Shown here: one piece after another, positions 1-64,000 of the stretch | How positions within the stretch are numbered: position 1 is the first letter of the stretch | Layout of the letters: every line of letters starts with the position of its first letter | DNA from: Stieleria neptunia | Lineage (GTDB): Bacteria > Planctomycetota > Planctomycetia > Pirellulales > Pirellulaceae | Assembly: GCF_007754155.1 (NCBI RefSeq) | Contig: NZ_CP037423.1 | Location: forward strand, 8,552,938 to 8,616,937 | Length of the DNA stretch: 64,000 bases | Direction of reading: 5' to 3' | Program-made: the position numbers and the translations under genes | The notes under the pieces: generated by a model | Seen by the model: only the letters and a program-made list of their open reading frames with translations | The model's database searches: none | Told to the model about the DNA's origin: nothing

Positions 1-2
1 TG

Positions 3-1166
3 CAAGATGCCTGCATCCGTTGCCACGGCGAACAGTTGGATCGGGCCAAGGACACGCACCCGGCAAAGAAGTTTCGCGACCCGACCAACGCCGAACGACT
101 GGCGGTGCTCGACGCGCAAAACTGCTTGAGTTGCCATCAAGAACACGTCCCCGAACAGACGTTGACGATGGGGCTGACCCTGCCGGCCGATTACTGTTGG
201 CACTGTCATCAAGAGGTCGCCGATTCGCGGCCCAGCCACCGCGACATGGCATACGACAGTTGCGCCACCGCCGGGTGTCACAATTACCACGACAACCGTG
301 CGCTCTATGAAAAGTATCTCGATGATCACCACGGCCAGCCGGATCATTTGGAGCTTGCGTCGTTGCCCCGGCGGTCGACCGCCGCGTCGCTCTCGGGCGT
401 CTTTCGCCCCGACCGCCCGCTGGCGATCGATCAAGCCGATCATCCCGCGACGCAATCGGTCGACCAACGCGTGCTGGACGACTGGGCGACAACCGCCCAC
501 GCCCGCGCGGGCGTCAACTGCACGCACTGCCACGGCGGGAACGGTGACACGGCGTGGTCCGAAGCCGTCGCCATGGAAAGCTGCCAGCAATGCCATGCCG
601 GCCAGGTCGCCAGTTTTCAAACCGGCAAGCACGGGATGCGGCTGGCCGTCGGGCTGCCCGCGATGACGCCCGACCAGGCCCGATTGCCGATGCATGCCGG
701 CCAGGCCCATGCACAACTGGACTGCAACGCCTGTCATCCCGGTCATCGATTCGACACCCAATTCGCCGCCGCCGAGGCCTGCCTGCAGTGCCACGCGGAC
801 GATCATTCGTTGGCCTACCGCGACAGCGCGCACGCGGCGCTGTGGCAAGAGGAACTGGCCGGCAGCGGCGCCGTCGGCAGCGGCGTTTCCTGCGCCAGCT
901 GTCACCTGCCCCGGATCGAAGGCGAGACCGGGATCTGGGTCAACCATGACCAGAACGCAAACCTGCGACCCAGCGAAACGATGGCCCGACAGGTCTGCAC
1001 GCACTGCCACGGACTGGAGTATTCACTCAGCGCTTTGGCCGATCCCCGATCCGTCGCGTCGTGCTTCGGCGATGCCCCGACCGAACGCATTGAAAGCGTG
1101 CAAATGGCGCACGCGTGGTTCCTGCAGCGCCAGGCCAAACGCGACGCCCGTCTCAAGAAACCGTGA
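3..1166 (+). CDS. Multihaem (decahaem) c-type cytochrome, 5' end outside window
   Basis: The frame is open from the window edge, and a CIRCH haem motif lies upstream of the first possible start (TTG at 36), so the true start is outside the window. Ten haem-binding motifs are visible in order: CIRCH, CLSCH, CWHCH, CATAGCH (a CX4CH variant), CTHCH, CQQCH, CNACH, CLQCH, CASCH and CTHCH. There is no membrane segment in the visible part. Multihaem cytochromes of this kind shuttle electrons in the periplasm. The exact family (doubled-CXXCH or HAO-like electron carrier) cannot be decided, and there is no NrfA-type CX2CK motif. The genes behind it encode a haem lipoprotein and a globin, so a role in respiration or reactive nitrogen chemistry is plausible but inferred. 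Confidence 0.9.
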   Translation, partial: QDACIRCHGEQLDRAKDTHPAKKFRDPTNAERLAVLDAQNCLSCHQEHVPEQTLTMGLTLPADYCWHCHQEVADSRPSHRDMAYDSCATAGCHNYHDNRALYEKYLDDHHGQPDHLELASLPRRSTAASLSGVFRPDRPLAIDQADHPATQSVDQRVLDDWATTAHARAGVNCTHCHGGNGDTAWSEAVAMESCQQCHAGQVASFQTGKHGMRLAVGLPAMTPDQARLPMHAGQAHAQLDCNACHPGHRFDTQFAAAEACLQCHADDHSLAYRDSAHAALWQEELAGSGAVGSGVSCASCHLPRIEGETGIWVNHDQNANLRPSETMARQVCTHCHGLEYSLSALADPRSVASCFGDAPTERIESVQMAHAWFLQRQAKRDARLKKP

Positions 1167-1211
1167 CCCTGTTTTTCTCTCTTTTTTCGCCACGTTCCCT
1201 TTAGGATTTTC

Positions 1212-1829
1212 ATGATGAAATTGAATCGCAACCAACAACTTGCCGCCGCGGCCCTGACCGTGTGCGCAGTGCTGCCCCTGGCGGCGCTATCGGGGTGCAG
1301 CAACAGCGAAGCGAGTTCGACACCGTCCGGTGGGATCACGCCCCAACAATTTGCCGATGGCGTGCATGCGGTGATGATGGCCGACCGGACCGTCTACGCG
1401 ACGCACGTCGTGACGAATCTGAACAAGCAAGACGCCCCCGTCAAAGCGTTCGAATACTGGGAAGACACCGAGAACTCGATTCCGTTGCCGGCGCAGATGT
1501 TCCGCATGGGCGCCGAGTTGGTCGACGAGAACCCGGAAGCTGGTTTCACCTACGCCCTGCGCAGCAAATGGCCGCTCAATGACCAGCACCAGGCCAAGAC
1601 CGAGCTGGAACAGACGGCACTCGATTACCTGAGCGACAATCCCGGAGAGAACTTCTACGGGGAAGAAGAACTCGGCGACCAAAAGTACTTCGTCGCCGTC
1701 TATCCCGACCGTGCCGTCGCCGAGGCCTGCTGGTCGTGCCACAACGAACACCCCAATCGCGGCGACGACTACCCCGAATTTGCCAAAGACGACGTGATGG
1801 GCGGAGTGCTGGTGCGGGTCCCGCTTTAA
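1212..1829 (+). CDS. DUF3365 (Tll0287-like) haem lipoprotein
   Basis: 205 residues. A lipoprotein signal peptide ends in LSGC (Cys29), so the product should be anchored to a membrane outside the cytoplasm. One c-type haem motif, CWSCH, lies at residues 173-177 near the C terminus, followed by a conserved hydrophobic end (GGVLVRVPL). This layout matches the DUF3365 family, which has a PAS-like fold with a single covalent haem and is proposed to act in redox or gas sensing. It starts 45 bp after the decahaem cytochrome and is probably co-transcribed with it. An alternative ATG lies one codon downstream. Function is not established for the family. Confidence 0.85.
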   Translation: MMKLNRNQQLAAAALTVCAVLPLAALSGCSNSEASSTPSGGITPQQFADGVHAVMMADRTVYATHVVTNLNKQDAPVKAFEYWEDTENSIPLPAQMFRMGAELVDENPEAGFTYALRSKWPLNDQHQAKTELEQTALDYLSDNPGENFYGEEELGDQKYFVAVYPDRAVAEACWSCHNEHPNRGDDYPEFAKDDVMGGVLVRVPL

Positions 1830-1860
1830 TCGCTGACCATCACAACCTTCACCGTTTTCC

Positions 1861-1874
1861 TGGCACGGATGCCA
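1861..1874. promoter_or_regulatory. Short inverted repeat upstream of globin gene
   Basis: TGGCA-CGGA-TGCCA, 5-bp arms with a 4-bp spacer, lies 43 bp before the globin start. It could be an operator for a dimeric regulator. It is short enough to be chance, and no regulator can be named. Confidence 0.2.
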
Positions 1875-1916
1875 CTCTCTCCTTTTTTTTGACACGTAAC
1901 CACGAGCGTACGACTG

Positions 1917-2351
1917 ATGACTCCCCAACAAATCGATTTGGTTCAGTCTTCTTGGGAAAAGGTAAAACCGATTTCCGAGCAAGCCGCAGAACTGTTTTAT
2001 GGCCGCCTGTTTGAACTCGATCCGTCTCTGAAACCGCTCTTCAAGGGCGACATGAAAGAGCAGGGCAAGAAGCTGATGGCGACATTAAATCTAGCCGTCA
2101 CCTCACTGACCAAATTGGAAGACATCCTGCCCGCGGTCCAAGACCTGGGGCGGCGACATGTCAAGTACGGCGTCCCCGACGAGAGTTACCAGACGGTCGG
2201 CGAGGCGTTGCTCTGGACGCTCCAACAAGGGCTCGCGGAGGCCTTCACCGACGAAGTCAAGCAGGCCTGGACGATCACCTACGTGACGCTCAGCAACGTG
2301 ATGCTCGACGCCGCCCATGAAAGCGACGCGTCGGCAGCGAAAGCCGGTTAA
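1917..2351 (+). CDS. Single-domain haemoglobin (Vitreoscilla-type globin)
   Basis: 144 residues, the usual size of a single-domain bacterial globin, with no C-terminal reductase domain. The N-terminal helix (IDLVQSSWEKV) and the proximal-His helix (LGRRHVKYGV, followed by VGEALLWTL) match the flavohaemoglobin/VHb globin family. Such proteins bind O2 or NO; with a partner reductase they can act as NO dioxygenases. The gene lies 87 bp after the DUF3365 gene and near the nitrate/nitrite operon, so detoxifying NO formed from nitrite is a reasonable inference. The start at 1917 is supported by family N-terminus conservation. Confidence 0.92.
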   Translation: MTPQQIDLVQSSWEKVKPISEQAAELFYGRLFELDPSLKPLFKGDMKEQGKKLMATLNLAVTSLTKLEDILPAVQDLGRRHVKYGVPDESYQTVGEALLWTLQQGLAEAFTDEVKQAWTITYVTLSNVMLDAAHESDASAAKAG

Positions 2352-2646
2352 CGGTGGGATAGGCTTTCAACTCGTTCCCAGGCTCCGCCTGGGAACGCAC
2401 TTCTGACGAGGCTCCGCCTCTGGCCAGGAGGCAGAGCCTCCGGCCCATCGCGTTCCAAGGCAGAGCCTTGGAACGAGTGGGGTAAGCTTCCAGCTTGCCT
2501 TGCGTCACGCACCGCGTGACGTCCCGATCGCGCTCCCGCCTGGGAGCCAATGGGTCGGAAGCGACACATCGCAGGTTCGCCGGCGGAGCCGGCGAGGGTG
2601 GCAAGCAAGATGCTTACCCCACTGCGATCTTGTCCCCAGGCTCCGC
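2352..2646. repeat. Intergenic palindromic repeat cluster
   Basis: Two perfect-stem palindromes stand out: 2374-2398 (CGTTCCCAGG/CCTGGGAACG) and 2451-2475 (CGTTCCAAGG/CCTTGGAACG). They are followed by the phrase GGGGTAAGCTTCCAGCTTGCC near 2480-2500 and a degenerate third copy near 2634-2652. The same words recur at 20.8, 37.5, 60.2 and 61.0 kb. The cluster lies between convergent genes (globin and porin) and could act as a bidirectional terminator. No gene is seen here. Confidence 0.8.
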
Positions 2647-4347
2647 CTAGAACCGCCACTGGAACTGGGTCCAGAAGAAGTCGGCGTCGGCGTTGGTCGG
2701 AACCCCGGCCGTGGTGTCGTAGTAGTCGCCGGCACGGAAGTGCGAATAACCGATTTGGACGTTCGTCCGCGGGTTGATTCCGCAAGTCAGCACCAGATCG
2801 ATCTCCTGACCGAGTTCCTTGTCCCCGGCGGCATTGGCGGGGTTGAAGGGGGCCATGGTGACACCATATGGCGTCGTGGCTTGATCGAGGAAAAAGTGGT
2901 GGTACCAGACCAGCAACTTGACCTTGTCACCCAAGATCGGCGTGATGAACTGGGCGTTGACGTCGTTGATGTTCCGACGTCCGAACAAGTCCATCAGGCC
3001 CAAGTATTTGTGAGCCAGTGGGAACAGGTGGTCGAAACTATCGTCCCCGCGTGCGGCCGGAACGTCATCGCCACCGGACGCCCAGTCATACCAGAACCAA
3101 ACCGTCGGTTTCCACTCGCCACAGCCGGTGCAAATGCTCAACTGTTTGCCCAAGCCGCCGGTAAAGAATCCGGCGCTGTGGTCACCATACCCGGGGCTGT
3201 TGGAACCGAACTGGACGCCGCCTTCCATGGCATACAGCACGCCGGCGTCGGACGACCCGGCGACGCGTGAACCGAGCGTATGGTAGTCAAAATCAAGCAC
3301 CTGGTTGTTCAGTCCCAGGTAGTACGCGTCCACGGTTCCCAACGCGGTTCCGCTGTTGCTGGCATAGACTCCGTAGAAGTCCACGTCCTCGTTGGCGTCG
3401 TCGATCTTGCTTTCGTTGGCGGCATTTCGATTGAGCGGATTGACAAAGAACCCGTCGACGGTCCAGGCATCGCCCTTGTAGGTTCCGCGGACACCTTGGA
3501 ACGAGCGTCGCGTGTTCGCCCAATCCAACGGTGAAATCAACCGCTGGTCGCCGAACAGCAATTCTTGTCGTCCCAGACGCAAGTTCAACGAATCGGTCAG
3601 CTTGGTGTCCAAGAACAGGTTCTGGATTTCACCACGATTCTCTTCGATCGGTCGGTTGTTGAACGTCTCGCCGCCCGAATCGGCGTACAAGTACTCGCCG
3701 TAGGCGCGGAAATACTCGTTGATCCGCAGATTCGCGAACATCCGATAGCGGGTCAGGAAGAACGAATCGTCGACGCCGGTCAATCCCAGGCCGCGAAAGT
3801 TGTTCTCGTTGTGGTAACGCATCCGCGCTTCGCCACCGATGTCCAGCTTGCCGCCCAGCATGCCCTTGAGCGAATCGCCAAAGAACGAAGGGCCGTCGTA
3901 GCAGGGATCGTTCAGATAGCTGAAGTTGTTGGCGTAGAACACACCGGCGTAGGCGCTTTTCATCGCTGCCGTCGCGGCGGCTTTTTTCGCCTTGGTGCAG
4001 CACGGCGTCGTGCAGCAGTTGCAACTCGTCACGACGGGCGCGGCCATCGAAGCGGCATCGACCGTCGCCGCGGGAGCCGGCTCGTCCATCGGAACGGGCT
4101 GTGGCGGGTCCGCTTGGGGGGCATCCTCCAACGGCGCGGGCTCCTCCTGAAAGGCGATGTAGGGGACATTGCCGTACTGTGTATCGGCCACCAATTGGAC
4201 GTTGCCTTGCGGCGTGTCGGTGGCGTCCAGTACGACCGTCTCGACCAGGCCGTGTGGTGTTTCGGCCAGCGCCGACGGGGCGGCGGTTAAGCCGGCAAGC
4301 AGTGCCAACGCGAGCGTGCGCCGGCGAGTGTTTTGATGTGGAGGCAT
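2647..4347 (-). CDS. Outer-membrane porin, alginate-export-like (AlgE/OprD-type beta barrel)
   Basis: 566 residues when started at the ATG at 4345-4347, which is followed directly by a signal peptide (MPPHQNTRRRT... ending ALA at residue 28) and preceded by an AAGGAAGGAG ribosome site. A longer in-frame extension to 4482 lacks these signs. Residues about 29-130 form a low-complexity Pro/Ala linker with a Cys cluster (C109, C111, C112, C116, C117). From about residue 165 the sequence matches the alginate-export barrel family, with alternating amphipathic strands such as YRMFANLRINEYFRAYGEY and NLRLGRQELLFGDQRL. It is divergent from nrtA, so it may be the outer-membrane pore for nitrate or another anion. 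Substrate is inferred only from position. Confidence 0.85.
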   Translation of the reverse strand: MPPHQNTRRRTLALALLAGLTAAPSALAETPHGLVETVVLDATDTPQGNVQLVADTQYGNVPYIAFQEEPAPLEDAPQADPPQPVPMDEPAPAATVDAASMAAPVVTSCNCCTTPCCTKAKKAAATAAMKSAYAGVFYANNFSYLNDPCYDGPSFFGDSLKGMLGGKLDIGGEARMRYHNENNFRGLGLTGVDDSFFLTRYRMFANLRINEYFRAYGEYLYADSGGETFNNRPIEENRGEIQNLFLDTKLTDSLNLRLGRQELLFGDQRLISPLDWANTRRSFQGVRGTYKGDAWTVDGFFVNPLNRNAANESKIDDANEDVDFYGVYASNSGTALGTVDAYYLGLNNQVLDFDYHTLGSRVAGSSDAGVLYAMEGGVQFGSNSPGYGDHSAGFFTGGLGKQLSICTGCGEWKPTVWFWYDWASGGDDVPAARGDDSFDHLFPLAHKYLGLMDLFGRRNINDVNAQFITPILGDKVKLLVWYHHFFLDQATTPYGVTMAPFNPANAAGDKELGQEIDLVLTCGINPRTNVQIGYSHFRAGDYYDTTAGVPTNADADFFWTQFQWRF

Positions 4348-4357
4348 CACGTAGGAC

Positions 4358-4367
4358 TCCTTCCTTA
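4358..4367 (-). promoter_or_regulatory. Strong Shine-Dalgarno site for the porin gene
   Basis: On the minus strand this reads AAGGAAGGAG, 10 bases before the ATG at 4347. A purine-rich site this good is uncommon in this window, and it fixes the porin start over the longer frame. Confidence 0.75.
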
Positions 4368-4451
4368 CGGAACGGTTAGTCACCGAGGAGGTGACGACTA
4401 ATGGAATGGCAAGTTCCCCGAGAGATTCGAGCCAGTGCGCAACCGCCTGTC

Positions 4452-4466
4452 GCACATCACGCCCCA
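4452..4466 (-). promoter_or_regulatory. Weak sigma-54 -24/-12 candidate facing the porin
   Basis: The minus strand reads TGGGGCGTGATGTGC: a GG-N10-GC core with TGG..CG and TGC matching the consensus but two mismatches in the -24 box. The predicted start lies roughly 90 bp upstream of the porin ATG. It is listed because the facing operon has a better match; chance occurrence is quite possible. Confidence 0.25.
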
Positions 4467-4812
4467 TCATCCCGGTGAACATCCGCGTCGGCTCCGGCGA
4501 ATCCGACCGTCATGTTGTGCTCTATCGTCTCATCGATGACGTCGATTCGTGAAGAATTTCCCGAACCGTGAACAGCCACGACAATCGTTAAAGTCGCGTG
4601 ATGCACGTGTCGGGGGACGACCTGCAATCCCCTCGCACGATTCCTGTGCAGCGGGGTGGAGTGACTGCCCGCAATCGGTGCAGATCACGATCACCGCACG
4701 TTGTCAAGTCAATTCACGCGGATTGGCTTTACGGTGAATCGTCTTACCTTGCTCGGCCACTGTGTCGCACCTCCCTCACGTTGTCGGTCCGGGCCGATCT
4801 TGACATCGGCTT

Positions 4813-4828
4813 TGGCACGTGGCGTGCC
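4813..4828 (+). promoter_or_regulatory. Sigma-54 (-24/-12) promoter candidate for the nitrate operon
   Basis: TGGCACGTGGCGTGCC gives a perfect -24 box (TGGCACG), exact GG-N10-GC spacing and a one-mismatch -12 box (GTGC for TTGC). Transcription would start near 4839, giving a leader of about 130 bases before nrtA. The same bases form a palindrome (GGCACG-TGG-CGTGCC), so a dimeric repressor or activator site is the alternative reading. An NtrC-family activator with an intact GAFTGA loop is encoded at 19295-20746. Confidence 0.6.
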
Positions 4829-4969
4829 TCGCTCGGTCTGTGGGATGACGGAGCAGTCCGGTCATCCTGGTCTCCTCTCCGCACCAAGTGGAGGGGCACC
4901 GGAAAACGCCACACCTTTTCCACCACCCTCCTCTGGGAGTTTGCCCAAGTGCCTTTGCGATCCCTTTCC

Positions 4970-6451
4970 ATGCAAGTCCTGCGACATCTGCCAACGTCCG
5001 CGCTCGCCCCGCTGACGCTCCTGTTGGTCGGTGCGTTGCAGATCGGCTGTTCTGATTCCAACATCTCATTGGAAGACCTGGAAGCCGCCGCGGCGAAACT
5101 CGAAACCACCGCGGGCGAAGACGCCGACGCGGGCGCCGCGGTGATGGAAATCCTGGACGTCGAAAAACCAAACTTGAAATTCGGCTTCATCAAGCTGACC
5201 GACTGTGCGCCGCTGGTGATCGCGAAAGAGAAGGGCTACTTCGAAGAGGAAGGATTGAACGTCGAAATCGAAGCTCAATCGAACTGGAAAGTGTTGCTGG
5301 ACCGGGTGATCGACGGCCAACTCGACGGCGCCCACATGTTGGCCGGCCAGCCGATCGGTGCGACCATCGGATTCGGCACCCAAGCTCACGTGATCACCGC
5401 CTATAGCCTGGATTACAACGGCAACGGGATCACGGTCAGCAATGAAATCTGGGAACAGATGCAGGAGAATGATCCGGCGTTGAAGTCCGACACACCGCCG
5501 CATCCGATACCCGCGACCTCGCTCAAGCCGATCGTCGACTCGTACAAGCAAGAGGGCAAGGATTTCAACATGGGGATGGTCTTCCCCGTCAGCACGCACA
5601 ACTACGAAATTCGATATTGGCTGGCCGCCGCGGGCATTCATCCGGGGATGTACACCGAAGAAAACATCCAAGGGACCGTCGACGCCGACGTGTTGTTGTC
5701 GGTCACTCCGCCGCCCCAGATGCCCGCGACGTTGGAAGCCGGAACGATCCTCGGTTATTGCGTCGGCGAACCGTGGAACCAACAAGCCGTCGTCAAGGGC
5801 ATCGGCGTTCCGGTCACCACCAACTATGACATTTGGAAGAACAATCCCGAGAAAGTCTTCGGCGTGACCAAAGAGTGGGACGAAAAACACCCCAACACCC
5901 ACCTTGCCGTGATCAAGGCCTTGATCCGCGCCGGCAAATGGCTCGACGCAACCGACGAAAACGGCGTCCTGGTCAACCGCCAAGAAGCCGCCAAAATTCT
6001 GTCGGGAAAAGATTACGTCGGAGCGGACGAAGACGTGATCGACAACAGCATGACCGGCACGTTTGTCTTTCAAGAGACCGACGTCCGCCCGATGCCCGAC
6101 TTCAACGTCTTCTTTAAATACTACGCCAGCTATCCGCACTACAGCGACTGCATCTGGTTCTTGACGCAGATGCGACGCTGGGGCCAGATCACCGAAGGCA
6201 AGCCCGCGAGTTGGTACGCGGAAACGGCCCAGGAGATCTACAAGCCGGAAATCTATCGCAAGGCCGCGGCGATGTTGGTCGCCGAAGGCAAGGCGTCTGC
6301 CGAAGACTTCCCCGCGGAGGACTACGACGGCTATCGAGACGTCACGACAGAGTTCATTGATGGCACCCCGTACGACGCCAAGGACCCGGTGGGCTACGTC
6401 AATGGTTTCGAGATCGGCAACAAAGATCCCGAATCGTTGGCCAAGCAGTAA
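4970..6451 (+). CDS. nrtA: Nitrate ABC transporter, substrate-binding lipoprotein NrtA
   Basis: 493 residues from the ATG at 4970, chosen because it opens a lipoprotein signal peptide with lipobox LQIGC (Cys27). The mature part begins a NrtA/CmpA/SsuA-like fold: [22 protein letters not shown], then [19 protein letters not shown], then [15 protein letters not shown] and a C-terminal region with [10 protein letters not shown]. These are hallmarks of nitrate-binding proteins (type II periplasmic binding protein, PF13379). It captures nitrate (possibly nitrite) at the outer face of the inner membrane for NrtBCD, encoded directly downstream. About 55 residues of charged linker separate the lipid anchor from the binding domain. 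The 252-bp gap to nrtB shows no gene. Confidence 0.95.
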
Positions 6452-6703
6452 CAGACCCCTCGGCGCGATCGACGTGGCACGGACGTCGGTCGCGCCGGCC
6501 AAGCTTCTGGAATGTACATGCGCGGTGACCGCCTCGCCGTTGCATGTTCGGGAAGCGGCCATTCGGGTCGGACGTCTCGGTCCGGTGCCAGACGTCCGAC
6601 CCGGCCGTGGACCCCGGATCGAAACAGATCCCCCATCGAAACAGACCCCGCATCGAATCACTCAACCCGAACTCCACCCCCCAACCACCTTGTAGCGAAT
6701 CGT

Positions 6704-7819
6704 ATGAATTGGAGAGGAAAAGCACTGAAGTTCTGTGACGTTGCCGGGCTTCCCGCCCTGGAACCGTTCGTCAGACTGCTCGCCGGCGAAGACGTCAAAG
6801 AGCAACTCAAAGGGATTGCCAAGTTCGTGGTCTTGCCGGTCGCGGCCGTCGCCGTGTTCCTGATGTTGTGGTCGGCCGCCGCCCGCACGGTGGTCACCGA
6901 CAGCATGCGGCTGCCCAGCCCGACCGACACCTGGACGGCCGGCAAAGAACTGTTCGCGATGCATTCGGCTCAGCGCGCCGAGGACCTCAAGGTCAAGCAG
7001 GAAAAAACGTTGCAAGCCGTCCAGTTGCTCGCCCAAGCCAACGCGGTGGGCAAGCAGGCCGAATCGGCAACGGGCGAGCGGAAAGAAACGCTGCTGGCCA
7101 ATGCCCTGGTCTTGAAGAAGAAGGCGGTTCAAGCGGCAAACTACCGTCCCTCGAGCGCCCCGACCTTCGTCGACCAGATCGTCACCAGCCTGAAAACCGT
7201 GTTCGTCGGATTCGCCATCGCCACCTTGATCGCCGTCCCGATCGGCGTGCTCTGCGGCATGAGCCCCTGGTGCAACGCGGCACTGACGCCGTTCATCCAG
7301 GTCTTCAAACCGGTCAGCCCACTGGCTTGGTTGCCGCTGGCGTTCTTGATCATCGTCTGGGCCTATTCCGGGACCAAACCCGGCGACAACTTTTTCGATA
7401 AAGCCTTTTTGATTTCCGCCATCACGGTCTCGTTGTGTTCCCTGTGGCCGACGCTGGTCAACACCACGCTCGGCGTGGCAAGCGTCGACAAGGACTACAT
7501 GAACGTGGCCCGCGTGCTGAAACTTTCCTGGAGCCAACAGCTGTTCAAGATCATTCTGCCGGCCAGTCTGCCGCTGATGTTCGCCGGGCTGCGGATCAGT
7601 CTGGGCGTCGGTTGGATGGTCCTGATCGCCGCCGACATGCTGGCCCAAAACCCGGGGCTGGGCAAGTTCGTCTGGGACGAGTTTCAAAACGGCAGCAGCC
7701 AGACCTACGCCCGCATCGCATTCAGCGTGATCATCATCGGTGTGATCGGACTGGTGCTCGATCGGATCATGATTTTCATGCGAAACCTGGTCAGTTTCGG
7801 TGACCCACAAGCCGCCTAG
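6704..7819 (+). CDS. nrtB: Nitrate ABC transporter permease NrtB
   Basis: 371 residues from ATG 6704; longer in-frame starts upstream give low-complexity sequence. TM1 (KFVVLPVAAVAVFLMLWSA) is followed by an unusual charged, Ala/Lys/Gln-rich stretch of about 80 residues (roughly 70-148) predicted to be helical, before the permease core. The core carries the ABC permease EAA-loop region (NVARVLKLSWSQQLFKIILP) and the conserved DMLAQNPGLG..VWDEFQ end typical of NrtB/SsuC permeases. Usual NrtB length is about 280, so the extra length lies in this insertion. It works with NrtA and the NrtC/NrtD ATPases encoded next. Confidence 0.94.
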   Translation: MNWRGKALKFCDVAGLPALEPFVRLLAGEDVKEQLKGIAKFVVLPVAAVAVFLMLWSAAARTVVTDSMRLPSPTDTWTAGKELFAMHSAQRAEDLKVKQEKTLQAVQLLAQANAVGKQAESATGERKETLLANALVLKKKAVQAANYRPSSAPTFVDQIVTSLKTVFVGFAIATLIAVPIGVLCGMSPWCNAALTPFIQVFKPVSPLAWLPLAFLIIVWAYSGTKPGDNFFDKAFLISAITVSLCSLWPTLVNTTLGVASVDKDYMNVARVLKLSWSQQLFKIILPASLPLMFAGLRISLGVGWMVLIAADMLAQNPGLGKFVWDEFQNGSSQTYARIAFSVIIIGVIGLVLDRIMIFMRNLVSFGDPQAA

Positions 7820-7908
7820 CCATTGAGACAGGCTTCCGGCCTGTCATCGCCTGAGTTTGACGATCAACCCTTTCTTGTCTTTCGAATCCTTTCAGCCCCG
7901 GCAAAACG

Positions 7909-8841
7909 ATGAGCGTCGCAGTCCTCCAACGGCCCCGATCCAAATCGATCGCCAGACCCGCGCCGCCCGATCCGTTGATCTCGATGCGGGCGGTCAGCAA
8001 AGGGTATGGGAGTGGTGTCACGCGCAACGCAGTGTTGAACAATATCAATCTGAATTTGCGCAAGGGCGAGTTCCTGGCGATCGTCGGTTTCTCCGGCAGC
8101 GGAAAGACGACACTGACCAAGTTGCTGGCCGGGCTGGAGATGCCCGACAGCGGCGAGATCGTGATGGAGAACGAGGTCATCAAGGGACCGAGCGAAGAGC
8201 GCGGCATCGTGTTTCAAAACTACTCGCTGCTGCCCTGGCTGACCGTGCGGGGAAACATCGCCCTGTCGGTCGATCGAGTGTTCAAACATTGGTCGCGTGG
8301 CGAACGACACGACCATGTCGAAAAATTTATCGAAATGGTCGGCTTGTCACACGCCGTGCATCGCCGACCGCACGAATTGTCCGGCGGGATGCGCCAACGT
8401 GTGTCACTGGCACGAACCCTGGCCATGAAACCCAACGTCCTGTTGCTCGATGAACCCCTGGGCGCCCTCGACGCCTTGACCCGCAGCGTGCTGCAGGAAG
8501 AGATCCTGAAGATCTGGGAAGAAGAACGACAGACTTGCTTGCTGATCACCAACGATGTCGATGAAGCGATCTTGTTGGCCGATCGGATTGTCCCGCTGAA
8601 CCCGGGGCCCAATGCGTCACTGGGTCCTGCGTTTTCGGTCGAACTGGATCGACCAAGAAACAAGACGGAGCTGAATCACAACGAGACCTTCAAGGGGTTA
8701 CGAAACGCGGTCACCAATTACCTGGTCGCCGTGCGGCAAAAGTCGCGTGACGACGAAGCGTTGTCGTCCGAAGCACCGCCGATCGAGTTACCCGACCTGC
8801 AACCGCGAAGTCTGCGAATTCCACGCGGACGGGCCGGTTAA
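7909..8841 (+). CDS. nrtC: Nitrate ABC transporter ATP-binding protein (NrtC-like)
   Basis: 310 residues. Walker A GFSGSGKT, signature [13 protein letters not shown] and Walker B VLLLDEP are intact. The switch (H-loop) histidine is replaced: the motif reads [10 protein letters not shown] where LxxTHDVDEA is usual. The paired ATPase NrtD keeps the His, so the two may form an asymmetric heterodimer with one canonical and one degenerate site; I believe this Asn is shared by related NrtC proteins. A C-terminal tail of about 55 residues is not NTPase. It lacks the NrtA-like C-terminal sensor domain seen in cyanobacterial NrtC. Confidence 0.92.
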
Positions 8842-8948
8842 CCCCGTGGGCCAGGTTTTCGGCCTGCCGCCCGGGTGTCGCCCGGGCCGGCTTGACCACC
8901 ACCACCCATCCGAACACGAACAACCACAGAACCCCACAAGGCGGATCC

Positions 8949-9800
8949 ATGGCCGGTTATGTAGAAATGTTTCGTCTCGGCAAGACCTACGACACGCCCA
9001 ACGGGCCCGCGGTCATTGTCGAAGAATTTAATTTGAACATGGCGAAAGGCGAGTACATTTGCTTGCTCGGTCACTCCGGTTGCGGCAAGAGCACCGTGTT
9101 GACCATGACCGCCGGACTCAACCCGATCAGCGACGGCGGGATCGTCATCGACGGCCACGAAATCGAAGGGCCGGGCCCGGACCGCGGCGTCGTCTTTCAA
9201 TCGCCGTGCCTGATGCCGTGGATGACGGCGCTGGAAAACGTGTTGCTGGGCGTCAACCAGGTCTATCCACACGGCAGCAAAGCACAGCGGCGCGACATCG
9301 CCGGGTATTACCTGACGTTGGTCGGGCTCGGCAGCAGCCTCCACACACGCGCCTCGGCACTCAGCCAAGGCATGCAGCAGCGTGTCGGGATCGCGCGGGC
9401 GTTTGCCCTGAAACCGAAAATGTTGCTGTTGGATGAACCGTTCGGCATGCTCGACTCGCTCACCCGAATGGAGCTGCAAGAGATTCTGTTGGAGATCCTC
9501 GTCCGCGACAAAGTCACCACGCTGATGATCACGCACGACGTCGACGAAGCGCTGTTCATGAGCGATCGGGTCGTGATGATGACCAACGGTCCGCGGGCAC
9601 GCGTCGGCAAAGTATTCGAAATGCCGTTTGACAGGCCGCGGGTCCGCGCCGAGGTCCTCGATCATCCCCAGTACTACGACCTGCGGGGCGACATGATTCA
9701 GTTCCTTGAAGATCAAGACCACAAGAAGTTGAAGGCCGACGCGGAAGCCTTGGAAGCGAAAAAGCAGGCCGAACAGGAGCCCCAAGAGGTCGGCGTTTAA
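8949..9800 (+). CDS. nrtD: Nitrate ABC transporter ATP-binding protein (NrtD-like)
   Basis: 283 residues from the ATG at 8949, which follows an AAGGCGG purine stretch. Walker A GHSGCGKS, signature [13 protein letters not shown] (LSGGQ variant with Gln), Walker B MLLLDEP and an intact H-loop ([10 protein letters not shown]) are visible. The protein ends in a Lys/Glu/Gln-rich tail of about 30 residues. It belongs to the NrtD/CmpD/SsuB ATPases and lies 107 bp after nrtC. Together they would power NrtB. Confidence 0.93.
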
Positions 9801-9821
9801 TCGCGCACCCGATTTAACACT

Positions 9822-10670
9822 ATGATCACTGCCACATCCAATCATTCGTTTATGACCAACATGATCGTGTTGGAAATCGACGACAGCGGTTCGCCACCGA
9901 CCTGCTCGATCCCGGTCGCCGATCGCGCGATCGCTGCTTCGCTGGAGACGGGATTGCCCTCGATCAAACAGTCCGTCGAGGGAGAAGCGGACGCGGTCGC
10001 GATGTGCGTTCCGATCTACCGCTCCGGTGAGATCGCTTCGGTGATCGCTTGGGTCGGCAACGCCAATGACGATACCGTCGGGGTGATGGAGATCTGGCAG
10101 CCGATCGGTGAATTCGATGACCTGAACCTCACGCACGGCTATTACGGCCCGCTGGACCGATTCCAAAACGTCAGCTCGTTTGTGCGTTTCGAAAAGGGCA
10201 TGGGCTTGCCCGGCCAGGTCTGGCGCAACCTCAGTTTCACCATCCACGACAACCTTCCCAGTCATCCCGGTTTCCTGCGTGCGGCCGGCGCGTCCGCTGA
10301 ATCGTTGCAAGTCGCAGTTGGCATGCCGGTCTGCGGCGACGACTTCCTGGCCGCGGCCGTGCTGATCAGTTCCGACTCCGCTCCGATCGCCCGCGGCTAC
10401 GAGGTCTGGCGATGCGCCGAGGACCGGTTCCTGTTGGAGTCCCGCGCGTACCAACGCCTGGAACAATCGCTGATGTACCAGGGCGAGCAAAACGTTCCGT
10501 TGGAAGGCAGTCTGCCCGGGCTCGCCTATGCCTCCGGTGTCGCCACGATCAGCGAAGATCCCGACATCGTCTACTCGGGACGTCCCTTTCGCGGCGGCCC
10601 TTGTAAAGGTGTTGCGATCCCGTTCTTCGAAGAAGATCGCATGACGAACATCCTGACTTTGTTGCTGTAA
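9822..10670 (+). CDS. GAF-domain protein in the nitrate operon
   Basis: 282 residues, soluble, no signal peptide. The middle (about residues 110-190) carries a GAF-like signature, FEKGMGLPGQVW, followed by VAVGMPVCGDDFLAAAVLI. The first 90 residues (with VAMCVPIYRSGEIASVIAWV) and the last 90 (VATISEDPDIVY..GVAIPFFEEDRMTNILTLLL) look like further GAF-type halves. No kinase, cyclase or DNA-binding domain is present. The gene sits 21 bp after nrtD and 15 bp before the Fe-S/anchor gene. GAF domains bind small ligands or redox cofactors, so it may sense nitrate, nitrite or redox state for the operon. That role is inferred from position. Confidence 0.75.
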   Translation: MITATSNHSFMTNMIVLEIDDSGSPPTCSIPVADRAIAASLETGLPSIKQSVEGEADAVAMCVPIYRSGEIASVIAWVGNANDDTVGVMEIWQPIGEFDDLNLTHGYYGPLDRFQNVSSFVRFEKGMGLPGQVWRNLSFTIHDNLPSHPGFLRAAGASAESLQVAVGMPVCGDDFLAAAVLISSDSAPIARGYEVWRCAEDRFLLESRAYQRLEQSLMYQGEQNVPLEGSLPGLAYASGVATISEDPDIVYSGRPFRGGPCKGVAIPFFEEDRMTNILTLLL

Positions 10671-10685
10671 GGGAACAGAAACGCA

Positions 10686-12398
10686 ATGAGCACTATGCTT
10701 CCCGTCGTCAACCGACAGCCCGAATTGGTCGGGCAGTTGCTGCACGAGCAACAACAGCTCAGCGCCGTTGAACAGTTCAGCGATTGGCACAGCGATCACG
10801 AGTCGGCCGACACCGTGACCGCACCGGCGCAGGAAAAATACTATCGCAGCCTGTTGCCGGCGACGGCCCCCGGACCGAACGAGCAATTCGCCTTCGAAGT
10901 CGACTTGAATGCGTGCAGCGGATGCAAGGCCTGTGTGGTGGCCTGCCACACGCTCAACGGATTGGAAGAGGACGAATCATGGCGGCGGGTCGGGACGCTG
11001 CTGATCGGCGACCCCGATTATGCCGACGCCGCCGCGATCCAGCATGTCACCACCGCCTGCCACCACTGCGAAGACCCCGGATGCCTGAACGGTTGCCCGG
11101 TCAAAGCCTACGACAAAGACCCGGTCACGGGGATCGTCCGCCACTTGGATGACCAATGCATCGGTTGCAAGTACTGCACGATGATGTGCCCGTACGAGGT
11201 GCCGCAATACAGCGATCGCCTGGGCATTGTTCGCAAGTGCGACATGTGTCATCAACGTTTGAGCGTGGGCGAAGCACCGGCCTGCGTTCAGTCCTGTCCG
11301 AACGAGGCGATTCGCATCACCGTCGTCCCGACCGACAACGGTCCATCCGCTTCGCATGAAACACTCGTTCCCTCATCGCCGTCTTCAAACCTTACCGGTC
11401 CGACGACGCGCTACGTTGCCGAATCACCGCTCGATCCCGCGCGGACACGTCCCCAGGACGAGAACGTCGACGAGGTCGCCGAGAGCCATTGGCCGTTGGC
11501 GGTGATGTTGGTCGCGACACAGATTTCCGTCGGCATCCTGATCGCGGAATCGCTTTCCACGCTGGTGCTGACCGCCGTGGGAATCAGCGTCCCGGACGCC
11601 GTACCGATCGCCGCCGCACTTTCGGCATTCGCGATCGGCAACATCGGGCTTGGGATCGCTCCGCTGCACCTCGGCCAACCGCTTCGCATGTGGCGTGTCT
11701 TTTTGGGTTTAAAGACCAGTTGGCTCAGTCGCGAAGCCGTCGTGTTGGGCAAGTTCATGGGACTGCTGGCCGGGGCCATCGCGTTGCTCCTGCTGCCCGT
11801 GGTCTGGGACTGGATCCCGACGTCGATCCAACAGTGGATTCCGACCGAATGGATCCCCGCGTGGGCCGGGCGGGCATTGCTGGCTGCTTCGATTCCGGTC
11901 GGACTGGCGGGATTGTATTGCAGCGCAATGATCTACATCGCGACCAAACGACGCCCCTGGCGCGGCGCGCGAACGTTGCCGCGTTTCTTCGGCACCTCGC
12001 TGACTTGTGGCCCGATCATCGCAGCGGTCGTGTTCGCGTTTGCCGGATTCGGCATCACCGCGGCGCTCTTGTGCCTGGCCGGTGCCGCTGCCGGCTGGTG
12101 GAAATGGACGCGTGAACGCCGGCTCTATCGAACCCCTGCCGGTTCCGATGATCCGTACGACCGGCGTTCTCGGCGGCTGGTCCATCAGCATCTCGGTGAG
12201 ACGTTGCGGATGAGAAACTTCAGTGCCGTCGTCGCCACGCTGCTGGCGGGATTGGCAGTTGTCCTGTGCCCGTGGTTGCCCATGGCCGGCGCGGTCTGTG
12301 CCGCGCTGTCTGCCGCGGTCTGGATCGCCGGCGAAAACCTGGAACGCCTGCTGTATTTCCAAAGCGTTGTTTACGACCGCATGCCGGGCACACTTTAA
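10686..12398 (+). CDS. Fused 4x[4Fe-4S] ferredoxin and DmsC-like membrane anchor, electron donor to NasA
   Basis: 570 residues in two parts. Residues about 60-225 are a DmsB/NrfC-type ferredoxin with four Cys clusters: CSGCKACVVAC, CHHCEDPGCLNGC, CIGCKYCTMMC and CDMC..ACVQSC, 16 Cys in all. From about residue 255 to the end come about eight hydrophobic segments with DmsC signatures: HLGQPLRMWRVFLGL, SWLSRE, the RRPW motif and a C-terminal ERLLYFQ. DMSO-reductase-type enzymes normally encode these as two subunits; here they are one chain. It ends 12 bp before nasA. The arrangement suggests that quinol in the membrane feeds electrons to NasA, unlike ferredoxin- or NADH-fed assimilatory reductases. 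The electron route is inferred. Confidence 0.9.
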   Translation: MSTMLPVVNRQPELVGQLLHEQQQLSAVEQFSDWHSDHESADTVTAPAQEKYYRSLLPATAPGPNEQFAFEVDLNACSGCKACVVACHTLNGLEEDESWRRVGTLLIGDPDYADAAAIQHVTTACHHCEDPGCLNGCPVKAYDKDPVTGIVRHLDDQCIGCKYCTMMCPYEVPQYSDRLGIVRKCDMCHQRLSVGEAPACVQSCPNEAIRITVVPTDNGPSASHETLVPSSPSSNLTGPTTRYVAESPLDPARTRPQDENVDEVAESHWPLAVMLVATQISVGILIAESLSTLVLTAVGISVPDAVPIAAALSAFAIGNIGLGIAPLHLGQPLRMWRVFLGLKTSWLSREAVVLGKFMGLLAGAIALLLLPVVWDWIPTSIQQWIPTEWIPAWAGRALLAASIPVGLAGLYCSAMIYIATKRRPWRGARTLPRFFGTSLTCGPIIAAVVFAFAGFGITAALLCLAGAAAGWWKWTRERRLYRTPAGSDDPYDRRSRRLVHQHLGETLRMRNFSAVVATLLAGLAVVLCPWLPMAGAVCAALSAAVWIAGENLERLLYFQSVVYDRMPGTL

Positions 12399-12410
12399 GA
12401 GACCACCGCG

Positions 12411-14669
12411 ATGAGCATCGGATCCACCAAATCATTGACCCAAATCAACGACGAGCGTCGCCCGCGGTCCTTTGAGCTTCCCCAGCTGCTGCAGGCTCGC
12501 ACGGGCAAGATGACCCGTGAACTGCTGCTCAACCCGGGCGACCATGGGCTGGGGATGACGCCCGAGTCGTTGCGTGCCGAAACAACCACCGTGGCCGCAT
12601 GCGGCTATTGCGCCACCGGTTGCGGATTGCGTCTTCACGTCCGCGACGGACAAGCCGTAGGTTTGACCCCCGAAACCGATTACCCGGTCAACCTGGGCAT
12701 GGCTTGCCCCAAGGGGTGGGAAGCCCTGGAGGTGCTCGACGCCGATGACCGAGCGACCCACCCGTTGCTGCGCGATGCCAATGGCGAACTCAAACGCGTC
12801 GACTGGGACACCGCACTGACGACGTTTACCGAGCGTTTGAAAGCCATTCAATCCGAACACGGCAACGATTCGGTCGCGTTCCTCAGCACGGGGCAAATCC
12901 CTTGTGAAGAGATGGCGTTTCTCGGCGCGCTGGCAAAGTTCGGGATGGGAATGCTGCACGGCGACGGCAACACGCGGCAATGCATGGCAACCGCCGTGAC
13001 CGCGTACAAGGAATCGTTCGGATTCGACGCACCACCGTACACCTATGACGATTTCCAACAGAGCGATTGTCTGGTGTTTGTCGGCGCCAATCCCTGCATC
13101 GGGCACCCGATCATGTGGGAACGCGTGCTCCGCAATCCGAACTCACCCGAGATCATTGTGCTGGATCCCCGCCGGACCGAAACGGCGATGGCCGCGACAC
13201 AGCATGTGCAACTGCGTCCCAAGAACGATCTGGCCATTCTGTATGCGATCACCCAGCACCTGATTGCATCGGATTTGGTCGACCACGAATTCATCGCGGC
13301 ACACACGACCGGATACGATGAACTGGCTTCCCACGTCGCGGCGTTCACCCCCGACGCCGTCGGCCCCGCTGCCGGCATCTCCGCCGACGAGATCCGCCGC
13401 GCCGCCGAAACGATCGGTCAGGCGAAGGCGGCGTCGTTGTGGTGGACGATGGGCGTCAACCAAAGCTACGAGGGGACTCGAACCGCCCAGGCGATGATCA
13501 ACATCGCCTTGATCACCGGAAACATCGGGCGCCCGGGAACCGGTGCCAACAGCATCACCGGACAGTGCAACGCGATGGGGTCGCGATTGTGGAGCAACAC
13601 GACCAACCTGTTCGGTCACCACAAATTCGAATCGCCCGAAGATCGCGCGCGCGTCGCAAGCATCCTCGGTATCGACGTGGACACCATCCCCACAGAAACC
13701 GGCTGGTCCTACGACCGAATCGTCGAGGGCATCCGCAACGACGAAATCAAAGGGCTGTGGGTGATCGCCACCAACCCGGCACATAGCTGGATCGACCGAG
13801 GCGACTTCAAAGTCTTGCTCGACAAGCTCGATTTTCTGGTGGTGCAAGACATGTACGCATCCACCGAGACCGCGCGGCTGGCCGATCTGGTGTTGCCGGC
13901 CGCGGGTTGGGGCGAAAAGGAAGGCACGTTCATCAACAGCGAACGGCGCTATGGGCTGCTCAAGAAAGTCCGCAAAGCCCCCGGCGAAGCGCTGGCGGAT
14001 TTCCAGATCTTTCGCGCCGTCGCAGCCTACTGGGGCGTCGAAGACATGTTTGCCGATTGGACACACCCCGAAGCCGTGTTCGAAACAATGCAAGCGGCCA
14101 GCGCAGGCCGTCCCTGCGACATCACCGGAATCGACGGCTATCGACAGCTTGATCAATGCGGCGGCATCCAGTGGCCGTGGTCGCGTGAGGACGCGGCGGC
14201 GCAGCAGACGCCGCCCCAAGAACGTCGACTGTTCGCCGACGGATCGTTTTGCCACCCGGACGCCAAGGCACGGTTGATCGTTGACAACATCACGCCGATG
14301 CCCGAACCGCCGGACCAAGCATTCCCGATTCTGTTGATGTCCGGACGCGGCACGGTCAGCCAGTGGCACACGCAAACACGGACCAGCAAGAGCAAGGTTC
14401 TGCGAAAGCTTTACCCCGAGCGGCCGTATGTCGAAATCCATCCGACCGACGCCAGTTTGATCGGCGTTCACAACGGCGACACCGTTTCGGTGCGTTCACG
14501 ACGGGGCGAAGTCTTCGTCACCGCGATGGTCACGCCCACCGTCCAGCGAAATCAAGCGTTCATCCCGATGCACTATGACATCATCAATGAACTGACACTG
14601 CGGCATTTCGATCCCCATTCACGGCAACCGAGTTTCAAGGACTGCGCCGTGGCGATCCGCAAAGCCTAA
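12411..14669 (+). CDS. nasA: Nitrate reductase catalytic subunit (NasA/NapA-type molybdopterin oxidoreductase)
   Basis: 752 residues. An N-terminal [4Fe-4S] motif is formed by C64, C67, C71 and C99 (CGYCATGC...GMACPKG). The Mo ligand Cys is at about residue 191 ([11 protein letters not shown]), as in NasA/NapA nitrate reductases. The motif [14 protein letters not shown] and the C-terminal MopB segment ([17 protein letters not shown], then [10 protein letters not shown]) complete the bis-MGD fold. There is no Tat signal, so it acts in the cytoplasm. About 60 extra residues precede the Fe-S motif. It lacks the C-terminal [2Fe-2S] domain of many NasA proteins. It reduces nitrate to nitrite, with the upstream fused protein as likely electron donor and NirA downstream as the next step. 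Confidence 0.94.
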
Positions 14670-14708
14670 TCCGCCATCACTTCCACTGACCAACGACACC
14701 GTCTGACC

Positions 14709-16523
14709 ATGTCCAACGATAAAGCGTTCACCGAGGAACAAAAACAATTTCTTTCCGGATTCGCGTTCGGTGCGGATGTGGCGCGCGCCGTCAGCGGATT
14801 GCCGGTCATCAGCAACGGCAGCAGCTGTGGCGGCGATGCATCGATCACCGTCGGCAGCAAAACGACGACGACGCTGCCGATCGGCCCCGAAAAGATCGCG
14901 TTGATCGCCCAGCAAGAAACCGAGTCGGCCGGAAAAACGCTCTGCAAGGAAGAACTCGCCAAGAAAGAGAAGAACCCGCTGGACATCTGGGACGAGATGC
15001 AGGCCCGCAGCGATGCCGGCGAGTTTCCCAAAGGGACCGACGTGTTCCTGCAAAAATTCCACGGACTATTCTACGTCGCGCCGGCACAAAACAGCTACAT
15101 GTGCCGCATGCGGATTCCGGGCGGATCGCTGCGGGGCTGGCAACTGGCCGGTCTGGCCGACCTGGCCGATCGATCGGCCGGCGGCTATTTGGACGTGACG
15201 ACGCGGGCCAACCTGCAATACCGCGAGATCCCCGCCGATCAAGCGATGAACATTCTGTATGGGTTGCGCGAATTGGATATCGTCAGCCTGGGTTCCGGCG
15301 GCGACAACATCCGCAACTGCACGGCAAGTCCGCTTTCGGGCATCGACACGTGCGAATTGATCGAGACGATCCCGTTGGCCAAGCGGATGCACCATTACAT
15401 CTTGAACAGTCGAGAAATGTATGGGCTGCCGCGGAAATTCAACATCGCCTTTGACGGCGGTGGCACCATCAGCGCCTTGGATGACACCAACGACATCGGC
15501 TTTCACGCGGTCCGCATCGACGAACAACACGCGACGGCCGACTTCCCTGCCGGCGTGTACTTTCAACTCACACTCGGCGGCATCACCGGGCACAAAGATT
15601 TCGCCCGTCCCACCGGAGTCCTGCTACGCCCCGACCAATGCCTTGCCGTCGCCGGCGCCATCGTTCGCGTGTTCGTCAAATCCGGTGATCGCACCGATCG
15701 CAAGAAAGCGCGACTGAAGTACGTGTTGGACGATTGGGGGTTCGAAAAATTTGTCGCCGCCGTCGAAGAACAACTCGGTCGGACGCTCGGCCGTTTCGAC
15801 GAATCCAAATTGACCCGATCGGTCGCCGAAAATCGTCTGGCCCACATCGGGTTTCACCCGCAAGCCCAAGCGAACAAAAACTACGTCGGTGTCGTCTTGC
15901 CGGTCGGGCGGATCACCAGCGACCAGGCTCGCGGGCTGGCGCAAATTGCCGACGAGTACGGGAACGGTGAGATCCGTTTGACGGTTTGGCAAAACCTGCT
16001 GATCCCCAACCTTTCCGATGCCGACACCGACGCCGTTAAAGAACGACTGACGGAACTGGGACTCGGATACGAAGCGAGCAGCTTTCGAGCGGGGCTGGTT
16101 GCCTGCACCGGTAGCGGAGGCTGCAAATACGCCGCGGCCGAAACCAAAACCCAGGCGATGGCGCTGGCCGAACATCTTGAATCCCAATTCAAACTGGACA
16201 GCCCGATCAACATCCACTTGACCGGATGCCACCACAGTTGTGCCCAGCACTACATCGGTGACATCGGCTTGCTGGGCTGCAAAGTCGAAAAAGGCGACGA
16301 CATGGTCGACGGGTACCACGTGCACCTGGGAGGCGGCTGGGGCGACCGCCAGGGGATCGCTCGGCTGATCTTTGAATCGATCGCTTTCGAAGATATGCCC
16401 GATTTGATCTCCGCCATCATCGGCGGCTACCTGGATCAACGGCGCGACGGCGAGACGTTTGTTGAATTCACCGCCCGATCCTCCGATGACGAATTGAAAT
16501 CCCTCGCCCGAGCCTTGGTTTGA
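14709..16523 (+). CDS. nirA: Nitrite reductase NirA (sirohaem/[4Fe-4S])
   Basis: 604 residues. Sirohaem/[4Fe-4S] ligands are C466, C472, C507 and C511 (CTGSGGC and TGCHHSC). Two sulfite/nitrite reductase ferredoxin-like halves are visible (LDVTTRANLQYREIP and IRLTVWQNLLIPNL). NRNCTASPLSG-type sequence (IRNCTASPLSGID) is typical of NirA. It reduces nitrite to ammonium with six electrons. An N-terminal extension of about 85 residues carries EEQKQFLSGFAFG, closely resembling DEQRAWLNGFFSG near the start of the next protein. It lies 40 bp after nasA and 56 bp before the flavoprotein, its likely electron donor. A sulfite substrate is less likely given the operon. Confidence 0.93.
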   Translation: MSNDKAFTEEQKQFLSGFAFGADVARAVSGLPVISNGSSCGGDASITVGSKTTTTLPIGPEKIALIAQQETESAGKTLCKEELAKKEKNPLDIWDEMQARSDAGEFPKGTDVFLQKFHGLFYVAPAQNSYMCRMRIPGGSLRGWQLAGLADLADRSAGGYLDVTTRANLQYREIPADQAMNILYGLRELDIVSLGSGGDNIRNCTASPLSGIDTCELIETIPLAKRMHHYILNSREMYGLPRKFNIAFDGGGTISALDDTNDIGFHAVRIDEQHATADFPAGVYFQLTLGGITGHKDFARPTGVLLRPDQCLAVAGAIVRVFVKSGDRTDRKKARLKYVLDDWGFEKFVAAVEEQLGRTLGRFDESKLTRSVAENRLAHIGFHPQAQANKNYVGVVLPVGRITSDQARGLAQIADEYGNGEIRLTVWQNLLIPNLSDADTDAVKERLTELGLGYEASSFRAGLVACTGSGGCKYAAAETKTQAMALAEHLESQFKLDSPINIHLTGCHHSCAQHYIGDIGLLGCKVEKGDDMVDGYHVHLGGGWGDRQGIARLIFESIAFEDMPDLISAIIGGYLDQRRDGETFVEFTARSSDDELKSLARALV

Positions 16524-16578
16524 ACCGCATTCCACTGACATCCAAAGAAGATTCGACTCCTTCCCCCCTTTGACTGCC

Positions 16579-18186
16579 ATGACAACCAGCTTTATTCCAG
16601 AATCGGCACCTTTCAACGACGAACAACGTGCCTGGCTGAACGGATTTTTCTCCGGCATGATGGGCATGCAACCCGGCGGCGACGCCTCGGCCGTGATGAA
16701 CGCCGCCGGACTGTCGGCCGATGCCTTGCCGGGGGTGATGGAACCGGAAAAAGAAGAAGAGGAAGACTTTCCCTGGCACGACGACTCGCTGCCGATCGTC
16801 GATCGCATGGAGTTGGCCGAAGGCAGGCCCGTCGAACGACGCCTGATGGCGGCGATGGCACAACTGGATTGCGGCTCCTGCGGCTACCTCTGCAAATCCT
16901 ACAGTGAAGCCATCGCATCGGGAGAAGAAACCAACCTGACGCTCTGCAGTCCCGGCGGCAAAGAAACGTCCAAGATGATCAAGAAGGTGCTGAAGGAATC
17001 CGGTGACACCGCAGCACCAGCGGGCAAACCCGCAGGTGGCGCCGCGGCCAACGGGACGTCACAACAGGGCTACACACGCAAAACACCGTACGACGCCAAG
17101 TTGATCGAGTCGCGGCCGCTCAACGGTGAAGGCTCGGCCAAAGACACCCGTCACATCGCCATCGATCTGGGTGATTCAGGCATCCAATACGAAGTCGGTG
17201 ACGCGCTGGGAATCTACCCGACCAATTGCAACGAACTGGTCGAAGCCATCGTCCATGCCATCGGCGCCGATCCCAATCTGTTGACCGTCACACCGGCGGG
17301 AGACCCCAAATCACTCGCCAACGCGCTCGGCGAAGAGTTCTGCCTGAAAGACCCCAGTGACGAGTTACTGGAACTGGCACTCAGCCGTGTTTCCGATCCG
17401 GCGACCAAAACGCAACTGTCACAAATGCTGGAAGAAGGCGCACCGGACGGTTTTGACGTTTTGGATGTCCTGCAGTTGGCGGGCGATGTGCCGATCAGTG
17501 CCACCGAGTTTCTGGAAACGCTTTCGCCCTTGAACCCCCGACTGTATTCGATCGCCAGCAGCCAGGCGTGCGTCGGCAACCAGGTTCACCTGACCGTTGG
17601 CAAAGTCACCTACGATCGAAACGGTCGATTGCGAAAGGGCGCCGCCAGCACCATGCTCGCCGATCGCTTGGAACCCGGTGCCACCCTCCGCGTATTCACA
17701 CAAGCCAATCACGGCGGGTTCACCGTCCCTGCGGATCCCGCCAAGCCGATGATCATGGTCGGTCCAGGTACCGGCATCGCTCCATTTTTGGCGTTCCTGC
17801 AAGAACGCGATGCGACCAAGGCGACGGGCAAGAATTGGTTGTTCTTCGGCGACCAACATGCCGCCACGGACTTCTTGTACCAGCAGGAATTGCAGTCGTA
17901 TCTCGACACCGGATTGTTGACCCGGCTGGACACGGCCTTCAGTCGCGACGGGACGGAAAAAGTTTACGTCCAAGATCGCATGAAACAAAACGCCGCCGAA
18001 CTCTGGAGCTGGCTGCAATCGGGAGCGCACTTCTATGTTTGCGGTGACGCCAGCCGAATGGCCGTCGACGTCGATCGCACGCTCAAATCGATCATCGCAT
18101 CCGAAGGCGGACTCTCCGACCAAGCCGCCGCCGACTATGTCGCAAAGCTGAGCAAGGAAAAACGCTACGTCCGCGACGTCTATTGA
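16579..18186 (+). CDS. 4Fe-4S/CysJ-like flavoprotein reductase, likely donor to NirA
   Basis: 535 residues from the ATG at 16579 (an in-frame TTG lies 9 bases upstream). Order of parts: a short N-terminal motif DEQRAWLNGFFSG (residues 14-26); an acidic linker; a PF04060-type [4Fe-4S] motif C98, C101, C105, C123 (DCGSCGYLC...LCSPGG); then a CysJ/CPR-like FAD domain (RLYSIASS, GAASTMLADRL) and NAD(P)H domain (GPGTGIAPFLAFLQER, C-terminal KRYVRDVY). The FMN flavodoxin domain of classical CysJ is missing and the Fe-S domain stands in its place. The likely path is NAD(P)H to FAD to [4Fe-4S] to NirA. The adjacency to nirA argues for nitrite rather than sulfite. Confidence 0.88.
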   Translation: MTTSFIPESAPFNDEQRAWLNGFFSGMMGMQPGGDASAVMNAAGLSADALPGVMEPEKEEEEDFPWHDDSLPIVDRMELAEGRPVERRLMAAMAQLDCGSCGYLCKSYSEAIASGEETNLTLCSPGGKETSKMIKKVLKESGDTAAPAGKPAGGAAANGTSQQGYTRKTPYDAKLIESRPLNGEGSAKDTRHIAIDLGDSGIQYEVGDALGIYPTNCNELVEAIVHAIGADPNLLTVTPAGDPKSLANALGEEFCLKDPSDELLELALSRVSDPATKTQLSQMLEEGAPDGFDVLDVLQLAGDVPISATEFLETLSPLNPRLYSIASSQACVGNQVHLTVGKVTYDRNGRLRKGAASTMLADRLEPGATLRVFTQANHGGFTVPADPAKPMIMVGPGTGIAPFLAFLQERDATKATGKNWLFFGDQHAATDFLYQQELQSYLDTGLLTRLDTAFSRDGTEKVYVQDRMKQNAAELWSWLQSGAHFYVCGDASRMAVDVDRTLKSIIASEGGLSDQAAADYVAKLSKEKRYVRDVY

Positions 18187-18224
18187 AGCACTAGTGCTGC
18201 GTCAACTTTTATTCTTAGGGTACC

Positions 18225-18302
18225 GCGGAAAAGGGGTCAGGTACCAAAAATGCGAAGCACCCTGCGGGCCATTTGGTTTTTGGTACCTGACCCCTTTTCC
18301 GC
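18225..18302. repeat. Perfect 26-bp inverted repeat (GGGGTCAGGTACC type)
   Basis: Arms 18225-18250 and 18277-18302 are exact reverse complements, with the core GGGGTCAGGTACCAAAAA and a 26-base loop. It lies between the convergent reductase and LuxR-regulator genes. It could end transcription both ways. The GGGGTCAGGTACC word is, from memory, a common REP-like repeat associated with REP-type transposases, but none is encoded here. Confidence 0.85.
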
Positions 18303-18342
18303 TCGACAAACGCAGGCTCGAAAATTGAAAGCTGACAAAGCA

Positions 18343-18984
18343 CTAGTCGACCAGCCCTAACCGAACGGCCCGGACCGCAACGTCGGTGCGATCCGAGGCC
18401 CCGGTCTTGCGCAAAATGTTCTGCACGTGTTCCTTGACGGTCTCGACACTGATCCCCAATGACTTGGCGATCTCACGGTTGCTCAGTCCGAACGCGATGT
18501 GACGCAGCACCTGGGCCTCGCGAGACGTCACCGGCAATTCCGGTGGAAGCTGTTGCGAGCGAATCGTCTCGGACATCTTTTTGCGAACGTTGTCCAGACG
18601 GCCACCCGGATACGCCGATCCGTTTTCGCACGCATGGCTGAGCGTCTGTTCGATCTTGGTTGCCGAATCACTCTTGAGCACGTAATCATGAGCCCCGTTG
18701 GCAACCGCTCGGGCAAGATAAACGGGGTAGTCGTACGCGCTGATCAAGACGACCGGCAAGTCGGGATGCGACTGGCGTATCGACATCAACAGCGTCAATC
18801 CGTCCATCTTCTTCATCTGGACATCGATCAGCACCGCGTCGAATCGGTCTTCATCCAGATGCCGCAACGCGCTCTCGCCGTCGGGAACCATTTGCGCGAC
18901 GCTAACCGCCGTCCCGACCAGTAACTCCATGAGCCCGAGACGAGCTGCTTCATGGTCATCGACGACCAGCGTTTTTAACGACAT
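18343..18984 (-). CDS. NarL/FixJ-type response regulator (LuxR HTH)
   Basis: 213 residues. An N-terminal receiver has acidic D9/D10, phosphoacceptor D54 (VLIDVQ) and the conserved Lys (VLKSDSA). The C-terminal LuxR/GerE helix-turn-helix reads VTSREAQVLRHIAFGLSNREIAKSLGIS..TVKEHV. This is a complete two-domain regulator; the partner kinase is not in the window. It is convergent with the nitrate operon and divergent from the NtrC-type regulator, with a 310-bp shared promoter region. NarL-type regulators often answer nitrate/nitrite, but the signal here is unknown. Confidence 0.92.
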   Translation of the reverse strand: MSLKTLVVDDHEAARLGLMELLVGTAVSVAQMVPDGESALRHLDEDRFDAVLIDVQMKKMDGLTLLMSIRQSHPDLPVVLISAYDYPVYLARAVANGAHDYVLKSDSATKIEQTLSHACENGSAYPGGRLDNVRKKMSETIRSQQLPPELPVTSREAQVLRHIAFGLSNREIAKSLGISVETVKEHVQNILRKTGASDRTDVAVRAVRLGLVD

Positions 18985-19294
18985 TGCGATCCTACGTGCT
19001 TCTGATTTGATTCCAAATCGCTCCAGCTGACGCCTGGGAGCGGACTCTCCTAAAAATGGCGTATTTGCGACTGAAGTGTGGGTCTAATATGAGAATATTT
19101 CGCATATCCCCCTAGCCCAACCCCCCAAAATGGGCGCACATTTGCAAAAACAGCAGTAAGACTGGGGGGAGGGCACAGCGAAACACACGATTTGGATTTT
19201 GCTCGGACGCTAACGGCAACGTAGGAAAACGTGAGAGAGAACGCGTCTGCTGTCGCGCTCGGCCCCGATTCCTCGCACGATCCCCACGCCCGAC
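18985..19294. promoter_or_regulatory. Shared promoter region of two divergent response regulators, with imperfect palindrome
   Basis: 310 bp with no gene. At 19087-19107 lies ATATGAGAA-TAT-TTCGCATAT, an AT-rich palindrome with 8 of 10 pairs matching, in an otherwise GC-rich window. It sits between the two divergent starts and is a plausible operator for one or both regulators. A run of C and G tracts follows (19110-19170). Confidence 0.45.
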
Positions 19295-20746
19295 ATGAAT
19301 GAATCCGCCTCCATTTTGCTCGTCGACGATGATTGGCACTTGGTCCAGTCGATGGCCGAATGGCTGCGGGAAATTGGACACACGGTCCACGTGGCGGATT
19401 GTCTAAACGGCGCCAAAGCGAGCCAGGCCGAACATCGTTTCGACCTGGTGATCACGGACCTTCGCCTGCGTGACGAAGACGGGTTCGAGCTGATCCACCA
19501 CACGCGGCAAAAGCACCCGGAAACCACGGTGCTGGTGATGACCGGTTACGCGACGCCCGACACGGCGATCGAAGCGATCAAAGCCGGCGCGTTCGACTTA
19601 TTGACCAAGCCGCTGATCGACGACGAGTTGAATCTGGCGATCAGCCGCGCGGTTTCCCAACGAGACATCACGTTGGAGAACCAAAAGCTCCGCCAGCGAC
19701 TCGATAGCCGAAGCGGGCTGGAGAACATTCTCAGCCACGACTATCGGATGATGAAAATCTTCGACGTGATCGATAGCGTGGCCGATGCCAGGGCATCGAT
19801 CTTGATCACCGGCGAAAATGGGACCGGCAAAAGCATGATCGCCCGTGCCATCCACGAACGCAGTGCACGTCGTGGCAAACCGTTCGTCGAAGTCGCCTGC
19901 GGGGCACTACCGGACAATCTGCTCGAGAGCGAATTATTCGGCCACGTCAAAGGTGCGTTTACCGGCGCCAGCGGCGACCGAGTCGGCAAGTTTCAATTGG
20001 CCGACAAGGGCACCTTGTTTCTGGACGAAATCGGAACCGCGACCGCGGCGATGCAGGTCAAACTGCTGCGAGTGCTTCAGGAATTTCAGTTCGAACAACT
20101 CGGCGGCACGCAAACACACTCGGTCGATACGCGGGTGATCCTGGCGACCAACGAAGACCTCTCCCGCGCGGTGACCGAAGGCTCGTTCCGACAAGATTTG
20201 TACTACCGGATCAACGTCGTCAACATCGTGCTGCCCTCGCTGCGAGAGCGCGTCGGCGACATTCCTTTGCTGGTCGATCACTTCCTCCGCGAAGCCGCTG
20301 AGACGTGCGACCGGGAGATCGAAGGCTTTGATCAACACGCCATGGCCACCCTGCAAGCGTATCGTTGGCCCGGCAACGTTCGACAATTGCAAAACGTCGT
20401 CGAGCGTGCGGTGCTGCTGTCTCGCGAGAACGTGCTGACACTGGAAGATTTGCCGCCGGAGATCTTGGGCCGCGTGGCAGATCCGCTGGCATCGGCGATC
20501 CCACAGACCGCTGGCGAAAACACGCTCAAACCCTTCGCGATGACACCGGCCAGTTATCAAAACAAGAGTCTACGCGAAGCACTCGAAGGCCCCGAACGCG
20601 AGATCATCCTGCATTCGCTCCGCCGCCACAATTGGAACCGAGCGGCAACGGCCGACGCCTTGGAAATCAATCGCACCACGCTCTACAAAAAAATGAAGCG
20701 GCTGGGTCTGGACGATCCAAGACTGCAATTCGCCATGGAAGGGTAG
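19295..20746 (+). CDS. Sigma-54-dependent NtrC-family response regulator
   Basis: 483 residues. Receiver domain with D11-D13 and phosphoacceptor D55 ([12 protein letters not shown]); AAA+ domain with Walker A GENGTGKS (173-180), the sigma-54 contact loop GAFTGA (220-225) and Walker [11 protein letters not shown]-finger region and a Fis-type HTH at the C terminus ([22 protein letters not shown]). It should activate RpoN promoters when phosphorylated. No kinase lies beside it. With a sigma-54-like promoter before nrtA, control of nitrate assimilation is a natural hypothesis, not shown. Confidence 0.95.
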
Positions 20747-20971
20747 CAACGTGGGGTAAGCTTCCAGCTTGCCTCACGTCATCTCACCAGCCTTGTTCCC
20801 AGGCTCCACCTGGGAACACACTGTCTCGGAGGCTCCCGCCTCCTGGCTGCCGCGGGCATGTGGCGGGAGCCACACCGGCCTTACGTTCCAAGGCAGAGCC
20901 TTGGAACGAGGTTGAAGTGGGGTGAGCTTCCAGCTTGCCAGACGTCACGCACCGCGTGACCGGACGTCATC
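20747..20971. repeat. Palindromic repeat cluster
   Basis: Contains GTGGGGTAAGCTTCCAGCTTGCC (about 20752-20774 and again near 20918-20940), the palindrome GTTCCCAGG..CCTGGGAAC at 20795-20817 and CGTTCCAAGG..CCTTGGAACG at 20884-20908. It lies between convergent genes (the NtrC-type regulator and purN). No gene is seen. Confidence 0.8.
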
Positions 20972-21556
20972 TCAGCTCAACGTCCGCAGCGCCGCCGGCA
21001 GGGCGTCGCATTCTTGCTCAAAAACTCGGGCGGCGAGCGTGTCGGGTGTGTCATCGGGGAGCACGTCGCAGGCACGCTGCAGGATGATCGGGCCGTGGTC
21101 GTACTGGTTGTCGACAAAGTGCACGGTGCAACCGCTGATCGTCACGCCGCGCTTGATCGCGGCTGCGTGGACATTGTGACCATACATGCCTTGGCCCCCG
21201 AACGCCGGCAACAGCGACGGGTGAATGTTGATCACGCGGTTTTCGAAATCGTCGGGGATCAACACGTGTTTCAAAAACCCTGCCATCACGACGTACTTCG
21301 CGCCGCAGCGGCGAACCGGGTCGAACATCGCGTCACTGTAACTCGCATCATCATGATCACATTTGCGAATCACCTGGGTCTCGATGCCATCGACCTTGGC
21401 GATCTCGACACCGCGGACGCCGCCGCGACTGCTGATCACCAACCGGACATCGATCGGCAGGCCGTGCTCGTCGCGATGCCGCAACAGGTTTTCCAGCGTC
21501 CTGCCGCCGCCGCTTAGAAACACGGCGATCGGCAGTTTGGTCGTCTCGCCGCTCAT
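20972..21556 (-). CDS. purN: Phosphoribosylglycinamide formyltransferase PurN
   Basis: 194 residues, normal for PurN. The N-terminal [13 protein letters not shown] phosphate-binding loop and the catalytic [17 protein letters not shown] motif are present, with the conserved Asp in [16 protein letters not shown]. It transfers a formyl group from 10-formyl-tetrahydrofolate to GAR in purine synthesis, in the cytoplasm. Its ATG overlaps the ileS stop by 4 bases, so it is translated from the same message. Confidence 0.95.
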
Positions 21557-24500
21557 GACGCGCTCGCCTTGGCGACGAACACGCCGCCGTGCTCCGACGC
21601 CGCCGAATCGACGCCCTCGATCGTGCCGATCTCCAGCGAGTCGGCCAGCGTTTCGTTGCAGATGTTCGATCGGTGTTCCTCAATCGCTTGGGTCACCTCG
21701 TCGCTGGCTGAATCGATCGCGACGCGGATCCGATCGGTGTACTGGCAATCGATCGCTTTGCGTTGATTCTGGATGCCGCGAATCAGATCGTTGGCGATCC
21801 CTTCACGCTGCAACTCCGGCGTGACTTTGGTGTGCAACACGACAACGGAACCGAGCCCCTGAGCCGCCGCCCAGCCCTCTTTGGCCTGCAAGCGGACTTC
21901 GATGTCGTCCCCATCCAATTCGATCACGTTGTCACCGAGCTGGAGCTTCACAACACCGTCGGCTTGCAACTGGTTCAACAATTCGTTTCCGTCGGCATCG
22001 GCGAGTGCCTTCTTGACCGCCGGCACTTGCTTGCCGACTTTCGGGCCGAGTCGTTTGAAGTTCGGAACAACCGTGTATTGGACGTACTGGTCGCCTTCGG
22101 TCGTGTAGTGAACCGCTTTGACGTTTAATTCTTCACGCACCAGGGCATCGTGGTTTTGCAGCCACGCGATCTGGGAATCATCGGTCAGAATCACCGTGAC
22201 TTCGGACAACGGCAAACGCACCTTCAGTTTCTCACTCGCCCGCGCGGCGCGTCCCAGCGAAGCGATCTCGCGCAACAGACGCATCGAATCGGACAGATCG
22301 GTATCGATCCGCTCGGCGTCGACCTCGGGAAAATCACACAGGTGAACGCTGCACAACGTCTTGTCGCCGAAGGGTTCGGTCAACCGTTGCCAAAGGGTAT
22401 CGGCCAGAAACGGCGTGAACGGAGCGGCCAGCTTGACCAGTTCCAACAGCGTTTCATACAGCGTCCAATAGGCGTCGTGTTTCTCTTGCGAATCCTTGTC
22501 GGCGGCCCAAAACCGATCGCGGCTGCGGCGGACGTACCAGTTACTCAACCCGTCCAAGAGCGAAGAGATGGCTTGGCAGGCGTTGTAGTTATCCAAGGCG
22601 TCCATGCGGTCGATCACTTTGGCGGTCGCCTGGTTGAGTTCCGACAGAATCCAACGATCGATCTCGCTCCGCTCCGATGCCGGCCGGTATTTCGGCGCCG
22701 ATGCCAGCGACGCCGGCGTCAATTGATCGTCGGCCGCGACGGCGTCACGCGGATCGAACCCGTCGATCTCGGCATAGATGGTGAAGAAGCTGAACGTGTT
22801 CCACAGGCGGAGCAAGAACTCGGGGATCGAATCCTTGATCGACTGCTCGGCATAGATGATCGAGTTCCAGGGCGCCTGATTGGCAAACAGGTACCACCGC
22901 AACGCGTCCGCACCGTAGCGGTCAAAGATCTCTTCGGGGCTGCGGTAATTCCGCAGACTCTTGGACATCTTGCCGACTTGTTTGTTGAATTTCTTGCCGG
23001 CATGCTGCTTGGTCTCGGACTCTTCCAACAGGATCGTTTTCTTTTTCTCGTCGTCTTCATGCTCCCACCATTGGGAGAGCATCAACCCGAGCACGATGCA
23101 GTTGCGGAACGGCAGCGGATAGTCGAGATCTTTGACCTTCGGTGTTTCCGCTTCGGAGCCCGGTTCGGCGACCGATGCCCCTTCGCCGAACAGCATCGTC
23201 GCAATCGCCAATTGGCTGTAGAACCAACCACGGGTCTGGTCGATCGCTTCGCTGATGAAGTCGGCGGGGAATTGCGATTGGAATTGCTGGTCACCGGTGT
23301 GCGGCCACCCCCATTGGGCGAACGGCATCGCACCGCTGTCGTACCAACAATCGATGACCTCGCTGACCCGCCGCATCCGTTTGCCATCGGCGAAGGGCGA
23401 ATCATACGTGACTTCGTCGATGTACGGTTTGTGGACCCGCAGATCGTCGACCAATTCCGGATTGGCCGCTTTGGCGTCCAACCAGACTTCGGTGCCTTGG
23501 ACCCCCGGCTTGGCCAGCAATTCCTCATAATCGCCGACCGCTTCCATGCGCCCGGTTTCTTCGCACACCCAGATCGGCAGCGGCGTGCCCCAGTAACGTT
23601 CACGCGACAGCGCCCAGTCGACGTTCGATTCCAGAAAATTCCCGAATCGCCCGTCACGAATGTGTTCGGGTTGCCAGCCGATCTGCGAATTGTTTTTCAG
23701 CATCAAGTCGCGGAACTTGGTCGTGCGGATGAACCAGCTTTGGCGCGGGTATTGGATCAGCGGGTCTTGATCGGCCCGCCAACAGAACGGGTAATCGTGC
23801 AGGTACTGTTCCTGCAAGAACATCAACCCGCGTTCTTTGAGGTCGCGTGAGAGAGCCTTGTCGGCGTCTTTGACCCAGACGCCGAGGAATGCTTCGGGCA
23901 CCGCTTCATTGAATTTTCCGTCTGGGCCGACCGCACAGAGCAATTCGGGTTGCTCGCCCTCGACAAACCGTCGTCGCTGTTCGTCATAGACTTCATAGTC
24001 GACTTCGCCGAACGCCGCCGCTTGATGGACGATCCCCGAACCGCTGTCGGTGGTGACAAAGTCGGCCGCGACGACGCGCCAGTAGTGGTGCTCCGTTTGG
24101 GCGTCACCGCTGGGCGACCGCAGCGTTCCGGTCGGGTCGCCGGTCGATTTCAGGTAGCCGTCAAACGGCGGCGTGTAGCGCAGACCGATCAGATCGGTGC
24201 CACGACACGTTTCCAACAGCTCGAATTCGCACTTCGCTTTGTCCGCGATTTTGTCGACCAGCGCCGACGCCAGATAAAACTCTTCGCCGGTTTCGCCGTG
24301 CTTGACCAACGAGTAGTCCAGTTCTGGATGAACGGCGGCGTACATGTTGCTGGGCAACGTCCACGGGGTCGTGGTCCAGACCAACAGACTGCGCGAGGCA
24401 TCGTCCACCAGGGGGAATTTGACGTAAACACTCGGATCGGCGACTTCCCGATAGCCCTGACCGACCTCGCCCGCGGACAGGGCTGTGCCACCCTGAGCCC

Positions 24501-25071
24501 ACCACCAGACGATCTTGTGGCCTTGGTAGAGCAGCCCGCGATCGAACAGATTCTTCAGACTCCACCAAACACTCTCGACGTAACTCTGGTGATAGGTCAC
24601 GTAGGCCTGTTCGAGATCGACCCAGAATCCCAGTCGTTCGGTCAATCGCTGCCACTCCTGCATGTAACGCCAAACCGATTGCTGGCATTTTTGGATGAAG
24701 GGCTCGACACCATAGGCCTCGATTTCCTCTTTGCTGTGGATCCCCAGCTCTTTGCCGACCTCGACTTCGACGGGCAGCCCGTGCGTGTCCCAGCCCGCTT
24801 TTCGCTCGCAACGATAGCCCCGCATGGTCTTGTAGCGGGGAAAGACGTCCTTGATCGCGCGGGTCAGACAGTGGCCCGGGTGCGGCATCCCGTTCGCCGT
24901 CGGGGGACCCTCAAAGAACACAAAAGGAGGTGCATCGGCGCGGCGCTGCAGCGATTGCTTGTAGACGTCGTTTTGCTGCCAAAACTCCAGCATTTGCTCT
25001 TCCAGAGCCGGAAATTTGGGGCTGGCGGGGGCGGCACGAAACGGGGCAGCGGAGTCAGACATCGTTGTCAT
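21553..25071 (-). CDS. ileS: Isoleucyl-tRNA synthetase (IleS2-like)
   Basis: 1172 residues, longer than the typical bacterial IleS (about 930) and closer to the IleS2/eukaryote-like class. The class I signature HIGH appears as HPGH ([17 protein letters not shown]), followed by [29 protein letters not shown], given here in two parts: [18 protein letters not shown] and [10 protein letters not shown]. The KMSKS loop is KMSKSLRNY. The editing domain and a long C-terminal region are present. IleS2-type enzymes are generally less sensitive to mupirocin, a family property not tested here. A second ATG three codons in is an alternative start. Confidence 0.97.
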
Positions 25072-25409
25072 GGGAAGCTGAAACGGGTTTTTCGGAGCGA
25101 ATGCGAAGCGGGATTGTAATGGGATTTCGGCGTTTGACGTAGGCGGAGTGTTGGGGGAACGCGGATCGGTTTACGGGGTCGGTCTCGCCCCTGGGGGTCG
25201 GTGGAGGCAAGAGGGGAAATAAGACCAATGGGACACATACGACTTATGGGTCCTATCGGTCGCATTGGTCCTATCTCTGCCTGAATGCCCGCCAGGCGGG
25301 CAGACCCCCGCACATTTTCACTCATCCGCAAAGTCAACCTTGCCGATAAACTTGTTTGTGTAGCTGCGCTTCGACGCTCCGCCGCCCCAAACTTTCGCCG
25401 CCCCAGTTG
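25072..25409. other. Intergenic region with short repeated words
   Basis: 338 bp between divergent ileS and mlaE. Around 25220-25275 the words GACCAATGGGAC, TTATGGGTCCTATCGG and GCATTGGTCCTATC form overlapping direct and inverted repeats of a (C)CAATGGGAC-like motif. Both promoters must lie here but no convincing -35/-10 pair was recognised. Confidence 0.4.
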
Positions 25410-26300
25410 ATGTCGCTTTCGGTTTCCACACAAAACGATCCAGCGCCACGACGGCCCGAGAACGGGTCGGTCACGATTCGGGACATGCTTTACGCCTGGG
25501 TGGTTCAGTGGGGTGCGGCGGTGGTCGATGGCGTTGCCACGGTTGGCGATATCGCGATGTTCGCCTGGCAGATGGTGGTTTGGATTTTCACACGGCTACC
25601 GCAGCGTGGAACCCTGCTGATCAATTTCTATCAAATCGGCGTGCTCAGTCTGCCGGTGGTGGCGTTGACCGGGACGTTCATCGGGATGGTGTTGGCCGTC
25701 CAAAGCTATTACCAGTTTCACGCGATCGGGTTGGAAAGCCATCTGGGTGTGGTGATCAACACCTCGCTGGTCCGGGAGCTGGGTCCGGTGTTGGCGGCGA
25801 CGATGTTGGCCGGTCGGGTCGGCAGCGCGATGGCGGCGGTGTTGGGGACGATGCGTGTGACCGAACAAATCGACGCGCTGACGACGATGGGTGCCGATCC
25901 GATTCACTACTTGGTGGTGCCTCGGTTTTTGGCCTGCATCTTTTTGATTCCGGCGCTCACGATCATGGCGGATTTCATGGGGATTGTCGGCGGCTACTTT
26001 TACAGCGTCATGGTGCTGGAAATCGATCATGCGGCCTATCTGACACACTCGCGTGACGGCGTGGTCGGATTCGATTTGTTCAGCGGCGTGTTCAAGAGCG
26101 TCTTCTTTGGCGGGATGATCGCAGTGATCAGTTGCTACCAAGGCTTTCATTGCAAACCGGGCGCCGAGGGCGTCGGCAAAGCGGCGACGCAAGCATTCGT
26201 GTATTCGTTCGTGATGATCTTGGCCATCGATTTGTTCTTGAACATCATCTTGGACAAAATCTATTTCGCCATGTACCCCGCGGGAGCGAACATCCTATGA
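25410..26300 (+). CDS. mlaE: MlaE-family ABC lipid-transport permease
   Basis: 296 residues from the ATG at 25410; a later ATG at 25485 is possible. It shows the MlaE/YrbE permease pattern: LPVVALTGTFIGMVLAVQSYYQF, given in parts as LPVVALTGTFIGMVLA and VQSYYQFHAIG, then VVINTSLVRELGPVLAATM, GRVGSAMAAVLGTM, ALTTMGADPIHYLVVPR, and five to six membrane segments. In the Mla system this subunit moves phospholipids between the inner membrane and the MCE protein. Its stop overlaps the mlaF start (ATGA). Confidence 0.94.
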   Translation: MSLSVSTQNDPAPRRPENGSVTIRDMLYAWVVQWGAAVVDGVATVGDIAMFAWQMVVWIFTRLPQRGTLLINFYQIGVLSLPVVALTGTFIGMVLAVQSYYQFHAIGLESHLGVVINTSLVRELGPVLAATMLAGRVGSAMAAVLGTMRVTEQIDALTTMGADPIHYLVVPRFLACIFLIPALTIMADFMGIVGGYFYSVMVLEIDHAAYLTHSRDGVVGFDLFSGVFKSVFFGGMIAVISCYQGFHCKPGAEGVGKAATQAFVYSFVMILAIDLFLNIILDKIYFAMYPAGANIL

Positions 26301-27100
26301 GTGATTCTGCGGTGAAGCATCTGATCGACGTGCAGCAGTTGCATGTCGATTTTCACGGCCAAAAAATCTTGAAAGACATTAGCGTTTCGATCGAATCCGG
26401 AGAGACGGTCGCGGTGATCGGAGAAAGCGGTTGCGGAAAAACCGTGTTCATGAAAACGATCGTCGGGCTGATCCCACCGACTCGCGGCACGATCCAATTT
26501 GACGGGCAAGACCTCTCGACACTGTCGCCGGCTGCGCTCAGCGACGTCCGCCGACGATTCGGTTTCGTGTTTCAAAACGCGGCGTTGTTCGACAGCATGA
26601 CGATCTTTGACAACGTCGCGTTTCCGATGCGGCAATCGACCACCGCCGATGAGGACGAGATTCACGAACGGGTGTTGAAACATCTTCAAGAAGTCGGATT
26701 GCCACCGACGGTGATTTCGAAACGTCCGAGCGAATTGAGTGGCGGGATGCGAAAACGCGTCGGCATTGCCCGCGCGATCATCTTACAGCCCGAATTGGTC
26801 GTCTACGATGAACCGACAACGGGACTGGATCCGATCATGAGCGACGTGATCAACGAACTGATGTTGGACGTGCGACAACGCTATCCGGTCACCAGTGTGA
26901 TCGTCACGCATGACATGCGAACGGCCCAAAAGGTGTCCGACCGCGTGTTGATGTTTTACCCGCGGGCAAGACTGGCCAAAGGCGAACCCCAGGTGCTCTA
27001 CGATGGTCCGCCCGCCGGGCTGGATCAATGCGACGACGATCGGGTGCGTCAATTCGTTCGCGGCGAAGCCGGCCAGCGTCTGATGGAGATAACGGGTTAA
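26297..27100 (+). CDS. mlaF: MlaF-family ABC ATPase
   Basis: 267 residues from the ATG overlapping the mlaE stop. Walker A GESGCGKT, Q-loop VFQNAALFDSMT, signature LSGGMRKRVGIAR, Walker B LVVYDEPTTGLDP and H-loop VIVTHDM are all intact. The FQNAALFDSMTIFDNVAFP region is typical of MlaF. It powers the MlaE permease, and the next gene encodes the MCE partner; no MlaB (STAS) gene is adjacent. Confidence 0.94.
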   Translation: MSDSAVKHLIDVQQLHVDFHGQKILKDISVSIESGETVAVIGESGCGKTVFMKTIVGLIPPTRGTIQFDGQDLSTLSPAALSDVRRRFGFVFQNAALFDSMTIFDNVAFPMRQSTTADEDEIHERVLKHLQEVGLPPTVISKRPSELSGGMRKRVGIARAIILQPELVVYDEPTTGLDPIMSDVINELMLDVRQRYPVTSVIVTHDMRTAQKVSDRVLMFYPRARLAKGEPQVLYDGPPAGLDQCDDDRVRQFVRGEAGQRLMEITG

Positions 27101-27102
27101 TC

Positions 27103-28353
27103 ATGGACGATAGCAGACTGAAATTCGGCGTCGGCGTGCTGGTCATCGCCGCCATCGGGATCGGAATCATCCTGACGTTCTTGTTCGGCGCCGTGCCACG
27201 CGTGTTGACCGGTGAAGTCCGACTATTGGTTCAATTCCCGACCGCCGAGGGCATCAACTCCAACTCGCCGGTGCTGTTGCGTGGCGTTGAAATCGGACGC
27301 GTCATCGACAAAGAACTGCGCGAGAACGATGTCTTGCTGACCATCGGGATCGATCCCAAATACCAAAACAACTTGACCCATGAGTACCTCCCCAAAATCA
27401 AAACGAAATCGATCATCACCGGGGACGCGAAACTGGAGTTCGTCAAAGGAACCGAAGACGAATTGCTGGCGGTCCATAAAGGACGGTTGCAGACGATTCG
27501 CGGCGAAACGTACACCCACGAACAGTTAATCTCCTACGGAACACCCGCGTCCGACCCCTTCAGTTTGGTGTTCAATTTGGAAGACGAAGTCCGTGAAACG
27601 CTGGAGGCGGTCCAGTCGGCCAGCGGGTCGTTGCAATCGGTCGGTGACAACGTCAACCAACTGGTCCAGAATGCCGACGGTGTGGTCCAGAACGCCGAGG
27701 GGCAATTTGGCGACGTCGCGCAAGACGCCCGCAACGCGCTGATCGAATTCCAGGGCGCGATGCGCGACATTCGCAATGTGATCGGCAACCCCGAACTCCG
27801 CGACAGTCTGGCCGAAGCGCTTCGCGAACTTCCGCTCGTGCTGACCGAAGCCCAAACCACGCTGCAGTCGACCCAACGAACCTTTGAAAGTTTTGAACGC
27901 GTCGGACAGCGGTTTGAGAACGTCGGCGTCGCGGCGGAGAAAACGGTGCAGAACGTCGACCAAACCATCGACACCGTCCGCAACACCATCGAATCCGCCG
28001 AGCGGGCGATCGTGAATGTCGAAAAAATCACCGATCCGATCGCTGAAAACAGTGACGAACTGGTCGTCCAAGTCCTCAAGAACCTGGCCAACCTGGACCG
28101 TACTTTGTTGGAAGTGGAACGGTTCGGCGCCGGATTGAACAACAGCAACGGAACGATCCGCCGATTGCTCGATGACGAAGACATCTATTGGCAGATCCGA
28201 CGCACCATTGAAAACGTCGAACTGGCGACCGCCAAGATTCGCCCGATCCTGGACGACGTTCGGATCTTCAGCGACAAAATCGCCCGCGACCCACGCCAGT
28301 TGGGCGTCAAGGGAGCCCTCGACAAACGCGGCAGCGGACTGGGATTGAAATAG
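27103..28353 (+). CDS. mlaD: MlaD-like MCE-domain protein
   Basis: 416 residues, longer than E. coli MlaD (183). An N-terminal membrane anchor (VLVIAAIGIGIILTFLFGA) is followed by one MCE domain (RLLVQFPTAEGINSNSPVLL, then RGVEIGRVI). About residues 180-390 are a long Gln/Asn/Val-rich heptad region (repeated VQNADG, VQNAEG, VENVD-like units) predicted to form coiled coil. In MCE proteins such helices can build a tube across the periplasm. It starts 2 bases after the mlaF stop. It is the last gene of the mlaEFD operon. Confidence 0.92.
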   Translation: MDDSRLKFGVGVLVIAAIGIGIILTFLFGAVPRVLTGEVRLLVQFPTAEGINSNSPVLLRGVEIGRVIDKELRENDVLLTIGIDPKYQNNLTHEYLPKIKTKSIITGDAKLEFVKGTEDELLAVHKGRLQTIRGETYTHEQLISYGTPASDPFSLVFNLEDEVRETLEAVQSASGSLQSVGDNVNQLVQNADGVVQNAEGQFGDVAQDARNALIEFQGAMRDIRNVIGNPELRDSLAEALRELPLVLTEAQTTLQSTQRTFESFERVGQRFENVGVAAEKTVQNVDQTIDTVRNTIESAERAIVNVEKITDPIAENSDELVVQVLKNLANLDRTLLEVERFGAGLNNSNGTIRRLLDDEDIYWQIRRTIENVELATAKIRPILDDVRIFSDKIARDPRQLGVKGALDKRGSGLGLK

Positions 28354-28656
28354 CAATCAAGTTCGTCATGCCAACGCGCGTCCTGGCCGACCTCTCAGAG
28401 TGATGGCAGAATGATTCGGGGCAGAATCATGGAGAGGCAGTCGATCCCCGGTATGGCGAATGGGTTCGTCATCGTTTTGCCCCCATTGTTTTGCCCCCAT
28501 CATCCCGTCCTCCATCCTTCTGCCCCGCATGATTCTGCCTTTTTGTCTCGAAATCGCCGATTCTGCTGACAGATTCCCCAACTCACTGCGTGTATTCTAC
28601 CGCTTCGCAATGCCCGCCAGCAGTCGAGTTGAATTTGCCCGTTCCAGAAACACGAC
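28354..28656. repeat. Intergenic region with ATTCTGCC-type repeats
   Basis: About 300 bp without an intact gene. GGCAGAATGATTCGGGGCAG and GGCAGAATCATG near 28404-28432 are matched on the other strand by CATGATTCTGCC near 28527-28539, an inverted pair about 100 bases apart. Between them are repeats of CATCGTTTTGCCCCCATTG type (28474-28500). The same vocabulary makes the tandem arrays at 30.96 and 63.44 kb. Confidence 0.65.
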
Positions 28657-28908
28657 TTGACCCGCAGCGGAACGTTGGCCGGAACACCGGAATACATGTC
28701 GCCGGAACAAGCTCGCGGAGATTCCATCGATCATCGAACGGATCTGTTCAGTTTGGGAAGCGTTCTGTACGCCATGTGTACCGGGAGTCCGCCGTATACA
28801 TCGGACAGTTGTTACGGCGTGCTGCGTCGGATCGTCGAAGAACAACCACGACCGATCAGCGAATTCAATCCCGATGTTCCCGGCTGGATGTGCCGGTTGG
28901 CCCCCTGA
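28657..28908 (+). pseudogene. Ser/Thr protein kinase fragment (C-lobe remnant)
   Basis: About 83 codons match only the activation segment and part of the C lobe of a Hanks-type kinase: LTRSGTLAGTPEYMSPEQARG followed by DLFSLGSVLYAMCTGSPPY and PRPISEFNPDVPGWMC. The first motif is given in parts here as GTLAGTPEYMSPEQARG. The catalytic loop (HRDLKPxN), DFG and the whole N lobe are absent, similarity stops abruptly after PGWMC, and a stop codon follows. This is what remains of a larger kinase gene, probably of the planctomycete kinase/WD40 type. It lies just before a gene for a secreted protein. Confidence 0.85.
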
Positions 28909-28940
28909 CTCCGAATGACCGACCCAGCTGGAGAATTTCG

Positions 28941-30191
28941 ATGCGATACGTAGTGACAGTCTTTTTGTGTTTCCTCATTGGCGGCTCGCTCCATGCCTTG
29001 GCCGACGAAGACCATCTCAAACTCCTTGGAGACGCGGAGGCCATTGCGGCACAATACAGAAGCTCGGCAGAGGGCTCGGACGCCAAGTCGGAGTTGAAAT
29101 CAAAGGTCAAGTCTCTGATCCAACAGAGTTTCGAGGCTAGACAGACGGCTCAGCGCAATCAGATTCAGGAAATGCGAGAAAAGCTGCGCCGGGCGGAAGA
29201 AACGCTCGAGAGCCGTGAAGTGATTAAGGACCGAATTATCGATCGCAAAGTCGAAGACCTACTGTCCGGCCAATCGGCGGATTGGAAAGCGAAGACTCCG
29301 GCCGAAGAGCAACTCTTTGACGTCATCGGCATCGGTGACATCGTCGCAGTGTATCTGCCGGGTGTCCTGCCGTTTGAGTCCGCCAAACAGGGCCCGAGTC
29401 CGCCAAAAGTCACGTTGCTCGATTCGGGCCGTCTGGTCACCGGCTTTCCTTTGGCCGTCGGCTCGGACGGCGCGATCGCGATGCCGCTGGTCGACCCGAT
29501 CGAAATCGCCGGACTGACCGTCCGTGCAGCGGAAGAAAAGATCGCAAAAAACTATCGCGACGCCGACATCCTCCGCCCCGGGAAGGCGCGTCCGCTGTTG
29601 ACGTTGATCCCAAAAGCGGAAGCGTCTCTTCGAACAAACGAGGCTCCGAAAACGATCGTTGCAAATCCGCTCGGTAACACTTCGGTATCGACCGTCACCG
29701 CCGGTGTCGCGTCATTCGAAGACACCTACGGCCGGCTCGACAAAGCAAGGGAGCTGGTCGCAGAATTTCGATCTATGCAAAAGAAGATCGACCCTTATAA
29801 GCAAATACTTGAATCAGCGAGGGTCCCGGTTGAGGAGAGAGCCAACGCTAGTCGAGCCATCTCAGGTTTTAAATCGGGACAAGCGACTGTTCGATTTCGC
29901 CTTGAGCTCAAAAAGGACTATCTCACCGACGTGATGGAACAGTTGGAAACCGAGCTTCGCTCAAAACAATCCCTGCTTGAAAAAGCGACAGGAAAACTGG
30001 CCATCACCGAAAAACTTTATACGTCAGGCACCACGACAGGCGCCGAATTATCCGATATGAAGTCCCAAGTGTTACAGTCGAAGGTGCAAGCCCAGAGTGC
30101 TGAGCTCAAATACGCCCAGTACAAGAAAATTGCCAAGCGATGGCAGGAGATCGTCGGCGACGTCCTGGACGAAGACGCGGACTCAAAATAG
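28941..30191 (+). CDS. Secreted coiled-coil protein with Wza-like polysaccharide-export domain
   Basis: 416 residues from the ATG at 28941, which begins a clear signal peptide (VVTVFLCFLIGGSLHALA); the open frame upstream overlaps kinase remnant and is not coding. Residues about 40-100 are a charged helical region. About 120-215 resemble a polysaccharide export (Wza/PF02563-like) domain: IGIGDIVAVYLPGVLP, then GFPLAVGSDGAIAMPLV and IAGLTVRAAEEKIAKNY. About 260-410 are again coiled coil (LETELRSKQSLLEKATGKL). No SLBB tandem or outer-membrane helix is obvious. It stands alone and overlaps the convergent DUF5989 gene by 9 bases. Function unknown; an envelope or exopolysaccharide role is possible. 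Confidence 0.75.
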   Translation: MRYVVTVFLCFLIGGSLHALADEDHLKLLGDAEAIAAQYRSSAEGSDAKSELKSKVKSLIQQSFEARQTAQRNQIQEMREKLRRAEETLESREVIKDRIIDRKVEDLLSGQSADWKAKTPAEEQLFDVIGIGDIVAVYLPGVLPFESAKQGPSPPKVTLLDSGRLVTGFPLAVGSDGAIAMPLVDPIEIAGLTVRAAEEKIAKNYRDADILRPGKARPLLTLIPKAEASLRTNEAPKTIVANPLGNTSVSTVTAGVASFEDTYGRLDKARELVAEFRSMQKKIDPYKQILESARVPVEERANASRAISGFKSGQATVRFRLELKKDYLTDVMEQLETELRSKQSLLEKATGKLAITEKLYTSGTTTGAELSDMKSQVLQSKVQAQSAELKYAQYKKIAKRWQEIVGDVLDEDADSK

Positions 30192-30410
30192 CGTGTAGAT
30201 GAACGGGGCGGCGGGCGAGCTGGTGACGAAGGCCAACACGACGAGCAGCAACAGCACGACCAGAATCGGCGTCAGCCACCATTTCTTGTTGTACTTCACG
30301 AACCAAACGAACTCCCGGAAAATCCCGGGATCCGCCCCATCGGCCATCGAGTCGAAGGACTCGGTGACTTCGTCTTCAGGTTTTTCGGAGGGCTTGTCGG
30401 GTGTCGTCAT
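30183..30410 (-). CDS. DUF5989 small membrane protein
   Basis: 75 residues: a polar acidic N terminus, the motif FREFVWFVKYNKKWWLTPI and one transmembrane helix (ILVVLLLLVVLAFV) with SSPAAPFIYTLF at the end. This matches DUF5989, a family found beside carbamoyltransferases and SxtJ-like proteins; that neighbourhood is repeated here. Its 3' end overlaps the convergent upstream gene by 9 bases. It lies 7 bases after the SxtJ-like stop. Function unknown. Confidence 0.88.
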   Translation of the reverse strand: MTTPDKPSEKPEDEVTESFDSMADGADPGIFREFVWFVKYNKKWWLTPILVVLLLLVVLAFVTSSPAAPFIYTLF

Positions 30411-30417
30411 CGCGGGA

Positions 30418-30810
30418 TCAAAAGGTTCGGAAATAGGATTGCGGATCGGACGGCAAGTCGATCGACCGCCAATTCGTTTTGGAATCGGACGCGTTCTTGC
30501 GGATCGATTTCCCCGTCACGCGGAACCAAATCGAGACCGGCGTGACCACTCCATAATAGACGATCGCCAACACCAGCATCGTGGCGGTCCAGCGGATCGG
30601 AAACGTGATCGCGTGGAAAAAGGCCATCCATTTCGGCTGGGACGCCGGGACGAGATAATACACCAACGCGACGAGCAACGCCGCGGCAACCAATCCGCCG
30701 GACAGCAATGGCGATGCGACCGCACGCCAAGCGATCCAAGCCAACATCGATAACGCCGCCGCGATGGCGATTCCGAAATAGCGTTGCTGGGAGGCTGTCG
30801 GTGGTTTCAT
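30418..30810 (-). CDS. SxtJ-like membrane protein
   Basis: 130 residues from the ATG at 30810 (MKPPTASQQRYFG). Three hydrophobic stretches are visible (IAAALSMLAWIAWRAV, LVAAALLVALVYYLV, ATMLVLAIVYYGVVTPVSIW), followed by a short polar C terminus (FRVTGKSIRKNASDS). The size, layout and position between carbamoyltransferase and DUF5989 fit the SxtJ family, named after a gene of the saxitoxin cluster but widespread elsewhere. A helper role for the carbamoyltransferase is often assumed; it is not proven. Confidence 0.82.
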   Translation of the reverse strand: MKPPTASQQRYFGIAIAAALSMLAWIAWRAVASPLLSGGLVAAALLVALVYYLVPASQPKWMAFFHAITFPIRWTATMLVLAIVYYGVVTPVSIWFRVTGKSIRKNASDSKTNWRSIDLPSDPQSYFRTF

Positions 30811-30960
30811 GGCCGTGTTGAGTCGTCTTTTAGGTCGGGAGAGGGCGCGGAAGAAGGGATGGCAGAATGATACGGGGGGAGGGGAGACAAGGAGACAAGG
30901 AGACAGGGAGCGGTGCGGTGCAGAGCGATAGATTTTAATAAGACCTGTGCCCCCCAGAGG

Positions 30961-31110
30961 CCACATCATCATTCTGCCACATCATCGTTCTGCCACATCA
31001 TCGTTCTGCCACATCATCGTTCTGCCACATCATCGTTCTGCCCCCATCGTTTTGCCTCCTTCGTTTTGCCTCCATCGTTCTGCCGCTATTGTCTTGCCCT
31101 TATCATTCTG
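30961..31110. repeat. Two-period tandem repeat array (5 x 16 bp then 5 x 14 bp)
   Basis: Five units of CCACATCATCGTTCTG (30961-31040; the first has ATTCTG) are followed directly by five diverged 14-bp units ending in TTCTG/TTTTG/TCTTG (31041-31110). All units share the core ATCGTTCTGCC. The last unit runs over the stop codon of the carbamoyltransferase gene on the minus strand, so the repeat supplies its final codons. Adjacent 30811-30960 has no gene but carries GGCAGAATGATACGGGG at about 30859. Confidence 0.9.
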
Positions 31111-32836
31111 TCTTCCCACCGCCCTGCCGATCCTTCACCAATAAACAATCCTCGACCACCAGCGCATCCATGTGTGTCTTCATAAAGCATCGATACGCGT
31201 CGTCCGGCGATCCGACGATCGGTTCGCCGCGGACGTTGAAACTGGTGTTGATCAGTACGGGGCATCCGGTTTGGCGGTAGAACTCCGTCAGCAAGGCCTC
31301 GAATCGCGGATTCTTTTCCTTGTCAACAGTTTGCACTCGGGCCGATCCGTCGACGTGGGTGACTGCCGGCAGCGCGTCGGATTTCGTTTGACAGACCACC
31401 AACATGTACGGGCTGGTCTGACCCTCGGCCAACTCAAAATAGTCGCCGACGTGATCGAGCAGAACGGCGGGCGCGAAAGGCCGGAACGATTCACGAAACT
31501 TGATCTTCAAATTCATCGTCGACTGCATGTCGCTGCAGCGTGGGTCACCGAGGATACTGCGGTTGCCCAGCGCCCGCGGGCCGAATTCCGCACGACCGGC
31601 ATACCGTCCCACCACCAGCCCCTCGGCCAACAGCGCGGCCGTCCGTCGATCGAGTTCGGCGGGATCGGAGATCACTTCATAGACCGCATCCTGCCGATCG
31701 AGCGCCGACTGCACCTGATCGCTCGACGACGCCGGCCCGAGCAGGCTGCCGCCTTGCGAGTCGCTTGCGGCCGCTTGCCGCTGCTTGTCGAGCAATTGAT
31801 GCCAGATGAATTGGGCGACACCCAACGCGCCGCCGGCGTCACCCGCGGCCGGTTGGATCCAGATCGAATCGAAGGGGCCTTCGCGAAGCACGCGTCCATT
31901 GGCGACACAGTTGAGCGCGACGCCACCGGCCAAGCACAAGTTGGTGGACTTTGTTTTTTCGTACAGATGCCGTGCCGAACGCAAAACGATCTCTTCGGTC
32001 ACGACTTGCACCGAAGCGGCCAAATCACGATCCAGATCCTCGATCTCGCTGTCTCGCTGCCGCGGAGGCCGCCCGAACAATCGATGAAACTTGGGCGTGG
32101 TCATTCGCAAGGACTGACAGTAGCCGAAGTAGTCGAGATTCAAGTGGAACGAACCGTCATCATGAATCGTCAGCAGCCGATCCTTGATCACGTCGGCGTA
32201 CTTCGGTTGCCCGTAGGGCGCCAGTCCCATCAATTTGTATTCGCCGGAATTGACTCGAAAACCGCAGTAGTACGTGAACGCGGAGTACAGCAATCCAAGC
32301 GAGTGGGGGAAGCGGATTTCATCGGTCAGCTGGATCTTGTTTCCCCGTCCGATGCCCATCGTGGTCGTGGCCCATTCACCGACGCCGTCCATCGTCAGGA
32401 TCGCGGCCTGATCAAAGGGCGATGGAAAGAACGCGCTGGCGGCGTGAGACTGGTGGTGCTGACAGAACGCGATGCGGCGTTTGAACTCGTTGCCCAGGCC
32501 GCGCCGGATCTCACGTCTCAGATGCAGCTTCTCCGTCATCCACGCGGGCATCGCTTTCCAAAACGAACGAAATCCCTGCGGCGCGAACGACAGATACGTC
32601 TCCAACAGTCGGTCGAATTTCAACAGCGGCTTTTCGTAGAAACCGACATGGTCCAAGTCGTCGGCGTTGATCCCGGCCTGCTGTAAACAAAACTCGATCG
32701 CGTGGACGGGAAACGCGGCGTCATGCTTTTTGCGAGTGAAACGTTCTTCCTGTGCCGCGGCAATGATCTCGCCATCGATCAAAAGGACCGCGGCGGAATC
32801 GTGATAGAAAGCGGACAGACCCAGAATTGCCGTCAT
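31103..32836 (-). CDS. Carbamoyltransferase (NodU/CmcH/TobZ family)
   Basis: 577 residues. The N-terminal Kae1-like domain starts ILGLSAFYHDSAAVLLIDGE and carries the metal-binding HHQSHAASAFFPSPF motif and ILTMDGVGEWATT. The C-terminal domain has VVGRYAGRAEFGPRALGNRS and KFRESFRPFAPAVL. Family members move carbamoyl from carbamoyl phosphate to a hydroxyl of a sugar, antibiotic or glycan by way of carbamoyl adenylate. The substrate here is unknown. Its start overlaps the end of the MfnE-like gene by about 4 bases, and SxtJ-like and DUF5989 genes follow, so the three likely act together in glycan or envelope modification. Confidence 0.93.
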   Translation of the reverse strand: MTAILGLSAFYHDSAAVLLIDGEIIAAAQEERFTRKKHDAAFPVHAIEFCLQQAGINADDLDHVGFYEKPLLKFDRLLETYLSFAPQGFRSFWKAMPAWMTEKLHLRREIRRGLGNEFKRRIAFCQHHQSHAASAFFPSPFDQAAILTMDGVGEWATTTMGIGRGNKIQLTDEIRFPHSLGLLYSAFTYYCGFRVNSGEYKLMGLAPYGQPKYADVIKDRLLTIHDDGSFHLNLDYFGYCQSLRMTTPKFHRLFGRPPRQRDSEIEDLDRDLAASVQVVTEEIVLRSARHLYEKTKSTNLCLAGGVALNCVANGRVLREGPFDSIWIQPAAGDAGGALGVAQFIWHQLLDKQRQAAASDSQGGSLLGPASSSDQVQSALDRQDAVYEVISDPAELDRRTAALLAEGLVVGRYAGRAEFGPRALGNRSILGDPRCSDMQSTMNLKIKFRESFRPFAPAVLLDHVGDYFELAEGQTSPYMLVVCQTKSDALPAVTHVDGSARVQTVDKEKNPRFEALLTEFYRQTGCPVLINTSFNVRGEPIVGSPDDAYRCFMKTHMDALVVEDCLLVKDRQGGGKTE

Positions 32837-33408
32837 CGATCGGCCTCGGCGGCAAGGTTGACAAAGCGAACCGGCGGCAACCGGTCGGCCAGCATCGGCA
32901 GAGCGGCATCGACAACCCCTTGCCGGGCCAATTCGGACAGCGAACGCGACGTGTCGACGTCACAGGATTTTAGCAGCACCAGCTCATCGGCACCGATCAA
33001 AATGGACAACCAACCCGCGATCGCGTCGGTCGTCGTCGTCCAATCTTCGGGCAAGGGCGACGGTGTCGCGGCATGATAAAACGCATCGACCGCGACCAGA
33101 TGGTGGTGACACTCGGGAAAACGTCTCAGTCGCTCAAATTGCTCGGGGGTCGATTCAATGTGCCAGCCGCTCAGTTGCGGGGCCAACCACTCGAACGTCG
33201 TCCGCAGCAGTCCGACACATTGCCAATGCAGCCAGCTCGATGGGCTGGGGAAGGCAGCATCCAAACGACGCACCGCATCGATCAATTCACCGCCACCGAC
33301 AATCCCGATCGTTTGTGCGGGCGGTTGTCTCACGGCCCATGCCTGAATCGAATCCGAGAGCGCGTCTCGCAACAACAGACTCCCGCCGATTTTGATGACA
33401 CGTCGCAT
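32833..33408 (-). CDS. Amino-acid-kinase-fold protein, MfnE-like
   Basis: 191 residues, shorter than most amino acid kinases. KIGGSLL at the N terminus and VGGGELIDAVR form the phosphate-binding loops; TTTDAIAGWLSILIGADELVLLKS matches the nucleotide-binding part, cited here as DAIAGWLSILIGADELVLL. The closest named family I recognise is MfnE, which phosphorylates aminomethyl-furan-methyl phosphate in methanofuran synthesis. The two genes before it resemble MfnF and MfnD, which supports the call. The terminal GVVDAALPMLADRLPPV is typical of this small subgroup. Start at 33408 is the only sensible one. Confidence 0.75.
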   Translation of the reverse strand: MRRVIKIGGSLLLRDALSDSIQAWAVRQPPAQTIGIVGGGELIDAVRRLDAAFPSPSSWLHWQCVGLLRTTFEWLAPQLSGWHIESTPEQFERLRRFPECHHHLVAVDAFYHAATPSPLPEDWTTTTDAIAGWLSILIGADELVLLKSCDVDTSRSLSELARQGVVDAALPMLADRLPPVRFVNLAAEADR

Positions 33409-33504
33409 GGATGTTGGAGGCAGTGGAAAAGGTGGCGGCGGTCCGCGGAATCACGTCGGCAGGGTCCGCGCGGGCAGTCGGGTTTGGATGGACAGGCTAG
33501 AAGC

Positions 33505-34521
33505 CTATCCCACAAGGTGGGCGACCGCAAAGGCGGGTGCGCACCGCGAGACCGCCTCACCCAACGTCGCCGGAAGTGAAATCCGTTGGCGGCTGTCGAT
33601 GTCGGTGGGCAGCAAATCGCTGCAGTGCCCGCTGACGACCAGTGGGCCGTGGCCGCCCAACGCCGCAATCGCCTCGGCTACCAGGGTTCGCGCCTGATCG
33701 TGGACTTGCTTTGCCAATCGTTTCGCGGTTTCCAAGTCAACGGTTCGGTGGTCCAGTCCGATCATGCGTGCGATTCGGTTGGCGGCATGAAAGGCGTCGC
33801 GTGGTTTGCCATCGGCGCTGCGGCAATCCGACGCGTCGCTAGGTTGGTATCCCAACAGCAATCGCACGTCATCCATCGTGGCAAACACTTCACGCATCAC
33901 CGCAACGGGACGCCCCTGCCAATCCAGGTGATCGACCAACGCACAGACCGGGGTTCGCCCGCCGCCAAGGTAAACGAGTGATCCTTCGGACAACCGCTCA
34001 AAATCGGTCCGGCTGGGGGTTGCAATCCTACCGTCACCGAGCGGAATCAGATCGGTGGTCGTGGACCCGATATCGACCAGCAACCCGCCGCCGGACAACT
34101 GCGGTGCAAATCGCCGGGCGACCCAATGTGCCAGCGCATGCCAATTGGCTGCGGCTACCAGGTCGACGTGCTCCATGGCCCACGCCGCCGAATGAAATTG
34201 CCCATCGACGGCATAAAACTCGGGCGACGACCAGCCGCATTGCTTCGCCGCCCGACAGACCTGATCGACGATGTGTTGCACGCCGACGCAACGATCGAGA
34301 AAACAATCCGCCAGCTCGCCGGTCATTGTCACCACCACGCGTGAGGAATCGGGGTAGGCGGCGAAGTCGCTTTTGAGTTGGCCGGCGAGATCATCTGGAC
34401 GCATCCAAAGCGGAAACTCGACCGACGACACGTGGCCTTGCGTGTCGGCGTATTTCAGGTTCGCGCCGCCGATGTCGACGCCCAGCGTCACAGCGTCCGA
34501 AGCGGGAGGGAGATTCGACAT
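33505..34521 (-). CDS. Hydantoinase/oxoprolinase-family protein, MfnF-like
   Basis: 338 residues with an ASKHA-type fold: VTLGVDIGGANLKYAD at the N terminus, GGGLLVDIGSTTTDLIPL in the middle and GGHGPLVVSGHCSDLL near the end. This architecture is that of MfnF, which condenses the furan phosphate with glutamyl-tyramine in methanofuran synthesis, and of the related orf in bacterial tetrahydromethanopterin/methylofuran clusters. It lies between MfnD-like and MfnE-like genes on the same strand. The C1 enzymes themselves (Fhc, Mch, Fae) are not in this window. Confidence 0.8.
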   Translation of the reverse strand: MSNLPPASDAVTLGVDIGGANLKYADTQGHVSSVEFPLWMRPDDLAGQLKSDFAAYPDSSRVVVTMTGELADCFLDRCVGVQHIVDQVCRAAKQCGWSSPEFYAVDGQFHSAAWAMEHVDLVAAANWHALAHWVARRFAPQLSGGGLLVDIGSTTTDLIPLGDGRIATPSRTDFERLSEGSLVYLGGGRTPVCALVDHLDWQGRPVAVMREVFATMDDVRLLLGYQPSDASDCRSADGKPRDAFHAANRIARMIGLDHRTVDLETAKRLAKQVHDQARTLVAEAIAALGGHGPLVVSGHCSDLLPTDIDSRQRISLPATLGEAVSRCAPAFAVAHLVG

Positions 34522-34548
34522 GGATTGCGCGGGAGCGAGAAAGAACGA

Positions 34549-34607
34549 GTGGGATAGGCTTCCAGGCTCGTCATTTCAGCAGCGACAAGCCTGGAAGCCT
34601 ATCCCAC
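34549..34607. repeat. Inverted repeat, GGGATAGGCTTCCAGG family
   Basis: Arms GTGGGATAGGCTTCCAGG (34549-34566) and CCTGGAAGCCTATCCCAC (34590-34607), 18 bp exact, 23-base loop, in the short gap between the MfnD-like and MfnF-like genes. Single arms of the same word occur at 33497-33514 and 37537-37590, and a longer pair at 57069-57127. Confidence 0.85.
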
Positions 34608-34610
34608 AAA

Positions 34611-35627
34611 TCACACCGTCTGCGGCGAGTCGATTTTCACTCTGCCGTCGGCCGTCCAATGGACCGAGTTCACGCTGGCCTTGCAACTGACCGGCCCGGT
34701 TTCGATGTCGAACAGTCGCGCGGCGAGATTGCCATGAATCATCTCCCGCAAACCGACGTATGAAGTCGTCAGCCGGGGATTGATTTCGATGATGTAGTCG
34801 TCGCTGGGCGTTTCGCCCAAGATCAAATCCAGGCCGACGAAGCCGCGCGCGGTCGGCGGCATCGCGGCGATCGCTCTGGCGGCCAACGCGGTGGCACGCC
34901 GCTGGGCGTTGTTGTTCAGCGGTCCGCAACCGCCGACGTACTCACACATCCCGTCGCTGATCTGTTGGGACACCGCCGGCAGGAACGTCTGGTAGTTGCC
35001 AGAGGAAAGCAGTGAGATTGAGATGCTGCGGCCGGGGACCCAGCCTTGCATTAGCAAACTTTTATTGAGTGTTTTGCGGGCTTCGCGAAAATCGTCGAAG
35101 GTCGCGATCGCGAGCGTGCCGCAACCGTCGCGCGGTTTGACGACAAATCGATCGCAGCCGGCCACCACGCCCACCATCCGTTCGTCACCGACGGCGATGT
35201 AGGGCGGATGCGCGACACCGGAACTGTGCAACACCTGGGCGGTCAGCAGTTTATCGCTGGCCACGCGAAGAAAATCACCGCTGCCGGCGATCACCTCGAC
35301 GCCACTGCTGCGCAACGATGCCACCCCCTTGGCCAGCAAGCCGTCACTTTCCGGCGCGATGATCAAGGCCGCGTCACAATCCTTGGCGGCGGCAACCCAC
35401 TGCGCCCAGAGCGGACGCTCGGCATCAAAGGCAACGGTCTGCGTGGCGTTGACCGAAACTTCGAAACGGTCTTCGAGGATGACCGTCGTTTCAGAGAACG
35501 CCGAAAGGTCTTCCACCAAAGCGCGAAGCATCGCCTCCCCTTCCTTCCGCAAAGAAGGCGGGATCTGGTCGATCGCCTGATCCGCGACGCCGCCGCCGCA
35601 GATGTATTCTCCGACGAAAACCTTCAA
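34611..35627 (-). CDS. ATP-grasp ligase, MfnD-like (tyramine-glutamate ligase type)
   Basis: 338 residues. N terminus MKVFVGEYICGGG; central ATP-grasp segment with FVVKPRDGCGTLAIATFDDF and LLMQGWVPGRSISISLLSSG; metal-binding end FVGLDLILGETPSDDYIIEINPRLTTSYVGLR, cited here as VGLDLIL and YIIEINPRLTTSYVGLR. These are the features of the MfnD-type ATP-grasp proteins, which attach glutamate to tyramine in methanofuran synthesis. It begins 11 bases after the SufT-like stop, suggesting co-transcription with the suf genes. The acceptor in bacteria may be tyrosine-derived, as in methylofuran; this is inference. Confidence 0.8.
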   Translation of the reverse strand: MKVFVGEYICGGGVADQAIDQIPPSLRKEGEAMLRALVEDLSAFSETTVILEDRFEVSVNATQTVAFDAERPLWAQWVAAAKDCDAALIIAPESDGLLAKGVASLRSSGVEVIAGSGDFLRVASDKLLTAQVLHSSGVAHPPYIAVGDERMVGVVAGCDRFVVKPRDGCGTLAIATFDDFREARKTLNKSLLMQGWVPGRSISISLLSSGNYQTFLPAVSQQISDGMCEYVGGCGPLNNNAQRRATALAARAIAAMPPTARGFVGLDLILGETPSDDYIIEINPRLTTSYVGLREMIHGNLAARLFDIETGPVSCKASVNSVHWTADGRVKIDSPQTV

Positions 35628-35638
35628 GTCACAATCCC

Positions 35639-35959
35639 TTAAAAAATGCCCAAATGATCACGTGCTTCGTCCGTCATCCGGTCCGGCGACCACGCCGGTT
35701 CCATCACAACCTTGACTTCACACGCATCCACTTCCTCAAGTTCCTCGGCAGCCGCTTTCGTCCCGGCAACCAATTGTGGCCCCGCGGGACACATCGGACT
35801 GGTCATCGTCATCTCGATCGTCACGTCGTGACGCCCGTCTTCCTTCTCGTCGCCGATCGCGACGACATAGATCAGCCCCAGGTCCACAATGTTAACGTAT
35901 AACTCGGGATCGATCACCTGCTTGAGCGATTCGCGAACCTTGTCTTCGGCAAGTGCCAT
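35639..35959 (-). CDS. SufT/MIP18-family (DUF59) Fe-S assembly protein
   Basis: 106 residues. The MIP18 signature is clear: VIDPELYVNIVDLGLIY, then MTMTSPMCPAGPQL with the conserved Cys, and VVMEPAWSPDRMTDEAR. SufT-type proteins help mature Fe-S proteins and are often encoded in suf operons, as here after sufD. It is 129 bases from sufD and 11 bases ahead of the MfnD-like gene. Confidence 0.92.
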   Translation of the reverse strand: MALAEDKVRESLKQVIDPELYVNIVDLGLIYVVAIGDEKEDGRHDVTIEMTMTSPMCPAGPQLVAGTKAAAEELEEVDACEVKVVMEPAWSPDRMTDEARDHLGIF

Positions 35960-35984
35960 GTCTTCTTTCCGGGCGATTTAGGTT

Positions 35985-36083
35985 TCGGGTTTTAGGTTCC
36001 AAGTTTCAGGTTTCAAGTTTCAGGTTTCAATCTGTGGGGTCTCATGCTGGAACATGAAACACGGAACTTGAAACTTGAAACTA
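35985..36083. repeat. GTTTCA/GAAACT heptamer repeats
   Basis: Between sufD and the SufT gene, (A/G)GTTTCA-type units repeat about five times at 35985-36031 (AAGTTTCAGGTTTCAAGTTT) and their complement TTGAAACTTGAAACT lies at 36069-36083. The two halves can fold into a hairpin. The complement ends next to the sufD stop region. Confidence 0.7.
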
Positions 36084-36088
36084 AATTC

Positions 36089-37408
36089 TTATTCGTATTC
36101 TCGGACTTGTCGGGCGATGGCCGCTCCGAGGGCTTCTCGCACGCTTTCGATCGTGATCCGGTCGAAAATCTGCTGAAAGAACCCGGTCACAATCATACGG
36201 GTTGCTTCCTTTCGAGTAAAACCGCGGCAACGGGCATAGAAGATTTGATCCTCGTCGACTTTGGACGTCGTGCTGCCGTGGGTGCAACGGACATCGTCCG
36301 CTTCGATCTCCAATCCCGGGATGGAATCCGCCCGGGCGTGGTTGGACAGCACCAGATTGTCATTTCGCTGGTACCCGTCGGTCTTTTGGGCCGCCGGATC
36401 GACCTTGATCATCCCCCGCCAGACGGTGCGACTCTTGTCCTGCTGGGCCGCCTTGTACAGGAAATCGCTTCGGCAGCTCTCCGCCTTGTGGTGCTGCAGG
36501 GTGTGGTAGGCCAGATGCTGGCGGCCTTCGGTGAACATCACGCCGTTGACTTGGCTGTGGGCCCCCGCACCGACCAGATCGACCGACTGGTTGACTTTGG
36601 AAAGCGACGATCCCATCGCCGCGATCGTCCACTGCAGCGAGCAATCGCGGTCGACCACCGCTTTTTGCTGGGCGAAATGGTAGGTCTTGTGCCCCCACTC
36701 CTGCAGATTGACGTAACGAAGGTTCGATCCCGGTTTCTGCACCAACTCGATCGACCCCAGATGCAGCCCGGCACCACCCGCGTCGGTGCTGTTGGACTCG
36801 TGCAGCAAGGTGGCTTCGGCACCATCCTCCAGGACCACCAGCGTGTGCGTCGTGTCGGTGCCGCCGTCGGTCAAAATCGACCCGATGTGCAGCGGACGAT
36901 CGACGACCACACCGCGGGGCACGTACAGGAACTGCCCGCCGGACATGAACGCCGCATGCAGCGCGGCAAATTTGTCGTGATCGGAATCAAAGGCCGTGAA
37001 CAAGTACGGACGAACGAGTTCGGGGTGCGACTGGGCCAATTTTGAAAGGCTGCCGAAGACGACACCCTTGGCCGCCAAATCTTCATCCAGCGACTCCTTC
37101 GTGATGCAACCGTCGACGGTCTCGATCCGGCCGCCCAACGCGACACCTTCGACCAACTGGTGCAGCCGCTCGGTTTCGGCCAGATCACAGTCGGCCGGAT
37201 CCAGCACGGGCAACCCAAATTTGCCGAGCTGGAAGGTGCGGATGTCGGTTCGAATCCACTCTTCGTGGCGACGCTCGGGCCAACTCATCGCCTCGGCGTG
37301 TTCAAACGCTTCGCGACGCAACGTCGTCAACCAATCCGGCTCGGACTGGCTGGCAAGCAAGGCGTCAAACCCGGCGGCATCAAAAGCGTGTGTGATGGTT
37401 TGTGACAT
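36089..37408 (-). CDS. sufD: Fe-S cluster assembly protein SufD
   Basis: 439 residues. The N-terminal part has EAMSWPERRHEEWIRTDIR, and the C-terminal core has the SufBD beta-helix features ending in CTHGSTTSKVDEDQIFYARCRGF and the helical tail. It pairs with SufB in the SufBC2D scaffold that builds Fe-S clusters. It lies 192 bases after sufB, a gap filled by palindromic repeats. Confidence 0.95.
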   Translation of the reverse strand: MSQTITHAFDAAGFDALLASQSEPDWLTTLRREAFEHAEAMSWPERRHEEWIRTDIRTFQLGKFGLPVLDPADCDLAETERLHQLVEGVALGGRIETVDGCITKESLDEDLAAKGVVFGSLSKLAQSHPELVRPYLFTAFDSDHDKFAALHAAFMSGGQFLYVPRGVVVDRPLHIGSILTDGGTDTTHTLVVLEDGAEATLLHESNSTDAGGAGLHLGSIELVQKPGSNLRYVNLQEWGHKTYHFAQQKAVVDRDCSLQWTIAAMGSSLSKVNQSVDLVGAGAHSQVNGVMFTEGRQHLAYHTLQHHKAESCRSDFLYKAAQQDKSRTVWRGMIKVDPAAQKTDGYQRNDNLVLSNHARADSIPGLEIEADDVRCTHGSTTSKVDEDQIFYARCRGFTRKEATRMIVTGFFQQIFDRITIESVREALGAAIARQVREYE

Positions 37409-37600
37409 GGAAATTCGTTTGCTTGGTATTGATTCAATGGGGGCGACTTGGCTGCCGGCCCGAGGTGCTTATTGGGGTGCAGGCGGAGCCTGCGGTTCAG
37501 AGCGTTCCCAGGCGGGAGCCTGGGAACGAGGTCAAGACAGGCTGGAAGCCTATCCCACGTTGCGGGGATGACGAGCCTGGAAGCCTATCCCGCGCCGACG
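37409..37600. repeat. Palindromic repeats between sufB and sufD
   Basis: The palindrome CGTTCCCAGGCGGGAGCCTGGGAACG lies at 37503-37528; two same-direction arms GGCTGGAAGCCTATCCCACG and GCCTGGAAGCCTATCCCGCG follow at about 37538-37594. Repeats inside an operon could fine-tune sufD expression. Confidence 0.8.
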
Positions 37601-39013
37601 CTATCCGACGCTGCCTTCCATTTGCAGTTGGATCAGCCGGTTCATTTCGATCGCATATTCCATCGGCAGCTCCTTGACCAAGGGCTCGATGAATCCGTTG
37701 ACGATCATCGTGCTCGCTTCCTGCTCAGTCAGTCCCCGCGAGAGCAAGTAGAACATCTGCTCTTCACCGATCCGAGACACACTGGCCTCGTGACCGATCT
37801 GAACATCCTGCTCACTCACCTCGATGTACGGGTAGGTGTCGCTGCGGCTTTCCGCGTCCAAGATCAGCGCGTCACAGACGACGTTGTTCTTGCTGTTGTG
37901 GGCACCGGGATGCACCGAAACCAGACCGCGGTAGCTGCTGCGTCCGCCGTTCTTGCTGATGCTCTTGCTGATGATTTGACCGGTCGTGTTGGGCGCTTCG
38001 TGCACCAATTTTGCACCGGCGTCTTGGTGTTGACCGGCGCTGGAGAACGCAATCGACAGGATCTCGCCACGTGCACCGGGCTCCATCATGTGCACCGCGG
38101 GGTACTTCATCGTCAACTTGCTGCCCAAGTTGCCGTCGACCCATTCCATCGTCGCGTCGCCGTAGGCGTAGGCCCGTTTGGTGACCAGGTTGTAAATGTT
38201 GTTGGCCCAGTTCTGGATGGTCGTGTAACGACAACGTGCGTTGCGTTTGACGACGACCTCGACGACCGCACTGTGCAACGACTCGGTGCTGTACATCGGC
38301 GCCGTGCAGCCTTCGACATAGTGCACGTTGGCACCTTCATCGACCAAGATCAGCGTGCGCTCGAACTGCCCCATGCTCTCCGCATTGATCCGGAAATAGG
38401 CCTGCAGCGGAAAATCAATCGAGACGCCCTTGGGGATGTAGATGAACGACCCGCCGGACCAGACCGCACTGTTGAGCGCGGCGAATTTGTTGTCTTCCGG
38501 CGGAATGATCTTGCCGAAGTACTCACGCAGCAGCTCGGGATGTTCCCGAACCGCGGTGTCGGTATCGGTAAAGATCACCCCTTTCTTCGCCAAGTCCTCT
38601 TCCAGCGATCCGTAAACGACCTCGCTTTCGAATTGAGCTTTCACGCCGGCCAAGAACTTCTTTTCCGCTTCCGGAATCCCCAGCTTGTCGAACGTGTCCT
38701 TGATCTCCTGCGGCACGTCATCCCAGGTCTTTCCCTGGTGATCGGTCGGCTTGAGATAATAAAAGATGTCCTGGAAATCGATATCGATCGAACCGCCCCA
38801 CTTGGGCATCGGCTTGGATTCAAAGATATCGAGAGACCGGAGCCGGAACTCTCGCATCCAATCCGGTTCGTTCTTGATATCGGAGATCTGGTTGACGATT
38901 TCCCGATTGATCCCCTTTTTTGCCTTGAAGACGCCGGTGGTCTCGGTGCGAAAATTGTACTTGTTGATTTCGCCGATTTCGGACTTGGGTTCGGCAGGTG
39001 CGTCGGTTGACAT
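37601..39013 (-). CDS. sufB: Fe-S cluster assembly scaffold SufB
   Basis: 470 residues, normal for SufB. Recognised segments: [81 protein letters not shown] and [18 protein letters not shown]. The conserved Cys of EGCTAP and the C-terminal Cys region are the usual cluster and sulfur sites. It acts with SufC and SufD in the cytoplasm. sufC lies 79 bases upstream. Confidence 0.97.
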
Positions 39014-39092
39014 ATCAATGCTCCAAAATGGAGATGGTAGTGATTCGTAAGTTTCAGGGTGCCGGGTCTTCTTGGTCAGTGCCCGCCTTCAA

Positions 39093-39917
39093 TCAAGCCA
39101 GCGCTTCTTCGGCTTCCTCGGCCAGCAATTTTTGGTTCAACGCTTCGGCATCCGGATAGGCCTTTCGGATCCGGTCGTAGCCGTGTTGATGCAGCTCTTC
39201 GGCGAGTTCTTTGCCACCGGTTTCGACCAACCGCCCACCCAGCATGACGTGCGTGAATTCCGGCGGATTGTGCTCGAGCAATTTGTCGTGGTGGGTGATG
39301 ATCAGCAGTCCCATTTTCTGGTGGCCGATGTCCGCGATCGACTCGCTGGCCAATCGGACGGCGTCCGCATCCAGGCCCGAATCGGTTTCATCCAAGACCG
39401 CGAACTTGGGTTGCAACATCGCCAGTTGCAGGATCTCGGCGCGTTTCATTTCGCCGCCGGAGAAACCGTCGTTGACGTAGCGGCGGGCAAACTCGCTGTC
39501 CATCCGCAAATGTTCCATCTTTTCGCGAAGCTCCTTGCGGAACTCACGCATCGGAATCAGCTCCTCGCCTTCTTTTCGATCGGGACGACGAACATTGGTG
39601 GTCGCGTGACGCAAGAAGTCCGCCATCTTCACACCGGGGATCGCCATCGGCCGTTGGAACGCCATGAAGATCCCCGCGCGAGCCCGCTCGTCGGGTGCCA
39701 TCTCCAACACGTCTTTCCCATCGAGCGTGATCGAACCGGACGTGACTTCGTATCCGGGGTGCCCCATGATCGCCAAACCCAGCGTGCTTTTGCCGCTGCC
39801 GTTGGGGCCCATCAGCGCATGGGTTTCGCCGTGATTGAGGGTCAGGTTGACGCCCCGGAGGATCGGTTTGTCGCCGACCGACACGTGCAGGTCTTCAATT
39901 TTCAGAACGTGAGTCAT
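39093..39917 (-). CDS. sufC: Fe-S cluster assembly ATPase SufC
   Basis: 274 residues from ATG 39917 (MTHVLKIEDLHVSVGDK); an in-frame extension upstream is low-complexity. Walker A GPNGSGKST, signature FSGGEMKRAEILQLA, Walker B FAVLDETDSGLDADA and H-loop LLIITHHDKLLEH are intact and carry the SufC-specific ETDSGLD form. It is the first structural gene after the regulator, about 60 bases downstream of it. Confidence 0.96.
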   Translation of the reverse strand: MTHVLKIEDLHVSVGDKPILRGVNLTLNHGETHALMGPNGSGKSTLGLAIMGHPGYEVTSGSITLDGKDVLEMAPDERARAGIFMAFQRPMAIPGVKMADFLRHATTNVRRPDRKEGEELIPMREFRKELREKMEHLRMDSEFARRYVNDGFSGGEMKRAEILQLAMLQPKFAVLDETDSGLDADAVRLASESIADIGHQKMGLLIITHHDKLLEHNPPEFTHVMLGGRLVETGGKELAEELHQHGYDRIRKAYPDAEALNQKLLAEEAEEALA

Positions 39918-39975
39918 GTCTATCGTTGCAATGGTGGGTGGTGAAGGGTGATTGAATGCTTGTGTAATACTGGGG

Positions 39976-40653
39976 TCAGGTCGTGGTGCCGTCGGAGGTG
40001 ACGTTCGCAGCGGGTGAAAACTGGCAACACGAGTCGCCATCGAGACGACACTGACTGAGCTGTACCGGTTTGCCAAGTGCTTCCGAGAGGACCTGTTCCT
40101 CCAGGTGACACATCGTGTGGTCTTCGCTGCCGTCGGCCAACGTCGGGTAGGGACAGGCGTTGATGTCCAAAACCGGCAGGTCGCCCGCCGAATTCACATC
40201 GCTGACCACGCGACGCGACGACAGCAACCGCGACAAAACTCGCATGCGTTCTTCCAGCGGCGCGTTCTCGTCAAGCTGAGCCGCGTATTCGCGACCGAGC
40301 CGAGTCGCCACGCTGCTGAGCATCCGGCTTCTCAACTCACGGTCCTCGATCGACAGCATTTCCTGCCACATCGCTTCGGCCAACTCGGTTGAATCCGCCG
40401 TATTGATCCGCTTGCCTTGGTCGGTGATCCGATAGCGATACGTGGGCCGACCGCGGCCGGCGACGACCTTTTCGCGTTCGATCAGCCCGCGAGCGAGCAA
40501 CCGCTCGATCCGCTGCCGAACGGCGGTCGCCGTGACGTCCAGTTTTTCCGTCAACTCCCCAATTCCGATCAGCTCGCCGCTGCGCATCGCCAGCAACAAT
40601 TCGCGATCGACCGAGCGGATCGGTCCGCTTTCCGGGTGCGGCTCAGATTTCAT
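39976..40653 (-). CDS. SufR-like transcriptional regulator
   Basis: 225 residues from ATG 40653 (MKSEPHPESGP). An N-terminal winged helix (ELTEKLDVTATAVRQRIERLL, cited in part: LDVTATAVRQRIERLLARGL, then GRPTYRYRIT) is followed by a helical linker and a Cys-rich C terminus with C191-type spacing: NACPYP, TMCHLEE, SQCRLDGDSCCQF. Position at the head of the suf operon and the Cys set suggest a [4Fe-4S]-sensing repressor as in cyanobacterial SufR. The Cys spacing is close to SufR family members; cluster binding is inferred. Confidence 0.85.
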   Translation of the reverse strand: MKSEPHPESGPIRSVDRELLLAMRSGELIGIGELTEKLDVTATAVRQRIERLLARGLIEREKVVAGRGRPTYRYRITDQGKRINTADSTELAEAMWQEMLSIEDRELRSRMLSSVATRLGREYAAQLDENAPLEERMRVLSRLLSSRRVVSDVNSAGDLPVLDINACPYPTLADGSEDHTMCHLEEQVLSEALGKPVQLSQCRLDGDSCCQFSPAANVTSDGTTT

Positions 40654-41347
40654 CGCGGGGCCTTTTCGAGGGAGGGGAAAACAGAAACACGACACCCCTA
40701 CTGTTACAGCACAACCGATTTTTGACAACCATCGTTGCTAAAAAAGAAAGTCAGAATCTCCCCAGCACCGCGTCAACGGCAACGTCCACGCCGTTAGCCT
40801 GCCGCCACGCCGCGAAACGGCGGGCCCAATCCGCCTGCGGTGCAGGCACCACCCCGAAAGGGTAGTGCTGTGAAGCATTTTCCCATGTGTTTCTTGAGGT
40901 TTTAGCGGCAGGGCGCGAGCCCTCCGGTCCTTCATCTTTGCCAAAACACCGGAGGGCTTGCGGGCTGTCGTTTTCGTGAGCCGCGACGCGTAAGCGGCCG
41001 GGCACTGCAAGGCTGCCCGAGGCCTTACGGCCAGCGGCTCACCATTGACTCAGCAGATCCCGACTAAACTCAGCAGATCCCGACTAAAACGACAGCCCGC
41101 TTGCGCCCTGCCGCTAAAAAATGCTTCACAGCGTTGCCGAGAGGGGTTGCAGCAAGTAGCCGGTGGTCGCCTCAGCGCACCACCGGAATCGTCAGGAGGA
41201 TTTTCGTCTGCTGAGCGTCTGACACCGATGCCCCGCGCCCCCTGAACACCGATCCGTCCGATTGGTACGATTCCGCGTCCGCCGAAGGCCACCTTCCTGC
41301 CGACGGCCCACAACTTGACGAATGACTCTCCCCCCGAGCCAAAAACG
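40654..41347. repeat. Gene-free region with nested long inverted repeat and 20-bp direct repeat
   Basis: 694 bp between divergent sufR-like and dehydrogenase genes. Three exact inverted blocks are nested: 40867-40881 with 41118-41132, 40901-40916 (TTTAGCGGCAGGGCGC) with 41103-41118, and 40960-40974 with 41086-41100. A 20-bp direct repeat (ACTCAGCAGATCCCGACTAA) occupies 41048-41067 and 41068-41087. A GTAGCCGGTGG hairpin sits near 41157-41188. The block TTAGCGGCAGGGCGCGAGCC recurs at 60175-60194. No coding region is supported. Confidence 0.8.
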
Positions 41348-42451
41348 ATGAAAGCTGTCGCGGTTACCCCGGGCACCCCCAATAGCGTTCACCTGACCGA
41401 AATCGAAGAACCATCCCTGGAGCAATTCCCCGACGGGAAAGGGGTGCTTGTCAAAACGCTGAAGGTCGGGGTGGACGCCACCGACCGCGAGATCAACGAG
41501 GCGTTGTACGGCAATGCGCCCCAGGGCGATGACTACCTGGTGATCGGCCACGAGTCCTTCGGAATCGTCGAGGCGGTCGGCCCCAACGTGCGTCGCGTCA
41601 AACCGGGCGACTACGTGACCGCGACGGTTCGCCGTCCCGGCAGCTCGATCTATGACGTGATCGGGACGAACGACATGACCAGCGAGGAGACGTACTACGA
41701 GCGTGGCATCAACTTGCGGCACGGCTTCATGACGGAAAAGTTCGCCGACGAAGAGGAGTACATCGTCCGTGTTCCCGAGGGGCTCAAACACTTGCACGTG
41801 CTGCAAGAACCGATGAGCTGTGCCGCCAAAGCGGTCCAGCAAGCCTATGAGGCTCAGCACCGCATGAAGGTCTGGCGGCCCAAACTGGCCTACGTGCTCG
41901 GATCGGGGCAAATCGGATTGCTGACGACGCTGATCCTGCGGCTTCGCGGTTTAGAGGTTTACACGATCGCGCGAGGTGAAGCGCCAAACCTAAAGAGCGA
42001 AATTGTCACCGGGATGGAAGCGACCTACGTCAGCACACGTGAAAAAACGGTCGAAGAGCTCGCGGCGCAAACGGGCAAACCGGACCTGATTGTCGACGCG
42101 ACAGGCAGCAGCAAGCTCGCCTTTGACGCGATGCAATACGTCGGCCACAACGGCGTGGTCGTTTGGACCAGCATCACCGGGGGCGACGAAAACATCGAAA
42201 TCCCCTCCGACAGCGTCAACCTGAACTGGGTGCTCGGCAACAAACTGCTGTTGGGCAGCGTCAACGCCAACCGCACCCACTTCGAAAGCGGCATCCGAGA
42301 CCTGGCGCTCGGCGACATGATGTTCCCCGGGGTGCTGGACAAAATCCTGACGCATCCGGTCGACGGCATGGACCACTACGACGAAATGATGCGATTGCTG
42401 GTGGAAGACAAGGACGCGTTGAAGGTGTTCGTGAACATCGCCGAAGGCTGA
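41348..42451 (+). CDS. Glucose-1-dehydrogenase-like Zn-dependent dehydrogenase
   Basis: 367 residues from ATG 41348. It follows the archaeal-type glucose dehydrogenase pattern of the MDR superfamily: [25 protein letters not shown], then [13 protein letters not shown] and a Rossmann segment ([20 protein letters not shown]) before a GDH-type C-terminal part ([18 protein letters not shown]). The usual catalytic Zn ligand Cys in xCGTD is Asp here (VDATD), as in the halophilic Haloferax enzyme, and the structural-Zn Cys lobe is absent. It probably oxidises glucose or another aldose with NAD(P). It is monocistronic. Confidence 0.85.
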
Positions 42452-42874
42452 TCGCCACGGGCCTGCCGCCCGGGATCTCGGCAGAACGCCCGGGAATACC
42501 GAAAAATGCTGTTGTGGGGGTCCCCGGGGTCTGGTAATCTTCCGCGCTACCATATTTCGGGCATGTTGCCCGACCCTGCGCCTGGTGCGAGTGACCGTGC
42601 GCCCGTGAACCACGGGCTGTTCGCCAGCTTTGATCACCAGCATGCGTCGTGACCTTCATCAATTAGGGGCGGCGTCCGCAGCGGATGTTATTTCATTCCT
42701 CCAACCCACGAATCTGTCGCCCGCGAATCCCAGACCGCCTTTCACTTGCGGGACGTTTGACGGCAGAAGAGTCTTTTGCCACGGCGTGAGTTTCGCCGCC
42801 TTCCCACCGGACCAGCACGTTCGGAACGCCGGCATCTCCTGGACTCATTGACGGATTCCGAATCGGAAAAATTC
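42452..42874. other. rpsA upstream region
   Basis: 423 bp with no supported gene. A GC-rich inverted area (GGGCCTGCCGCCCGGGATCT.. GCCCGGGAATACC) near 42459-42499 may end the upstream dehydrogenase transcript. The rest should hold the rpsA promoter and a long leader; no autoregulatory structure could be assigned by eye. Confidence 0.4.
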
Positions 42875-44668
<1,794 letters not shown>

Positions 44669-44723
44669 TCCAGCCCGCGAAGGCTCGATCGGGATCGATC
44701 GGGCCCAAATTGAAACCTGCGAA

Positions 44724-44755
44724 AAGCGGAGCCGTGAACCGGCTCCGCTTTTTTT
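44724..44755 (+). terminator. Rho-independent terminator of rpsA
   Basis: Stem AAGCGGAGCC / GGCTCCGCTT with a 7-base loop (GTGAACC) followed by seven T. It is the clearest intrinsic terminator in the window. Confidence 0.92.
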
Positions 44756-45289
44756 GCGTTACAGCAAGGACGCGATCAAGCCCTCTTGTTTGCGTTTGCG
44801 CACCTTCGGCTGGCCCCAAAAGGCTCGCGCCGTTCCGCCACCACCTTCGACGCCAAAGTGTGCGGCAGGACCCCGACGGGGTCCAAGCCAGTAGCCGGAG
44901 GTGAGCGAAGCGACACCTCCGGACATCCGGTCCCCCGTCAGACGCGCCCCCGAAGGGTGTCGAAGCAAATGACGTCGGCGCCCTCGTTCCCGGCCAGCCC
45001 GCACACTCAAGCTCACCAATCAAATCCTTTACGAACGCAGACTGCCGCACCGCCGCCGGCGGATGGATTCGCTGCGACCCCGTCCGGGGTCGAGGGGATT
45101 GCGGGACGCGCTTCCCGGAGGTGTCGCTGCGCTGACCTCCGGCTACTCGCTGGTATCCCTCCGGGATACTCATTCTCGCGGATCGTGTTCGCCAATGCTG
45201 GAACCGTTGGGGATCAAGTGGGGTACGCACCTTGCTTGCCACACCCAGGGTTTCTAAGAACGCGCAAGCTGGGAGCATAGACGATGTGC
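44756..45289. repeat. Gene-free repeat-rich region
   Basis: Two near-identical inverted arms of 30 bp lie 200 bases apart: 44891-44920 (GTAGCCGGAGGTGAGCGAAG...) and 45117-45146, differing at two positions. Short hairpins such as GGTATCCCTCCGGGATAC (about 45150-45170) are also present. Several overlapping open frames on both strands read through these repeats and look spurious. It may be a decayed repeat element; no gene is supported. Confidence 0.7.
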
Positions 45290-45859
45290 TCATCCTTGAG
45301 ACTCGTTCGGCGGGGCCATTCGCTCAACCGCCCTGCGATACCGTAGCCGATCCAGCCGATATTGTTCGATCCGTCGCCCATGGCTGCGAACCAGATGGGT
45401 CAACCAAACCATCCAGTGCATTCGGTCAGGCTGAAACCCCAGTTTTTCGATCACCCTGCGCGAACGATGATTGGATTCAAAGCACGACGCGAAAACGACC
45501 AGCTTGGGATCTTCGTCAAACAGCTGGGCGAACAATTGAGTGAGCGCCCGGGGCATCACCCCCTGGCCCCAATGCGACTTGGCAAGGTTCCATCCACAGT
45601 CACAGGAACGGCGTCTTCCCTCCGCCCCCGGACCAAAATGCTGCATCACGTGCCCGACCAAAACGCCGTCGTCAAAGATCGACGTGCAACGAAAGGAGAT
45701 GCCCAGGACATTGGGCTGACCGGCCAGTTTTTTTTCGAACGACGCGGGCGTCTCGCCTTTCCGGGGCTGGTACTGATGTCGCAGCACATCGGGGTCATTT
45801 CGCAGAGCGAAGATCGCGTCGATGTCTGCGATTTCAGTTGGTTTGATGGTAATCGCCAT
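45290..45859 (-). CDS. GNAT-family N-acetyltransferase
   Basis: 189 residues from ATG 45859 (MAITIKPTEIADIDAIFALR). It is of the RimJ/RimL-like type: VLRHQYQPRKGE, then WNLAKSHWGQGVMPRALTQL (acetyl-CoA loop), VVFASCFESNHRSRRVIEKLGF (cited in part: SNHRSRRVIEKLGF). Acceptor unknown. A longer in-frame start at 46021 adds low-complexity sequence and is not preferred. Confidence 0.85.
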   Translation of the reverse strand: MAITIKPTEIADIDAIFALRNDPDVLRHQYQPRKGETPASFEKKLAGQPNVLGISFRCTSIFDDGVLVGHVMQHFGPGAEGRRRSCDCGWNLAKSHWGQGVMPRALTQLFAQLFDEDPKLVVFASCFESNHRSRRVIEKLGFQPDRMHWMVWLTHLVRSHGRRIEQYRLDRLRYRRAVERMAPPNESQG

Positions 45860-46200
45860 GCCCCGCCGTCCTCCGTTTCGATTCGATCGCTGGCAACGCA
45901 AGGGACCGTCTACCAATCTAATCGGGCACCGGATCCATCCGCCACCATTCGACTCCCGAGGGGGGGAAACGTGAACGAGACCGCCGGATCCGTGCCGACG
46001 TAGTACGGTATCGGTTGACACCCGAAGGCTTTAAAGTAGTGTCGCACCGAGACTGAATCGGCGGCTGAATCGGCGATGCCGCGAAAGGATCCACCTGCTG
46101 TGAAACATGCGGTGCCATCAAAACTTTGTTTGTTGATTGATCGGCTTTTCTTACTGTTGGCGGGCGTCCGTCCTGAACTACATCGGCGAGGACACCTCAA
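45860..46200. other. Intergenic region, nothing recognised
   Basis: 341 bp between the divergent acetyltransferase and antiporter genes. No repeat of the families seen elsewhere and no convincing promoter box was found. Confidence 0.4.
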
Positions 46201-47961
46201 ATGTTTCACGCTTCGGTAAACCTTCACCTGGAAGATCCGCTGCTGAATATGGCAACGGTCTTGGTGACCGGAATCATCGGCGGCGAACTGTTCGCCCTCC
46301 TCCGACTGCCGAAGGTGACAGGATGGATCGCGACGGGCATTCTGCTCCGCTGGATCGCCCTGCCGGGCATGGACACGGGGGTGGATCCCAAAGCCCTGGA
46401 TCGCTTTTTGCCCTACATGCACTTCGTGCTGGGGTTCATTGCATTCACGGTGGGGGCAACGCTCTATTTTGCCAGTCTACGCAACACCGGCAAACGCATC
46501 GGGCTGTTATTGCTGTGCGAGACGTTGATCACGCCGGTATTGGTCGGTGCCTTGCTTTATTTTGCCGGGCCACTGGTCCCTGGCGGCGACGTGATGACCA
46601 CTCAGCCGGCACTGCTGTTGGCGGCGATCGCGATCGCGGGGGCACCGGGAACAACGGTCTTGGTGATTCAAGAAGCTCGGGCACGGGGCATCCTCACCCG
46701 CACCTTGCTCGCTGCGATCGGCTTGATTGACATGGTCGCCGTCGCCGTGTTCGTCTTCATCACCACGTTCTTGGGCGATCAGGCCGGCTGGACACACTCG
46801 TTGCAAAGTGTGTTCGTTCAGTTTGGGGTGACACTGGTCATCGGCGGCGGCTGTGCGCTGATCGCGATCATTTTGACGCGCACGGTTGTCAGCCCGGCGT
46901 TTTTGGGGCCGACGATCGTCGCCGCGGTGCTGGGTTCATGGGGACTGGCGGCCGGTTTCGGCACTTCCGGAGGAATCCTGGCATGCACCTTCGCGGGCAT
47001 CGTGCTGACCAATTTCCAGCACGACCTGGTGCGTTCGGGCGAAGCCTACTTGCAAACCATCGGCGGCGCGCTGTTCGCCCTGTTCTTTACGTTTGCCGGC
47101 ATGCGACTGGATTTCGGCTTGGTTCCCAGCGCGGCCGCATTGGTCGGACTGTATTTCACCGCGAGATTGATCGGCAAATGCGTCAGCGCCTTTTCCGCGA
47201 TGTCGTTGTCCGGGGTGACCGACAACGTCCGCGGCTACCTCGGCATCGCACTGCTGCCACACGGCGGCGTCGCGGTCGGCCTGATCCTGCTGGTGACGGG
47301 TGAAAACTCGGGATTCAGCGACGAGGTCCGAACGGTCGTCAACACGGTCGGACTGTCAGCACTGGCGATCAACCAGCTGCTCGGACCGAGTGCAACACGA
47401 TTCGCACTTGTCCGATCGGGCGAAGACCACAAAGACCGCCCCCGGCTACTGGACTTCCTGCAGGAGCAGCGGATTACGATCGGGCTGACCGGAGGCGATC
47501 GCGAAGCGACCATTCGACAACTCGCGTCACAGCTTTATGCGACCTCCAAGATGCAACTCCCACAGGAAGATTTTATTGCACGCGTGCTGGCCCGTGATGC
47601 CGAGCTGTCGACCTACTTGGGACAAGGACTGATGATCCCCCACGCGATCCTGGACGATGGCGAAGGCGACGAGATCCGTGGCGTTTTGGGGTTGAGCGCG
47701 GAAGGACTGCAATTTGACACGTTCGACGACCGTCGCGTCCACGCCGTGTTGCTGCTGGCAACACCGGAACTGGAACGCAGCCGCCACCTGCAGGTGCTCT
47801 CCGCCTTCGCGACGGCCATCACCCGCGATGCCAACCTCGTCGAGCAACTCTACCATGCCCGCAGCGCAGCCCACGCCTACGAGATCCTGCACGCGGACAA
47901 GCACGCCGACATCAACTACTTCCTCGAAGACGCCGCGGACCAGGCGGGACTGAGGCCTTGA
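46201..47961 (+). CDS. CPA2-type cation/proton antiporter fused to PTS EIIA-like domain
   Basis: 586 residues. Residues about 15-395 form roughly 11-12 membrane segments of the Na+/H+ exchanger fold (GGELFALLRLPKVTGWIATG, GFIAFTVGATLYFASL, AIAGAPGTTVLVIQEARARG, GGALFALFFTFAGMRLDFG). After a linker, residues about 430-565 match the PTS EIIA-2/EIIANtr domain: PQEDFIARVLARDAELSTYLGQGLMIPHAIL, cited in part as ELSTYLGQGLMIPHAIL, with the phosphorylatable His in PHAIL, and VHAVLLLATPELERSRHLQVL. Ion flux may be controlled by PTS-type phosphorylation. Neither ion nor regulation is shown. Downstream is the 191-bp repeat array. Confidence 0.88.
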   Translation: MFHASVNLHLEDPLLNMATVLVTGIIGGELFALLRLPKVTGWIATGILLRWIALPGMDTGVDPKALDRFLPYMHFVLGFIAFTVGATLYFASLRNTGKRIGLLLLCETLITPVLVGALLYFAGPLVPGGDVMTTQPALLLAAIAIAGAPGTTVLVIQEARARGILTRTLLAAIGLIDMVAVAVFVFITTFLGDQAGWTHSLQSVFVQFGVTLVIGGGCALIAIILTRTVVSPAFLGPTIVAAVLGSWGLAAGFGTSGGILACTFAGIVLTNFQHDLVRSGEAYLQTIGGALFALFFTFAGMRLDFGLVPSAAALVGLYFTARLIGKCVSAFSAMSLSGVTDNVRGYLGIALLPHGGVAVGLILLVTGENSGFSDEVRTVVNTVGLSALAINQLLGPSATRFALVRSGEDHKDRPRLLDFLQEQRITIGLTGGDREATIRQLASQLYATSKMQLPQEDFIARVLARDAELSTYLGQGLMIPHAILDDGEGDEIRGVLGLSAEGLQFDTFDDRRVHAVLLLATPELERSRHLQVLSAFATAITRDANLVEQLYHARSAAHAYEILHADKHADINYFLEDAADQAGLRP

Positions 47962-47962
47962 T

Positions 47963-48365
47963 ATTGCAAATTGCAAAATGAACATTGCAAATTTTCTATT
48001 GATGAGGGAACGGAACGAGCAGCTTCGGGATTTTGTGTGACGACGTCGATTGACATTGCTGATCTTCCCCGGCTTTGGCACCGCATGATCTCAAATTGGC
48101 ATTTTGAAATGATCAATTTGCAATTTACAATCGCCCATTCTCGCGGAGCCTTCATTGCAAATTGCAAAATGAACATTGCAAATTTGCTATTGATGAGGGA
48201 ACGGAACGAGCCACTTCGGGCTTTTGCGTGACGACGTCGATTGACATCGCTGATGTTCCCCGGCTTTGGCACCGCATGATCTCAAATTGGCATTTTGAAA
48301 TGATCAATTTGCAATTTGCAATCGCCCATTCTCGCGGAGCACTCATTGCAAATTGCAAAATGAAC
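47963..48365. repeat. 191-bp tandem repeat, copies 1, 2 and start of copy 3
   Basis: Units start at 47963, 48154 and 48345 with ATTGCAAATTGCAAAATGAA and are nearly identical. Each unit has inverted ends: ATTGCAAATTGCA at the start and TGCAATTTGCAAT near its end, followed by CGCCCATTCTCGCGGAGC. Copy 3 is cut after 21 bases by an IS66 insertion and resumes at 54711. Small open frames inside (such as MQNEHCKFSIDEGTER) repeat in each copy and are not treated as genes. Confidence 0.95.
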
Positions 48366-48622
48366 GTAAGCGCCCAGGAGCACCATGGGTTAGGTGGGCC
48401 AGCGGGGCGACGCCGTGGCCATGTTTCAGGGAAAGAGCTATCGCCCGATTCTTGGATCCACTGGCCGTAGATGATCCGCGATCCGCCGGGACAAGCGTCT
48501 TGTCTCATGGGGCCCAACGCGGGCTTAGCAGGCGCGTGACTCCCTCGTGACGCGCGAGGTGTGTCCTGCGTCGGTTTTCCTTTTATCGAAAGACAGTCCT
48601 GAATACTGCCTTGCAGTGCCAG

Positions 48623-48708
48623 CTACTGATCCAGGCGGGCGAGGCGGCGGCGAAGCCGATCTCGCTCTCGACGGATGTTGTCAGCTTCACGCTCCTTTTG
48701 CCGGTGGG
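48623..48708 (-). pseudogene. Severed 3' end of the outer IS66 tnpC
   Basis: Read on the minus strand from the inner element's left edge, the frame gives HRQKEREADNIRRERDRL followed by RRRLARLDQ and a stop at 48623. It joins exactly in frame to the AHPESIRAH end of the outer TnpC at 52070 when the inner element is removed, so these are its last 28 or so codons. The 48376-48622 stretch of the outer element beyond it is non-coding. Confidence 0.85.
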
Positions 48709-49285
48709 GTAAGCGTTCTATCTGCCCAGGTGTCGCTTCGTGGCTCGGGCGGCCGGCGACTGCTTTTCACCAATCCGAAGATCCATCGGGCCATTGTGGC
48801 GAATTGACCGCGGTGGCGGTGTCGGCGTATCAACATTTCGGGATTCGTGACCAACGCAAAAACGCCGGAGACCTTGATCGCCACTGCAGTCCAAAATCAC
48901 GCTTTGTGTTTGTGGCCTAACCGATGCTACCGCGGCAGCTTCAAACGTCTCCAGCACGCAGGTCATCGGCGCTGCCGCGGATACTGCGTTTTGATCTCGT
49001 TGGGATGTCTCTGAGTTCTGTTTCCGCTCGACTCCCAAGCAATCGCGCGAAGTGCGGTCAACGGATTCGATCTTTTGCTGAAAGAAAAAGAGCCGCTTGA
49101 TCACACCTCGCAAGTCATGTCGGCCAGGCGTTCTTCGATCTGCCATGTGCCACGGGAGATCAAGACGCTGCCGCTTTGCCATCGCTGATCAACTACGGCC
49201 AGTCGATTCACGAAGCTGGCGATAGCTTTGCACGCCGACGCATCTTCCACTTGGGCGGTTCAAATGGCAGGGAGCCGATCTGATG
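48709..49285. other. Non-coding left part of the inner IS66
   Basis: 577 bp between the left end and the small accessory gene. Short open frames overlap on both strands without a recognisable product. This makes the element longer than a typical IS66 (about 2.5-2.8 kb) and suggests a captured or decayed segment. Confidence 0.5.
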
Positions 49286-49576
49286 TCACCATAGAATGTC
49301 GAGATCGCCATCCCCGGTGCGTTGGGCGTACTCCAGGTGGTCGCACAGGTCAGCGACCGCTTCAACATCGGAACCCGCTTTGCCCTTGACGCACGAGTGG
49401 CTCAGGTCGCCGATCAGCAGGTGCAGTTCCACCCGAGTCATCCCAACTCGGCGAAGCAGTTGATCCTTCGGCCAACGACGAAGCGACGCCTCCAAACGGC
49501 CTGACACGTAGCCGTACTTCAGGATCAAGTCGCGATGTTCACGCGTCAATTGGATTCGCTCGGTCAAGTCCGACAT
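49286..49576 (-). CDS. Small accessory protein of the inner IS66
   Basis: 96 residues from the ATG at 49576, which overlaps the tnpC stop (TGATG); a GTG one codon earlier is possible. The sequence (MSDLTERIQLTREHRDLILKYGY, cited in part as LTREHRDLILKYGY; SGRLEASLRRWP; GMTRVELHLLIGDLSHSC) is charged and mostly helical. I do not recognise a family. Tight coupling to tnpC suggests it is part of the transposon operon, perhaps a regulator or accessory factor. Confidence 0.65.
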   Translation of the reverse strand: MSDLTERIQLTREHRDLILKYGYVSGRLEASLRRWPKDQLLRRVGMTRVELHLLIGDLSHSCVKGKAGSDVEAVADLCDHLEYAQRTGDGDLDILW

Positions 49577-51204
49577 CACGCCACCTTGGCTTCGCGCCGA
49601 CGCACGCGGCGTTGCTGAGTTGTCAATCGTCGCGACGCCTGCTCGGCATCACGATACACTCGAATGCTCTCGGGATGGCGGCCTCGCCAAACATCCGGAA
49701 GCAACGCTTCGTAGTCCGTCGAGCCACCGGCAAGCTTGCGAAGGCAATCGTCCACGTAAGCCCAAGCATCGAGATGATGCCGCGCCGCCGATGATACCAA
49801 GCTGTACATCGCAGCGGCTACTTCGCCACCGCGATTGGAGCCGACGAACAACCAGTTCTGACGACCGATCGTCAGGCTCCGAAGCTCGTTCTCTGTTTGG
49901 TTGTTGTCAAACGGAATCGCTCCATCGCCTAGAAACACCGTTAACTCGTCCCACTGATTCAGCGAGTACCTGACGGCCTTGCCAAGCGAACTCTTGGGCA
50001 ACACTCGCGGATCGCTGCTCTTCTCGATCAACCAGTCATGGAGTTGGTTCATCAACGGGGCCGATTCAAGCTGGCGAAGCTCAAGACGCTCGTCGGCACT
50101 ACACTGCTTTGCGCGATCCTCGACGTCATAAAGTCCTCGGTACATCGCAAGCGCACGCGCAGCGGCCACCGGATCGTTCGGCTTTGCTTCGACGAACTTC
50201 CTCCGAGCGTGACAGTTACAACACGCGGCAAAGATCTGATCGTGTTTCCCCAGGTAGACTCCCTCGTGAACTCCATAGGCGTCGACCACCGCGTGGCCGT
50301 GAAAATCCTTCAAGAATCCCGCCGGACCGTCGCGCCCACGACTCTCGGTAAAGTCGAACACGTTGTACGGATGGTCTTCGCGGCCACGATACAGCCAGAA
50401 GCGAGCCGTTCGCATCTTGCCGGGCAAGGCAGGATCTTGCAGCCGCACCGACGTGTCATCGACGCCCAGTACGCGGCCCGAAACGATTCGCGATTTCATC
50501 AAGGCGATCAGCGGTGCGACGAGTGCCGCGATGTTCACAAGCATCCCAAACTGCGTGTTTCTCGGGATCATCACGCCTGCGCGGGCGAAGATATCTTCAC
50601 CTCGATACAGTGGCAAATGGTCGGCAAACTTGTTGGTGATGATTTGCGTGTAAACGCCAAAGCCATAATCACTGCCGGCAACCGGCGTGGTCGGTCCACC
50701 GGGCTCGCTGCCGGCGGGAACCTGCGCGATCGACTCTCTGCACTTGCCACAGGCACGCTTATGACGACGGATTTCCCAAACGAAGAGTTCCGCCGGAATC
50801 AGATCGAGCCGCTCGCTGATGTCCGTGCCAATGATGGGCATCTCTTCGCCACAGCAAGAACACATTCGCTCTTTGGACGAGACGTCCGCCTCGATGATCT
50901 TGCGTCTCAAGTGAGCCGGTAGTTTTTCGGACTTCTTCTTACGGCGTCGCTTCTTGCGAGACTTCGGCGGATCCTGCTCGTCATCATCGCCTTCATTGAC
51001 CGACTCGCCGAGATCGAACAGATGCAACTGCGAATCGTCTTCGGCATGCCGCTCGGAGGATTGACCAAACAGTTTGCGACGGTACAGGTTCAGTTCTTCG
51101 CGAAGTTGTGCGATCGTCTTCTGTTGTGACTGAACCGTTTCGACCAACTCATCATTGAACCGCCGGAGGCTCTGCAAGTCGTCTTGATTCTCCGGCTCAG
51201 TCAT
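49576..51204 (-). CDS. tnpC: IS66 transposase TnpC (inner element)
   Basis: 542 residues. N-terminal coiled coil (VETVQSQQKTIAQLREELN), basic linker (KSRKKRRRKKKSEKL), IS66 zinc-finger CSCCGEE...CGKC, and the DDE domain with VLGVDDTSVRL, HAVVDAYGVHEG and NNQTENELRSLTIGRQNWLF. The three acidic residues look intact, so the protein may be active. It is encoded 86 bases after tnpB. Confidence 0.95.
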   Translation of the reverse strand: MTEPENQDDLQSLRRFNDELVETVQSQQKTIAQLREELNLYRRKLFGQSSERHAEDDSQLHLFDLGESVNEGDDDEQDPPKSRKKRRRKKKSEKLPAHLRRKIIEADVSSKERMCSCCGEEMPIIGTDISERLDLIPAELFVWEIRRHKRACGKCRESIAQVPAGSEPGGPTTPVAGSDYGFGVYTQIITNKFADHLPLYRGEDIFARAGVMIPRNTQFGMLVNIAALVAPLIALMKSRIVSGRVLGVDDTSVRLQDPALPGKMRTARFWLYRGREDHPYNVFDFTESRGRDGPAGFLKDFHGHAVVDAYGVHEGVYLGKHDQIFAACCNCHARRKFVEAKPNDPVAAARALAMYRGLYDVEDRAKQCSADERLELRQLESAPLMNQLHDWLIEKSSDPRVLPKSSLGKAVRYSLNQWDELTVFLGDGAIPFDNNQTENELRSLTIGRQNWLFVGSNRGGEVAAAMYSLVSSAARHHLDAWAYVDDCLRKLAGGSTDYEALLPDVWRGRHPESIRVYRDAEQASRRLTTQQRRVRRREAKVA

Positions 51205-51290
51205 ACGGTTGTTTTAGCGCGATCAACAAAAAACGCAAGGCAGATGACCACCTTGCGTTTGCAATTTCTTGGAGTTCTTTTCGCTTGCCG

Positions 51291-51653
51291 CTACGCCACT
51301 TTGGCTGTGTCAATCGAGTAGCGTTTCCTTCGCTGCGTTCCTTCGATCTGCACACCGCGAAGCATCATGATTAGTTCCGCCGAATCGATCTCCAAGTCAC
51401 CGTCGGAACTTCGCGTCAGCTTCTCAAAGGTTCCACGCTCGAGTCGCTTCGACCAGATAGAAAGACCGTCTTTGTCCCAGGCCAAGACCTTGACGTAGTC
51501 ACGCCTGCGATTGAAGAAAACAAACAAGTGACCAGAGAACAGGTCGATCTGGAAGTGTGCTTTGACGAGGCCCGACAAACCGCAGAATCCTTTTCGCATG
51601 TCGGTCGCGTCGGTGCAGACGAAAATGCGTGTCGTTGGTGAGATTGCGATCAC
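51291..51653 (-). CDS. tnpB: IS66 Orf2 protein TnpB (inner element)
   Basis: 120 residues from a GTG at 51653, which overlaps the tnpA stop (GTGA). The family motif TDMRKGFCGLSGLV, then HLFVFFNRRRDYVKVLAWDKDGL, cited in part as LFVFFNRRRDYVKVL, and RLERGTFE, is clear. TnpB is required for IS66 transposition; its biochemical role is unknown. Confidence 0.93.
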   Translation of the reverse strand: MIAISPTTRIFVCTDATDMRKGFCGLSGLVKAHFQIDLFSGHLFVFFNRRRDYVKVLAWDKDGLSIWSKRLERGTFEKLTRSSDGDLEIDSAELIMMLRGVQIEGTQRRKRYSIDTAKVA

Positions 51654-51997
51654 AGCGTTACCTCGACCGCAGTCGCTTGGACGATATCGGCGATCAGCTC
51701 GCGTCTCTCGACGGTGGTCGCATCCGGCGGCACTTTGACGGTCGCCCCACCGGGCAAGTCGATTTCGAAGCCTCGCCGGGCTGCGCATGAAAGCTCGCTG
51801 GCATCGAACTGTACGGGGATGAATGCCGGGTCACCGGGAGACTTTTCGTCGCGGAGCTTTCGCCGCCACTGATAGAAGGAGGCCGCCGAGTATCCTTCGA
51901 CTTCGCAGAATTTTGCGACAGTCAATTCAGAGTGCTCAAATCGATCGAGTCGCTCTCGCCATTGCCGGGCGAGCTGTGGGTCGGGCAATCGTGCCAT
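51650..51997 (-). CDS. tnpA: IS66 Orf1 protein TnpA (inner element)
   Basis: 115 residues from ATG 51997 (MARLPDPQLARQWRERLDRF). A helix-turn-helix of the IS66/IS3 Orf1 type follows (LTVAKFCEVEGYSAASFYQW, RRKLR). The C-terminal half has FEIDLPGGATVKVP. The upstream 72 bases reach the element's right end and hold its promoter. Confidence 0.9.
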   Translation of the reverse strand: MARLPDPQLARQWRERLDRFEHSELTVAKFCEVEGYSAASFYQWRRKLRDEKSPGDPAFIPVQFDASELSCAARRGFEIDLPGGATVKVPPDATTVERRELIADIVQATAVEVTL

Positions 51998-52043
51998 GGG
52001 TTTCTCCAAAAGTGGAAAGAAACCCACCACGCTACCGCTCCCG

Positions 52044-53828
52044 TCAACATGGGAAGATAGAACGCTTACGGTGGGCCCGGATCGACTCCGGATGCGCTGT
52101 CCCCCATGCGTCAGGACGCAGCGCGGCATAGTCGCGACTGCCTGCGAGAAGCTGGTCGAGTACGTCTTCCAAGTACGCCGCCACATCCAGGTCGTTTCGT
52201 ATCGCGCTGCTGACGACCGTCATCAATGTCGCCGTACGATAACCCGATGCAAGACTGCCAAGAAAAAGCCAGTTCTTGCGACCCAGTGCTACTTGCTTCA
52301 TCAGCTGCTCGCATGAGTTGTTGTCGATCGGGATTTCCCCGTCTTCAAGGTGAGCCGTCAGTCCTTGCCATTGATTCAAGATGTAACTTCGCGCATCGCT
52401 GATCTTGTCACTACTCAGCACGTCCATCATCTTCATCTGGAGGTACTCGCGCATCTGGCCCCAAAGGGGAGCCGATTGCTTTTGCCGAAGTGTCAAGCGT
52501 TCTGCTGGCGACAACTCTCGAGCTTCGTCTTCGACATCATAAATCAATCGAAACAATCCAAGTAAATGCTTTGCATGCTCCGCGTGATTGTCTAGCGCAG
52601 CTTCCACCTTCCGACGCGCATGGGCCGCGCAAGCGGCATGAACGATCAATCCGTTTGATCGTATGTAAATCCCCGTGTTCGCTCCGTAGCAGTCTCCCAA
52701 TAGAGTTCCCGTATACTCGCTATCGACTAAAAATTGGTCCGGCCCATCACGGTGACGACTGACCGTAAAGTCAAACACGTTGATTGGAATATGAACGCCT
52801 CGGTAGGCCCACATCTTTGCCGTGATGCTTTTGAGCCCTTTCGACTTGGCTGCTGCAAAAACTTCCGCAGCACGCCGACCCTTCGGATCGTCCTCGCGTG
52901 CTTCGGGAATGTCTTGCGGCAACAGTAAGCGGATCGACGTGTCGTCACTTCCGATGCAGCTGTCGGTGCGAACCAAGTCAGCAAGCCACTGCACGAACGG
53001 CCGGAGCACGCGTTCGGCAGCTTCTTGAAGGTTTAGTAGCGTACTGCGTGAAAGGTAAAGGCCGCACTCGGCGAACATGTCCTCTTGACGATAGATCGGC
53101 AGATGGTAGCCAAGTCGATTGGCAATGACCGAGGCAGCGAATGAGGTGTCGTAGCGATCGCCTTGAATCAGCGCCGCGGGGCGTGGGGCCTGCAAAATAC
53201 CGGCGCGGGGATCCTCCGGGTGAACGTACTTGGGGAAGATCTTTCGAATGATATAGGCCGCACCCCGGGTGAAGTGTGCCGATTCGACCACGTCTTCTCC
53301 GATCCGCACCAAGCCTTCTTTTTCTTCGTCGCTTAAGTCGACAATCACTTCCTTGCGCGGCAGGCTGTCGGGAAAACGCTCTTCACGCTTGCGTCGCTTG
53401 GGCGGCTTGTTGCGTTTGCCGGCTCGATCATTTTCTTCGATCGCCTGCTTGATGCCTTCACGAGCGTCGTCGATTTCTGCTTGACTGGCGAATTCGAACT
53501 TCAGCTGGTCGTCGTCTTCAAAGCGTTCGCTCTGGCGGCCAAAGATGCGACGGATCAAAGCGTCGAGTTCGTCTTGCTTTTTGGAGAGTTGCTTTCGTAA
53601 GTCCTCGTTCTTCGATTCAAGGTCCTCTTTGGCCGCAGCGAGTGACTTGGCGTCTTGGACGAGAGACTCGTTGGTGGTAGCAAGCGATTGGTTGTTTACA
53701 GCGAGTGAATCGACTTTGTTGGTGAGTGACGCATTGGTGGCAGCAAGCGATTCATTGACGGACTCAAGCGTGCTGTTTTTCGCACGCAGGGCTTCGATTT
53801 CGCGTTGAAGTTGCTTGAGCTTGTCCAT
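52044..53828 (-). CDS. tnpC: IS66 transposase TnpC (outer element), 3' end replaced
   Basis: 594 residues. A long N-terminal coiled coil with repeated SLAxxNxSL units (roughly residues 15-75), no Cys zinc-finger, then the DDE domain: CIGSDDTSIRL, LLGDCYGANTG and IDNNSCEQLMKQVALGRKNW. The original C terminus is cut at AHPESIRAH by the inner element; the frame now runs 27 bases into that element's right end and stops after RKRSIFPC. The catalytic core is complete, so activity may persist. Confidence 0.93.
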   Translation of the reverse strand: MDKLKQLQREIEALRAKNSTLESVNESLAATNASLTNKVDSLAVNNQSLATTNESLVQDAKSLAAAKEDLESKNEDLRKQLSKKQDELDALIRRIFGRQSERFEDDDQLKFEFASQAEIDDAREGIKQAIEENDRAGKRNKPPKRRKREERFPDSLPRKEVIVDLSDEEKEGLVRIGEDVVESAHFTRGAAYIIRKIFPKYVHPEDPRAGILQAPRPAALIQGDRYDTSFAASVIANRLGYHLPIYRQEDMFAECGLYLSRSTLLNLQEAAERVLRPFVQWLADLVRTDSCIGSDDTSIRLLLPQDIPEAREDDPKGRRAAEVFAAAKSKGLKSITAKMWAYRGVHIPINVFDFTVSRHRDGPDQFLVDSEYTGTLLGDCYGANTGIYIRSNGLIVHAACAAHARRKVEAALDNHAEHAKHLLGLFRLIYDVEDEARELSPAERLTLRQKQSAPLWGQMREYLQMKMMDVLSSDKISDARSYILNQWQGLTAHLEDGEIPIDNNSCEQLMKQVALGRKNWLFLGSLASGYRTATLMTVVSSAIRNDLDVAAYLEDVLDQLLAGSRDYAALRPDAWGTAHPESIRAHRKRSIFPC

Positions 53829-53960
53829 GTACAGAAGACTAAAAGCTTCTCGAAATCGCGCAATAGCAAATCACCGTCTGGGCAAGAAAAAAAGCAAGTT
53901 TTCTTCGCCGAAGAAAACTTGCTCCCAAGTGTGGTCCGTCGTCACTGCTTCCGCGGCAGC

Positions 53961-54308
53961 TTACGCTGCCTTGAGCCGTTTACGTCTCTTGGCATTTTCG
54001 ATTGAGATTCCACCAAGCAGCATCGCCAAGTCGGCTGCGTCGAGCTTGACGCTCGCCTCGCCATCTTGCCTGATTCTTTCAAAGGTGCCTTGCTCCAGAC
54101 TTTTGTACCACACCGCCATTCCATCGCGGTCCCAATAGAGAGCTTTGAGTTTGTCCTGGCGTCGATTGATAAACAGGAACAAGCTTCCGTCGTTTGGCGT
54201 TTTGCCTAGCTCGTTTCGCACGATGCCGGCCAGGCCCGAAAAACTCTTTCGCATGTCGGTCGGCTTGGCGTAGAGAAAAATGCCGCCAGTGGTTGGTAGT
54301 GCGATCAT
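53961..54308 (-). CDS. tnpB: IS66 Orf2 protein TnpB (outer element)
   Basis: 115 residues from ATG 54308, overlapping the tnpA stop (ATGA). Family motif TDMRKSFSGLAGIV, SLFLFINRRQDKLKALYWDRD, cited in part as LFLFINRRQDKLKALYWD, and SLEQGTFERI. It ends 132 bases before tnpC. Confidence 0.93.
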   Translation of the reverse strand: MIALPTTGGIFLYAKPTDMRKSFSGLAGIVRNELGKTPNDGSLFLFINRRQDKLKALYWDRDGMAVWYKSLEQGTFERIRQDGEASVKLDAADLAMLLGGISIENAKRRKRLKAA

Positions 54309-54634
54309 TGCTGCAACTCGCTTGGTTGTGGTGCCAACCGGTCGACGATGATCATCAAGCTGTTGGCGTCGCAGCAATCAAGCTCGATCTGCGTGCCACA
54401 GGGAAAGCGGACAGTGGTGCCGCCAATTTGGGGGCGCGGCTGTTCGATTTGCACGGCAAGAAACGCGTCGCTCTGATCTGCGTCGCCCTGCAGCCTTTGT
54501 CGCCATCGATAAAACGATGCGGTGGAGACTCCGTGCAAATCGCAAAAGTCGGAGACCGCAAGATCGGACTGTTCGTGAAGTTGGATCAGCCGCGACCAAC
54601 GTTGGCGAACGGCGGGGTCTGGCAAGCGAACCAT
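54305..54634 (-). CDS. tnpA: IS66 Orf1 protein TnpA (outer element)
   Basis: 109 residues from ATG 54634 (MVRLPDPAVRQRWSRLIQLH). HTH segment LAVSDFCDLHGVSTASFYRW is followed by RQRLQGD and VRFPCGTQIELD. It is similar in plan to the inner TnpA but clearly diverged, showing that the two IS66 elements are different lineages. Confidence 0.9.
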   Translation of the reverse strand: MVRLPDPAVRQRWSRLIQLHEQSDLAVSDFCDLHGVSTASFYRWRQRLQGDADQSDAFLAVQIEQPRPQIGGTTVRFPCGTQIELDCCDANSLMIIVDRLAPQPSELQQ

Positions 54635-54710
54635 GGAAACCTCCTGGTTACGTGAGTGAAAACCCACCAGCCTACGCCACGCGCCAAGAATGGTTTCCTC
54701 GGGCGCTTAC

Positions 54711-54887
54711 AAATGAACATTGCAAATTTGCTATTGATGAGGGAACGGAACAAGCCACTTCGGGATTTTGTGTGACGACGTCGATTGACATCGCTGATCT
54801 TCCCCGGCTTTGGCACCGCATGATCTCAAATTGGCATTTTGAAATGATCAATTTGCAATTTGCAATCGCCCATTCTCGCGGAGCACC
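54711..54887. repeat. 191-bp tandem repeat, remainder of copy 3
   Basis: Continues the unit interrupted at 48365: AAATGAACATTGCAAATTTG to ...CATTCTCGCGGAGCAC. The first 8 bases are the target duplication. It ends 7 bases before the stop of the minus-strand FAD-oxidoreductase gene. Confidence 0.93.
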
Positions 54888-54893
54888 TGGCGA

Positions 54894-56999
54894 TCATTCG
54901 TCGTTTTTTACCGGCACGAACCGAACCGCATCGACAACCACGTAACCGTCGGTGGCTTGGTTTCCGATCACGACGCGGGCCGGCCCGCCGGTGCCAAATT
55001 GGTATCGGCCCAGTGGTGCGAATGCGTCTTTGACCGACGGCTTGTTTCGCTGATTTAACGTCACCGATTCGGTCCCAGCTGCATGCGTGATCCGGACCGG
55101 AACATTGGTTGCCCGATTGTTATTCGGCGGATACGCGATTTGCACCTCATAGGTCCCGGCATCCAAATCGACTTCAAACGTCGCCGTCGATTCACCGTTT
55201 TGTGCATTGTTGTCGTGCAAATAACCGGCTAGGAAATGCGGATGATTGGCTTGGCTGGGTCGCCACGAACCGTCCAGTTTGGCCGTGACGTTGTCCAGCA
55301 CGATCCCGGAGAAGTCGCTGGGACGGAGTGCCGCGCCGCTGCCACCGCCGCCCTCGTATTGCAGCACCTGACCATCGGCTGCGAGCCGTTTTTCCAACGC
55401 TTCGTAGCCGACGTCCTGGACGGTGGTGCCATTTTCAATCGCCAGCACGGCCGCCGTCGCCGCACTTTGACCGAGAATCATGAAGACGGGTTCCATCCGA
55501 ATCGAGCCGAACGCGATGTGCGAACTGGAGACGCAGACCGGCACGAGCAGGTTGGTGCAATCGGATCGCTTCGGGATCAGGGAGTCATAGGAGATCTGGT
55601 AGGGCCCGCCGGTCGACACACCGATATCACCTTCGTTTTGAACCGCCCCGTCGGGTTTGATGTAGCGTTGGACGTTGTGCGAATCGATCGAATACGACCC
55701 CATTCCGACCGGCTTCGGCGTCGCACGTCGTTTTTGCAACTCGTTTTCCGTCATCACGTACTGGCCGATCATTCGCCGCGCTTCGCGGACATAGATCTGG
55801 TGCGGCCAATTGCCGTTGTCGGTGAATTCATCCGCGGCCAAGCCCCACGATTGCATCTCCGTGCGAACCTCTTCGGGAACACGCGGGTCGGTGACGTGAA
55901 AATAGAGCCAACCTTTTTGATACGTTTCGTGCTCGCGAATGATTTCGCGGCGGCGCTCGTAGGAGGCGTCGGGATAGTCGTAGTTGAATCCGATGTTGTC
56001 GGTGCTCATCGGACCGTGATTGTTCGTGTCGGTCTTGCGATTCGGGATCGGATCAAATTTGCGAAACGTCTGATCCCAACCGGCCTGATAAATCCGCGCG
56101 AGCAACTCGTACTGTGACGGGTCGTAACCGTCGGGTTTGGTAAACGGGACGCGGTTGTCGGGATGATCGGTCAAGCACATTCGAAAGCAATAGGCTTGAA
56201 CCCGATGGTCTGCGGCACCTTTTTCACCGGGCGGATCGGTGCTGATCCGCGGCAGGACTCCGCTGCTGGGGTCTCCGGGCGTGTGGTAGGGGCTGATCGG
56301 CGGCAGATTGCCGAAGTGATGCTGGTGGTGCAACACACCGGTTTGCACCCCGTTCCAGTTTTCGCCGTACTGTGCACCGGACTCGCGGCCGACGTGATAC
56401 GGGACGCCGGCGGCGGCCAGCAGATCCCCTTCATACGTGGCGTCCAAAAACACTTTGGCGCGATAGGTTTCCCCGTTGAGCATGCGGATCGAGACGATCT
56501 TGCCGTCCGCCACTTCGACGCCTGATTGGCGGTCGAGCCAACGGTCGCGGTGCACCGGAATGTTGTATTCACTGACGTAGTCTTCGAAGACTTTTTCGGC
56601 GACGTGGGGCTCAAAAATCCATTGCGTCCGATTTTCGCCGTCGATCGCGCGATTGCCCTGTCCCTTGTTGCCGTAACTGTCCTGGGACTGCCATTTCCAG
56701 GCTTCCGGTTTTTGGTATTCCAGATAAATCCGGTGATAAAAGTCACGAGCCAATCCGCCAATGACTTCTTTTTTCCCCGTGTCGGTCCATCCCAGTCCGC
56801 CGCTGGACAGGCCCCCGAGGTGCTGGTCGGGGCAAACGATGACGACCGACTTGCCCATCTGTTTGACCTGAACCGCGGCGGTCACGGCTGCCGAAGTGCC
56901 TCCATAGATCACCACGTCCGCGTCGTTCGGCTCGGCGGCGACCGTCGGCGAAAGGGCCACGGCCATGATGACACACGACAGGAATAGATTCGTCTTCAT
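54894..56999 (-). CDS. Secreted FAD-dependent oxidoreductase with C-terminal golvesin-like domain
   Basis: About 701 residues, starting at MKTNLFLSCVIMAVALSPTV, a signal peptide ending near VAA. Next is a FAD-binding GG-doublet (ADVVIYGGTSAAVTAAVQVK; HLGGLSSGGLGWTDTG) typical of PF12831 FAD-dependent oxidoreductases, with ATYEGDLLAAAGVPYHVGRES and GQSAATAAVLAIENG. The last 120 residues (YEVQIAYPPNNNRATNVPVRI, cited in part as VQIAYPPNNNRATNVPV; GYVVVDAVRFVP) resemble the golvesin/xanthan-lyase-type beta domain. Such proteins abound in planctomycetes and may oxidise or bind polysaccharide parts. The substrate is unknown. The coordinate of the start may be off by one. Confidence 0.85.
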   Translation of the reverse strand: MKTNLFLSCVIMAVALSPTVAAEPNDADVVIYGGTSAAVTAAVQVKQMGKSVVIVCPDQHLGGLSSGGLGWTDTGKKEVIGGLARDFYHRIYLEYQKPEAWKWQSQDSYGNKGQGNRAIDGENRTQWIFEPHVAEKVFEDYVSEYNIPVHRDRWLDRQSGVEVADGKIVSIRMLNGETYRAKVFLDATYEGDLLAAAGVPYHVGRESGAQYGENWNGVQTGVLHHQHHFGNLPPISPYHTPGDPSSGVLPRISTDPPGEKGAADHRVQAYCFRMCLTDHPDNRVPFTKPDGYDPSQYELLARIYQAGWDQTFRKFDPIPNRKTDTNNHGPMSTDNIGFNYDYPDASYERRREIIREHETYQKGWLYFHVTDPRVPEEVRTEMQSWGLAADEFTDNGNWPHQIYVREARRMIGQYVMTENELQKRRATPKPVGMGSYSIDSHNVQRYIKPDGAVQNEGDIGVSTGGPYQISYDSLIPKRSDCTNLLVPVCVSSSHIAFGSIRMEPVFMILGQSAATAAVLAIENGTTVQDVGYEALEKRLAADGQVLQYEGGGGSGAALRPSDFSGIVLDNVTAKLDGSWRPSQANHPHFLAGYLHDNNAQNGESTATFEVDLDAGTYEVQIAYPPNNNRATNVPVRITHAAGTESVTLNQRNKPSVKDAFAPLGRYQFGTGGPARVVIGNQATDGYVVVDAVRFVPVKNDE

Positions 57000-57068
57000 T
57001 TGAGTTCGGTCTGGATGGAATACTGGCACTGCTCGTTGGGCCGATAGTCTAACAGTGGTCGGCGGAAA

Positions 57069-57127
57069 AGTGGGATAGGCTTCCAGCCTGTCGTTGAAGT
57101 ATCGACAGGCTGGAAGCCTATCCCACT
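57069..57127. repeat. Perfect 25-bp inverted repeat (GGGATAGGCTTCCAGCC family)
   Basis: Arms 57069-57093 and 57103-57127 are exact reverse complements with a 9-base loop (TTGAAGTAT). It lies between two minus-strand genes, 46 bases after the tilS stop when read on that strand. It would form a very stable hairpin and may end tilS transcription. Confidence 0.92.
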
Positions 57128-57172
57128 GTAATCAGTCAACACTTCGATTCCGCTGGATATTTCGTCCGCAGA

Positions 57173-58228
57173 TCACCCGTCGCGGCGGACCAGGGTGACC
57201 GCCCACGAATCGCGGCGGATTTCGATGGCACCGGGCAATGTCCAGGCGTCGGGGCCGCGGCCGGCGAGCATTTCGAACACCCGCGTCCAATGAAACTGGC
57301 CCATGTCCCGGAGCGGCCATCCCGATCGTTGCCAACACCGCCGCAGCGCCTCGACCGCGACGGCTTGATCGCCGAGTGGAGTCGCGGTGGGATCCGTTTC
57401 CGCCTCGCGGCCGATTCGATCCAAACGTCGCAGCGTGAGCGGTTTTTCTTGAATCTGAACCGCCGCCAACCAGCGATCGATGACCGGCTGCAAGGCGTCC
57501 CGCCATTGGCGTTGGCCCTGGATCGCCCGCGCGATCGCGGGCACGGCTTGGGGGAACTGGGATTGCATGGCCGGCACCAATTCGTTGCGAATCCAGTTCC
57601 GCCGATAGGCGTTGGATTGGTTCGAAGCATCTTCCCGCCAGGGGGCATCGATCGACCGCAGGGCTTCGCGAATCTGGTCGCGGCCGAGGTCAAGCATCGG
57701 TCGCGCGATCACAAAATCGCTGCCGGAGGGATCGTCCGAAAAGGGACGAAAGGGCGCGATCCCGGCCATCCCCAGCGGGCCGGTTCCGCGCATCAACCGA
57801 TACAGGACGGTTTCGACGTTGTCGTCGCGGGAATGCCCGAGGGCCAGGTAGCGGGCGCCGTGTCGCCGCATGACGGCGTGAAAAAACTCGCGGCGATGAT
57901 TCCGCGCGGACTGCTCGTCTTGCTCCGCCGCCTGGCCGCACTGGATTTCCAGGGGCACCGCGAGTTGCTCGGTCAATTGACGCACAAAGTCGGCATCGGC
58001 ATCTGACTCGCGGCCACGGAATTGGTGATTGAAATGGGCGGCGACGATGAAGCCCGGCGGCGCGGCGGCGGCGGGATGGCGGACCGATTCGACCAGACCG
58101 CGCAGCAGCGCGACGCTGTCGGCACCCCCGCTGCAACCGACCACGACGCCCACATCCCGATAGCGAGACACCGGCCACACCGATTCGATCGCGTCGCGAA
58201 GATTCTGCCAGGGAGGTGGAATGGTCAT
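57173..58228 (-). CDS. tilS: tRNA(Ile)-lysidine synthase TilS
   Basis: 351 residues. PP-loop motif VVGCSGGADSVALLRGL near residue 30 and the TilS segments HFNHQFRGRESDADADFV, ARYLALGHSRDDNVETVLYRLMRGTG (cited in part: LGHSRDDNVETVLYRL) and PMLDLGRDQIREAL are clear. It converts C34 of tRNA-Ile(CAU) to lysidine using ATP and lysine. The C-terminal domain is short. It stands alone on the minus strand. Confidence 0.95.
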   Translation of the reverse strand: MTIPPPWQNLRDAIESVWPVSRYRDVGVVVGCSGGADSVALLRGLVESVRHPAAAAPPGFIVAAHFNHQFRGRESDADADFVRQLTEQLAVPLEIQCGQAAEQDEQSARNHRREFFHAVMRRHGARYLALGHSRDDNVETVLYRLMRGTGPLGMAGIAPFRPFSDDPSGSDFVIARPMLDLGRDQIREALRSIDAPWREDASNQSNAYRRNWIRNELVPAMQSQFPQAVPAIARAIQGQRQWRDALQPVIDRWLAAVQIQEKPLTLRRLDRIGREAETDPTATPLGDQAVAVEALRRCWQRSGWPLRDMGQFHWTRVFEMLAGRGPDAWTLPGAIEIRRDSWAVTLVRRDG

Positions 58229-58521
58229 GGAACCGTGGGATGGAAAATGCCGGTCACGCGGTGCGTCCAGGCGGGGCAGTAGTTGTAAAAAACAATCCGA
58301 TTCAGGGGGACCCCCGGCGACTCCGCCGCAAAATCACGGCCGGCGATCACAACCGGTGTGGTTGCCAAACCGCCCCCCCACGACGAAAGGAAATTTGGTA
58401 GGATCTTCCTCGAACCGTCGCCGAGTTTTCACCCGCGATCGTCACCTCGTCGACCGGTCTCCTCCATCCACCTGAGCGCAACTGCACGAGCGCGATTCCG
58501 CCACGCGACTGCGCAATTCAT
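58229..58521. other. tilS/rny divergent intergenic region
   Basis: 293 bp; no gene or repeat family recognised. Both promoters should lie here. Confidence 0.4.
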
Positions 58522-60129
58522 ATGCTATCCGAGGCTCCCTTGCCCCACGTCCTGCCCCTCGCTTCATTCCTCGACGACTTTTTCTTTCTGTATTCACTCG
58601 CCGGAGTCCTCGCCGGTGCAGTGTTGATGATGGGGTATCAACGCTGGAAAGCCGCCGCCTACAAAATTCGTCTGGCGGAAAAAGCCGACAAATTGATGGA
58701 CGAAGCGAATCGCGAGGCCGAGGCGCTGAAGACGCAGATCTTGCTGGAGGCCAAGGAGGAAGCACTGGAAATCAAAACCAGGGGCGAGGCGGAACTGACC
58801 GAAGCTCGGCGTCTGCAACTGAGCCGCGAACAGACGCTCGATCGCCGAGCCGAACAACTGGAAAACCAGGAAGCGGACCTACGCAAACAACAACGCGGTC
58901 TGGAAAACAGCCAACAACGGTTGGACGCGGGGCTCAAATCACTCGCCGAGCAGCGCGACGAGTTGAAAACGCTCGAACACAAGCAAAAAAAAGTCCTCGA
59001 AGCGGTCTCCGGGATGACCCGTGCCGAAGCCGCCGAGCAATTGATGAAGGCGCTCGACGACGAATTGGAACACGAACGCGGCAAACTGTTGCTGAGGAAA
59101 AAGAAGCAGATCAACGAGACGATCAAAGAACAAAGCCGCGAAATGCTGCTGACCGCGATCCAGCGCTACGCCTCGGCCTTCACCGCCGACTCGACGACCA
59201 GCACGGTCGACGTCCCGACCGACGACATGAAGGGCCGGATCATCGGCCGCGAAGGCCGCAACATCCGCGCGTTTGAAAAAGCGACCGGCATCGACGTGAT
59301 CATCGACGACACCCCGGGCGTGGTGATCGTCAGCGGGTTCGATCCGGTTCGCCGCGAAATCGCCCGTCGCTCCCTGGCCAACCTGATCACCGATGGCCGC
59401 ATCCATCCGTCAAAGATCGAAGAGGTCGTCGAAGAAACCAAACAACAGATCAATGAACTGATCGTTCAAAAAGGACGTGAGGCGGCCGATGAAGTCGACG
59501 TCCCGGGGCTGAGCGACCGGCTGATCGAAATGCTCGGCCGATTGCACTTTCGAACCTCATACAGCCAAAACGTGTTGCGGCACAGTGTCGAAGTGGCGTT
59601 CCTGTCCGGGATGATCGCCGAGATGCTGGGCATGCGCGGCGACTTGGCCCGCCGCTGCGGATTGCTTCACGACATCGGAAAAGCAGCCGACCACGAACTC
59701 GAAGGCGGCCACCCGAAGATCGGAGCGGACCTGCTGCGGCGCCACAACGAAGGTCCCGAAGTCGTTCACGCGGCGCTGGGACATCACGATGAAATCGTCG
59801 TCGAACACCCCTACACGATGGTCGTCGCGACCGCGGACGCCTGCAGCGCCAGTCGACCGGGTGCGCGGCGCGAATCACTGGAACGCTACATCAAACGCAT
59901 GGAAGAACTCGAGTCGATCGCGCGACGGTTCGACGGCGTTCGTGAAGCCTACGCGATCAGCGCCGGACGCGAACTGCGTGTGATCATCGACAGCACGACC
60001 ACCAGCGACGAACAAGCCGCGGTCGTCTGCCACGACATCGCCAAAGCTTTCGAACGCGAACTGCTGTACCCCGGCGAAATCAAAGTCACCGTGCTCCGCG
60101 AAACCGCGTTCACCGAAGTCGCCAAGTAG
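58522..60129 (+). CDS. rny: Ribonuclease Y
   Basis: 535 residues. An N-terminal membrane anchor ([20 protein letters not shown]), a coiled coil to about residue 200 ([20 protein letters not shown]), a KH domain ([20 protein letters not shown]) and an HD domain ([25 protein letters not shown]) follow in the family order. It cleaves mRNA at the membrane and starts turnover. The ATG at 58522 is chosen; a shorter start at MMGYQ would lose the anchor. Confidence 0.96.
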
Positions 60130-60333
60130 GCCTCACCTCGTTCCCAGGCGGAGCCCTACGCCGCGAACGATTTGTTAGCGGCAGGGCGCGAGCCCTCATC
60201 TCGTTCCAAGGCTCCGCCTGGGAACGCAAGGTAGGTGTGGCTCCGCCTCACACAGACGCCGGCCCGAAGGCGGAGCCTTCCGGGACATCCCGTTCCCAGG
60301 CGGAGCCCGGGAACGAAGGTCCAACGAGGGTCG
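60130..60333. repeat. Palindromic repeat cluster
   Basis: Holds a half palindrome (CGTTCCCAGGCGGAGCCCTA, near 60139), the 40.9-kb block TTAGCGGCAGGGCGCGAGCC (60175-60194), CGTTCCAAGGCTCCGCCTGGGAACG at 60202-60226 (arms not matched at two sites) and CGTTCCCAGGCGGAGCCCGGGAACG at 60291-60315. It lies between convergent rny and ruvA. Confidence 0.75.
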
Positions 60334-60963
60334 TTAAACGGACTTCTGATAGATCGCCGTGAGCAGCGCTTCGGTGTCCTTGAACTTCTTCTTGGTCGCC
60401 AACGCTTCATCGATCAATCGCCTCGCTTCGGCTTCGGCATGGCCGAGTGTGATCAAGGCGTCGAAGGTTTCGCTGACGACGTGGTTGCTTTCCGAGTCGG
60501 CCTCGCCCGCCGGGCCGGCCTGGTCGACCATCAACGCAAATCGCGGCATCTTTCGCCTCAATTTGGCGATGATCCGCTCGCTGGTCGCCGGCCCGATCCC
60601 CGGCAGCGCCGACAACCCCTTGGCGTCTTGCTGTTCGATCATCACCGCAAGCTCTTTGACCGGCCGGACCATCGCGCGGAGCGCCTTCTTCACGCCGACG
60701 CCGTCCACGCTGCAAAACAGGTCAAAGAACTGGCGTTCGGGCTCGGTCGCAAACCCGACCAGCCGCGGCGTCAACCGGCCGCCACCCTGGGCGTTGCCTT
60801 CGATGTAATCCATCGTGTGCAATCGGATCGACTGACCGACCTTGGATTGCAACTGCCGGCGGGTGTAGTCGCCGACCAAGACCTCGTACTCGAAAGGTGC
60901 CGACTCGATCGCGATCGATGTCTCGGTCACTTGCGTCAGTTTTCCGGCGATGTTCAGAATCAC
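60334..60963 (-). CDS. ruvA: Holliday junction DNA helicase subunit RuvA
   Basis: 209 residues. N-terminal OB domain (MILNIAGKLTQVTETSIAIE), helix-hairpin-helix motifs (FFDLFCSVDGVGVKKALRAM and LSALPGIGPATSERIIAKL) and a C-terminal three-helix domain (VSETFDALITLGHAEAEARR) are present. It binds the junction and loads RuvB. ruvC lies upstream on the same strand with a 186-bp repeat-filled gap. Confidence 0.96.
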   Translation of the reverse strand: MILNIAGKLTQVTETSIAIESAPFEYEVLVGDYTRRQLQSKVGQSIRLHTMDYIEGNAQGGGRLTPRLVGFATEPERQFFDLFCSVDGVGVKKALRAMVRPVKELAVMIEQQDAKGLSALPGIGPATSERIIAKLRRKMPRFALMVDQAGPAGEADSESNHVVSETFDALITLGHAEAEARRLIDEALATKKKFKDTEALLTAIYQKSV

Positions 60964-61149
60964 GAGGTGTGCCAGTTAAAAGGGGGCAATGAAGTTCTCG
61001 TTCCCAGGGGCCGCCTGGGAACGGGATGTCTCGGAGGCTCCCGCCTCCGGGCCGCATACCGCGTGCGGCGGGAGCCACACCGGCCTTGCGTTCCAAGGCG
61101 GAGCCTTGGAACGAGGTACCTTGGAACGAGGTATGGTAACCCGAGTCGC
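60964..61149. repeat. Palindromic repeats between ruvC and ruvA
   Basis: CGTTCCCAGGGGCCGCCTGGGAACG (60999-61023) and CGTTCCAAGGCGGAGCCTTGGAACG (61089-61113), followed at once by a third half copy ACCTTGGAACGAG. Confidence 0.8.
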
Positions 61150-61692
61150 TCATGCCAACAGCGGGTTGTGGCTGAGGTGAAAACCGCAGACGGCGATCGC
61201 CAAGGCGTCGGCCACGTCGGCCGGCTCGGGGACTTCGGACAGGTTCAATTGCAGTTTTACCGCCAATTGAATCTGATGCTTCGGGGCGTGCCCATTGCCC
61301 GTCATCACTTTCTTGACCTTCGTCGGTTCGAAGCTTTTGACAGGAATGCCGGCGGTGCCCGCGGCCAAACAGATCACGCCCCGCGCGTGCCCCATCAGAA
61401 TGGCCGTCTTGGGCCGCGAGTAGTGGGAGAAGAGTTGTTCGAGCGCGAGAAAATCCGGCCGGTGCTGCTGCAAGACCTCCGTGACGCCGGTATGAATCTC
61501 CAGCAGCCGCTCTTCGATCGACGCTTTGGCTTTGCTGCGGACGATCCCGGCTTCGATCAACTGGAATTGCCCCCGGCTGACGCGAATGACACCGTACCCG
61601 GTCGTGTTCAGTCCGGGGTCGATGCCCAGAATCGTGACGGGCGTTTGGCTGGCCGCGGCGCCGCCCAGTTTGACCGCCGCCCGCGAACTCAT
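61150..61692 (-). CDS. ruvC: Holliday junction resolvase RuvC
   Basis: 180 residues. Acidic residues of the active site lie in [23 protein letters not shown] and [17 protein letters not shown]. An N-terminal extension of about 18 residues ([15 protein letters not shown]) precedes the usual start. Its ATG overlaps the cysS stop by 4 bases. With RuvAB it resolves Holliday junctions. Confidence 0.96.
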
Positions 61693-63257
61693 GAGGTCAG
61701 TTCCCAGCTGGTGCCTTCTTTCTTGTCCAACAGGGCCACGCCGAGTTCGCCGAGTCGATTGCGGATGGCATCACCGGTCGCGTAGTCCTTGCGTTCTCGG
61801 GCTTCCTTGCGAAGATCGATCAACAGGTGGATCGTTTTGTCGAGCAACTCTTGTGCGACTTCATCACCTCCGCCGGCGACCGGCGGCTTGTCGAACAAGC
61901 CCAACACGTTGGTCAGTTCTTTCAGCGATCGCATGGCGGCGATCAGCGAGACGACTTGGGGCGAGGACGCATCCGCCCCGGCGGCGAGTGATTTTTCATC
62001 GATGAATCGATTCAGCAGCCGCAACCCATCGAACAGCACGCTGATGGCGGCCCCGGTGTTGAAGTCGTCGTCCATCGCGGTGATGAACTTTTCCCGGATC
62101 TGGTGCACCTGCCCGAGCAAGGCATCCTTTCCGGGATCGAACTCGCCGCCGGCACGTGTTTTGGCCGGTTTCAGATCGCCGTCGCCGTAGAAGGAGAGGC
62201 CCGAGATCTCATGGAACCGATCAAACAGCCGATAAAAACCCTCCAGCGCCGCGCCGGCTTCCTCCAGCCCTTCTTCGCTATACAGGATGGTGCTGCGATA
62301 GTGGGTTCGCAGCAGAAAGAACCGAATCCGGGTTCCGGTGTGGCGCCGGATCAGGGCACTCAGACCGCCGTCGCCCTTGGAACGGCTGATCTTTCCCGCG
62401 GCCGCTTCTTCGGCCGACTCTTCGCGATCGCCCTTGCCACCCAGTTTGCCTTTGCCTTCGGAACGCATCAGGCCGTTGTGCATCCAGTACTTGACCATCG
62501 GGGCGTCGTGACAGCAGCCGCTTTGGGCCAGTTCGTTTTCGTGGTGCGGGAACATCAGGTCCAACCCGCCGCCGTGGATGTCGAAGGTTTTGCCGAGGAT
62601 TTCGTGGCTCATCGCCGAGCATTCGATGTGCCAGCCGGGTCGGCCGCGGCCCCAGGGGCTGTCCCAGGAGATTTCACCGGGTTTGGCGGATTTCCAGAGT
62701 GCAAAATCGCCGGCGGAGCGTTTTTTTGCCGCTGCACCGCCGCCCTCGCCCTGCTGGTCATCGACGCTGCGGTTGGAGAGCTGGCCGTAGTTGGGGTCTT
62801 TGACCACATCGAAGAACACGTCGCCATCGACCTCGTAGGCGTGATCTTTTTCGATCAGCTGCTCGATGAACGAGATAATTTGGGGCATGTGGTCGGTCGC
62901 CCGCGGCATGTAGTCGATTTGGTTGACGCCCAGCTCGCGGAGGTTGGCCATGTAGTCGGCGGTCATTTCCGTGGCGATCTGAGAAACCGGCAACTCCCGC
63001 TCCTTGCTCTTGTTGATCAGTTTGTCATCGACATCGGTGATGTTGACGACCCAAGTCGGCTGGTAGCCGCTGTACCGCAAGTAGCGTTTGACGGTGTCAA
63101 AAATGACGGGGCCGACCATGTGACCGATGTGGGATTCGGCATAAACGGTCGGACCACACAAATAGATCCCGACCGCGGGCGGCGCGATCGGCTCGAACGG
63201 CTGTTTGGTTTTCGTCAGCGTGTTGTAAACGCGAAGTTGGCTGGCTGGCTTTGTCAC
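61689..63257 (-). CDS. cysS: Cysteinyl-tRNA synthetase
   Basis: 522 residues from a GTG at 63257 ([15 protein letters not shown]); in-frame sequence upstream to 63386 looks non-coding. HIGH motif SHIGHMVGP, Zn-binding [16 protein letters not shown] and [10 protein letters not shown] are present. The KMSKS loop is unusual: after KYWMHNGLM comes an insertion of about 25 Gly/Lys/Glu-rich residues, and the signature reads KISRSKGD in place of KMSKSLGN. Catalytic core otherwise normal. It charges tRNA-Cys. It is coupled to ruvC downstream. Confidence 0.94.
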
Positions 63258-63434
63258 GATCGGTCGGCGGGCAAAGTGGAGTGACTCGGGGAAAGACGCG
63301 AATTGTAGGGACGCAAGCGGATCTCGCCGAGCCCGATTCGTACGACACGCCCGGAGCAACCGGGTTTGGGGTGGAGAAAGTGGCAAAACAATGGGGGCAA
63401 AACAATGCCAAGATCAGCCAACCGCCACCCCCAG

Positions 63435-63524
63435 CATTCTCCCACCCAGCATTCTCCCACCCAGCATTCTCCCACCCAGCATTCTCCCACCCAGCATTCT
63501 CCCACCCATCATTCTGCCACCCCA
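63435..63524. repeat. 15-bp tandem repeat array
   Basis: Six units of CATTCTCCCACCCAG: four exact, then CATTCTCCCACCCAT and CATTCTGCCACCCCA. It lies between cysS and the group II intron end, with GGGGGCAAAACAATGCC nearby (63391-63407). The last unit carries the ATTCTGCC word of the arrays at 28.4 and 31.0 kb. Confidence 0.92.
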
Positions 63525-63535
63525 TCATTGTCGCG

Positions 63536-64000
63536 GTAGGGACGGCTGTTGCCAGCCGCCCCCCGCACAGATCCGTACATGAAGAACTACCTCATACGGC
63601 TCCTCCGTTGGGTCAAACGATCACAGCGCAGAACGTTGCTACCCGTCGTGATTTCCCGTGTTGCTCTAATTGATGCTTGGCCCGACTCTGAGTTCGGAGC
63701 ATCGGTAACAATTCGGCAATACTTCCCTTCAGTGAGATCCCTTCCCTCATCAGACTCCGCCGCTACGGTCGTAGTTTTGTTCGCCTGAGTCAGCGGTACT
63801 ACGGACTCATCCGACTTCCCATCAGCGTTCATGTCAGCCGTACCCTCGGAGAGGTTAACTGACCGTCCTTGTGTTCGCCCGTGGGCGGACCAAGGAACTG
63901 TTGGGATCTCCCGGTTCTCGTGTTTGGAATATCCACGCATGCACAGGTTCTCAGACTCCGCCGTGTTCCGTTGCGTCTCGCCAGAGATAACGACGCACCG
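63536..64000 (-). other. Group II intron remnant (3' part; 5' end beyond window)
   Basis: On the minus strand, 63602-63570 reads as a domain V hairpin (GAGCCGTATGAGG...TGTACGGATC) with the AGC triad, followed by a domain VI-like stem (GGCGGCTG-GCAA-CAGCCGTC) and an end near CCCTAC at 63536. Upstream, the segment 63950-63840 resembles group II intron RNA leading to an intron-encoded protein start. The G of the AGC triad faces A rather than the usual U or C, a sign of decay. The reverse transcriptase is missing. Confidence 0.75.
63587..63832 (-). pseudogene. Vestigial N terminus of intron-encoded reverse transcriptase
   Basis: 81 codons from ATG 63832: MNADGKSDESVVPLTQANK and further polar sequence resembles the leader of group II intron reverse transcriptase/maturase proteins. 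No RT motif (such as YADD), maturase X domain or HNH follows; the frame runs straight into domain V and stops there. An internal deletion most likely removed the enzyme. Confidence 0.7.

Follow-up and report, generated by a model that had tools for sequence, protein, structure and literature searches.

We analysed a 64,000-nucleotide stretch of Stieleria neptunia DNA (the window) in which two adjacent genes, encoding a DmsB-DmsC fusion (P0001) and a NasA-like molybdoenzyme (P0002), probably specify a single inward-facing quinol:nitrate oxidoreductase complex serving assimilation; from sequence comparisons and structure models, we put the probability of this reading at about 0.8. A first-pass annotation had suggested that nitrate assimilation would be linked to quinone if the two proteins act together, a view now supported by their association across genomes and by the fixed arrangement predicted for them.

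A DmsB-DmsC fusion in a nitrate assimilation operon

Judging by gene content, the setting of P0001 and P0002 is a nitrate assimilation operon, in which profile matches give the order NrtA-like, NrtB-like, two NrtC/D-like ATPases, fusion, NasA, NirA and CysJ-like flavoprotein (Table 1). The last of these is probably the donor of NirA. The first-pass annotation had placed the pair in such an operon, and Nrt-like genes and NirA indeed share it. ORF coordinates agree with a NasA-type reductase 12 bp downstream of the fusion (12 bases from the P0001 stop to the P0002 start), and the single chain described there, with four [4Fe-4S] motifs and about eight membrane segments, is a 570-aa ORF with 16 cysteines and eight model helices. 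The DmsC signatures read in its membrane part are confirmed by a PF04976 match at residues 268-455 (35.9 bits, above the cut-off of 22.3).

Table 1. Features of the nitrate assimilation locus, in window positions.
Feature	Positions	Strand	Basis
P0001, DmsB-DmsC fusion, 570 aa; proposed quinol dehydrogenase / NasA membrane anchor	10686..12398	+	ORF and family matches
P0001 B domain (residues 67-211), 16 Cys for four [4Fe-4S]	10884..11318	+	TIGR02951, Fer4_11
P0001 C domain (residues 269-559), eight membrane helices	11490..12362	+	PF04976, AlphaFold2 helices, charge count
P0001 His328, E. coli DmsC His65 by alignment (quinol site)	11667..11669	+	H in 198/198
P0001 Glu350, E. coli DmsC Glu87 by alignment (listed quinol-site residue)	11733..11735	+	E in 198/198
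P0002, putative NasA/NarB-type nitrate reductase, 752 aa	12411..14669	+	profile matches, motifs, trees
NirA nitrite reductase	14709..16523	+	PRK09567, 891.9 bits, cut-off 523
CysJ-like FAD/NAD(P) flavoprotein with FeS motif	16570..18186	+	PRK06214, 731.3 bits, cut-off 432
NrtA-like nitrate-binding protein	4598..6451	+	PF13379
NrtB-like permease	6512..7819	+	TIGR01183, 159.8 bits, below cut-off 209.05
NrtC/D-like ATPase (first)	7909..8841	+	TIGR01184, 288.8 bits, slightly below cut-off 291.8
NrtC/D-like ATPase (second)	8892..9800	+	TIGR01184, 310.4 bits, above cut-off 291.8

The N-terminal part of P0001 matches Fer4_11 at residues 120-211 and the DmsB family TIGR02951 with 134.5 bits, short of the 214.1 cut-off, so that the DmsB equivalog score is not reached. 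P0001 matched no NarI family in NCBIfam or Pfam, and the AlphaFold2 model of the DmsC-like part consists of eight long helices. The host genome holds P0001 as its sole full-length match and sole PF04976 match, besides four partial B-domain-like matches. Full-length homologues are numerous; the fusion is therefore genuine, and a sequencing artefact is ruled out.

We aligned 198 fusions, mostly from Planctomycetota: P0001, 78 of 80 loci and 119 of 120 listed matches (loci L110 and L137 were dropped as incomplete, and one listed match as shorter than 541 aa). Each of the 16 cysteines of the B part is kept in at least 197 of the 198, a conservation that is partly built in because the locus scan selected by Cys motifs. 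This does not affect the His and Glu equivalent to DmsC His65 and Glu87, both invariant in the set; passages of PMC8076601 give His65 of E. coli DmsC a role in the quinol site and list Glu87 there too. P0001 and P0002 thus appear to hold the components of a complex iron-sulfur molybdoenzyme (CISM) with a quinone-linked anchor: a MopB subunit carrying a [4Fe-4S] site of its own, a predicted four-cluster subunit and a polytopic anchor with quinol-site residues.

P0002 resembles assimilatory nitrate reductases

P0002 carries three MopB domains (PF04879, PF00384 and PF01568), the FS0 cysteines Cys64/67/71/99 and Cys191-Met192 at the Mo-ligand position (numbering by eye); Pfam found no flavin or [2Fe-2S] domain in it. 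Scores against the curated NasA equivalogs missed both cut-offs (488.4 of 1000 and 457.3 of 1100 bits), and the top NCBIfam match, formate dehydrogenase alpha, was likewise below cut-off. No narG match occurred among the best 25 of 26 families. P0002 is 35% identical to S. meliloti NasA over 705 positions. Small trees, built on few, mostly plasmid-borne references without NarB or Bacillus NasC, place it among NasA relatives and separate it from the FDH and NapA rows. By these comparisons, P0002 is NasA-like and lies outside the named equivalogs. Of 94 fusion-linked NasA proteins, 93 carry Cys-Met at the Mo-ligand site. The NapA row and the majority of the NasA rows show the motif too; Cys-Thr stands there in two NasA-like rows and Cys-His in the FdsA row. 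Five planctomycete NasA-like proteins came from genomes with no fusion match, and in the two of them that were scanned NasA is joined to a flavoprotein of the NirB type.

The fusion and NasA are associated across phyla

The first-pass annotation had called for a search for the fusion beside nasA across Planctomycetota. Every sampled genome of that phylum with a P0002-type NasA also had the fusion (25/25, six further weak, partial fusion matches aside). Among the 80 loci listed, which record titles assign to eight phyla, fusion and NasA were paired in 68, and where NasA was not seen beside the fusion it was found elsewhere in the genome in 9 of 9 searched. In Acidobacteriota, the fusion was present in 6/6 genomes with P0002-type NasA versus 0/14 with a distant NasA. 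A fusion lying mostly away from nasA, which would have spoken against a joint function, is thus not what we found. Pairwise distances of the two proteins were also strongly correlated (r 0.94 over 66 pairs; the highest of 1000 shuffles gave 0.19). Seven Sulfurimonas loci among the 80 had no NasA in the flank covered, and one member of the NasA clade in the trees, from Cetobacterium, had no fusion adjoining it. Going by these sequence data, the NasA-fusion unit extends far beyond Planctomycetota.

Within flanks of up to 6 kb, 56 of the 68 pairs had assimilation genes, and 52 had NirA or NirB; the remaining 12 had none of the genes sought. Of the 24 NirA matches, 10 have identities of just 24-31% and may instead be sulfite reductases. 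The neighbours comprised Nrt transporters, NirA or NirB with NirD, and AmtB-like and CobA-like genes, and NarK-type transporters lay near 20 pairs. When present in relatives, the CysJ-like gene was always beside NirA (14/14); it was not found in the flanks of 54 of the 68 pairs.

Structure models predict a fixed arrangement of NasA and the fusion

We modelled NasA and the fusion with AlphaFold2 as one tethered chain, joined via stop-codon readthrough and without the last 68 NasA residues, and judged the arrangement by pTM. The model reached a pTM of 0.84 (pLDDT 89), versus 0.57 (pLDDT 86) for a tethered CysJ-fusion control. A model of the complex had been suggested in the first-pass annotation as a check; by pTM, it predicts a fixed arrangement of NasA and the fusion, and the control gives none for the CysJ-like flavoprotein and the fusion.

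Charge distribution points to a cytoplasm-facing complex

Which side of the membrane does the complex face? In its C domain, P0001 has 24 Lys and Arg on the N-terminal (B-domain) side versus 1 on the opposite side, and the N-side excess recurs in 198/198 fusions (median 19 vs 1, columns aligned to P0001). A first count, in which helices were found per sequence, gave an N-side excess in just 56/76; it had misplaced helices, chiefly in Campylobacterota, and skipped the short sequences L080, L110, L121 and L137. E. coli DmsC segmented alone reads 4 vs 8, with its charge on the opposite side to the fusions, and reads 4 vs 3 on P0001-aligned columns, no clear excess; the contrast thus depends on the segmentation of DmsC by itself. 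A SoeC-like anchor used as control showed the pattern of the fusions (20 vs 0 on aligned columns, 22 vs 0 by its own segmentation). The first 70 residues of P0002 contain no hydrophobic export signal.

DmsAB is translocated by the Tat route. Its translocation is described in part of PMC10609526, and parts of PMC8076601 place the DmsABC quinol site close to the P side. By its charge pattern, the NasA-fusion assembly would face the cytoplasm, the orientation expected for SoeABC and the reverse of that of E. coli DmsABC; quinol oxidation would then probably take place at the inner face and be electroneutral, unlike in NarGHI. We rejected a periplasmic enzyme of the DmsABC kind on this pattern and on the lack of an export signal in P0002.

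Alternative functions of the pair

Could NasA take electrons from the CysJ-like flavoprotein or a ferredoxin, with the fusion serving another partner? The operon does include a CysJ-like gene, and NasA-CysJ fusions are known in other organisms from what part of PMC4013037 reports. However, the restriction of the CysJ-like gene to NirA neighbourhoods, the failure to find it in the flanks of most pairs, the tracking of P0002-type NasA by the fusion and the low pTM of the flavoprotein-fusion control all make this decidedly unlikely. An enzyme acting on something other than nitrate, for example a formate dehydrogenase or a sulfite dehydrogenase feeding quinone, would fit the top NCBIfam match of P0002, though below cut-off, and the similarity of the anchor to its SoeABC-like counterpart (33% over 95 aa, E 2e-6). 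Against it stand the Cys-Met motif where the FdsA row has Cys-His, the nitrite reductase and nitrate transporter encoded nearby, and an identity of only 26% over 256 aa with a SoeA-like subunit; we consider it highly improbable.

The membrane-bound pair might also be respiratory or redox-balancing, reducing cytoplasmic nitrate to dispose of electrons, with assimilation as a side role. Quinol-linked nitrate reduction is mostly respiratory, and NarK-type transporters accompany a minority of the pairs; NarK carriers are also used in assimilation. The Nrt, NirA or NirB with NirD, AmtB-like and CobA-like neighbours argue against a respiratory role, and an inward-facing quinol site alone would save no energy. 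Such a role is unlikely, if somewhat less so than the other two alternatives.

A proposed quinol route to nitrate assimilation

If P0001 and P0002 form one quinol:nitrate oxidoreductase, quinol, probably menaquinol, would be oxidised at the fused membrane anchor, and the four [4Fe-4S] clusters in the B domain would relay the electrons to the one cluster in NasA and from it to molybdenum. There, cytoplasmic nitrate imported by the Nrt transporter would be reduced to nitrite, which NirA, probably supplied by the adjacent NAD(P)H flavoprotein, would turn into ammonium. The sequences establish the component parts, the association of the two genes, the conserved residues and the charge topology; the complex itself is predicted, and quinol oxidation, the path of the electrons, nitrate as the substrate and electroneutrality are inferred.

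Ferredoxin or NAD(P)H is usually regarded as bearing the cost of nitrate assimilation. We think it likely, with a little less confidence than in the complex itself, that the pair adds a third means of powering it to the ferredoxin/flavodoxin and NAD(P)H routes. This would be an inward-facing menaquinol:nitrate oxidoreductase in which NasA sits on a fused, inverted anchor of the DmsBC type, inherited as a pair in about eight phyla and two subtypes. Because a proton-pumping NADH dehydrogenase can feed the quinone pool, a quinol-fed nitrate step would conserve energy that direct routes lose. Should this NasA branch use the pool, redox cost and energy yield on nitrate would differ in Acidobacteriota, Planctomycetota, Sulfurimonas and others.

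Relation to known enzymes

NarGHI performs quinol-driven, cytoplasm-facing nitrate reduction with a catalytic subunit of the NarG branch and a haem b NarI anchor, and is electrogenic. P0001 and P0002 differ from it in that no NarG or NarI parts were matched (for P0002, among the best 25 of 26 families). Family matches link the B and C domains of the pair to E. coli DmsABC, whose His65 and Glu87 are kept in the fusions; DmsABC differs in that DmsB and DmsC are encoded separately and DmsA belongs to a different branch from P0002. With NasA, NarB and NasC, P0002 shares the catalytic fold, FS0, the Mo-ligand Cys, the lack of an export signal, and nitrite reductase and nitrate transporter neighbours. 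The electron donors known for these enzymes are ferredoxin, flavodoxin or an NADH-flavoprotein. Unlike for P0002, no four-cluster or anchor partner is reported for the NasA clade in the relevant part of Wells et al. (PMC7331816), where the FDH/NasA/AioA/NapA clade is said never to associate with four-cluster or membrane anchor subunits; a fusion-linked NasA that draws on the quinone pool would contradict that statement.

Going by parts of PMC8076601, SoeABC likewise joins a molybdoenzyme and a four-cluster subunit to an anchor of the DmsC/NrfD type that bears the quinol-site His and Glu, and a cytoplasmic orientation is expected for it, but it oxidises sulfite and passes the electrons to quinone. 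Moreover, the SoeABC set used encodes B and C separately, and its SoeA-like catalytic subunit is only a distant relative of P0002. The B. subtilis formate dehydrogenase ForCE, as described in part of PMC8808070, also links an FdsA-related molybdoenzyme to menaquinone; its partner is a small DUF1641 protein and not a DmsBC-type anchor.

Carriers include Stieleria-type planctomycetes and Terriglobus roseus (locus L131), and one P0001 homologue already bears a "quinol-dependent" name in a database.

Fusion and NasA as neighbouring genes

The first-pass annotation had described a single DmsB-DmsC chain 12 bp before a NasA-type reductase, and both points held: the fusion P0001 matches DmsB at residues 67-211 and, above the Pfam cut-off, DmsC at residues 268-455, and 12 bases separate its end from the start of the reductase P0002. 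In P0002, Pfam found the three MopB domains but neither a flavin nor a BFD domain, and neither protein has an N-terminal hydrophobic signal. The source genome is 11 Mb in one contig, and the closest named relatives of P0001 come from Stieleria maiorica (87%) and Rhodopirellula sp. JC639 (86%).

We surveyed 294 Planctomycetota genomes (thresholds E 1e-30 for the fusion and E 1e-90 for P0002, scoring the best few P0002 candidates per genome) and matched the fusion in 31 and P0002 in 105. The top P0002 matches came from 25 genomes (at least 563 bits, 41-100% identity; next genome 464 bits, 40%), and in all 25 the fusion lay 5' of NasA on its contig and strand, with alignment-to-alignment gaps of 15-615 bases in 23, 1,111 in G194 and 1,247 in G133. 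The remaining six fusion matches were partial, with no such NasA adjoining.

Among named genomes, NasA directly followed the fusion in 68 of the best 80 of 560 relatives. These loci fell in Acidobacteriota (36), Campylobacterota (27), Planctomycetota (9), Actinomycetota (2), Omnitrophota (2) and, once each, Chlamydiota, Poribacteria, Verrucomicrobiota and an unplaced bacterium; the Actinomycetota, Omnitrophota, Chlamydiota and Poribacteria placements come from MAGs only and may reflect mis-binning. In the exceptions, the locus was truncated at a contig end (L110, L137), NasA lay further away (about 2.5 kb in L091, 1.7 kb in L096), its frame was disturbed (L101), or no NasA occurred in the flank searched (seven Sulfurimonas loci: L082, L083, L105, L109, L115, L124, L125). 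Whole-genome searches of these seven, L110 and L137 recovered this NasA elsewhere in 9/9, as two pieces in G297. By eye, the fusion adjoins cytochrome oxidase-like genes in L105 and L125, where NasA lies elsewhere in the genome.

A further comparison came from the phylum to which G302, the L110 Acidobacteria MAG, belongs. NasA was matched (E 1e-100) in 58 of 149 genomes, six at 63-70% identity and the next best at 41%. The fusion, sought (E 1e-30) in 20 of the 58, was present in 6/6 close-NasA genomes (including G302, itself chosen for having it) and found in 0 of the 14 distant-NasA genomes searched.

Predicted complex and relatedness

Because the two window genes share a frame, translating the intervening stop codon as Gln joins them into one tethered chain (P0001 residues 60-570, five residues, NasA residues 1-684). 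AlphaFold2 predicted eight membrane helices in this single, shortened and artificially tethered chain, with pLDDT 89 and pTM 0.84; we estimate that freely moving parts would give about 0.57, the larger part's share. A control joining the CysJ-like protein and fusion of Terriglobus roseus by the same tether gave pLDDT 86 and pTM 0.57, although it differs in species, alignment depth (55 versus 96 rows) and its multi-domain partner. Judged by pTM rather than contacts, a fixed arrangement of NasA and fusion is predicted.

In a 66-row tree with few reference rows, most of them from plasmids and none of them NarB or Bacillus NasC, 49 fusion-linked NasA proteins formed one group (SH-aLRT 97) with a sole addition, a plasmid protein of Cetobacterium; an AU test rejects placing it outside. 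Its gene adjoins a SLAC1-type anion channel instead of a fusion, and no fusion was found within 7 kb. Fusion and NasA distances correlated at r 0.94 (66 pairs), a value to which common ancestry contributes. Two subtypes emerged, one comprising the window's and 13 further loci, the other Acidobacteriota, Campylobacterota, some Planctomycetota and others.

Putative quinol site and probable orientation

We aligned 198 fusions with E. coli DmsC and an Azospirillum set, which we label SoeABC-like on account of its taurine-pathway neighbour. His65 and Glu87 of DmsC correspond to His328 and Glu350 of P0001, and both positions are invariant (198/198). PMC8076601 lists both DmsC residues, reports that quinol was no longer oxidised once His65 was replaced, and predicts an inverted, inward-facing SoeC. 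In 198/198 fusions, Lys+Arg were more frequent in loops on the B-domain side (median 19 versus 1); the SoeC-like protein shows the same bias (20 versus 0). In contrast, E. coli DmsC showed the reverse pattern when segmented by itself (4 versus 8) and no clear excess on aligned columns (4 versus 3). Thus, judging from charge distribution, the B domain, quinol site and NasA probably all lie on the cytoplasmic side.

Nitrogen assimilation and electron supply

Features of the window and of the Cetobacterium locus
Feature	Position	Strand	Remark
Multihaem cytochrome c, Tll0287-like protein, single-domain globin	36-2351	+	consecutive; just upstream
Outer-membrane porin, Alginate_exp (PF13372)	2647-4482	-	opposite strand to Nrt genes, upstream of them
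282-aa protein	9822-10670	+	weak GAF_2 match under cut-off; between second NrtC/D-like ATPase and fusion
P0001, fusion	10686-12398	+	570 aa
P0002, NasA-type reductase	12411-14669	+	
NirA	14709-16523	+	
CysJ-like flavoprotein	16570-18186	+	
NarL/LuxR-type and NtrC-type response regulators	18343-20746		divergent; just past operon 3' end
Cetobacterium plasmid NasA-like protein	L147:7007-10019		41% to P0002

The window operon, on the + strand, encodes an NrtA-like binding protein, an NrtB-like permease, two NrtC/D-like ATPases, the 282-aa protein, the pair, NirA and the CysJ-like flavoprotein. In flanks of up to 6 kb, often shorter, 56 of the 68 pairs had at least one nitrogen-assimilation gene and 52 had NirA or NirB (NirB, Rieske NirD-like and NarK queries were checked with Pfam/NCBIfam); 10 of 24 NirA matches (Campylobacterota or other rows) were only 24-31% identical and could be sulfite reductases. 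A CysJ-like gene near a pair was always accompanied by NirA (14/14); its most likely role is therefore to serve NirA. Five NasA-like proteins of planctomycetes (L060-L064, group f12) belong to genomes in which the fusion was not matched, and both of those scanned (L061, L062) carry a NirB-type pyridine-nucleotide oxidoreductase and a BFD domain at their C-terminal end. Thus, different wiring appears to replace the membrane anchor in these, the L061/L062 type being an NADH-wired alternative within the same phylum.

In the mechanism we propose, nitrate would enter via the Nrt transporter, quinol would reduce it at the inner face and nitrite would pass to NirA. Since substrate and quinol site would share a side, the nitrate step would be electroneutral; energy would be gained upstream, where a proton-pumping dehydrogenase passes electrons from NADH into the quinone pool, as is established in bioenergetics. 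Mycobacterial NarGHI, a different enzyme, uses quinol-linked nitrate reduction for assimilation. According to Wells et al. 2020 (PMC7331816), four-cluster or membrane anchor subunits accompany no member of the FDH/NasA/AioA/NapA clade; the pair is an exception to that statement. ForCE, a menaquinone-linked FDH (PMC8808070), has another kind of partner. No description of the pair was found in the accessible portions of the open-licence literature searched. A homologue's database record (P0106) is named 'nitrate reductase (quinol-dependent), transmembrane subunit', so the idea of quinol dependence already exists as a label.

The 282-aa protein may act as the operon's nitrate or redox sensor, and the Alginate_exp porin is perhaps an outer-membrane nitrate channel. 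A porin-like ORF (likeness by eye) also lies 5' of the fusion in L128, at 2422-3771.
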